The notes below the pieces were generated by a model. It was not told the DNA's origin. It searched no databases and was given only the letters and a program-made list of their open reading frames with translations. From Parvularculaceae bacterium (GTDB taxonomy: Bacteria > Pseudomonadota > Alphaproteobacteria > Caulobacterales > Parvularculaceae), in NCBI GenBank assembly GCA_021776465.1, contig JAJFFU010000185.1, forward strand, positions 1-32,751: a stretch of DNA of 32,751 nucleotides, given 5' to 3'. A program made the translations under genes and the position numbers. This document shows positions 1 through 32,751 of this stretch, one piece after another (the first letter of the stretch is position 1; each line of letters starts with the position of its first letter).

Positions 1-1423
<1,423 letters not shown>

Positions 1424-1446
1424 CTATCTGGGTGAAAAATAGAGAA

Positions 1447-1472
1447 GGCGCGGCCTCTATAGAGGTCGCGCC
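1447..1472 (-). terminator. Probable intrinsic terminator of the Cys-rich lipoprotein gene
   Basis: A 13-bp inverted repeat, GGCGCGGCCTCTA followed directly by TAGAGGTCGCGCC, contains one G-T wobble. On the minus strand it is followed by TTCTCTATTTTTC. It lies between the lipoprotein stop (1524) and the enolase start (1414), so it probably ends lipoprotein transcription before eno. The T-run is interrupted, so efficiency is uncertain. Confidence 0.6.
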
Positions 1473-1523
1473 CTGTTCGCGGCAAGGCCAGGTCGAAAAA
1501 CGCCGACGAGCAATATTGCCGCC

Positions 1524-2120
1524 TTATTCTTCTTTGCGCGGTTCGGCTTGTTGGTCCCTTGGCGGCAGAGGACGGTTGGGACGCGTCGGTTCTGCCCGTG
1601 GCGGCGCCGCCGGAGGCGCAACGCCGGTTGGCGGCGGGGTCGCGCCGCGGTCGTTATCGCGTCGCCCGTTGTCGCCGCGGTCACGACCGCGTCGGCCATC
1701 TTCGTTACCGTCCCGTCGATTACCACGGCGGCCATCTCCGTCATGTCTGCGGCCGTCATAACGACGTTGCCGGCGATCATGATACGGGTCGTATCGGCGC
1801 CCCGGCTGACCGTAATAATCGTTGGAATAAAAATACCCGTAGCGCGGGCGCCAATATCCATATGAACCGTACCAGGACCCGCGCCCGGCATAGGCGCTTG
1901 AATTCCCGGTCGGGCCGTAGGCGTTGTCAAAACACTGATTTGCCGTGTCTTCGCAGATCATGCGGCAGTTTTTTGCGCCGCTTTCATCCGGTTCGCCTTC
2001 GCAGACCTGATAACAAGCGCCAGCGTCGTTATCGCAAGATTGAAAGGCATCCTCGTAAGGATACACACAGCCGGCCAGCAGAATCGCTCCTGCCGCGATC
2101 GAGGCAAAATTACGGAACAT
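1524..2120 (-). CDS. Cys-rich lipoprotein with Arg/Asp/Gly-rich tail, unknown function
   Basis: I chose the ATG at 2120 because GGGAGGGATC precedes it and it places a clean lipoprotein signal at the N-terminus (MFRNFASIAAGAILLAGC, lipobox LLAGC). An upstream in-frame start at 2156 would put 12 unneeded residues in front. About 198 residues. After the lipidated cysteine comes a compact region with seven more cysteines between roughly residues 29 and 63 (spacings such as CDNDAGACYQVC and CRMICEDTANQC). Next are Gly/Tyr/Trp-rich and then strongly charged DGRR/RGDN repeats, ending in a Pro/Ala tail. The cysteines could form disulfides in the periplasm. The low-complexity tail could bind an acidic polymer or the cell wall, but that is a guess. 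No family recognised. Confidence 0.8.
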   Translation of the reverse strand: MFRNFASIAAGAILLAGCVYPYEDAFQSCDNDAGACYQVCEGEPDESGAKNCRMICEDTANQCFDNAYGPTGNSSAYAGRGSWYGSYGYWRPRYGYFYSNDYYGQPGRRYDPYHDRRQRRYDGRRHDGDGRRGNRRDGNEDGRRGRDRGDNGRRDNDRGATPPPTGVAPPAAPPRAEPTRPNRPLPPRDQQAEPRKEE

Positions 2121-2203
2121 GGATGATCCCTCCCGTTTCGGCCCCCCGGCCGCCATTTGAGGGTAAAGCTTCGCTTTGGAATTGCAAACGGACGCAACGA
2201 CAA

Positions 2204-2229
2204 ACGCCGCGCGAGCCCTCGCGCGGCGT
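2204..2229 (-). terminator. Probable terminator after rpmF
   Basis: A perfect 11-bp stem (ACGCCGCGCGA / TCGCGCGGCGT) with a 4-base loop lies 29 bases past the rpmF stop. On the minus strand it is followed by TTTGTCGTT. The stem is very strong and the T-run short. Confidence 0.65.
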
Positions 2230-2257
2230 AAACTTCGCCGATTATTCGCCGGAAGGC

Positions 2258-2440
2258 CTAGTCGTCCTGCGCCTCAACGACCTGACGGCCGCGATATTTG
2301 CCCGTTTTCAAGTCAATATGGTGCGGGCGGCGCAATTCGCCGGAATCCTTGTCTTCAATATAAGCCGCTTGCGCAAGCTTATCGTGGCTCCGGCGCATGC
2401 CGCGCCTGGATGGGGTGATTTTACTCTTGGGGACTGCCAT
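2258..2440 (-). CDS. rpmF: 50S ribosomal protein L32
   Basis: Sixty-residue protein starting [20 protein letters not shown] and ending [14 protein letters not shown], which matches the length and basic N-terminus of bacterial L32, a structural protein of the large ribosomal subunit. The [13 protein letters not shown] segment is also typical. The zinc-binding cysteines found in some L32 proteins are absent, as in other cysteine-free L32 forms. I use the ATG at 2440 (GAGGAC just upstream) rather than the longer frame to 2494, whose extra residues do not belong to the family. It stands alone, without the yceD-like or plsX genes often found beside rpmF. Confidence 0.96.
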
Positions 2441-2906
2441 GTCCTCGTGCCTTTCTCGGTCGGTCGCGCGCCGTTCCGGCGCTGCGTCAATCAAAGAGCC
2501 GGTCGTCTAAGCCATGCGCGGCGCCATTTCAAGGCCGTAAACCGGCGCGGCGTCCAAATCCCGACCGTTTACGGCAAAGGCCTGACTTATTGGGTGGAGA
2601 TATCGCAGAACAATAGCCGAAAGGAAGCGAATTGGCGCTTGGTCACAATGAGCGCCCGACACCCGGCAAAGGGGCAAATTCGGCAAAATATGCTGCTTAT
2701 CAGGAGCCTGTGCGACCCATCGCTGATTGCGGCGACACTTTGCTGTCGCGGGTCGATAAATGACCCTAGCGCAGATGGGGATGCTGTGCCGGTATTATTA
2801 AATCGACAACGGCGGTCCGCAGCGTCGAGCAGTCGGCGTATTCGCAAAGTCGACCTGCGCCCGGATCAGAGCGGATCGCCAAACAGACGAGTCAAGAAGC
2901 CAAAAT
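2441..2906. other. 466-base intergenic stretch without a convincing gene
   Basis: This lies between the L32 start and the Sel1-like gene stop and must hold the rpmF promoter. Open frames here (for example 2587-2847 minus) have no good ribosome binding site and encode compositionally random peptides. I see no tRNA-like cloverleaf or TTCGAAT loop, and no clear terminator. Confidence 0.5.
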
Positions 2907-3191
2907 TCAGGCGTGCGACCGGGCGCGATGCGTCACGAGATATTCGCGTGCTTGGCGTTGCGCTTCAGCAACTTCGTCCGTCGACATTTCGTTGGAAAGT
3001 TCTGCGCGATAAGCGCGCGCTTCAAGATTGCCCTGCATCGCCGCAAGGTTGAACCATTTGTGCGCTGTCACCAGATCGAAGATCCCGGTTTCAATGCCGG
3101 TCGAAGCCGCCAGCCCTAATCGATACATTTCTTCACCGCTTAATATCGGCTCCGCATTTTCGATGGCTTCCGCTGAGAAAGTCATTGTCAT
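2907..3191 (-). CDS. Small Sel1-repeat-like protein
   Basis: Ninety-four residues with one recognisable Sel1/TPR-like unit. YRLGLAAST is followed by the acidic loop and then AHKWFNLAAMQGNLEARAYR, the classic A-x-KWF-x-LAA-x-x-GN-x-x-A pattern. The tail ELSNEMSTDEVAEAQRQAREYL is also typical of short single-repeat proteins of this kind in alphaproteobacteria. Sel1 units mediate protein-protein contacts. The function of these short versions is unknown, and no signal peptide is present, so it is presumably cytoplasmic. The start at 3191 has AGGGG upstream. An alternative ATG two codons later is possible. Confidence 0.85.
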   Translation of the reverse strand: MTMTFSAEAIENAEPILSGEEMYRLGLAASTGIETGIFDLVTAHKWFNLAAMQGNLEARAYRAELSNEMSTDEVAEAQRQAREYLVTHRARSHA

Positions 3192-3382
3192 TCGTTCGCC
3201 CCTTTATACACCCTGTCCATTTGCCCCGTCGCACAAAGCGTTCCGGGTTAACCATGACAAAGATGAAAGGAAGCAGAATAATATCGAGTTAACGGCGACT
3301 TATGACTTTGTTTACCAAGCCATAAGAAACCGTTAACTCTGTAAGCTATTCGTCAGTATGCGAATTTACAACGCAGTCGACA

Positions 3383-3796
3383 CTACGAAGCTGGCGTATC
3401 GACCATTTCAAGCTTTTGAAAATCGCCCATGCCGCACGAGCCGACCGTAAACCCCGTCGAATTATCGATGACGCTGATAATCTCATTTCGGCATAAGCTC
3501 GAAAGTGATGTCTTATATTGAAGCCGATTAAAACTGCTGTCCGCGCCGCTGCAGCTCGATGATAATTCGGCGAGATAAAAATCATTGACGCCGGCCTCAA
3601 TCAAAAAATTTCGATCATCCAACGGTTTGATTTGGTCGATTGACGTTAGCGGCAGGCAATCTCTGACGTCGCCAGTTTTTTCGAACTTTGCGAGTTTCCC
3701 CGCGACGTCGTCACTCATTACGTAACTTGATCCCGCCGTCGCACACGCTGCAAGTAACGCCGTTGCACCAAACGCAATTGATAATTTACCAAGCAT
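3383..3796 (-). CDS. DUF6491-like lipoprotein
   Basis: The ATG at 3796 follows GGGAGGC and gives a lipoprotein signal (MLGKLSIAFGATALLAAC, lipobox LAAC). The longer frame to 3844 has no such logic. About 137 residues. The mature part shows CLPLTSIDQIKPLDDRNFLI, a pair of cysteines near SSSCSG, the block LQYKTSLSSLCRNEIISVID and the end GSCGMGDFQKLE. That order (CLPL..I, LDDR, C..., YKTS..LC..DII, SCG.G.F..L) matches my memory of DUF6491, an uncharacterised family of exported proteins. Function unknown. The four mature cysteines could pair. It stands alone between Sel1-like and cysK genes. Confidence 0.8.
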   Translation of the reverse strand: MLGKLSIAFGATALLAACATAGSSYVMSDDVAGKLAKFEKTGDVRDCLPLTSIDQIKPLDDRNFLIEAGVNDFYLAELSSSCSGADSSFNRLQYKTSLSSLCRNEIISVIDNSTGFTVGSCGMGDFQKLEMVDTPAS

Positions 3797-3905
3797 AATA
3801 TGCCTCCCAAAATAACCCGAGCCCGTCAGCGAGGTTATTCCCATCGCCCGGCCCTATCAAGGCGCGGGCGGCGCTATCGCGCACACCCGCTTCACGACTG
3901 CGAGA

Positions 3906-4946
3906 TCAGCCGAGTTGAAAATTCGGCGTCGATGCGGCGAGATCTCGCTCCGCTGCGCTCATTTCCGCCTCCACATCCGCAAACAACGGCGTCGATAAAT
4001 ACCGCTCGCCCGTATCCGGCAACATGCACAGAATGGTTGTGCCCTTGCTGGCCTTTCGCGCCACCGTCATGGCGCCGGCAAACGTCGATCCGCCGGAAAT
4101 ACCGGTAAAAATACCTTCAGCCTTTGCGAGCTCTTGCGACCATTTAATTCCCTCCTCGTGCGGCGTCTTGACGATTTCATCGATGACGCCCTTATCGACC
4201 GCTTCTGACGTGATGAGGGGAATGAAATCCGGGCTCCACCCTTGAATCGGATGGGGCGTCCATGCCGGATGCGATTTCGCCGGACTGCCATCGGCATGCC
4301 GGTCCTGACGCTCACCCGAGGACAACATCGCCGCGCCCGGCGGTTCGCAGACGACGATTTTCGTTTCCGGGGTTTCCTTTTTCAACACACGCGAAACACC
4401 GGTCAACGTGCCGCCCGTACCAAACCCGGTAACCCAGTAATCGAGTTTCTCACCTTTGAAATCGTTCATGATCTCGCGCGCTGTCGTGCGCTCATGCATA
4501 TCCGGGTTGGCTTCGTTTTCGAATTGTCGCGTCATGAACCAGCCGTGTTTTTCGGCAAGCTCTTTCGCTTTCTCAACCATGCCGGTGCCTTTGTCTTCCT
4601 TCGGCGTCAGGATCACCTGCGCCCCGAGAAACCGCATTAGTTTTCGTCTTTCTACGGAGAATGTCTCCGCCATCGTTAAAACAAGCGGATAACCTTTGGC
4701 CGCACAGACCATAGCCAGGCCAATGCCGGTATTTCCTGACGTAGCCTCAACAACTGTTTGTCCCGGCTTCAGATCGCCGGATTTTTCCGCCGCTTCAATG
4801 ACACCAAGGGCAAGCCTGTCTTTGACGGAGCCCAGCGGGTTAAACGCTTCAAACTTGACGTAAAGATTGACGCCGTCCGGCGCCAGCCGGTTGATGCGGA
4901 TGACCGGCGTATTGCCGACTGTCCCAAGAATGCTTTCATGTTTCAT
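3906..4946 (-). CDS. cysK: Cysteine synthase A (O-acetylserine sulfhydrylase)
   Basis: PLP enzyme making L-cysteine from O-acetylserine and sulfide in the cytoplasm. Visible are the PLP lysine in GSVKDR (Lys42), the substrate loop TSGNTG (69-74), the phosphate-binding GTGGT (about 176-180) and the SGGS-like ISGGSTFAGA near the C-terminus. At 346 residues it is about 20 longer than E. coli CysK. Most of the excess is an insertion at about 210-232 (SGERQDRHADGSPAKSHPAW) before IQGWSPDFIP, and a longer C-terminal tail. EAFNPLGSVKDR replaces the common NPG/AxSVKDR form. It could also act as a cystathionine-beta-synthase-like OASS, but CysK fits best. Start at ATG 4946. A 7-bp palindrome lies just upstream. 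Confidence 0.93.
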   Translation of the reverse strand: MKHESILGTVGNTPVIRINRLAPDGVNLYVKFEAFNPLGSVKDRLALGVIEAAEKSGDLKPGQTVVEATSGNTGIGLAMVCAAKGYPLVLTMAETFSVERRKLMRFLGAQVILTPKEDKGTGMVEKAKELAEKHGWFMTRQFENEANPDMHERTTAREIMNDFKGEKLDYWVTGFGTGGTLTGVSRVLKKETPETKIVVCEPPGAAMLSSGERQDRHADGSPAKSHPAWTPHPIQGWSPDFIPLITSEAVDKGVIDEIVKTPHEEGIKWSQELAKAEGIFTGISGGSTFAGAMTVARKASKGTTILCMLPDTGERYLSTPLFADVEAEMSAAERDLAASTPNFQLG

Positions 4947-4967
4947 GATTTCTCCTTTTCTTAAAAC

Positions 4968-4986
4968 CGCTTCAATATGTGAAGCG
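4968..4986 (-). promoter_or_regulatory. Palindrome upstream of cysK, candidate operator
   Basis: A perfect inverted repeat, CGCTTCA-ATATG-TGAAGCG, sits 22 bases before the cysK start codon in the leader or promoter region. It is followed by neither a T-run nor a gene end, so a terminator is unlikely. A repressor site is the simplest reading, but the regulator is unknown. Confidence 0.4.
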
Positions 4987-5124
4987 TTGCGAAATTTTTA
5001 GCCCGCGGGCAAAAGGCCGTCCACTATCGTTGACAGCACGGACAACGGCTCCATGTGATCGGTTACGAAATAATCGTATATCTTTAGGGCCTTATAAACG
5101 GGACCTGTCGTTTTCGATTTTCCG

Positions 5125-6030
5125 CTATTGATAATACGCGTTGTGTGGACGTTCAATTGCCGACGGCGCGACGCCGAAGACCTTACGAAATGCCTTGAAG
5201 AACGTCACGCGGCTTTTGTAACCGACGCTTTCCGCGATTTCAGAAACCATCATCTTTGTGTCCTTCAACAAATTGAACGCAGCCTCCATCCGCACCGCTA
5301 TCAAAAATTGAATGGGCGTTTGACCGGTAAACGAGTTGAAAGTGCGAACCAGATGGTATCGTGAAAGACATGCTTCTTTTGCAATCATATTGAGGGTTAT
5401 TTTATCGGAACTATACTCTTGTAAAATATACTGTCGCGCACGTTCGACTCGTCGGCGAAGTTCCGCTTGCGTCGTCTCTTTTATCACATGCGATGCATGC
5501 GTTTGCTCATCCTGATCCGCGATAAGTTGCCCATATAGCAGGATCATTTTTTCACGAAGATATTCGGCGTCATGATCGCCAACGCCCGCATGCGCCATGA
5601 TGCTTGCTACAACCTTTTTTGTTTCCGCGCGCGGCAACAATATTTTCGTTTGCGTTGGATCGCCGTCCACGTCTCGGGCTTCAAGCAACCGCGCGCTCGC
5701 ACTGTCGGTAATCCAACGCGGAAAACAAATCATGTTGGAACGAAATGGCTGCTCGCTTTTCGAACAATAAGAATAGCGGTCATGCCGGGCGATAAAAATA
5801 AACCCCCAGGGTTTGATGCGAATGGAGCGCCCACCCCTGATCTCATATTGTTCTTCACCGCCGGTCGACCAGCTGAGACTAGGGCAAGACCAGGTTTCGC
5901 AAAATTTCTCGGCGATATCGTAACGTTGATTTTGCAACCGAGCTGAAAACACGGCGCCTTCGCGCGCTACGCGCTTATAGTGCTCAATCAGCTTCGGGCC
6001 ATTGGCTGGCGGTTGCGTCAGATAAATCAT
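5125..6030 (-). CDS. AraC family transcriptional regulator
   Basis: About 301 residues from the ATG at 6030; a TTG at 6048 would add six. The C-terminal third has the AraC/XylS double helix-turn-helix. The first recognition segment is near ITLNMIAKEACLSRYHLVRTF with GQTPIQFLIAVRMEAA, and the second near MMVSEIAESVGYKSRVTFFKAFRKVFGVAPS. The N-terminal part (cupin-like, with IRIKPWGFIFIARHDRY) would sense an effector; its ligand is unknown. Divergent from the DUF1579-like gene at 6135 with about 100 bases between them, so it is a reasonable candidate regulator of that gene. Neither start has a strong ribosome binding site. Confidence 0.9.
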   Translation of the reverse strand: MIYLTQPPANGPKLIEHYKRVAREGAVFSARLQNQRYDIAEKFCETWSCPSLSWSTGGEEQYEIRGGRSIRIKPWGFIFIARHDRYSYCSKSEQPFRSNMICFPRWITDSASARLLEARDVDGDPTQTKILLPRAETKKVVASIMAHAGVGDHDAEYLREKMILLYGQLIADQDEQTHASHVIKETTQAELRRRVERARQYILQEYSSDKITLNMIAKEACLSRYHLVRTFNSFTGQTPIQFLIAVRMEAAFNLLKDTKMMVSEIAESVGYKSRVTFFKAFRKVFGVAPSAIERPHNAYYQ

Positions 6031-6134
6031 CGCTTTGTCGCGTTTCAATTATTGCACATTTTCTCGTTCGGCGAGTTTATGACTTTTTCCGCGAAAAAGC
6101 GATGCTACCGTCTTCCCATAAACGGGGATGACAC

Positions 6135-7304
6135 ATGAAAATTTTTCTTGCGATTATCACGATGGCGTTGACGGGAATGGCCTTGAGCGCGTTCGCGCAA
6201 CCAAGCGATGAGCCCGGTAGAAATTGGGATGATGCATTGGGCGCTGAAATTATAGACGCTTGGGCGGCGCCAGAACATCGCGCCTTTGATTTCTGGATTG
6301 GCGAATGGGAAATGAACTGGCGTTCACGACCGGAAGGTGAATTTCATTATCAGAAAGATGGGAACTGGACCCACCAACACGTTTTTCCCATTCTGGGCGG
6401 CAAAGCAATCGTCGAACTTGCCTGGGCCCGCGACAATCCGGATGAAGCGAGCCAACGCGGGTTTTCTATCCGTTATTATGACCCGGCGCGCGAGCGGTGG
6501 GTCATGGCGCAAAACTGGCCGAGTGCTGCAAATCAGGGTTCGGCTTTTCTGGATCAACTCATCGGCGACGATCACCATGGCCGGCTCACCATGTATTCAA
6601 TTGTGCGTCGCCCGCTAAAGGATGACAGCATCGACGTCCAACATCGACGTTACAATTTCGCCGATATTCGTCCCGGCGTCAGTTTTCGTTGGGACGGCTC
6701 CAACACCAAAGACGAAGGCGTGACGTGGACAACCTGGAGTGTCGTTGACGCACATCGTCGCCGCGACCTCGACCCATATACGCCAGCAGGAAGTTCATTT
6801 CCCGGCGTGCATGAAAAAAAGCTCTGTACGGAACAGCCACATGGCGCCTTCGACTTTCTGGAGGGCGAATGGTCCGGAACGGTTACAGACCCGGACGGCA
6901 ACATATCAGACGCGCGCTACAGCGCCGGCCTGGGTCTTGACGGTTGCGGCGTCTTATCCTCGCTTGAAGCGAACGGGCGCAAAACGTTCCTCGCTTATGG
7001 ATACAATGAGCGACACAAGAAATGGGTTATCTTCCGTCTTGATGACCAGCCGGGTTCACCGCACAGTTATTTCGTTTCTGATGCCGCCGGCGAAGGAGCA
7101 ATGTTCGCGCAGGCGCCAGATCTCGCCATCAGTGATGAATTTACAGCATATAATTTGCCGGAATATTTTGAGCCAAAAGCGTCGCTGCAACGGGTTATCT
7201 GGGAAAAAGTAACTGAACGGGAATTCACCCTGCGCGTCGAGACCCGCGCGAATGATGGCGCCGAATGGAGAAACGTTGCGCGATATAACCTTGAAAAACT
7301 GTAG
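6135..7304 (+). CDS. Exported protein with two DUF1579-like domains
   Basis: 389 residues with a Sec signal peptide (MKIFLAIITMALTGMALSAFAQ). Two similar modules follow. The first begins HRAFDFWIGEWEMNW near residue 50, the second HGAFDFLEGEWSGTV near 236. The (E/F)DFxxGEW opening, a lipocalin-like beta-rich body and motifs such as YYDPARERWVMAQNW resemble DUF1579-type proteins, which are uncharacterised and may bind small hydrophobic ligands. The second module is shorter and more diverged. The divergent AraC gene may control it. A single-domain relative is encoded at 23828-24406. The start follows CGGGGATGACAC. Function unknown; lipid or small-molecule binding is an inference. Confidence 0.85.
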   Translation: MKIFLAIITMALTGMALSAFAQPSDEPGRNWDDALGAEIIDAWAAPEHRAFDFWIGEWEMNWRSRPEGEFHYQKDGNWTHQHVFPILGGKAIVELAWARDNPDEASQRGFSIRYYDPARERWVMAQNWPSAANQGSAFLDQLIGDDHHGRLTMYSIVRRPLKDDSIDVQHRRYNFADIRPGVSFRWDGSNTKDEGVTWTTWSVVDAHRRRDLDPYTPAGSSFPGVHEKKLCTEQPHGAFDFLEGEWSGTVTDPDGNISDARYSAGLGLDGCGVLSSLEANGRKTFLAYGYNERHKKWVIFRLDDQPGSPHSYFVSDAAGEGAMFAQAPDLAISDEFTAYNLPEYFEPKASLQRVIWEKVTEREFTLRVETRANDGAEWRNVARYNLEKL

Positions 7305-7375
7305 TGCGGCGGCGAATATTTTTGTCCGGTGTCAAATCACCCCAGCATTGATCCACGTCAACGAACGATCCGGCG

Positions 7376-9631
7376 TCACTCGTCGCTAGCGGCGCCCCAG
7401 AGCGCATCGGCGATTTGCTCAATCGATCGGTTGTACGGCTCAACGTGATAATTATGACAGGTCAAACAATTATCCGGCGCACGTCCACGCTGATGGCATT
7501 GCGTACAAGTCTCTCTTTCCATGTCCATGAAACTCGCCGTCCAGCCGTCGGTTATTTCAGCTGAGACGTCTTCGAGCTTATGACAACTGGAACAACCTTC
7601 GTCGTCCATTAATCCAAAATGCGACACATGGGAGAACCGGTTAAAATCCGAAACAACGTCGCCGGGCTTGAACCCATACCAGTTTATTCGAACAGCGCCG
7701 CCGGTAAGCGCCAGGTGGTCGCCAGTATCGCTCGCTCGCATTGTTGAAGGCTCGGTCTCAACGCTATGGCATTTCATACATTTACCAACGGCTTTTTCAT
7801 CGCTTAGTGCGCCAAACAGCAATTCGCCGATAGAGTCCTTCTTGGCGGCCGATACATCCAACCACGTTTTCAGGAACGGATCGGCATGATCGATCGGTCG
7901 ATAGGAAATTGTGCTACCGTCCCGGTACCAACCGCCATTCCTCGCCCATTCCTCATTATTTTCGACAAAAGCCAGCGCCGCACTGAACGGATTTTCCGTA
8001 TCAGCGTCGTCGCTGAGCGTATCATCATCGTTGAGCAGGATTTCATCGTCCGTCAGCAGACTGTCATTGTCGTCGTCTGTCAGCAATATCGCGTCATCAT
8101 CGTCCTCTGTGAGCAAGATGGCGTCATCGTCGCTCAGAACGCCGATGTCGATCAGTGTCGTATCCTCAATGACGCCATTATCAAGAAAAATGGCGTCATC
8201 GCGTTCAACTGATATAACACGGGCATCGTCGTCATCGGACGCCTCGCCTCCCGCGCCGCTGTCGCGATCCGGATCCTGAAAAATATCCATCTCTCCAGAT
8301 CTCAATTTCGCAAGCTCCTCCATCAACATCGGAAACCATTCTTCCTGATTGTTGACCAGTGTGTCTTTGGGAAGTGAGGCGACCAAACGGTTCAGCGTCG
8401 GTTGATCAAAATCACGCTCCAGCGCCTCAGCGAGCCGCCGATTCATTAACGCCGTGCCACCCATTTGGATGTCATAAAATAACGCTTTGATTGCCCAGGC
8501 CATCTCCGCAACGGACCGCAATTCGGCTGGATCGGCGGCGCTCAAATCATAAAAGTCGATGGACCTGTCTTGTAGCGCGGGCGAATTCTGCACCGCCTCC
8601 GGCAACAATAGCTGCATCATCGGCGTCACTTCGCCATCCGCCCATGCCGGCCATTGGCCGATGTAGTAGCCTGCGTCAGTCAACGTCTGAATGTCGAGTT
8701 CCGGGATGGATAATACCGCGACACCTTTTGCGTTCGCCCGCGTATCGCCCAGAATTTCTTCCAGATGGCAATTGGAACACGTCGCTTCAAACGAGTTGGA
8801 GAGCATCCGCGCACCGCTTTGATCCGTGTCATGGCACTGTTTGCAACCTTCGGGCGCACGGTCTGCGAACTCATCCTCAACAAAATGCTTTTTTAAATGC
8901 GAGGCGTGATCAAATCGAATCCGCGTCGGGCCGTCATATGGATAGTGCGTGTAAAGCGGATGTTCTGATTCGACGTCGGCGAATTTCACTGAATGACAGA
9001 CATGGCATTGTTGCGGGTCGAAACTGTCGATAGGCGCGAATTTCCCCTGGTGCTCCCGATGACATACCGCGCAACTGACATTGTCTGACTCCGTCGTTTG
9101 CAGATCGCGTAAATTGCTGGCCAGATTAATGTGCCAATTGTTCTTTGTTTTGACGGGCGTTCTGTTCGGATCGATCGTAAGGTTTTGCTGTGATGTCGAA
9201 TGGGGCATGAACGGATTTCCGCCCAGTTTGTGACAACTAAGGCATTTCGTGTCGTCATTATTCGCGTTCAGATGCGCCGCCTTGTTCATCCAATCGAAAA
9301 TTGTCTCTGAGACAGCCGAATGACAATCCTTGCAATTCGTTACTTCTGCATGATTGACGCTAAGTGGGCCCGGCGACAGATGGTCAACGGTGGTTTTTCC
9401 GGTCAAAAATATTATGATTATGAAAAACGCAATTCCTGCGATCAGGAAAACTATACGGCGCTTACGTGTTCTAACAGACAAAACCGGGGTGCACGGATCG
9501 TCGGCCAGGGGGCATTCTCCACTCACGCCCGGCCCCGCTGAGCATGCATCCCTGTGACCGCACCGCCATTTCTGCGTCGGCCTTGAATACGGGCTGTCGC
9601 GATGCCCGAATTTTTGCATTTGGTCCGTCAT
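7376..9631 (-). CDS. Membrane-anchored decaheme c-type cytochrome with acidic repeat linker
   Basis: 751 residues. A cytoplasmic Cys-rich head (Cys24, 30, 40, 47) and a basic RTRKRR precede one membrane helix (about 60-77). The rest should be periplasmic. Ten CXXCH heme c sites occur. Six lie at 100, 130, 187, 209, 263 and 285, and four at 618, 680, 709 and 722. The two heme modules are separated by a helical stretch and a very acidic repetitive linker (about 465-545, with DDDAILLT-type units). The head resembles Cys-rich N-termini that I recall in some cytochrome c3 family proteins of sulfur and iron bacteria. The ATG overlaps the stop of the upstream cytochrome b-like gene (ATGA), so the two are coupled and probably form a complex. 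It is likely to relay electrons between the membrane and periplasmic partners. Substrate unknown. Confidence 0.9.
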   Translation of the reverse strand: MTDQMQKFGHRDSPYSRPTQKWRCGHRDACSAGPGVSGECPLADDPCTPVLSVRTRKRRIVFLIAGIAFFIIIIFLTGKTTVDHLSPGPLSVNHAEVTNCKDCHSAVSETIFDWMNKAAHLNANNDDTKCLSCHKLGGNPFMPHSTSQQNLTIDPNRTPVKTKNNWHINLASNLRDLQTTESDNVSCAVCHREHQGKFAPIDSFDPQQCHVCHSVKFADVESEHPLYTHYPYDGPTRIRFDHASHLKKHFVEDEFADRAPEGCKQCHDTDQSGARMLSNSFEATCSNCHLEEILGDTRANAKGVAVLSIPELDIQTLTDAGYYIGQWPAWADGEVTPMMQLLLPEAVQNSPALQDRSIDFYDLSAADPAELRSVAEMAWAIKALFYDIQMGGTALMNRRLAEALERDFDQPTLNRLVASLPKDTLVNNQEEWFPMLMEELAKLRSGEMDIFQDPDRDSGAGGEASDDDDARVISVERDDAIFLDNGVIEDTTLIDIGVLSDDDAILLTEDDDDAILLTDDDNDSLLTDDEILLNDDDTLSDDADTENPFSAALAFVENNEEWARNGGWYRDGSTISYRPIDHADPFLKTWLDVSAAKKDSIGELLFGALSDEKAVGKCMKCHSVETEPSTMRASDTGDHLALTGGAVRINWYGFKPGDVVSDFNRFSHVSHFGLMDDEGCSSCHKLEDVSAEITDGWTASFMDMERETCTQCHQRGRAPDNCLTCHNYHVEPYNRSIEQIADALWGAASDE

Positions 9632-10446
9632 GCCGCACCGCGAAAAGCATAAACAAGGACGATATGAACGAACACCATGAATAACAGCACCAAGCCAACC
9701 GGCGCATGTAGAACTCCCCAGAACTTCAATGCACCCTGCAACGCGTAATGCGTATCCAGTGTATTTTTTTGTTCAAGATAGTCCGCCAACTGCATGGCGA
9801 AGGCCGCCTCACGCTGATTGAGGTATCGCATCTGCAGTTCTAAGTCATTAAGGCGCTCCAGATGTGGTTGGCGGCTCCCGATAATATGCGCCAGCCTGTT
9901 CCGGTTTCCGGAAAAGTAGCTGGCCAAATGCTCGTCATAATAATTCGACAACGTAGGCGAATTTGATTCCTCAACAGTCCTCAACAATTCGCGCTCCACG
10001 CGATCTCGAAGCGCAAGAAGGTGACCCGGAATTCGCTCAAAAATGATTTCCTCGTTCAAAAATGCAAGCCTGCGTGCAAATAACCGATTGATGATGCCGC
10101 CGCCGATGCCAACAACGACGACGATCGCCAGTAGGCTCGCGAGAATGCGCTCGACATACCCGTCCGGAATTGAGAATTCGACGTGAATTGCGAATGCGGC
10201 AATCAGAAACAGACCGCTATAGTAATGCCATTGCGCCCAACTGGCGTTGCGTCCGAGGGGAAGAACGCTGAGCTTCTTTTTGACGTAAAATGCGAGCAGA
10301 AATATAATCAGGCCGGCAACCAGCCACCCGGAATAATATTGCTGGACCTGAAGCGATAGCGTGACAATTCTGAACGCATACCAGGTCAGCGCAATTGCGA
10401 TCACCAGGAGTATGGTGTTGCGAATCCGGCGCCTCAGAAATCTCAT
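9628..10446 (-). CDS. Integral-membrane cytochrome b-like protein with two H-x13-H pairs
   Basis: 272 residues with about five hydrophobic segments (near 11-30, 41-55, 72-90, 102-120 and 245-267) and a long soluble loop (about 130-235). His74 and His88 lie in one helix and His247 and His261 in the last. Both pairs are 14 apart, the spacing that clamps two stacked b hemes in cytochrome b and b561-type proteins. It is therefore likely to move electrons across the inner membrane and to exchange them with quinone. It sits between the FeS fusion gene and the decaheme gene and overlaps the latter by four bases. GGAG lies nine bases before the ATG. It does not closely match bc1 cytochrome b, NapC/NrfH or NrfD. 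A ferric-reductase-like fold is another option. Confidence 0.8.
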   Translation of the reverse strand: MRFLRRRIRNTILLVIAIALTWYAFRIVTLSLQVQQYYSGWLVAGLIIFLLAFYVKKKLSVLPLGRNASWAQWHYYSGLFLIAAFAIHVEFSIPDGYVERILASLLAIVVVVGIGGGIINRLFARRLAFLNEEIIFERIPGHLLALRDRVERELLRTVEESNSPTLSNYYDEHLASYFSGNRNRLAHIIGSRQPHLERLNDLELQMRYLNQREAAFAMQLADYLEQKNTLDTHYALQGALKFWGVLHAPVGLVLLFMVFVHIVLVYAFRGAA

Positions 10447-10521
10447 TTAAGTGGTCTCCAACCCACATCACGACCGAATATTTGTTCCCGGCGGACGATT
10501 AGGTTCCTTGACTGGCTTATG

Positions 10522-12255
10522 TCACCGATCCAGCCAATCCGCCAGTTCGCCAACGTCTTTCACGTCGACACGGGTCAAGGCGTCGTGCGAGCAGGCCCGC
10601 ACACAGGCAGGATCCCCGGGCGAGGTGTTACACATATCGCATTTCGTCGCTTTCACGATTGGTATTGATTTCTCATCAGTGAGCAGTTTCCCCTCCTCAT
10701 CGCGAATCGGGACCATTCGAATGTTATCATAAGGACAGCTATTGGCGCACTTGGAGCAGCCAATGCAGGTTTCGTCGTTAATGGAAACGATCCCATTTTC
10801 CGAACGATGAATGGCGCCGGTCGGGCACCCGATCATGCAGACTGGATCGTCGCAATGCATGCAAGCATTGGCAATCATGTACCGGCCAAAAGTCGGGCCG
10901 TGGCGAATAAATTTGGGGTTATTGTCGTGCGCCGCCGCACACGCAGAAACACAATCATCACATCGAATACAACGCTCCAGGTCGATCATCATCGTTTGCG
11001 TCCCATTGACGAAACGATTTTCCACCAGAAATTCTGTAAACTTTCGATCGACTTGCGCGGCCGGCTTGTCGAGTTTTCGTTTTTCGCCCGGCAACGCGTC
11101 CAGTTGTCTGTGTAATTCCGATTGAACTGCATCATTCTGGTCAGCCGCGAAGACGTTCTCCTCAATCCAATGGGTCGGAATACGAATTACATCCGCATAC
11201 CCGAGCGCGCCGTAACTGCAGCGCAATCTTTGCGGTTCGCCACCTTCCCATGAATCGTAAAGCTCCTGCAGGCCGAAAATACTGCCCGCGGCCAGATGCC
11301 CTAATGTGTAATGACCGTGATTAATGCGTCGGCTGACACGAACGAATCCGTTTCGGATTAACAACAGCCCATCGGCAAAACCACCGGCCTTAGCGATAAC
11401 AGGTTCAGCCTCTATCAGACTGTTATAGTCGTCGCTGGTCTCAACCTTCTTTGAAGCTTGTTGAAATTTTCTCTGCCAGGCAAATTCACCATAAACTTCA
11501 TATTGCGCGACATCCGCCAGCGCCCGGATTTTTTCTTTAGTGACATGTCTGAAAAGAGGCACACTGAGCAAATGCTCGTACAGACCGCGCTCACGATATA
11601 GGCTTTCGATTGAGCGATTGAAATCAGGCGCGTATTTGCAAATATCGCGCAATCCTTGCCAGCGAATTTCGAGGACTTGCGTTTTCTCGTTGCTGACAAC
11701 CGTATTGGTCATCTCTGTGCGCCCTAGCACCGCCGATTCACCGAACAAATCGCCAGGACTTAGCGCGACCACTTCAGCGCCTGCCTTTCGCACCAGTGCA
11801 TCCAGGTTCTTTATAGTAATTGCGCCGCGCCGGCGCGTGTTGCGATCGAGCCTGTTCCTGACCGCAGGGCCGATCTTTCGCACTTCGGCAAATCGGCTCT
11901 TTATAAAAAGTTTTTTCAACGCAGAAAAAATCGACGGCTTCGCCGCTTTCACCTGCCCCCATGCGGCCGGATCGATACCAGGCGAGAGGACCAGGCTTGC
12001 ACTACCGGAGAGCACCAGGAACGCCGAGTTTATATAAGCGCCGGCATTAAGAACGAGTTGGCTTTTTCTATACCGACGAACGCGGCAATCATTTCGAATA
12101 ATATCGCGCAAGCTCAACCAATGTGGGAAATCAGATTCCTGCATTCGACTAAAATGCGGCGTCGATAATATCTGATTGATATTCTTGTCCGACATACCAT
12201 CGGAGAACGGTTTATCCCACCGCCTCGGCCGTTGAATTATTTTTCGATGATTCAC
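10522..12255 (-). CDS. Two cyclic-nucleotide-binding-like domains fused to a four-cluster 4Fe-4S ferredoxin
   Basis: 577 residues. The first CNBD-like domain (about 35-230) keeps FGESAVLGRTEMTN, close to the phosphate-binding cassette FGE-x-A-x-x-x-R-T. A second, degenerate one (about 230-375) has GSIFGLQELYDSW. From 429 on there are 16 cysteines in four ferredoxin groups: CIRCDDCVSAC (429), CMHCDDPVCMIGC (465), CIGCSKCANSC (497) and CDMCNTSPGDPACVRAC (539). This is the pattern of the electron-transfer subunit of DMSO-reductase-type complexes. There is no signal peptide or DNA-binding domain, so it is probably cytoplasmic and docks on the membrane cytochrome b encoded next. A nucleotide or similar ligand may gate electron flow. 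The start is a GTG at 12255; ATG 12195 is an alternative. Confidence 0.88.
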   Translation of the reverse strand: MNHRKIIQRPRRWDKPFSDGMSDKNINQILSTPHFSRMQESDFPHWLSLRDIIRNDCRVRRYRKSQLVLNAGAYINSAFLVLSGSASLVLSPGIDPAAWGQVKAAKPSIFSALKKLFIKSRFAEVRKIGPAVRNRLDRNTRRRGAITIKNLDALVRKAGAEVVALSPGDLFGESAVLGRTEMTNTVVSNEKTQVLEIRWQGLRDICKYAPDFNRSIESLYRERGLYEHLLSVPLFRHVTKEKIRALADVAQYEVYGEFAWQRKFQQASKKVETSDDYNSLIEAEPVIAKAGGFADGLLLIRNGFVRVSRRINHGHYTLGHLAAGSIFGLQELYDSWEGGEPQRLRCSYGALGYADVIRIPTHWIEENVFAADQNDAVQSELHRQLDALPGEKRKLDKPAAQVDRKFTEFLVENRFVNGTQTMMIDLERCIRCDDCVSACAAAHDNNPKFIRHGPTFGRYMIANACMHCDDPVCMIGCPTGAIHRSENGIVSINDETCIGCSKCANSCPYDNIRMVPIRDEEGKLLTDEKSIPIVKATKCDMCNTSPGDPACVRACSHDALTRVDVKDVGELADWLDR

Positions 12256-12309
12256 CCAACTTATACCTGTTGCTTGAAAATCGACGCGACGCTTGCTGCG
12301 TATGGAATT

Positions 12310-13422
12310 CTATTGAGGGACAAAGACTGCGCCCTTATATTTGTCAGCGGTCGGCAGCATCGCGTCGACGCCGGCCAGCTCGCTACCGTTCGCGTCAGCG
12401 AATTTACGCGCATGCCCTGCCACCACGCTGGCGACGTCCAATAAAGCAGTTTCATTGTTCAATTTCAAAGTCGCGGATGCGCTTGCATTGATAATTGCGG
12501 TTAGCTGGTCATTGTCGACGGTTTCATCGATTTTCTTCAGGAACGCCAACGCCCGTTGCGCTCGCATCGCCATCGCCTTTGCGTATTCGGCATTTTGCGT
12601 TGCTTTGGCGACACCGCGAAGCGCATATTCATAGTCAAGCATTTTACCGATGATATAAAACAGCCGGCGGCGCTCAAGCGAAGCTTCGGTATTATCTTCT
12701 GTGTACCAAACATTGTGGCGGATTTCGCCTTGCGTCCAACGCACCAGTTCGAATTTGCTGCCGGCCGTGTGCCCGCCAACATTTACGAGACGTTCATTCG
12801 GAACGGTGTGGCAGGAATAACAGTTTGCGGCGAGCTCATAGAGGTTGCTGGGGCGGATCATGCCGGCTGAGTCGGAATCGGCCAGTCGTTTAATTTTGTG
12901 CGCGGGTGTTTCGTTTTCCGCCTTAACATCCTTGCCGCCAAAATCGCTGTGGATGTCTATCCAATCGGCGCCCGCGCTGTGGCAAGACTCGCATGAGATG
13001 CCGGAGATTGGCGTCGGCTTTGCCTCTTCCAGCGCCATTGTGAAATGGCAAGTCAGACAATCGCTCTCCGACTTGATGCGGCTAATTCCCAATTTGTCGG
13101 CTATGGCCCGCGCATCATCGCTGCGCGGCATATCCTTGAACGTGCTCGAATGATGCGTTTCTTTCCAGGCCTTGACGGTTTGCTTGTGACACTCCCCGCA
13201 CGCGTCAGGCCCCTCTACTTGCGCCGGGTCCAACCGGTAATCCGCTGCAAAAGCCGTCGCGCCTGCAAGCGTGAAGAACAAGCATAAAGCAATGACCGCG
13301 AAGACGCGAAAAATTGACTGCGGAGACGCCATACGCGCCGCAGGCCAATTACACCTTTCGCCATTCGGCCGCGCCAACGCCGCTACGCCGGCGCTCACTA
13401 ATTTTGTGTTTTCACTACGCAT
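12310..13422 (-). CDS. Periplasmic tetraheme c-type cytochrome (cytochrome c554-like)
   Basis: Four CXXCH sites at residues 75 (CGECH), 122 (CLTCH), 144 (CESCH) and 201 (CYSCH), then an all-helical, heme-free C-terminal half. The DACGECHKQTVKAWKETHHS opening and the CLTCHF..CESCHSAGADW middle resemble the cytochrome c554 family. A signal peptide ends at about ATAFA. Two starts are possible. The ATG at 13422 has GGAAG upstream but puts 30 residues before the signal region. The ATG at 13332 gives a normal signal peptide (MASPQSIFRVFAVIALCLFF) but has no clear ribosome binding site. It lies upstream of the FeS fusion gene and probably acts as a soluble electron shuttle in the periplasm. Confidence 0.88.
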   Translation of the reverse strand: MRSENTKLVSAGVAALARPNGERCNWPAARMASPQSIFRVFAVIALCLFFTLAGATAFAADYRLDPAQVEGPDACGECHKQTVKAWKETHHSSTFKDMPRSDDARAIADKLGISRIKSESDCLTCHFTMALEEAKPTPISGISCESCHSAGADWIDIHSDFGGKDVKAENETPAHKIKRLADSDSAGMIRPSNLYELAANCYSCHTVPNERLVNVGGHTAGSKFELVRWTQGEIRHNVWYTEDNTEASLERRRLFYIIGKMLDYEYALRGVAKATQNAEYAKAMAMRAQRALAFLKKIDETVDNDQLTAIINASASATLKLNNETALLDVASVVAGHARKFADANGSELAGVDAMLPTADKYKGAVFVPQ

Positions 13423-13727
13423 CTGTCTTAACTTCCGCCGCCCGCATCACATATCGGCGCAGGCAACGCTCCCCCCTTATTAACATCGAGATTTAATCAA
13501 CCGATTTACAAACGCTACCGAATGTTTCTTCGTCTAAACTGGCGCAATGGCGTTAACCGAACAAACCATTAGCACCCATCAATATTTTCCAATGGGCTAT
13601 AGCAAGAACAATTCCTACCGTCGCCGTCAAAGTCCTGCTGAGAAACGCCTGATTGAATAACCTCACAAATATGTGTTGATTCTGTGGCTCATGAGTATGC
13701 TCGTTTTACAGTCGAATCACTTCATTA
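13423..13727. other. 305-base gap inside the cytochrome cluster
   Basis: It separates the porin-like gene (stop 13728) from the tetraheme gene, so the cluster probably has a second promoter here. I see no clear terminator or sigma-54 motif. A 37-codon GTG-started frame (13553-13666, minus) encodes a hydrophobic peptide but lacks a ribosome binding site. TCACA-AATA-TGTG near 13663 is a partial inverted repeat of unknown meaning. Confidence 0.5.
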
Positions 13728-15188
13728 TTATAGCTTCGCTTGCAATTCTATCCTGGCGCCCGTGGCCGCGTCGTCGTTTTCCCGTTTGGTGACGAACGCG
13801 TCGAACTGTATAAATGTCCGATTGCCGAGCGCGCGCTGGGCACGCATGCCGACGCCATATTCGTTTTCAAGTGACGGGATTTGATCTCCATATTCGAACC
13901 GGGCGCCGGCTTCCACCGTGAATTGCGTGCGCCGATCGTTTGAGAATTTTTGATAGCCAAGCGCCGCGCCGCCGGCTTCGTTTGCACTATTGCTCAACGG
14001 CGATGGAAACGTTCCGATGCCTTGCGCAGCGAATAGCAATCCGGTTCGGCCCAATGGTCCGCCGGCAAGCGGCCCCCTGGCCGCAGATGTGAAATTATCA
14101 ATTCCGAAAAATCCATCGAGATACAAATTGTCGTGGGTATTTTTGGGAACCCAGGACAGCTCCATAAACAAGAGGAGCCCAGTATCAGATTGAGGCGTCA
14201 CACCGTCGACAGCATTCGAATATGCAGCCCTGAACGTTGCATTAGTCTTGCCAATACGCCGCGTTGCATCAATGCCGACATTTAATAAATCGCCCGTCTG
14301 ATCGGATTCCACATAGGCGACGTCAACATTAAACGTCGTATTAGGAGTGTCGATCTGGTTAAACCATCCGTAGAACTTGGCATCACGGTCGCGCTGATTA
14401 TTGCCCCTGTGAACGCCTCCCAAGCCGACAAAAATACTGGTCCGCCAGTTTACGATGTGCGGATTGTTCGTGAACCGAATATTATTTTTACTGAGACCAA
14501 AGCCGTCCATATTGTCATTGACGATAAACCCGTCGCCGAAAATCACGTTCTGACGGCCGAAACTGATGCCGATATCGTTTTTGGTGCTGTCGAACAGATC
14601 CCACTTCGGAAAGATCTCCGCGAGATCGCCCTCAAAAAACAGCGTGTCGACTTCGAAGTTTAATTCGTCGACATACCCTTCCTGATTGTCCGGCGAGAAC
14701 ACCCTGCCGGAAAATGCGCCGGTATCGCGGTTGTGCAAGGGGGTGACGCCAAACAAGATCCGCTCAGTGCCGCTCAATTGCAAATTCGCAAACAGGTCAA
14801 GCCGATTGGCCCATTCAGAAACGGTATCGTCATTGTCGTTTTCATAGGCCTGAAACGCCGTGCGGAAATTACCGTAAACCCATAATGACGGCGTCCAGAC
14901 GGCGCCAGTTGGCAACGTAATACCGCGCGAAATATTGCCCGTCCCCAGAAATTTCGGCCCGATTTCGAGTATCGGCGAGGTTCGCCCCGGAAGGTCGTCT
15001 TCCGATAAAAAAGGCGTTGGTTCGTCGTTCAATGACTCGGTGGCGTAATCGCCCGCGAGAACCACCGTTGTCGGCAATGCAAAAATGGGCAGCATAGGCG
15101 CGTAATCGCCCGCAAGGCCCGCTGTTGGCAACGCCAAAACGGGAAACGAGGCGACAGCGCCAAGCCAGCGGGATCTCATATTACGCAT
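13728..15188 (-). CDS. Outer-membrane beta-barrel protein of the cytochrome cluster
   Basis: 486 residues with a signal peptide and no heme motif. The body is rich in alternating amphipathic strands with aromatic girdles (for example LFANLQLSGTERILFGVTPL and WRTSIFVGLGGVHRG). It ends ATGARIELQAKL, a typical terminal beta-strand for BAM-assembled barrels. It lies 30 bases downstream of the pentaheme gene, so the two are co-transcribed. In porin-cytochrome conduits such as MtrCAB or PioAB a barrel houses a multiheme cytochrome. This protein is shorter than MtrB or PioB (about 700 or more residues) and I do not see their CXXC signature, so homology to them is not claimed. The export signal region carries a 57-base tandem duplication. 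GGGGGAG precedes the ATG. Confidence 0.85.
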   Translation of the reverse strand: MRNMRSRWLGAVASFPVLALPTAGLAGDYAPMLPIFALPTTVVLAGDYATESLNDEPTPFLSEDDLPGRTSPILEIGPKFLGTGNISRGITLPTGAVWTPSLWVYGNFRTAFQAYENDNDDTVSEWANRLDLFANLQLSGTERILFGVTPLHNRDTGAFSGRVFSPDNQEGYVDELNFEVDTLFFEGDLAEIFPKWDLFDSTKNDIGISFGRQNVIFGDGFIVNDNMDGFGLSKNNIRFTNNPHIVNWRTSIFVGLGGVHRGNNQRDRDAKFYGWFNQIDTPNTTFNVDVAYVESDQTGDLLNVGIDATRRIGKTNATFRAAYSNAVDGVTPQSDTGLLLFMELSWVPKNTHDNLYLDGFFGIDNFTSAARGPLAGGPLGRTGLLFAAQGIGTFPSPLSNSANEAGGAALGYQKFSNDRRTQFTVEAGARFEYGDQIPSLENEYGVGMRAQRALGNRTFIQFDAFVTKRENDDAATGARIELQAKL

Positions 15189-15218
15189 AATTCGAACTCG
15201 CTCCCCCGAGCTTGCTGA

Positions 15219-17138
15219 TCAGAAATTTACCGTCATTTGTTTTTCCCAAATCACCTGATGATTTGCGACGAGATTATCGGCGACTTCCCGCGCTGACATG
15301 CCGTAGTCAAATCCAACCGGCGAGATTTCATGCACCAAATTCACGGGAACCGCCGCAGATTTCAGCTTGTAGTCAATCGTGACACTCGCGGCGCCGGCCA
15401 ATTGTGATTTCGTGACTTTGTATTTGGCGATTCGCGTCGCAGACGGCGGGATTGTCTTGCGATGTTTGCGCGCAGCGCCCGGCTGACCGGTCAACATCAG
15501 CGACCGGGTGAACGGCCGAACAAAAGGCGTGACATCGGTTGAATAATTGACCGCCAGCACCTGTTCGCGCTCTCCGCCGCGCAAATTGCGCGTCAAAAAC
15601 TTCGACTGAAGGTTGAACAAGTACTTATCGCGCTTCAATTTTCCGTTGTGCACATACACTGAATGAGCGTCGCGCAAGTCGCCATTCGGGTCCAGATCGC
15701 CTGATTTGAATATGATTGCACCGGCCTCGTTTCGAACCGTCACTTCCAGCCATAACAATCGCTCGGCGTCAAAACCGGTCGGTACGTTGTGGCCGTCCGT
15801 TCCGTTACTGACCGGAATTTCAAACGTCAGCCCGCGCGCGCTTTTTTTCTGAACTTCTAATTCACCCAACAAATAACCGTTGCGCAGAACCTCAAGGCGT
15901 TTGGATGCGGCCCAGTCCAGTAATTCATGCTGATCTTCGATGATTGCACGCGCATCATAGCGATCGTCAATTGCGCGCCAGCGCGCAGGAAAGGCGTAAT
16001 CGTCAGGAACGTCATCTTCAAACGCGTCCGTCCCCCAGCCGGCTTCGTGATCAAACTCCAGCCACTCCTGCAACGTCGCCATTTCTGTTGCATCAGCGTT
16101 GTGCGGAAAGATGCCGGGATGAATAACGGAGTAATCCGGTCCGGCAAAGAAGTGGTTTGTCAGCTTGCGTGGTTGGGTCGCGACGCCGCCAACAATAGCT
16201 GCAGGGCCGCGCTTATATTCGGAAATCGCGCCCTGAACGGTACCCATATGGCAGTCCTGGCAGCTCTCGCCGCGCGCCGCCGCCGGCGAATTTTTGTATT
16301 CGGAGAACGCCTCCTCCAGTCGAAATCCGTTGAACAGATTAACGTCATGGCAGGAGCCGCAAAATTGTGATGTTTGTATTTGCTCGAAGTGACCCACTTT
16401 CGTGTGAATTTGACGGCCGGGTTCGCCTTCTTCAGTGACGACCCGGTATTGATCGCGATTATCGAGAACGCGGTTCAATTCCTTGTCGCCGGTCGGTCCG
16501 TAGACTTCCGTCAGGAGGTTTCCTTCAACCAGCGCAAGGCGCCCAGACGCTTTCCCATAAGCCTGATTAACGCGGTGGCAGACGACACAAGTAATGCCCT
16601 CACGCGAAGTTGGGTGCCGCGTTAAATTCGATTGATAGGGCGACTCTCCAATATTCATGCCCACTTGCGTATGGCAGCGAATGCAAAAATCGCCATTCGT
16701 ACCGTTACTCAATTGATTGATGCGGTTCTGCATCGCCATGTAGATCGGGCTGAGCTGAGCGTAGGCGTGCTGGGAGACGGACCATTCCTTGTAGTGGGCC
16801 TCATGACACGTTTTACAGGTATTGGCGGACGGATAGCGGTCCTCTGTAAAAAGCGCCAAATGGGCTTCCGCCGCTTCGTCCAGGCTCGCCGTCTCAACGC
16901 CGGTCGTGGCGTCTTCATCATCTTCGTCGAACAGAGCGTCTTCGGAGAGCTCGCCGGTCAATAAATCATCTGACGTCAGTTCTTCTTCGGTCAACAATTG
17001 ATCCAGTAGCAAGTCATCATCGGATTGCGCGTTGTCCTGCGCATAGCTTCGCGATTGACCGTGCAAAATGAAAATACCAGTCGCACACACCGTTAGCGCA
17101 ACGATGAAAACGACGGCTCTGTTTGGGCGTTGTCTCAC
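15219..17138 (-). CDS. Exported pentaheme c-type cytochrome with acidic N-terminal region
   Basis: 639 residues from a GTG. A signal peptide or anchor (about 8-32) is followed by an acidic, leucine-punctuated stretch (about 38-90, DDLLLDQLLTEEELTSDDLL type). Five CXXCH sites follow at 108, 152, 184, 260 and 293, in a layout like cytochrome c554 family proteins (TCKTCHEAHYKEWSVSQHA; GESCQDCHMG). The second half has no hemes. It contains GHNVPTGFDAERLLWLEVTV and DYKLKSAAVP, suggesting a beta-sandwich domain as in several larger multiheme proteins. This is the first gene of the cluster, about 260 bases from ppx. It may be periplasmic or surface-exposed next to the barrel protein. Substrate not known. 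Confidence 0.9.
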   Translation of the reverse strand: MRQRPNRAVVFIVALTVCATGIFILHGQSRSYAQDNAQSDDDLLLDQLLTEEELTSDDLLTGELSEDALFDEDDEDATTGVETASLDEAAEAHLALFTEDRYPSANTCKTCHEAHYKEWSVSQHAYAQLSPIYMAMQNRINQLSNGTNGDFCIRCHTQVGMNIGESPYQSNLTRHPTSREGITCVVCHRVNQAYGKASGRLALVEGNLLTEVYGPTGDKELNRVLDNRDQYRVVTEEGEPGRQIHTKVGHFEQIQTSQFCGSCHDVNLFNGFRLEEAFSEYKNSPAAARGESCQDCHMGTVQGAISEYKRGPAAIVGGVATQPRKLTNHFFAGPDYSVIHPGIFPHNADATEMATLQEWLEFDHEAGWGTDAFEDDVPDDYAFPARWRAIDDRYDARAIIEDQHELLDWAASKRLEVLRNGYLLGELEVQKKSARGLTFEIPVSNGTDGHNVPTGFDAERLLWLEVTVRNEAGAIIFKSGDLDPNGDLRDAHSVYVHNGKLKRDKYLFNLQSKFLTRNLRGGEREQVLAVNYSTDVTPFVRPFTRSLMLTGQPGAARKHRKTIPPSATRIAKYKVTKSQLAGAASVTIDYKLKSAAVPVNLVHEISPVGFDYGMSAREVADNLVANHQVIWEKQMTVNF

Positions 17139-17397
17139 GTTAGCTCTCGTTCCCCCCGCGAATCATCACTCACTAGCGCCGGGGCCTTTGGCGCACAAGA
17201 TATAGGATCAGAGTAGCGCTGATTCTTTGCGCGCTCGAACACGTCGCCGTTTTTCTCGCAACGGTTGTTATTAGACGCTCATGGCGCGCGTATCGTTTAT
17301 GCGTCGGATAATGCTGGCGTTATTGCAGTCCGCCGATATTATGGTCCGACCGTCTCTATATATTATCGGGACACAGGTGATTCGTTTTAGCGCCGGA

Positions 17398-18522
17398 TCA
17401 CCCGGTTTTGGTCTTTTTCGACCGTTGGCGCCGGCGCTCCTTCTGCGCCTTTTTCGCCAAATCAGATAGAATGCCCTCACGCAAGCCACGATCGGCGACC
17501 CGAATGCGTGTCACCGGCCAAAACCGCGTCAACGCATCGAGAATTGCGCAACCGCATACGACAAGGTCGGCGCGTTCAAGACCGATACACGGCTCGTTTG
17601 CGCGCCCTTCCAGCGTCATCGCCCGTAAACGCGACGTGACAACGCTCGCCTGGTCTGTCGTAAGCCACATCCCGTCAACTTTGTCGCGCCGATATCGCGG
17701 TAATTTCAGATGCACGCCTGCAATTGACGTCACCGTCCCCGATGTGCCGAGGAAGTGTGCCTCTCCAGCGTTAAATAGTTCGCGCAAATTTGCCGGGTCG
17801 CCAAACGCCTCGAGCGCCACGCGCACGTCATCGACGGCGCTTTCGTACGCGTCGTTCGTCAACGCGCTGCCGTCATATTTTTCGGCAAGATTAACGACAC
17901 CGAACGGGATCGACGTCCAGGCAGCGACGTTGAATACACCATCACCGTTGCCCTTCATCCATGACAACTCGGTCGATCCGCCGCCAATATCAAAAATCAG
18001 CGCAGCGCTAGTGTTCGGATCAATCAAATCAGCACAGCCAGCGACCGCAAGCTCCGCTTCCTCTTCGGTTGTGATGATGTCGAATTTCAGACCGGTCTCA
18101 GCTTCAACACGCTCCAGAAATGCAACACCGTTTCGCGCCGACCGGCACGCTTGCGTCGCAATGCAGCGCTGGTGTGTGACGCCGCGCTGCGTCATTTTCC
18201 GAGCGCAGACTTTCAACGCATCGAGCGTACGATCCATCGCCGCTTCAGAAAGAACGCCCGTCGTCGCAACGCCTTCGCCGAGGCGCACAATGCGCGAGAA
18301 CGCATCAACGATACGCAAATCGCGACCGTTGGGTGTGGCGACTAATAAGCGGCAATTGTTGGTGCCCAGATCGAGCGCGGCAATGCGCACACGACGTCCG
18401 GCGCTTCGCCCGGCGTTCCGTCTTTTCGCTCGATTATTCTTTGCGCCGCCGGCATCAGATGCGCCGGCTCCGTCCCCTGTATCCACGTACCGTTGCGTCC
18501 TCGCTGTCGCCGCCCGACTCAC
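17398..18522 (-). CDS. Ppx/GppA family phosphatase
   Basis: Exopolyphosphatase or guanosine pentaphosphate phosphatase family (ASKHA fold). Present are the phosphate-1 motif ALDLGTNNCRLLVA (about 49-62), the ATQACRSARNG segment, the IITTEEEAELA block, the phosphate-2 motif FDIGGGSTELSW and FLGTSGTVTSIAG. At 374 residues it lacks the C-terminal HD-like domain of E. coli Ppx, which is usual for the alphaproteobacterial short form. The first ~43 residues are an Arg/Gly/Ala-rich extension outside the domain, and the start (GTG at 18522) is uncertain. Whether it acts on polyphosphate or (p)ppGpp cannot be told from sequence. It lies between the Psp locus and the cytochrome cluster, on the same strand as both. 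Confidence 0.92.
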   Translation of the reverse strand: MSRAATARTQRYVDTGDGAGASDAGGAKNNRAKRRNAGRSAGRRVRIAALDLGTNNCRLLVATPNGRDLRIVDAFSRIVRLGEGVATTGVLSEAAMDRTLDALKVCARKMTQRGVTHQRCIATQACRSARNGVAFLERVEAETGLKFDIITTEEEAELAVAGCADLIDPNTSAALIFDIGGGSTELSWMKGNGDGVFNVAAWTSIPFGVVNLAEKYDGSALTNDAYESAVDDVRVALEAFGDPANLRELFNAGEAHFLGTSGTVTSIAGVHLKLPRYRRDKVDGMWLTTDQASVVTSRLRAMTLEGRANEPCIGLERADLVVCGCAILDALTRFWPVTRIRVADRGLREGILSDLAKKAQKERRRQRSKKTKTG

Positions 18523-18579
18523 ATGGGCGGCATGGTTGCCGCAAGGATAGGCGCCGCCCGCCTTCGCGGCAAGCGCACG

Positions 18580-18744
18580 TTAAATTATCGTCAAAAAGCA
18601 GCCTGTAATAGGCGTTCCGGCGCACAAACCCTGTTGCGACGCGCCAATGATGCGTGTGTCGAGTGCTTCTTGAATGCCGAGAAAAAATAGCCCGGCGAGA
18701 ACGATAAGGCCCGCCGCCTTTGCAATGAACAGCAATATTTGCAT
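18580..18744 (-). CDS. 54-residue membrane peptide at the end of the psp operon
   Basis: ATG at 18744 with a strong site, GGGAGAGGGACC, directly upstream; TAA at 18580. It translates as MQILLFIAKAAGLIVLAGLF followed by FLGIQEALDTRII and GASQQGLCAGTPITGCFLTII. One N-terminal membrane helix (about 3-23) and two cysteines (41, 49) are visible. It lies 100 bases after pspC on the same strand, the place where enterobacteria carry pspD, but I see no clear similarity to PspD. A function in envelope stress is inferred from position only. The ribosome binding site, hydrophobic composition and intact frame argue that it is a real gene. Confidence 0.7.
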   Translation of the reverse strand: MQILLFIAKAAGLIVLAGLFFLGIQEALDTRIIGASQQGLCAGTPITGCFLTII

Positions 18745-18844
18745 GGTCCCTCTCCCATCTTTCTTCCGCCGAGAGCGCCCGCAGAACGCACGCCTCCCGT
18801 TCGCCCGGATTGGGGCGCGCGATCGTCAACTCGTTTCAATTGGG

Positions 18845-19318
18845 TCAGGCGCCCCGTTCGAGATCGCGAAACGCCTTGCGTAGGTCGTATTCGTTCGACG
18901 TTACCGCCGTTTCCAGATCGGCAATGCGCATATCAAGAGCGCGGAAGCGGTGTTTCAATTCTGAAAACGTAACTCGCGGTCGCGTCGAAAATGTTCGCCA
19001 GAATTTTTCTTCGTCCTTGTCCGCGAAATGCGGCTCAACCGGGGTAGCCGGCTTGATAAAAATGGCGGCGCCGAGATAAAGGAAGGCTGGCACAGGAAAG
19101 AAAAACACCGTCAGCACGATTGCCAAAACGCGGGTCCATTTGAGGCTCCATCCGAAATAATCGGCAAGCCCTGCGCAGACGCCGGCTATTTTCCCTCTCT
19201 CCGGCAGACGGCGAAGCCGGTGCAGATTTGGTCCGGGACCCGGCGCGCCGGCATTGCGCGCATAACTCGACCGGTCGCGCCAATGATGGTGATGGTGGTG
19301 GTGGTGACGCTCAGGCAT
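18845..19318 (-). CDS. pspC: Phage shock protein C (PspC) with natural His8 tract
   Basis: About 157 residues from the ATG at 19318, which overlaps the pspB stop by eight bases; the longer frame to 19426 lies inside pspB. It begins MPERHHHHHHHHWRDR, then a Pro/Gly linker, then the PspC domain: RLRRLPERGKIAGVCAGLADYFGW, LKWTRVLAIVLTVFFFPVPAFLYLGAAIFIKP (membrane helix). A C-terminal cytoplasmic or periplasmic helix follows (SELKHRFRALDMRIADLETAV). PspC is an inner-membrane sensor that with PspB draws PspA off PspF when the membrane is stressed. Eight consecutive histidines near the N-terminus are unusual and could bind metal. The C-terminal coiled-coil is probably the PspA or PspB contact. Confidence 0.93.
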   Translation of the reverse strand: MPERHHHHHHHHWRDRSSYARNAGAPGPGPNLHRLRRLPERGKIAGVCAGLADYFGWSLKWTRVLAIVLTVFFFPVPAFLYLGAAIFIKPATPVEPHFADKDEEKFWRTFSTRPRVTFSELKHRFRALDMRIADLETAVTSNEYDLRKAFRDLERGA

Positions 19319-19556
19319 GAGGCCGCTCCGGATAATCGTCGCGCCAGTCCGGCGCTTCCTTGTCCAAAATGGTCTCCAGCGCTTCAACGCGGCGCTCCAG
19401 ACGCTGCGCTGTCCGCCAGAGATCATCGACGAGCCGTTCGTCGTCGGCGGAAATCGATTTTGTTTTTCGCAGCTCCGTCATGTAGCGAAGCACGACCGAC
19501 GGAAACGCGACAAAGATGATCGCGACAATCGCAATGATCCAAATAAATTCGCCCAT
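19311..19556 (-). CDS. pspB: Phage shock protein B
   Basis: 81 residues. One N-terminal membrane helix (FIWIIAIVAIIFVAFPSVVLRY, about 4-25) is followed by a basic stretch (ELRKTK) and a leucine-zipper-like coiled coil (DDLWRTAQRLERRVEALETIL). The length and layout match PspB, the partner of PspC in transmitting envelope stress to PspA. It lies 20 bases after pspA and overlaps pspC by eight bases, so all three are translated together. The tail DWRDDYPERPHA matches alphaproteobacterial versions in its acidic, aromatic character. Confidence 0.93.
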   Translation of the reverse strand: MGEFIWIIAIVAIIFVAFPSVVLRYMTELRKTKSISADDERLVDDLWRTAQRLERRVEALETILDKEAPDWRDDYPERPHA

Positions 19557-19576
19557 TTTCTAGCCCCTTAGACCTC

Positions 19577-20251
19577 TCAGCTATGTGATGTGCGGGCCGC
19601 AAGGCGCGCTTTCAAGGCGTCAAGCTCAGCTTTTACCGCATCTTCTGATTCCAGCTCAGCAAATTCGTCTTCCAGCGTGCGCGGCCGACCGAGGGTCCAG
19701 CTCTCCGCTTCCGCCTCCAATTCATCGACCCGCCGCTCATATCGCTCGAACCGCGCAAGCGCGTCGTCGATGCGTCCGTCGTTGACCTGGCGACTGATCC
19801 GAACGGCGTCCGAGGCCGCATTGCGGCGGACTTCCAGCGAACGCTGTTTGGCCCGCGCCTCTTTCAGTTTCACCTGAAGCTTGTCCAGATCGCCATTGGT
19901 TTTGTCGACCGTTTCGTCGATTGCTTTCAGCTCATTATCGAGCAGACCGATCATCTCCTCGGCCTTGCGTTTGGCGGAGATTGCGCCTTTCGCCAGGTCG
20001 TCGCGGCCTTTGCCGATAGCCAGTTCGGCCTTCGTCTCCCACTCGCCGGAGCGGCGTTTGAAGTCATCGCGCTTGCGCGTGATTTCCTTCTTGTCGGCGA
20101 TAGCGCGCGCTGCATTCGAGCGCACCTCCACCAGCGTGTCCTCCATTTCCTGGATGATCAGCCGCACGATCTTTTCGGGATCTTCGGCATGATCGAGCAT
20201 GGAGTTGATGTTCGAATTGACGATGTCGCTTAGTCTGGAAAAAACGCCCAT
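19577..20251 (-). CDS. pspA: Phage shock protein A (PspA/IM30 family)
   Basis: 224 residues, almost entirely helical coiled coil, beginning MGVFSRLSDIVNSNINSMLD. The first amphipathic helix binds the membrane. The block EDPEKIVRLIIQEMEDTLVEVR is the family signature, followed by ARAIADKKEITRKRDDF. Like VIPP1, PspA assembles into large scaffolds that protect the inner membrane, and it inhibits PspF in the absence of stress. The start at 20251 is supported by AAGGAG nine to twelve bases upstream. Another ATG in a different frame lies just before it. It is the second gene of the operon, 13 bases after the 41-aa peptide gene, and probably sigma-54 controlled. Confidence 0.97.
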   Translation of the reverse strand: MGVFSRLSDIVNSNINSMLDHAEDPEKIVRLIIQEMEDTLVEVRSNAARAIADKKEITRKRDDFKRRSGEWETKAELAIGKGRDDLAKGAISAKRKAEEMIGLLDNELKAIDETVDKTNGDLDKLQVKLKEARAKQRSLEVRRNAASDAVRISRQVNDGRIDDALARFERYERRVDELEAEAESWTLGRPRTLEDEFAELESEDAVKAELDALKARLAARTSHS

Positions 20252-20264
20252 GGGTCATGTCTCC

Positions 20265-20390
20265 TTAAAAAATGATTCCGCCGAGGATGAATCCAATGAA
20301 AAAAGCGCCCCAGGCGAAGCCGGCGCGGCCTGATACGGCCCGGTCCATCCGGCTCCCCCAATCGCGATCGTCATGTCGGTAACGGCTCAT
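20265..20390 (-). CDS. 41-residue membrane peptide heading the psp operon
   Basis: ATG at 20390 preceded by AGAAGGAGAAATCAG (strong site). TAA at 20265, just before the pspA ribosome binding site. The product is MSRYRHDDRDWGSRMDRAVS then GRAGFAWGAFFIGFILGGIIF. A charged N-terminus is followed by one Gly/Phe-rich membrane helix (about 24-41) that ends at the stop. It is the first gene downstream of the sigma-54 promoter and shares the operon with pspA, pspB and pspC. No name is known to me. A small membrane partner of Psp proteins is the obvious but unproven guess. The frame is intact and strongly supported by translation signals. Confidence 0.75.
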   Translation of the reverse strand: MSRYRHDDRDWGSRMDRAVSGRAGFAWGAFFIGFILGGIIF

Positions 20391-20440
20391 TCTGATTTCT
20401 CCTTCTTGCGGGGTTAAATTTCCCGTCTGCTCTTAACCAT

Positions 20441-20457
20441 TGCGAAAGCCGTGCCAG
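20441..20457 (-). promoter_or_regulatory. Sigma-54 promoter of the psp operon
   Basis: On the minus strand, CTGGCACGGCTTTCGCA matches the -24/-12 consensus (YTGGCACGrNNNTTGCW), with GG and GC separated by exactly 10 bases. It lies about 50 bases upstream of the 41-aa peptide start and is oriented toward the psp genes, with pspF divergent. The only deviation in the -12 box is TCGC for TTGC. Confidence 0.85.
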
Positions 20458-20488
20458 TTTTTGAGATTTCTCATAAGAGATTGATATT

Positions 20489-20511
20489 GCTAATAAATTT
20501 TATAAATTAGC
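20489..20511. promoter_or_regulatory. Candidate PspF binding site (upstream activator)
   Basis: AT-rich imperfect palindrome GCTAAT-AAATTTTATAA-ATTAGC, about 35-55 bases upstream of the sigma-54 promoter and 80-100 bases before the pspF start. Its position and the GCTAA/TTAGC half-sites fit an enhancer-protein site shared by the divergent genes. Assignment to PspF is inferred. Confidence 0.45.
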
Positions 20512-20589
20512 ATTTTCACACTTGAAGCTTATGTCTTTTTTCACCAATATAATGGATAATTACACCAGTTATTTTGGTATTTTTCGCCT

Positions 20590-21648
20590 ATGGAAACACA
20601 ACAAACCGCACCAGAACTCATTGGCCAGAGCCCCGTTTTTCTTGATGCACTTGCCCATGCTTCTGATGTCGCGAACGTCGACCGACCAGTGCTCATCATT
20701 GGCGAGCGCGGAACCGGCAAGGAATTGCTGGCCGCGCGATTGCATTTTCTTTCTGCTCGCTGGGAGGCTCCGCTCGTCAAGCTCAACTGCGCGGCGATGA
20801 ATGAGGAACTGCTCGAGAGCGAATTGTTCGGGCACGAGGCTGGCGCTTTTACCGGCGCGACGAAAAAACACCGCGGCCGTTTCGAGCGCGCTGAGGGGGG
20901 CACGCTGTTCCTCGACGAAATCGCCTCAGCCAGCGGACGGGTTCAGGAAAAACTTTTGCGCGTCATTGAATATGGCGAATACGAACGGGTCGGCGGCGAG
21001 GCATCGCGCCTTGCCGATGTGCGCATCGTCGCTGCCGCGAATGTCGATTTACGCGCGCGCGCAGCGTCCGGCGATTTTCGCGCGGATCTGCTCGATCGGC
21101 TGGCCTTCGACGTTGTCATCGCCCCACCCTTACGCGATCGGCGCGAAGACATCGCATTATTGGCGGCGCATTTTGCGGCCGCGATGGCCTCGGAACTTGG
21201 CGAGCCGTTTCCGGGGCTGGCGCCGGGCGCTGTGGCGATATTGCAGGCCCATCATTGGCCAGGAAATGTCCGTGAGCTGAAGAATGCAGCAGAGCGAGCC
21301 ATGTTTCACTGGTCGCGCGCACGCGACGCCGACCAAATCGAAAACATAACCATTGATCCCTTCGATCAGGCGGGAGCGCCCGAGGATGCAATCGCCAAAG
21401 CGCCGCAAGCGGCAGTGATAACCACGCCATCGTTGGATTCGTCGCCGGGCCGCCCGTTCAACCTGCGAGACCGTCTCGACGATATCGAAAAGCGCCTGGT
21501 GACGGACGCCCTTACCACTGCAGGCGGCAGTCAGAAACGCGCCGCCGGACGACTTGGCCTCAGCTATAACCAACTCCGCGGCATCATCCGCAAGCATGAC
21601 ATCGACGCAAAGAAAATCGCCAGTATTGCCGCCGACGCAGCAGGATAA
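20590..21648 (+). CDS. pspF: PspF, sigma-54-dependent activator of the phage shock operon
   Basis: 352 residues. The AAA+ domain starts at once, without an N-terminal regulatory domain, which is the hallmark of PspF. Walker A GERGTGKE is at 38-45, the sigma-54-contacting GAFTGA at 85-90 and Walker B GGTLFLDE at 103-110. The sensor region includes ADVRIVAAANVDLRA, and the arginine finger lies in FRADLLDRLAF. WPGNVRELKNAAERA follows. A Fis-type helix-turn-helix ends the protein (GGSQKRAAGRLGLSYNQLRGIIRKH). PspA normally inhibits it through direct contact. It is divergent from pspA and its operon, with the sigma-54 promoter between. The pspF start itself lacks a strong ribosome binding site, which fits low expression. 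Confidence 0.95.
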   Translation: METQQTAPELIGQSPVFLDALAHASDVANVDRPVLIIGERGTGKELLAARLHFLSARWEAPLVKLNCAAMNEELLESELFGHEAGAFTGATKKHRGRFERAEGGTLFLDEIASASGRVQEKLLRVIEYGEYERVGGEASRLADVRIVAAANVDLRARAASGDFRADLLDRLAFDVVIAPPLRDRREDIALLAAHFAAAMASELGEPFPGLAPGAVAILQAHHWPGNVRELKNAAERAMFHWSRARDADQIENITIDPFDQAGAPEDAIAKAPQAAVITTPSLDSSPGRPFNLRDRLDDIEKRLVTDALTTAGGSQKRAAGRLGLSYNQLRGIIRKHDIDAKKIASIAADAAG

Positions 21649-21769
21649 TCCATTTTACTCCGTATTCGGCGCAGAAGCCGTCAAATCAGGCGCCGGCCCC
21701 TTGATCACAATTGCGATCAAAGCGCTAGATTACGGAGCGATCCTCCTTGCACTGGACGCGGGAGACGCG

Positions 21770-21810
21770 AAAAGGGGCCGTTTGCATTCACTGCATTCGG
21801 CCCCGCTTTT
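21770..21810. terminator. Bidirectional terminator between pspF and the EF-hand gene
   Basis: AAAAGGGGCCG...CGGCCCCGCTTTT: a 7-bp GC stem with a 17-base loop that itself contains a TGCA...TGCA pair. It is flanked by A-rich sequence on the left and T-rich on the right. The two genes converge here, so it can serve both. Confidence 0.75.
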
Positions 21811-21826
21811 CATTGGGTAATGCCTG

Positions 21827-22360
21827 TCAGACGCCGGCGGACATCAAGGCCTGGCGTCGTGCAAAAACGGCAAGCTCGCCGCGCTTCAACACGCCATTGC
21901 TGTTGAAATCGGCAACCTCGAACATGGCGCGCTGAGCGTTTGCAAACTCGTTTTCATCAATACGGCCGTCGTTTCCGGCATGCAGGTAAAACGTCGAGCG
22001 AGCGACAGCGTCGATCCGAACATGTTCAGCCGGGCTCAGCGCCGAAGACGCCGTTTCCGACAGAGATACAGTTGTCGGGCCGTTTCCGCCTTCTATGACA
22101 ACGAAGCCGTTCAGCCGGGCCAGCTCCGCCGACGCAATGGACAAGGCGGCATATTCATTATTGTCGAGAGATCCGCTTTGGTCACGATCAGCGCGGTGAA
22201 ACACCGTCTGCGCGTGCACACCAAGCGCTTCTTCCGTCAATGATTTCAACCGGGATTCAGCACCATAAGCTTCGCCCGACACAGCTTCCTCAGCAGAGGT
22301 ATAAGCAAGGCCAGCGGCGGCAATCACGGCGGCGGTAGTCTTCAATGCGATGGAAATCAT
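21827..22360 (-). CDS. Exported EF-hand calcium-binding protein
   Basis: 177 residues with a signal peptide (MISIALKTTAAVIAAAGLAY). Two canonical 12-residue EF-hand loops are visible, DRDQSGSLDNNE (58-69) and DFNSNGVLKRGE (151-162), plus a degenerate one, HAGNDGRIDENE (127-138), in which position 1 is His instead of Asp. Such periplasmic EF-hand proteins are common in proteobacteria and bind calcium, but their partners are mostly unknown. The start is supported by AGGAGAGAGTGTC. It stands alone, convergent with pspF. Confidence 0.9.
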   Translation of the reverse strand: MISIALKTTAAVIAAAGLAYTSAEEAVSGEAYGAESRLKSLTEEALGVHAQTVFHRADRDQSGSLDNNEYAALSIASAELARLNGFVVIEGGNGPTTVSLSETASSALSPAEHVRIDAVARSTFYLHAGNDGRIDENEFANAQRAMFEVADFNSNGVLKRGELAVFARRQALMSAGV

Positions 22361-22482
22361 GACACTCTCTCCTTCATCGTCAGGAGAGAATTTGGCGTCC
22401 GATCACGTCAGGGGCGCGGAGACATCGTGATGATTCTCGGGCGGATAAGGTGATTTCGTGGACAAGGACGCTTTCATCGCCG

Positions 22483-23439
22483 CTATTCCGCCGCAATCGG
22501 GTCGCCGCCGGCAGGTTTTTCGGCGTTTTCAAGGCCGTTATCACCATTGTGGCGGGCCCAGCGCTCTTTGATCATGGCGGACGTCATCCGTGAGCCGTCC
22601 GGCGACCAGCCCGGCGGTCCGAATGAATAGCCGAGCCGCTCACGCCAGGATTTCGCCGCGAGGACGTCCTTCGCAATGCCAACCCACTCGTGAAAGGAAA
22701 TAACCAGCGGATTAAACGTGCCGAGGTTTTTTACGATTCCATATCGCGGTTTCTCGTCATCCGTTTCAGAAATAAACGATCCGAACATCCGATCCCAGAT
22801 GATCAGCGTACCAGCATAGTTGGCGTCCAGATAACGCGGGTTCGTCGCGTGATGGACGCGGTGATGGCTCGGCGTGTTAAAAACCCATTCGAACGGCCCC
22901 ATACGATTTATCAATTCTGTGTGGATCCAGAACTGATAAATCAGGTTTGCAGCGCCGACGAACAACACCATCGCTGGATGGAACCCCATAAAAATCAGCG
23001 GCGTTTTGAAAAGCACCGTGCCGATTACCTGCCCGGTCCAGGTTTGCCGCAAGGCCGTCGTCAGATTGTAATGCTGCGAGGAATGATGAACCACGTGGCT
23101 CGCCCAGAACCAGCGCCGTTCATGACTGATCCGGTGCCACCAGTAATATCTTAAATCGTCCAGCACAAAGCAGAGGACAACCGCCCACCAAGTATTGGGA
23201 ATGTCGGTAATCCGGAATTCGTAGGCCGCATAGAAAACCGTGCCGACCACAAACGCGCCGCCAAAAAGCGGCGCCAACTGGCTGCCGAACCCCATGGCCA
23301 GGCTTGCCGCTGAATCGCCAGCCTCAAATCGGCCTTTGCCGGTGATCCGGGCAATGATGATCTCGGCGAAAACGAGGATTGCAAATGCGGGCACGGCCCA
23401 GGCAATAATGTCAGGAAATTCCATGCCCTTAAATATCAC
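22483..23439 (-). CDS. Sterol desaturase / fatty acid hydroxylase family protein
   Basis: Integral-membrane di-iron oxygenase family. Histidine clusters HRISH (102-106), HVVHH (115-119) and HHRVHH (192-197) are present, with several membrane helices in the N-terminal half (about 10-30, 48-72, 83-97 and 140-172). These enzymes hydroxylate or desaturate lipids or carotenoids at the cytoplasmic face; the substrate here is unknown. About 318 residues. The GTG at 23439 overlaps the upstream stop (GTGA) and suggests coupling. The ATG at 23424 is an alternative but has AAGGG only one base before it. It is the last gene of a tight group with a 131-aa protein and a DUF1579-like protein. Confidence 0.92.
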   Translation of the reverse strand: MIFKGMEFPDIIAWAVPAFAILVFAEIIIARITGKGRFEAGDSAASLAMGFGSQLAPLFGGAFVVGTVFYAAYEFRITDIPNTWWAVVLCFVLDDLRYYWWHRISHERRWFWASHVVHHSSQHYNLTTALRQTWTGQVIGTVLFKTPLIFMGFHPAMVLFVGAANLIYQFWIHTELINRMGPFEWVFNTPSHHRVHHATNPRYLDANYAGTLIIWDRMFGSFISETDDEKPRYGIVKNLGTFNPLVISFHEWVGIAKDVLAAKSWRERLGYSFGPPGWSPDGSRMTSAMIKERWARHNGDNGLENAEKPAGGDPIAAE

Positions 23440-23831
23440 GCACTGGCGATTTTACGAGCCCAATGCGCAGCGTCGGCGCAGCGCAATGTCACCGCTCGGG
23501 AACCGGGATCGGCCGGACGCACGGTTAAAGCGCCGTTTTCAGCCTGCACCGTCGCTTCGCCACGAGCAAAGCGCCGCGTCACCAGATCGGCGCCAAGACG
23601 GCGAACGAGGGCGAATTCGCCTGCTGTTCCTTCGGCAAGCGCTGCCCGCCCCTCCTCGTCCATCACCCACACCGCCGGCTTGAAATCAGGTTCGTCAAAG
23701 GCGAGACGAGCGCGCGCCGCCGTTTCATCGACAGCAACCGGCGGCGCGCGGAAGGCGAGCCAGGCGGCGAGTATCATCAGCCCGATGGCGCTAAGGGAGA
23801 TCGCTGAATCGAGAAAGAGATTGCCGGTCAC
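23436..23831 (-). CDS. Unknown membrane-anchored protein (131 aa)
   Basis: One N-terminal membrane helix (about 10-28, AISLSAIGLMILAAWLAFRA) is followed by a soluble beta-rich region (FKPAVWVMDEEGRAALAEG, GEFALVRRLGADLVTRRFARG). The RxxGxDLVTRRF..G segment followed by short strands resembles domains that sense or adapt, but I do not recognise a family. Its start overlaps the stop of the DUF1579-like gene by four bases, and its stop overlaps the sterol-desaturase-family start. The three are probably made in fixed ratio and may work in one membrane-lipid pathway. That is inference from gene order. Confidence 0.8.
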   Translation of the reverse strand: MTGNLFLDSAISLSAIGLMILAAWLAFRAPPVAVDETAARARLAFDEPDFKPAVWVMDEEGRAALAEGTAGEFALVRRLGADLVTRRFARGEATVQAENGALTVRPADPGSRAVTLRCADAAHWARKIASA

Positions 23832-24406
23832 TCAGCACACGGAATTCGGGTCGCGGCGAGCTTGAATTGCTTCACCCAATCGCCGTTTTCATCCTTGCCA
23901 AATGTTACGCGGTTCCAGTGATCGGCGTCGTCGACGTTAAATTCGGCGCGGAACTCCGGACGCTCGGGATAGACCTGCCACATGGTGAGTATTCCATCGA
24001 TGACTTTCGCCCGCAAATCCTGCACTTGCCGACCGCCCGTTGCGACCCACATCATATCCCATTCCTCAGCATCCGGATCATACATCCGCACATTGATCCC
24101 GCGGGGCGCATCAGCGTTCTGCGCCGGATCGGGATGGAACCACTCATCGACAATCGCCATGCCGCCGAGGCCGTAGCGACCATTCCACCGCGCCGATACG
24201 CCGGGTTGCGCCGGCGACCAGTTCTCACCCAACCTCCGGTGCAGCGAAATTTGATAATCGCCAATCAGGAACGCAAACTCTGCCGTTTCCGGCGGCGTAT
24301 TTTCATGCGGCGCGCCGTAATCGCATGTTTCCGGCGGCGCGACAGGTTGTGCGAGGGCAGTCGTTGTGATGGCAACCAAAAAGGCGGCGGCAAAATACAG
24401 GCGCAT
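23828..24406 (-). CDS. Exported single-domain DUF1579-like protein
   Basis: 192 residues with a signal peptide (MRLYFAAAFLVAITTTALAQ). After a CDYG motif comes FAFLIGDYQISLHRRLGENW, then GLGGMAIVDEWFHPDP, NVRMYDPDAEEWDMMWVATG and a C-terminal FGKDENGDWVKQFKL. This is the same pattern as the two modules of the protein at 6135-7304 (GEW/GDY start, YDP..EW middle). It may be a periplasmic lipocalin-like binder; function unknown. First gene of a coupled three-gene group ending in the sterol-desaturase-family enzyme. Confidence 0.82.
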   Translation of the reverse strand: MRLYFAAAFLVAITTTALAQPVAPPETCDYGAPHENTPPETAEFAFLIGDYQISLHRRLGENWSPAQPGVSARWNGRYGLGGMAIVDEWFHPDPAQNADAPRGINVRMYDPDAEEWDMMWVATGGRQVQDLRAKVIDGILTMWQVYPERPEFRAEFNVDDADHWNRVTFGKDENGDWVKQFKLAATRIPCAE

Positions 24407-24424
24407 TATTCTCTCCCGCGCAGT

Positions 24425-24634
24425 CTATTGCGCTTGTTCCGGTTGCAGAATTTCAACAGCGGCAGGCGAAGCTGGCAAGTCCGCCACATGGGCGCCCAGA
24501 AAGTACGGCCAGAGAAAAACCGCGAATAGACCCTTCAAAAAACCGAGTTTTAAAAACCCGATCGAGAACAGCCAGCCGATCAGCCAAAACACGCCGAGGC
24601 CACCGTGCTGTTCGATTTTAATTTTCCGATCCAT
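24425..24634 (-). CDS. Small membrane protein, unknown function
   Basis: 69 residues: a charged start (MDRKIKIEQHGG), two closely spaced hydrophobic segments (LGVFWLIGWLFSIGFLKLGF and LKGLFAVFLWPYFLGAHV), and a short Pro/Ala-rich tail. Glycine and aromatic residues dominate the membrane part. It lies 18 bases before the DUF1579-like gene on the same strand and may start that operon. The ribosome binding site (AGGC) is weak, but the coding sequence is coherent and unlike a chance reading. No family recognised. Confidence 0.72.
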   Translation of the reverse strand: MDRKIKIEQHGGLGVFWLIGWLFSIGFLKLGFLKGLFAVFLWPYFLGAHVADLPASPAAVEILQPEQAQ

Positions 24635-24695
24635 AGCCTATCCGCACCCCTTGAGCGCCGAACATAAGCCCGAATGCACGACGCAGCAAATTTTA

Positions 24696-24719
24696 GGGAA
24701 CGGCGTCGCCGCCATCCCC
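24696..24719 (-). terminator. Possible terminator after ndk
   Basis: On the minus strand GGGGATGGCG-GCGA-CGCCGTTCCC forms a 10-bp stem with two wobble pairs, starting 31 bases past the ndk stop. What follows is TAAAATTT, not a clean T-run, so it may be weak. Confidence 0.4.
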
Positions 24720-24750
24720 AAAACCTTACAAATCAGACACAAGCCATTGT

Positions 24751-25173
24751 TTAGCCAACGATTTCACTGTCAGCAAAGAAGAATTTAATTTCCTCCTTCG
24801 CCGTTTCCGGGGCATCAGAACCATGCACCGTATTCTCGCCAATCGATTCAGCGAAATCGGCGCGGATTGTGCCTGCAGCGGCGTCTTTCGGATTCGTGTC
24901 GCCCATGATTTCGCGATTGCGTTTGACAGCGTTTTCGCCCTCAAGCACCTGGACAACCACCGGGCCGGACATCATGAATTCAACGAGTTCACCGAAAAAT
25001 GGGCGTTCCCGGTGAACGCCATAAAAGCCTTCCGCCTGCTCGCGGGTCATGTGAATGCGCTTTTGCGCGATGACGCGCAGGCCGCCCTCTTCGAGCTTGG
25101 CAATCACCTTGCCGGTGATGTTGCGGCGGGTTGCGTCAGGTTTGAGAATGGAAAATGTTCGTTCGAGCGCCAT
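24751..25173 (-). CDS. ndk: Nucleoside diphosphate kinase
   Basis: 140 residues, the standard length. It transfers the terminal phosphate among nucleoside di- and triphosphates through a phosphohistidine, His117 in NTVHGSD. Family blocks are [14 protein letters not shown] at the N-terminus, the RERPFF segment and [25 protein letters not shown] lies seven bases before the ATG at 25173. It is divergent from the DUF4870-like gene. Confidence 0.98.
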
Positions 25174-25327
25174 GATAATCTGTCCTTGCGGGTAAAAACT
25201 GGTGATTCGGCGCGCTTCCTATCAATGCGCAGCGCCGGCGACAAGCGCCCTTCTTGTGATTGCGAACAATACCGAAACGCCGCATCTTTGTCGGTCTGAC
25301 GTCGCCGCGACCAAAGGGAGCTGACCA

Positions 25328-25708
25328 ATGTCCGATTCGCAACCAACGCCGTCCGGCCAACCTGGCATTTCGACCAATCCGAACGAAAGCGGCAACGCAA
25401 ACCTGATCTACATTCTCTATCTCGCCGGCTTCCTTACTGGCGGCGTAACAACGATAATCGGTATCGTCATGGCCTACATGGCCAAAGCCGAAGCGCCGGA
25501 CTGGTTGAAGAGCCATTATCACAACCAGATCAATGTCTTCTGGAAAAGCCTTCTCTATACGTTTATCGGTAGCGTATTGGCGTTTGTGCTGATCGGCTTC
25601 CTGATCCTACTCGCTGCATTCGTCTGGTACATTGTCAGGATCGTCAAAGGCATGCAGGCGCTCTCCAAAGGCGACGCCATCGAAAATCCCGGCAATTGGG
25701 GGTTTTAG
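25328..25708 (+). CDS. DUF4870-like membrane protein
   Basis: 126 residues. A Pro/Ser/Asn-rich N-terminus (about 1-22) is followed by three hydrophobic segments (about 26-48, 75-96 and 88-107), with the motif WLKSHYHNQINVFWKSLLYT between the first two. That xxWLxSHYxFQxxTFW pattern resembles DUF4870 (Tic20-like) proteins, whose function is unknown. AGGGAG precedes the ATG. Its stop overlaps the trmL stop by four bases (convergent). Confidence 0.85.
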   Translation: MSDSQPTPSGQPGISTNPNESGNANLIYILYLAGFLTGGVTTIIGIVMAYMAKAEAPDWLKSHYHNQINVFWKSLLYTFIGSVLAFVLIGFLILLAAFVWYIVRIVKGMQALSKGDAIENPGNWGF

Positions 25709-26169
25709 GCGGCGGCCAGTTGCCGGCGCGCTTCGGCTAATACAATCGCGCCCGCCGTAGCGACATTCAACGATCGAGCGTTTTCGGCCATCGGAATGCG
25801 TATCTGCTCGGATGACGCCTTGTGCACCTCCTCCGGAACGCCAGCGCTTTCGCGCCCAAGGATCAGGATGTCATTTTCGCGAAATCCAAACGTCCACAGA
25901 GTCTTCTCCGACGACGTCGTCAGCAGGATGAGGCGCGCATCACCAACGGTTTCTAGAAAAGCCGGCCAGCTTGTGTGGGACGTCGGCGGCGCCAGCGCGC
26001 CGTAATCCATGGCCACGCGCCGCAATTCCCGGGCGTTTAACGGAAATCCGCACGGCTCGACAATCTCGAGGGATGCGCCAAAACAGGCGGCGTTTCGAAT
26101 CGCCGCGCCCGTATTCTGGGGAATATCCGGTTGAAAAAGAACAAGTCGCAAGGCCGCTGAATCCTTCAT
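25705..26169 (-). CDS. trmL: tRNA (cytidine(34)-2'-O)-methyltransferase
   Basis: 154 residues, typical of TrmL, a SPOUT enzyme that methylates the wobble ribose of certain leucine tRNAs using S-adenosylmethionine. Motifs: LVLFQPDIPQNTGAAIRNAACFG at the N-terminus, ILGRESAGVPEEV (SAM-binding knot loop) and IPMAENARSLNVATAGAIVLAEARRQ at the C-terminus. Single gene, divergent from petA. Confidence 0.95.
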   Translation of the reverse strand: MKDSAALRLVLFQPDIPQNTGAAIRNAACFGASLEIVEPCGFPLNARELRRVAMDYGALAPPTSHTSWPAFLETVGDARLILLTTSSEKTLWTFGFRENDILILGRESAGVPEEVHKASSEQIRIPMAENARSLNVATAGAIVLAEARRQLAAA

Positions 26170-26312
26170 CTTTTGCGCTGAAACGCCGCCCCGTGAGCGA
26201 CGCTAGGCCGCAGTCCCCGACCGCCTAGACTTAGTACATAGGACATGCAAAACCGGCGCGCGCAATTGCGCCAGAAAAACAGCGCGATAACTTGTCAGGG
26301 GCGACATTTGCA

Positions 26313-26909
26313 ATGACGACCAGCGATCCGACACAAAACAGCGACCCAAACCGACGGGACTTCATCCACATCTTCAGCATCGCCGCCACAGCCGTCGGCA
26401 GCGCTGCGGTGGTTTGGCCATTGGTGCACCAGATGAACCCGGACGCCTCGGTGTTGGCCCTTTCGACCAAGGAAGTCGATTTATCGGCAGTTGAGGTCGG
26501 CCAGGCAATCAAGGTGTTCTGGCAAGGCAAACCGGTATTCATCCGAAAGCGCACGCCAGCAGAAATTGAAGCCGCCGAGGCGACGCCATTATCGGCGTTG
26601 GTCGACGATAACGCCCGCAACGCCAACCTGCAGTCTGGCGCTGAAGCAAGCGACAATGCACGCACAACGAGCGCGGACGGCAAGGCAACGCCGGAATGGC
26701 TGGTCCTGGTCGGCGTCTGCACGCATTTGGGTTGCATTCCCCTCGGTACGTCTTCCGGCGAGAACAAGGGCGACTATGGCGGTTGGTTCTGCCCGTGCCA
26801 TGGATCGCATTACGACACGGCTGGTCGCATCCGAAAGGGACCAGCGCCGGAAAATCTCGCCGTCCCGCCCTTCGAGTTTGTGTCTGACACCGTCGTGCGC
26901 ATCGGTTAG
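26313..26909 (+). CDS. petA: Ubiquinol-cytochrome c reductase, Rieske iron-sulfur subunit
   Basis: 198 residues from the ATG at 26313 (AGGGG twelve bases upstream); a TTG at 26292 would add seven. Twin-arginine-like NRRDFIHIFSIAATAVG gives the membrane anchor. The Rieske [2Fe-2S] ligands are CTHLGC (136-141) and CPCHGSH (160-166), with the disulfide cysteines among them. It accepts electrons from ubiquinol at the Qo site and hands them to cytochrome c1. Before the cluster there is a long Ala/Asp/Ser-rich insert (about 88-123). First gene of petABC, 14 bases before petB. Confidence 0.97.
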   Translation: MTTSDPTQNSDPNRRDFIHIFSIAATAVGSAAVVWPLVHQMNPDASVLALSTKEVDLSAVEVGQAIKVFWQGKPVFIRKRTPAEIEAAEATPLSALVDDNARNANLQSGAEASDNARTTSADGKATPEWLVLVGVCTHLGCIPLGTSSGENKGDYGGWFCPCHGSHYDTAGRIRKGPAPENLAVPPFEFVSDTVVRIG

Positions 26910-26923
26910 CAGGAAATCAATAA

Positions 26924-28213
26924 ATGAGCGGTCATCCGTCTACATATAATCCGTCCACCGGCCTTGAAAAATGGCTCGATAAGCGTCTGCCGATTATCCG
27001 TTTCGGCGCCGACTTCATGGACTTCCCGACGCCAAAGAACCTTAACTACTGGTGGACCTTCGGCGGCATCCTGACGGTGTGTCTGGTTCTCCAGATCATC
27101 ACAGGCGTTGTCCTCGGTATGCATTACACACCGCATGTGGATTACGCCTTTGCCTCCGTCGAACACATCATGCGCGACGTCAATTACGGCTGGCTGATGC
27201 GGTACCTGCACTCCAACGGCGCCTCGATGTTCTTCCTCGCCGTGTACATCCACATGTTCCGCGGACTCTATTACGGCTCTTATAAAGCGCCGCGCGAGAT
27301 GAGTTGGATTCTCGGCGTCATCATCTTCCTGCTGATGATGGCAACGGCGTTCATGGGCTATGTACTTCCCTGGGGACAAATGTCCTATTGGGGCGCAACC
27401 GTGATCACAAACCTGTTCTCCGCGATCCCGTTCGTCGGCGAAAGCATTCGCACGCTGCTCTGGGGTGGCTTTTCCGTCGACAATCCAACGCTGAACCGCT
27501 TCTTCTCGCTGCACTATCTCCTGCCCTTCGCCATTTTTGGTGTCGTCGCACTCCACATCTGGGCCTTCCACACGAGCGGCAACAACAATCCGACCGGCGT
27601 CGATGTAAAAGACGTGAAAAAAGACACGCTGCCGTTTCACCCGTATTTCACGGTGAAAGACGGTTTTGCGATCGTGCTATTCTTCATCCTGCTGGCGGCA
27701 TTCGTTTTCTACAATCCGAATGCGCTGGGCCACGCCGACAACTATATCGAGGCGAACCCGCTTGTGACGCCGGCATCAATCGTTCCGGAGTGGTACTTCC
27801 TTCCGTTCTACGCGATCTTGCGCGCTATCACATTCGACCTCGGACCGATTACAGCCAAACTCGGCGGCGTGATTGCGATGTTCGGCTCGATCATGGTGCT
27901 GTTTGTCCTGCCATGGCTCGACACGTCGAAAGTCCGCTCTATGCGATACCGCCCAGTCGCGCGGCTTTGGTTTGTGCTCTTCGTCGTCGCCTGCCTCGCA
28001 TTAGGCTGGCTCGGCGGCAAACCGGCTGAAGGGATCTACGTCATGTGGGCGCAGATTTTTACCGCCTATTATTTTGCATTCTTCCTGATCATCCTGCCGT
28101 TGCTGGGGCTCATGGAAACACCGAAACCAATGCCGCGATCAATCGCGGAAGCGGTGACAAAACCGAAACCGTCTGAAGCGACCACGGCGTCCAACGCCGT
28201 TCCTGCGGAATAA
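26924..28213 (+). CDS. petB: Ubiquinol-cytochrome c reductase, cytochrome b
   Basis: 429 residues, eight or so membrane helices. Heme-binding histidines lie in the helices [23 protein letters not shown] and [20 protein letters not shown]. Qo-site motif [14 protein letters not shown], plus [20 protein letters not shown] and GNNNPTGVD. It is the catalytic core that oxidises ubiquinol and moves electrons to the high- and low-potential chains in the inner membrane. The C-terminal tail is Lys/Thr/Pro-rich. It is not fused to cytochrome c1. Spacing to petC is five bases. Confidence 0.98.
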
Positions 28214-28218
28214 TCGCG

Positions 28219-29145
28219 ATGAGCATTTTGATGAAACACGCCCGATTGATCGCCCTTTCCGTTTGCACTTCGTTTGCCGCAATTGGCGCCGCTGATGCGG
28301 CCGGGGGCGAAGCCAAAGACGTCAAACACCATCACTGGCATTTCGCCGGCCCGCTTGGGACATTTGACAACGATGCGTTGCAGCGCGGTTTTCAGGTTTA
28401 CGAAACTGTTTGTTCAAGCTGTCACGGCGTTGAGCTCCTCTCTTTCCGAAATCTCGGGCAAAAGGGTGGACCGTTTCACCTGGATGGTTGTCCGGCTGGC
28501 ATCCCGGATTCCGTTGATTGTTCCAACCCCAATGAAAATCCGGTCGTGAAAGCGATTGCCGCCAACTACAAATTTCAGGTGACTGACGGACCCGACGAAT
28601 ATGGCGAAATGTTCCAACGGGCGGCGCTACCGTCAGACCGAATTCCAAGCCCTTATCCCAATGAACAAATTGCGCGGCTTGCCAATAACAATGCTTTGCC
28701 GCCGGATCTGTCGCTGATCACCAAAGCGCGTCACCATGGCCCGGATTATGTTTACAGCCTGCTCGCCGGGTACGAAGACGCCCCATCAACGATCGAGGTC
28801 TCGCCGGGGCTAAATTACAATCCTTATTTCCACGGGGATTTGTCGCAAAATTTGAAGCCGGAATATCTGGACGAACATGGACATGCGCGCGAAGGCGTGG
28901 ACGTCCCGCTCGGCGGCCTTCTCGCCATGGCGCCGCCGCTTTCAGACGGGATGATCGAATATACCGACGGATCACCGCAAACGGTTGAGCAATACGCAGC
29001 GGACGTAACAGAGTTTCTCATGTGGGCGGCCGAACCGAAGATGGAAGCGCGCAAGTCGCTGGGCTTCGTCACGCTGGTCTATCTCTTCATTCTCGCCGGC
29101 TTGCTTTACTGGTCCTACCGCAAGATCTGGTCCGACGCGCATTGA
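28219..29145 (+). CDS. petC: Ubiquinol-cytochrome c reductase, cytochrome c1
   Basis: 308 residues with a signal peptide (about 1-28). Heme c motif VCSSCHGVELLSF (CSSCH 65-69). Probable axial methionine in GLLAMAPPLSDG. C-terminal anchor helix FVTLVYLFILAGLLYWSYRKIW. Conserved RDLS-like region and ALPPDLSLI. It takes electrons from the Rieske protein and passes them to soluble cytochrome c. A His-rich patch HHHWHFAGPLG precedes the heme site. Last gene of petABC, tail to tail with the nuoI-side genes. Confidence 0.97.
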   Translation: MSILMKHARLIALSVCTSFAAIGAADAAGGEAKDVKHHHWHFAGPLGTFDNDALQRGFQVYETVCSSCHGVELLSFRNLGQKGGPFHLDGCPAGIPDSVDCSNPNENPVVKAIAANYKFQVTDGPDEYGEMFQRAALPSDRIPSPYPNEQIARLANNNALPPDLSLITKARHHGPDYVYSLLAGYEDAPSTIEVSPGLNYNPYFHGDLSQNLKPEYLDEHGHAREGVDVPLGGLLAMAPPLSDGMIEYTDGSPQTVEQYAADVTEFLMWAAEPKMEARKSLGFVTLVYLFILAGLLYWSYRKIWSDAH

Positions 29146-29343
29146 TGCAGACGCTGACAATAATTGGTCGGCGCCCTTAAGTTTATCCGCTAGTTTTTTT
29201 CGTTAATGGCGACAGCCTGCAAGATAGATGAATTCTTCGCGCGCAATCTTACCGTTCTTGCCGCGGCTGATCAGGGCGTTGGCGATTGACATGACCTTTT
29301 CGTCAAACCTCTAAACCCGCATATCATTAGTCAGCATCGACAA

Positions 29344-29712
29344 TCAGTGATTTGCCGCGATCGCCGCCATAGCGCCTTGCAGCGCGCCCCATCCGACGCC
29401 GCGCAACGCGACGTCCATCATCTCCGGACCGCCATAGGGCGAAATATAGAGTTTCCAAAACAGCGCATAACCGGCAACCCCGCAGACGATCCCGAGGAGT
29501 ACGCCAGATACGCTGGCGGCAAACCGTTTCAATGGTGCGGCCTTCACGACCAGGAACGTCAACAAAAAAGGCGCAACGCCGGTCAAGCCGACAAGAATTG
29601 CAACCGAGCGCGCATAGCCGACAGAAAATTCAGCCGGCGCCGCGGCCTGATATTTCCACCAAGCATAAAAAACCAGGAATATAAAAAACGCGATCCAGGC
29701 AAAACGGCCCAT
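29344..29712 (-). CDS. Small integral-membrane protein (122 aa) downstream of nuoI
   Basis: The ATG at 29712 has GGAGACAAAA just upstream and starts directly with a membrane helix (MGRFAWIAFFIFLVFYAWWKY); the longer frame to 29769 is less likely. Four hydrophobic segments (about 3-19, 33-56, 63-85 and 100-118). It does not look like NuoJ, NuoK or another complex I subunit, being too short and lacking their conserved glutamates and glycines. Not recognised. The same orientation after nuoI suggests loose co-transcription (about 100 bases apart), but no functional link is shown. Confidence 0.75.
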   Translation of the reverse strand: MGRFAWIAFFIFLVFYAWWKYQAAAPAEFSVGYARSVAILVGLTGVAPFLLTFLVVKAAPLKRFAASVSGVLLGIVCGVAGYALFWKLYISPYGGPEMMDVALRGVGWGALQGAMAAIAANH

Positions 29713-29818
29713 TTTTGTCTCCTGTCTTTGCAGAGACATTAGTTTCGCTTCGCGATAAACAACCGGCAATTACGGAAAAAGCGTCGTAGCGTTAGCGCCG
29801 CTCGCTTTGTCGCAAATA

Positions 29819-30307
29819 TTAGCGATACGGCGCGTCGAGTTCGAGGTTGCGCGCAATTTCGCGCTCCCAGCGATCGCCGTTCGCAAGGAGCCGGTCCTTG
29901 TCGTAGAACAGCTCCTCTCGCGTTTCAGTCGCAAACTCAAAATTCGGACCCTCAACGATTGCATCGACCGGACAGGCTTCCTGACAAAACCCGCAATAAA
30001 TGCATTTGGTCATGTCGATATCGTAGCGGGTCGTGCGGCGCGAACCGTCGTCACGGGGTTCAGCTTCAATCGTGATCGCCTGCGCCGGGCAGATTGCCTC
30101 GCACAGCTTACAGGCGATGCAACGCTCTTCGCCATTCGGATAGCGGCGCAGCGCGTGCTCACCGCGAAACCGCGGCGATAACGGGCCCTTTTCGAAAGGA
30201 TAGTTCAGCGTCACTTTTGGTCGGACGTAATATTTCATGGCGAGGCCAAAGGCCTTGATAAAATCCCAGAGCAAAAAACCCTGAAGCGCCTGAGCGATAC
30301 GAGCCAT
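29819..30307 (-). CDS. nuoI: NADH-quinone oxidoreductase subunit I
   Basis: 162 residues. Two [4Fe-4S] ferredoxin motifs, [12 protein letters not shown] (63-74) and [12 protein letters not shown] (102-113), carry clusters N6a and N6b that pass electrons toward the quinone site. The N-terminal helix ([21 protein letters not shown]) docks on NuoH. Family ends such as [19 protein letters not shown] and [19 protein letters not shown] are present. It directly follows nuoH (stop and start adjacent). The usual next gene, nuoJ, is missing here. Confidence 0.97.
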
Positions 30308-31390
30308 TTAGTTTCTCCAGCTCTGAAAATGCGCTGCAACATCAGGGAACATGATCAATACGCCCGCGACCAGAACGACCCAGGAAAGGGATAACGGCAA
30401 GAATATCTTCCAGCCGATGCGCATCAACTGATCGTAGCGATAGCGCGGCACGATCGCCTTCACCATAGCGAACATGAAAAAGAAAAAGATGATCTTGGCG
30501 CAGAACCAGAAGACCGGCATTGGCCCTGCTTCCAGCCACGGCGCCCAATCGGTTGGGATTGGCGAATGCCAGCCGCCGAAAAAGAGGATCGTCAGCATTG
30601 CGCACATAAGGACGATGTTCGCCAGCTCGCCGATCATGAAAAGCAGGAATAGCGTCGAGGAATATTCCACCTGATAGCCGGCGACGAGTTCAGACTCAGC
30701 TTCCGGCAAGTCAAAGGGCGGCCGATTGGTTTCAGCCAGCGCAGAAATAAAGAACACGATGAACATCGGAAAGAGCGGTAGAAAATGCCAGCTGAGGAGA
30801 CCACCGCCCCGCCCCTGGCTTTCAACGATTTCCGTCAAATTCACCGAGCCAACGAGCAGGAGAACCGATATGATGACGAAGCCAAGCGAAACTTCATAGG
30901 AAACCATCTGCGCCGCGGAGCGCAGCGAGCCCAAAAACGGATATTTAGAATTGGACGCCCAGCCGCCCATGATGACGCCGTAAACGCCGAGCGAAGAAAT
31001 CGCGAACAGATACAAGATGCCGACATTGATATCGGCAACGACAAGGCCCGGCGCGACAGGGATTACCGCCCAACCGACAAGCGCGAGCACGAATGTGACG
31101 AGCGGCGCCAGGACGAACACCACCTTGTTGGCGCCCGCCGGAATGATGATTTCCTTGAAGATAAATTTCAGGAGGTCGGCAAAAGACTGGAGCAAGCCAA
31201 AGGGACCGACGACATTAGGGCCTTTGCGCATTTGCACCGCCGCCCAGACCTTGCGGTCGAAATACATCAAGAATGCCTGGGCAAGCAGCAAGGTCAGCAA
31301 GACCGCCAGGGATCCGGCAATGACGGACCCAAACCACCACCAGGGCAAATCGATCGGGCGCGTCGTCAAATTAGTCCATAATTCGCTCAT
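30308..31390 (-). CDS. nuoH: NADH-quinone oxidoreductase subunit H
   Basis: 360 residues, about eight membrane helices. The signatures of the quinone-site subunit are [32 protein letters not shown] (complex I NuoH/ND1), [38 protein letters not shown] and [29 protein letters not shown]. It anchors NuoI and NuoB and forms the ubiquinone tunnel. Upstream (31391-31513) there is no nuoG but a strong hairpin and then an unrelated GIN-domain gene, so this is a two-gene nuo fragment rather than a full operon. The start at 31390 has GGGG only two bases away. Confidence 0.96.
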
Positions 31391-31466
31391 AGCCCCGGGT
31401 CATAATGCGGATTGGGCCGCTAGTCACGCAGTCAAAATGAGCAATTCCGTCGCGGCCCGAGGGGCC

Positions 31467-31490
31467 CGGCTCAGGCCTGCGCCTGAGCCG
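31467..31490. terminator. Strong hairpin between nuoH and the GIN-domain gene
   Basis: Perfect 10-bp stem CGGCTCAGGC-CTGC-GCCTGAGCCG, downstream of the minus-strand GIN-domain gene and upstream of nuoH. There is no T-run on either side, so it could be a Rho-assisted terminator, an RNA stability element or a scattered genomic repeat. Confidence 0.4.
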
Positions 31491-31513
31491 AACACCGATG
31501 CATTAGCGGCCCG

Positions 31514-32161
31514 TCAATGGACATTTATGTCCGAAAACATTGAACCGCTTTTTGAGACCTGTTCAGGATCGCCATAGACGTCGATATCGCCCATCCCTGA
31601 AACCGACGCATCGACCTCTTCGCTGGCGAAAACGGTCGCGCTCCCAACACCGGAAACCCTTACCTCGACAACCCGGCATTTAAGGTCGCGCGCATCAAGA
31701 TCGCCGACGCCGGAAACGGACGCCTCAAGCGAATCGCACCGGCCGGAAAGGGAAATGTCGCCGACCCCGGAGACCGAGAGGTCGAATTTCTCCGCATCGA
31801 TGTCCTCAATGGTTCCATCGACGACGCCCGAAACTTTCAGGCCGTTAAGCGCGGGAATGGTGATTTCCGCGTCCACACCATGGCGTTTACGGCCCCAGCG
31901 GCTTTTGCCGTCTTTTTGGCCAAGGTCGAGCACGCCATTTGAAACGCTTACCTCAACGCGGTCGACCTCATCGGCCGGGCCGGAGATCATGACCGAATAA
32001 TCGCCGCCAACATTGACCGTGAGGTCGTAAACGCCGGAAACAGAGATCCGTTCAAAATCCCTGAGATCGACGGTTTGCGACACATGTTCCTTGTCGTTGC
32101 CCGCCAAGGCTGCGCCAACTGTCAAAACAGCGACACCAAATGCCATCATCATTTTTTTCAT
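31514..32161 (-). CDS. Exported GIN-domain (DUF2807) protein
   Basis: 215 residues with a signal peptide (MKKMMMAFGVAVLTVGAALA). After RDFERISVSGVYDLTV comes a run of near-identical beta units: VSGVVDGTI, VSGVGDISLSG, VSGVGDLDARDL, VSGVGSATVFA, VSGMGDIDVYG. These form the parallel beta-helix typical of DUF2807, a putative auto-transporter-adhesin head. The role in proteobacteria is unknown; polymer or surface binding is a guess. GAGGG lies upstream of the ATG. Confidence 0.9.
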   Translation of the reverse strand: MKKMMMAFGVAVLTVGAALAGNDKEHVSQTVDLRDFERISVSGVYDLTVNVGGDYSVMISGPADEVDRVEVSVSNGVLDLGQKDGKSRWGRKRHGVDAEITIPALNGLKVSGVVDGTIEDIDAEKFDLSVSGVGDISLSGRCDSLEASVSGVGDLDARDLKCRVVEVRVSGVGSATVFASEEVDASVSGMGDIDVYGDPEQVSKSGSMFSDINVH

Positions 32162-32262
32162 AGAGCCCTCCTTTTCTCGCGACCTTTGTAGCAGGGCCGG
32201 CGCCTGGCGAGAAGCCGCCCTGCCGCACAGGCCAGTCCGCTAATCGCAAGGGCGCGGGGCCC

Positions 32263-32751
32263 TCAACGAAGCCGAAATTCGATTGGCGCGGCCGCGGCGC
32301 GGCGTTCTTCTGCTTCTGCAGCGGCCCAATGGGGCGCCATAAGGCGGGCGAAGATGATCGACGTGACGATTGTGGCACCAATCACAGAAATGATTGCTGC
32401 AACGCTGGGCGCTTGCGCGGCCGGGAGCGCGCTCGCGATGATGAGCGACAAGGCGGCGACGCCGATCGCCGCAGCGCCATACGGCCAACCTGACCGACGA
32501 CGGGAATTCTCGAGCATCCGGAACAGTGGCGTAACAATCGCCGCGCCGGCCGCAAATCCAATGAGAAAAAAGAGAAAGGCGAAAACAACGGCAGCAAATA
32601 CAGCCGAGAGCAACGTCGAAACGGAAAACGAACCCGCTGTCAGCAGGACAATGATGCGCAATGTCAGGAAAGCGAGGCTGCATATCCCCGCCCCGGCGAG
32701 CACCGAGACGACGATATGTTCGAACGCGACATTGGCGCGGATCTGCTCGAC
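32263..32751 (-). CDS. Membrane protein of unknown function, 5' part outside the window
   Basis: The frame is open from the stop at 32263 to the right edge. Residues visible before the first GTG (VEQIRANVAFEHIVVS) read smoothly into the protein, so the true start may lie beyond the edge. Hydrophobic segments include VLAGAGICSLAFLTLRIIVLL, FAAVVFAFLFFLIGFAAG, a Gly/Ala-rich helix near AAIGVAALSLIIASALP and AIISVIGATIVTSIIFARL. The tail is Ala/Glu/Arg-rich and cytoplasmic. Four helices in a small hydrophobic protein, with no family recognised. Confidence 0.75.
   Translation of the reverse strand, partial: VEQIRANVAFEHIVVSVLAGAGICSLAFLTLRIIVLLTAGSFSVSTLLSAVFAAVVFAFLFFLIGFAAGAAIVTPLFRMLENSRRRSGWPYGAAAIGVAALSLIIASALPAAQAPSVAAIISVIGATIVTSIIFARLMAPHWAAAEAEERRAAAAPIEFRLR

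Follow-up and report, generated by a model that had tools for sequence, protein, structure and literature searches.

Several described systems combine the parts that concern us here. CymA, ImcH and CbcL are inner-membrane quinol oxidisers, and outer-membrane barrels of the MtrB type have 26 strands. Hmc, Tmc and Qrc as well as DsrMKJOP combine an FeS protein, a membrane protein and a multiheme cytochrome c, and in NOX enzymes two histidine pairs about 13–14 residues apart hold two b hemes. Cytochrome c552 was reportedly the subject of a study by Chen et al. in 2019. As far as the accessible part of PMC11976967 goes, the PHC pentaheme family includes Geobacter ExtKL and Gsu2801, a structural relationship joins c552 and related pentahemes to the archaeal nanowire AvECN, a role in sulfur metabolism has been suggested for c552, and c552-family pentahemes have been assigned no clear role.

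Here, we analyze a six-gene cluster in a 32,751-nucleotide stretch of DNA from a Parvularculaceae bacterium (henceforth termed the window). The gene set seems not to have been described previously: the open-access literature yielded neither a description of the cluster nor a gene-for-gene match to a described system, in keeping with the initial annotation, and the cluster is absent from the accessible parts of PMC10734462, PMC11976967 and PMC13322032.

Gene content, linkage and distribution

Positions 7376–17138 of the window hold six consecutive open reading frames on the minus strand, which we call A to F, with five heme c motifs in A, four in C and ten in F, so that the place, strand and heme counts first annotated were borne out. 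In 2000 shuffles of each of A, C and F, 0.005–0.03 CxxCH motifs were expected by chance; these counts, taken with the invariant ligands and the recurrent linkage, rule out a chance or artefactual origin of the cluster. The intergenic spacing along A-B-C-D-E-F (30, 305, 54, 75 and −4 bp) would fit a single transcript, and the window's genome contains two Cytochrom_C_asm genes, which are needed for heme c attachment.

The initial annotation had made co-occurrence of the six genes elsewhere a test of its proposal, and such co-occurrence was found. The named loci were taken from 390 as the 80 whose D is most similar to that of the window, so that linkage rates describe the family members closest to it. 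From 101 loci with a short D, six duplicates and L044, a 4.9-kb contig, were left out to give 94. Fifty loci extend 7 kb or more beyond D in both directions; all 50 have E and F, 45 have C (matches below 150 bits being left uncounted) and 47 have a seventh gene, X, which is absent from the window. All six genes stand together in 32 of these loci; in the other 18, D does not have A and B beside it. In seven searched genomes from these 18 loci, A was found elsewhere in six, and B lies beside seven of eight such A. Across 289 genomes of the class, D occurs in 24/24 genomes with a strong A (18 short, 6 long; Fisher p = 5e-23), a test that leaves out the four weakest A, namely a fragment in G046 (long D) and those of G040, G079 and G095 (no D); when these are counted, D is found in 25/28. 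Two genomes have a short D without A, one on a 4.9-kb contig (G162) and one that is 74% complete (G165). The gene set, its conservation and its co-occurrence are established.

The D-E-F cluster is carried by members of at least nine phylum-level groups, including Hwanghaeella grinnelliae Gri0909, Ferruginivarius sediminum WD2A32 and several Nitrospinota or Nitrospirales. Nucleotide cyclases form the largest group of extra neighbours in the 94 loci; after them, homologous neighbour groups reach at most nine loci, and no conserved catalytic neighbour was found among them.

Encoded proteins and the missing reductase

A (15219–17138, minus strand; 639 aa) is predicted to be a secreted cytochrome in which an acidic N-terminal tail precedes a five-heme part and a C-terminal beta-rich part. 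The tail carries DD[x]LL acidic repeats (about 16908–17027, minus strand), a pattern that was defined after the sequences had been viewed, which makes its p values optimistic. Five CxxCH motifs occur in 50/52 homologues; some heme-count exceptions among homologues of A, C and F are reading frames cut by contig ends. In a Foldseek search of the PDB, the model of A matched a single fold with E below 0.001, that of Thermochromatium tepidum c552 (5ze8; E 6e-13), over 571 aligned columns with a TM score of 0.65 on 5ze8 and 0.42 on A and an rmsd of 7.7. The modelled fold, with its five CxxCH hemes and an Ig-like domain at the C-terminus, thus places A in the PHC/c552 family; by sequence, the C-terminal part shows non-significant similarity to 5ze8 (6.8 bits). 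A scores 30.6 bits against the NCBIfam ExtKL model NF040886 (equivalog cut-off 250) and 31.8 bits against the DmsE model (cut-off 192.2), the latter being unlisted for F or C. Six invariant histidines outside CxxCH would allow all five hemes to be bis-His. In four genomes, C-X-D-E-F is adjoined by a full-length 5ze8 homologue (family f181; E 2.5e-44), which belongs to the PHC/c552 family by sequence, scores 40.6 bits against NF040886, below the cut-off of 250, and occupies the place of A and B with no barrel beside it. Of 61 relatives of one carrier, 22 encode a c552 homologue; a short D is present in 8/22 of these versus 1/39 of the others. There is no obligate link between the c552 family and D.

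B (13728–15188, minus strand; 486 aa) was initially annotated as a barrel, which its model corroborates: it is predicted to form an outer-membrane beta barrel (mean pLDDT 83.9) with 18 strands of at least 8 residues. No Pfam or NCBIfam family matched B, and a profile search for solved relatives gave nothing useful. Structural comparison returned 231 matches below E 0.001; the 50 listed are mostly chitoporin, AlgE and OprD/Occ, with MOMP, PorB, Wzi and OmpM1 also present and no MtrB among them. On this model, B looks like a substrate porin rather than a cytochrome-filled conduit, and on the predicted fold and strand count (about 18) we reject a conduit of the MtrAB type.

C (12310–13422, minus strand; 370 aa) is predicted to be a secreted tetraheme cytochrome, probably belonging to the c554 superfamily, and has four CxxCH motifs in 77/80 homologues. 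It scores 52.1 bits against Pfam Cytochrome_C554 (cut-off 20.8), and its profile matches solved c554 (1bvb, E 1e-13) and, weakly, MccA (E 4e-5); its 44.9 bits against the Nitrosomonas c554 equivalog lie far under the cut-off of 400. Because a signal-like hydrophobic stretch sits at residues 40–58, the true start is probably downstream of 13422.

D (10522–12255, minus strand; 577 aa) combines two cNMP_binding stretches with Fer4 domains according to Pfam. The annotated fusion of a 16-Cys ferredoxin to nucleotide-binding-like domains holds, with 15 of the cysteines kept in 95/95 sequences and one in 94/95, and the ferredoxin part, which matches the DsrO and HmcB models below cut-off, would bind four [4Fe-4S] clusters. 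As it has no TM helix, D is taken to be cytoplasmic. In the first cyclic-nucleotide-binding domain (CNBD), residues 171–184 (11704–11745, minus strand) presumably correspond to the phosphate-binding cassette with its usual arginine at 182. This position is Arg in 87/95 sequences, Met in the window and Met or Ile in 6/6 of the window's clade; the window's D thus matches the Pfam cNMP domain and lacks the cassette arginine. In a tree of D made with a quick method, the junction between the window's clade and the outgroup of long forms carries a long-branch warning. One long D that was scanned carries an N-terminal Pyr_redox domain ahead of the CNBDs and ferredoxin part, and this fusion, like the cofactor motifs, is established. 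Nucleotide cyclases adjoin 17/94 clusters within 2.1 kb (expected about 0.9, from counts in 19 genomes partly picked for an adjacent cyclase, with L107 left out); 13 of the 17 are Pfam-confirmed, and those at L129, L045, L049 and L134 were recognized by a small custom profile alone. These neighbours are phylogenetically clustered, with perhaps seven independent events read from the tree.

E (9628–10446, minus strand; 272 aa) is the membrane protein for which two H-x13-H pairs had been noted, and H74, H88, H247 and H261 are indeed His in 89/89 homologues and in 12/12 long-form homologues. From its sequence, the four histidines are expected to bind two b hemes. The helix bearing H74 and H88 has a hydropathy peak of 1.46 against a cut-off of 1.5, which 62/88 homologues pass. 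E passes no Pfam ferric-reductase or cytochrome b561 cut-off, DUF4405 alone was matched in 4/13 scanned homologues (E ≤0.01), and a profile search for solved relatives gave nothing useful. F (7376–9631, minus strand; 751 aa) has a Cys-rich N-terminus, one TM helix at about residues 60–85 and ten CxxCH motifs in 74/88 homologues. Its hemes are split 6+4 by a stretch with the same DD[x]LL repeats as A (about 7991–8239, minus strand), and a profile search for solved relatives gave a weak match.

X encodes a membrane-anchored NAD(P)H/FAD/2Fe-2S reductase. Two X proteins scanned with Pfam contain FAD_binding_6, NAD_binding_1 and Fer2 domains, and one of them passes the ferric reductase NAD-binding model. 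An N-terminal hydrophobic helix is present in 77/79 and the 2Fe-2S motif in 78/79, a strict NAD-site pattern in only 46/79. Three X proteins scored 104.5, 112.4 and 88.9 bits against NqrF, below the cut-off of 295, on which basis this identity was rejected. The gap between B and C (13423–13727) is the site of X in three gammaproteobacterial relatives (L072, L074, L075), and no remnant of X was found in it. Elsewhere in the window's genome (G000), the search yielded only a MOSC-FAD/2Fe-2S fusion paralogue of 32% identity (567-aa reading frame, contig C54); in the sister genome G023, which is 98% complete, the paralogue is a 357-aa frame (paralogues 32–33% identical overall). Since the window's genome is 83% complete, X could sit on a missing contig. 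The observation that no flavin or reductase domain is visible thus stands for the window and fails for the family, whose members carry X.

A candidate export route and its alternatives

We give slightly better than even credence to the reading that the cluster is a trans-envelope electron-export chain running from NAD(P)H through D, E, F and C to A and B. For this path we infer the order of carriers, the membrane topology, outward direction, contact between A and B, gating and the final acceptor. NAD(P)H would be oxidised by X, with its FAD, 2Fe-2S cluster and single TM anchor; in the long form, the flavin domain fused to D would take this role. The four [4Fe-4S] clusters of D would hand the electrons to E, whose two b hemes would carry them across the membrane to the anchored decaheme F; from there the tetraheme relay C would lead to A, which may act together with B at the outer membrane. 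Where relatives have kept the arginine, the CNBD of D could switch this flow, a neighbouring class III nucleotide cyclase serving some of them; gating through D is suggested by the cyclases beside 17/94 clusters, and the window's clade is without the key arginine. This genome has lost both X and the CNBD arginine, and with them two links of the mechanism proposed for the family; D would probably be fed by another flavoprotein or ferredoxin, without the usual gating. The initial annotation held that direction could not be told; because the usual set includes X, although it is absent from the window, a cytoplasmic donor can be inferred and the outward direction argued. Transfer from NAD(P)H to multiheme cytochromes, like outward movement of electrons along the membrane potential, is downhill. 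Of the annotated link from cytoplasmic or quinone electrons to the surface, a coherent electron-transfer system stands; a conduit like MtrAB or PioAB is not supported, B modelling as porin-like and A as c552-type, and delivery to the cell surface is putative.

That the nearest solved folds of B, among the 50 listed of 231 matches, are mostly substrate channels raises the alternative that a small soluble substrate enters via B and is reduced by A or C in the periplasm or at the outer membrane, in an NAD(P)H-fed respiration or detoxification. The weak match of C to MccA and the replacement of A and B by an f181 pentaheme without a barrel agree with this. Cyclases aside, though, the small neighbour groups mean that no separate catalytic gene recurs, and the possible bis-His ligation of all hemes in A also argues against it; we regard this alternative as somewhat unlikely. 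Inward uptake from an outside donor such as Fe(II) or sulfide, through A, C, F, E and D to cytoplasmic NAD(P)H, would suit multiheme chains, which are reversible in principle, and the Nitrospinota and Nitrospirales carriers, groups that include lithotrophs. Such flow from periplasmic hemes to NAD+ would be uphill and oppose the membrane potential, many carriers belong to groups known mainly for heterotrophs (Planctomycetota, Verrucomicrobiota), and no neighbour family other than cyclases reaches 10/94 loci, which together make uptake improbable.

The association of X with D in 47/50 short-form loci and the pyridine-nucleotide oxidoreductase fused to the one long D scanned weigh against E oxidising quinol while D merely regulates or branches the flow, and pure regulation would not need the 16 kept cysteines. 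This quinone-linked arrangement, with which the two-heme b-type core of E, as in quinol-oxidising cytochromes, and the absence of X from the window are compatible, is quite unlikely. We consider it very improbable that A polymerises into an extracellular cytochrome filament with B as export or anchor pore: nanowire chains with E below 0.001 are absent from the Foldseek matches to A, whose acidic tail and large beta-rich part at the C-terminus also tell against it, even though A has the c552 fold, related to the AvECN nanowire in the accessible part of PMC11976967.

A more far-reaching form of the export reading, possible but doubtful, is a second-messenger-gated route from NAD(P)H to the outer membrane in at least nine phylum-level groups, with a new inner module, consisting of X-D-E-F or of E and F with a flavin-fused D, and varied outer modules: the A/B porin-pentaheme pair, a c552 pentaheme or, on Sphingobium megaplasmids, an LVIVD cytochrome with 10 hemes. 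The redox chain would be directly opened or closed by cyclic nucleotides that the neighbouring cyclase makes. If export holds, outer-membrane multihemes would be fed from the NAD(P)H of the cytoplasm instead of quinol, a distinct export route. Planctomycetota, Verrucomicrobiota and marine Alphaproteobacteria are best known as heterotrophs and are not known to be electroactive; they are among the carriers, so the route would reach such groups. Gating of D by cyclic nucleotides would place an electron carrier under direct second-messenger control, c552-family pentahemes would gain a biochemical context, and the strain-named carriers make the export question testable.

Relation to described systems

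As in MtrCAB, PioAB and other porin-cytochrome complexes, multihemes and an outer-membrane barrel are encoded together. The architecture nevertheless differs, as initially annotated: the former pair a 26-strand barrel with an MtrA-type decaheme, whereas B is predicted to be an about 18-stranded, chitoporin/AlgE/OprD-like barrel that accompanies a pentaheme of c552 type. The input of MtrCAB-type systems is a quinol oxidiser of the CymA, ImcH or CbcL type, in place of which an FeS-CNBD protein and a cytochrome b are found here. Desulfovibrio Hmc, Tmc and Qrc and DsrMKJOP likewise unite FeS, membrane and multiheme c proteins at the inner membrane, but the present set has no NrfD-type or heterodisulfide-reductase subunit, carries CNBDs in D and adds a barrel gene. 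NOX and ferric reductases would share with the family an FAD/NAD module, the two b hemes predicted for E and outward electron flow; here, separate proteins supply the flavin, ferredoxin and membrane parts, and the acceptor would be a decaheme.

In the Geobacter Ext cluster (extI porin, extKL, extMN), a PHC pentaheme is likewise encoded near an outer-membrane porin and multihemes, while the accessible part of PMC11976967 mentions no CNBD-ferredoxin, cytochrome b, anchored decaheme or NAD(P)H reductase for it. A differs from ExtKL by its score (30.6 of 250 bits) and by its place with D-E-F, for which that part of PMC11976967 gives no counterpart. T. tepidum c552 (5ze8) shares the five hemes and the C-terminal beta-rich part with A, which is larger, and, unlike A, c552 homologues were mostly found in genomes that lack a short D.

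Recurrence and distribution of the gene set

The cluster lies on contig C96 of an alphaproteobacterial MAG (3.43 Mb, 83% complete) and runs from position 17138 to 7376 on the minus strand. In this order, it encodes a pentaheme cytochrome (A), a barrel protein (B), a tetraheme cytochrome (C), a CNBD-ferredoxin fusion (D), a membrane cytochrome b (E), and a membrane-anchored decaheme cytochrome (F). The 5, 4, and 10 heme motifs that the initial annotation had assigned to these six genes are present in A, C, and F, respectively, and their counts far exceed the expectation from shuffled sequences.

A same-genus genome (Marinicaulis sp., Parvularculaceae) also holds the cluster. Among 40 genomes, the window's own included, a D with 80% identity was found only in G023, and four other genomes of the genus carry a 30% identical long-form D. 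D was detected at E 1e-22 or better in 45 of 289 genomes of the class, 20 with the short, window-type D and 25 with the long form according to our own cut (short at E below 1e-70), and at E 1e-60 or better in 13 of 398 genomes of the phylum, own included. GTDB representatives contain 390 stretches encoding a D relative (tblastn, E 1e-3 or better), of which the best 80 were retained for locus analysis, with gene-by-gene profiles run against their ORFs. According to record titles, these best 80 of 390 stem from Pseudomonadota, Planctomycetota, Verrucomicrobiota, Nitrospinota, Nitrospirota, SAR324, Omnitrophota, Zixibacteria, and Poribacteria. Two records, one labeled Kiritimatiellae and the other Chloroflexi, are doubtful carriers, since their D sequences are almost identical to proteobacterial ones or nest within them. 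Nearly identical D genes occur in MAGs labeled 'Kiritimatiellae' and 'Gammaproteobacteria' (L094, L095), and a contig titled Akkermansia muciniphila (L131) carries a D nearly identical to that of a Lake Baikal Pedosphaera MAG; these oddities are probably binning or naming errors, relevant to phylum counts.

We obtained 94 distinct short-D loci, 50 of them with at least 7 kb on either side of D. E and F are present in all 50, X, an NAD(P)H/FAD/2Fe-2S reductase gene that is absent from the window, in 47, C in 45, and A and B in 32; the complete set of seven occurs in 31. The six genes A to F thus also occur together in other genomes. A is missing from 18 of the long-flank loci; a search of seven of the corresponding genomes showed that six encode A elsewhere, and B adjoins seven of eight A copies at such separate sites. 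Within the class sample, a strong A match was found in 24 genomes, each of which also encodes D (short in 18, long in 6; Fisher p 5e-23).

Several further features surround the cluster in the window. Upstream, past a Ppx/GppA gene, lies a psp-type stress locus (18845-21648) that encodes a PspC with an eight-His run, PspA, and, on the opposite strand, a sigma-54 activator. Farther along, ORFs at 26292-29145 resemble, by reading of the sequence, Rieske protein, cytochrome b, and cytochrome c1. A similar motif, F(L/W)IG(D/E)(Y/W), is shared by two ORFs (6135-7304 and 23828-24406) that have signal-like starts but match no Pfam family; one of them sits a short way downstream of F, on the opposite strand.

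The probable cytoplasmic end: X, long D, and possible gating by cyclic nucleotides

X comprises about 420 amino acids with an N-terminal hydrophobic helix (77/79) and a 2Fe-2S motif (78/79); a strict NAD-site pattern matches 46 of 79. Both X scanned with Pfam contain FAD, NAD, and 2Fe-2S domains. For three X scanned with NCBIfam, the flavohemoprotein Hmp was the best match, under the cut-off; NqrF was rejected as an identity, its model falling under the cut-off like every other. In gammaproteobacterial clusters closely related to that of the window, an X of 418-419 amino acids is present, located in the B-C gap (L072, L074, L075) or upstream of D (L073). In the two Marinicaulis genomes, this gap spans 304-305 bp and revealed no X remnant, and a search elsewhere in both yielded just 32-33% paralogues, not X. 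In the genome of the window, the search for X-like proteins turned up a single one, a MOSC domain fused to an NAD-binding and 2Fe-2S reductase part (contig C54, L151 1483-3186). In a D tree built by a quick method with a long-branch warning, both Marinicaulis D fall within a six-member set (support 99) otherwise composed of four gammaproteobacterial MAGs. Based on this nesting, the window's cluster probably arrived by transfer and lost X afterwards.

In the long form, the flavin function is fused into D in place of a separate X. The one long D scanned from 13 long loci, that of Sphingobium herbicidovorans, consists of Pyr_redox, two CNBDs, and ferredoxin, and is followed by an E homologue; all four His are retained in 12 of 12 long-form E. 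The decaheme F of this locus has an N-terminus matching an FHA-like model below cut-off, and the locus includes a calcineurin-like phosphoesterase, annotated as CpdA on a related plasmid. The best evidence for the chain's cytoplasmic end is that one and the same FeS-CNBD/cytochrome b/decaheme unit is joined to a pyridine-nucleotide flavoprotein in these two different ways. Long-form D-E-F reside on large Sphingobium plasmids (L008 7786-18897 on pMSHV of S. herbicidovorans, and L009), where they are accompanied by a CpdA-like phosphoesterase and by a ten-heme cytochrome of 1329 amino acids that contains LVIVD repeats, perhaps an alternative outer module for the D-E-F inner-membrane unit.

The FGE motif of CNBD1 in D is highly conserved (F 93/95, G 95/95, E 95/95), and the Arg of the phosphate-binding motif is kept in 87 of 95. 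The largest group of homologous extra neighbors (15/94 loci) consists of class III nucleotide cyclases, with Pfam Guanylate_cyc in 13 of 13 tested. A small cyclase profile matched in 18 of the 94 short-form loci and in 3 of the 13 long-form ones, and 17 of the 94 have a cyclase at most 2.1 kb from the cluster edge, where the numbers of cyclases in 19 genomes would predict about 0.9. The single cyclase match in the L106 genome agrees in coordinates with the cyclase gene 226 bp from the cluster. We propose that the family may be gated by cyclic nucleotides. This proposal excludes the window's copy, because the Arg is lost in all six D of its clade and a cyclase was found neither in five loci of this clade nor among the proteins scanned in the window's flanks.

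The probable outer end: A, B, and relatives of cytochrome c552

The model of A (mean pLDDT 75.7) has a sole PDB match below E 0.001, the pentaheme cytochrome c552 of Thermochromatium tepidum (5ze8, E 6e-13), and by fold A is a member of the pentaheme c552/PHC family. A protein of bacterial family f181 is homologous to 5ze8 across nearly its full length (E 2.5e-44), and it and its homologues adjoin C-X-D-E-F in four genomes (L172, L176, L180, L181). A c552 homologue occurs in 22 of 61 relatives of one carrier; short D is found in 8 of these 22 versus 1 of the 39 without (Fisher p 7e-4). The c552 family extends beyond the D-E-F system. In three f181 genomes (G345, G354, G375), a second c552-type pentaheme is encoded at a site separate from the D cluster. 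One study groups c552 with Geobacter ExtKL, the gene of which is clustered with the porin gene extI (PMC11976967).

The model of B (mean pLDDT 83.9) contains 18 strands of at least 8 residues, or 19 of at least 6, and its fold is similar to those of chitoporin, AlgE, and OprD/Occ porins. Since strand count and fold are porin-like, an MtrAB-like tube filled by a decaheme is unlikely.

Acidic DD[x]LL repeats occur in the N-terminal tail of A (16908-17027) and in an inter-heme linker of F (7991-8239). The repeats covary between genomes. Across 44 loci for which A and F were both analyzed, at least three repeats are present in both A and F in 11, in A only in 5, in F only in 3, and in neither in 25 (Fisher p 1.3e-4), for a pattern picked after inspection and with statistics that ignore relatedness. 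Same-genome A and F share 5.45 4-mers versus 2.48 in swapped pairs (11 loci; 1/5000 permutations as high). These sequence patterns hint at a docking motif, or a shared docking partner, of A and F.

A proposed electron path and known systems

Electrons would pass from NAD(P)H via X or the fused flavin domain to D, E, F, C, and finally A/B. Hydropathy at a threshold of 1.5 places helices of E near residues 12-30, 37-64, 101-119, and 250-268. The H74-H88 helix peaks at 1.46, below this threshold, which 62 of 88 homologues pass; if taken as TM3, TM3 and TM5 would be parallel, and His pairs might be formed by H74 and H247 near the cytoplasm and by H88 and H261 near the periplasm. General redox and membrane-potential reasoning favors outward flow, towards A/B, as downhill in redox and along the membrane potential. 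The chain would then dissipate rather than conserve membrane potential, for which reason keeping redox balance, reducing metals so that they can be taken up, redox chemistry at the surface, or survival at low oxygen seem likelier roles than main respiration.

A search of the open-access full-text literature, where most subscription journals are missing, yielded no description of the cluster and, in line with the initial annotation, no gene-for-gene match to a characterized system. As a whole, the cluster appears to represent a variant of multiheme trans-envelope electron transport. Its purpose seems close to that of porin-cytochrome systems, the defining features of which it lacks, and its architecture, with the porin-like B model, is unlike that of MtrCAB and PioAB, as initially suggested.
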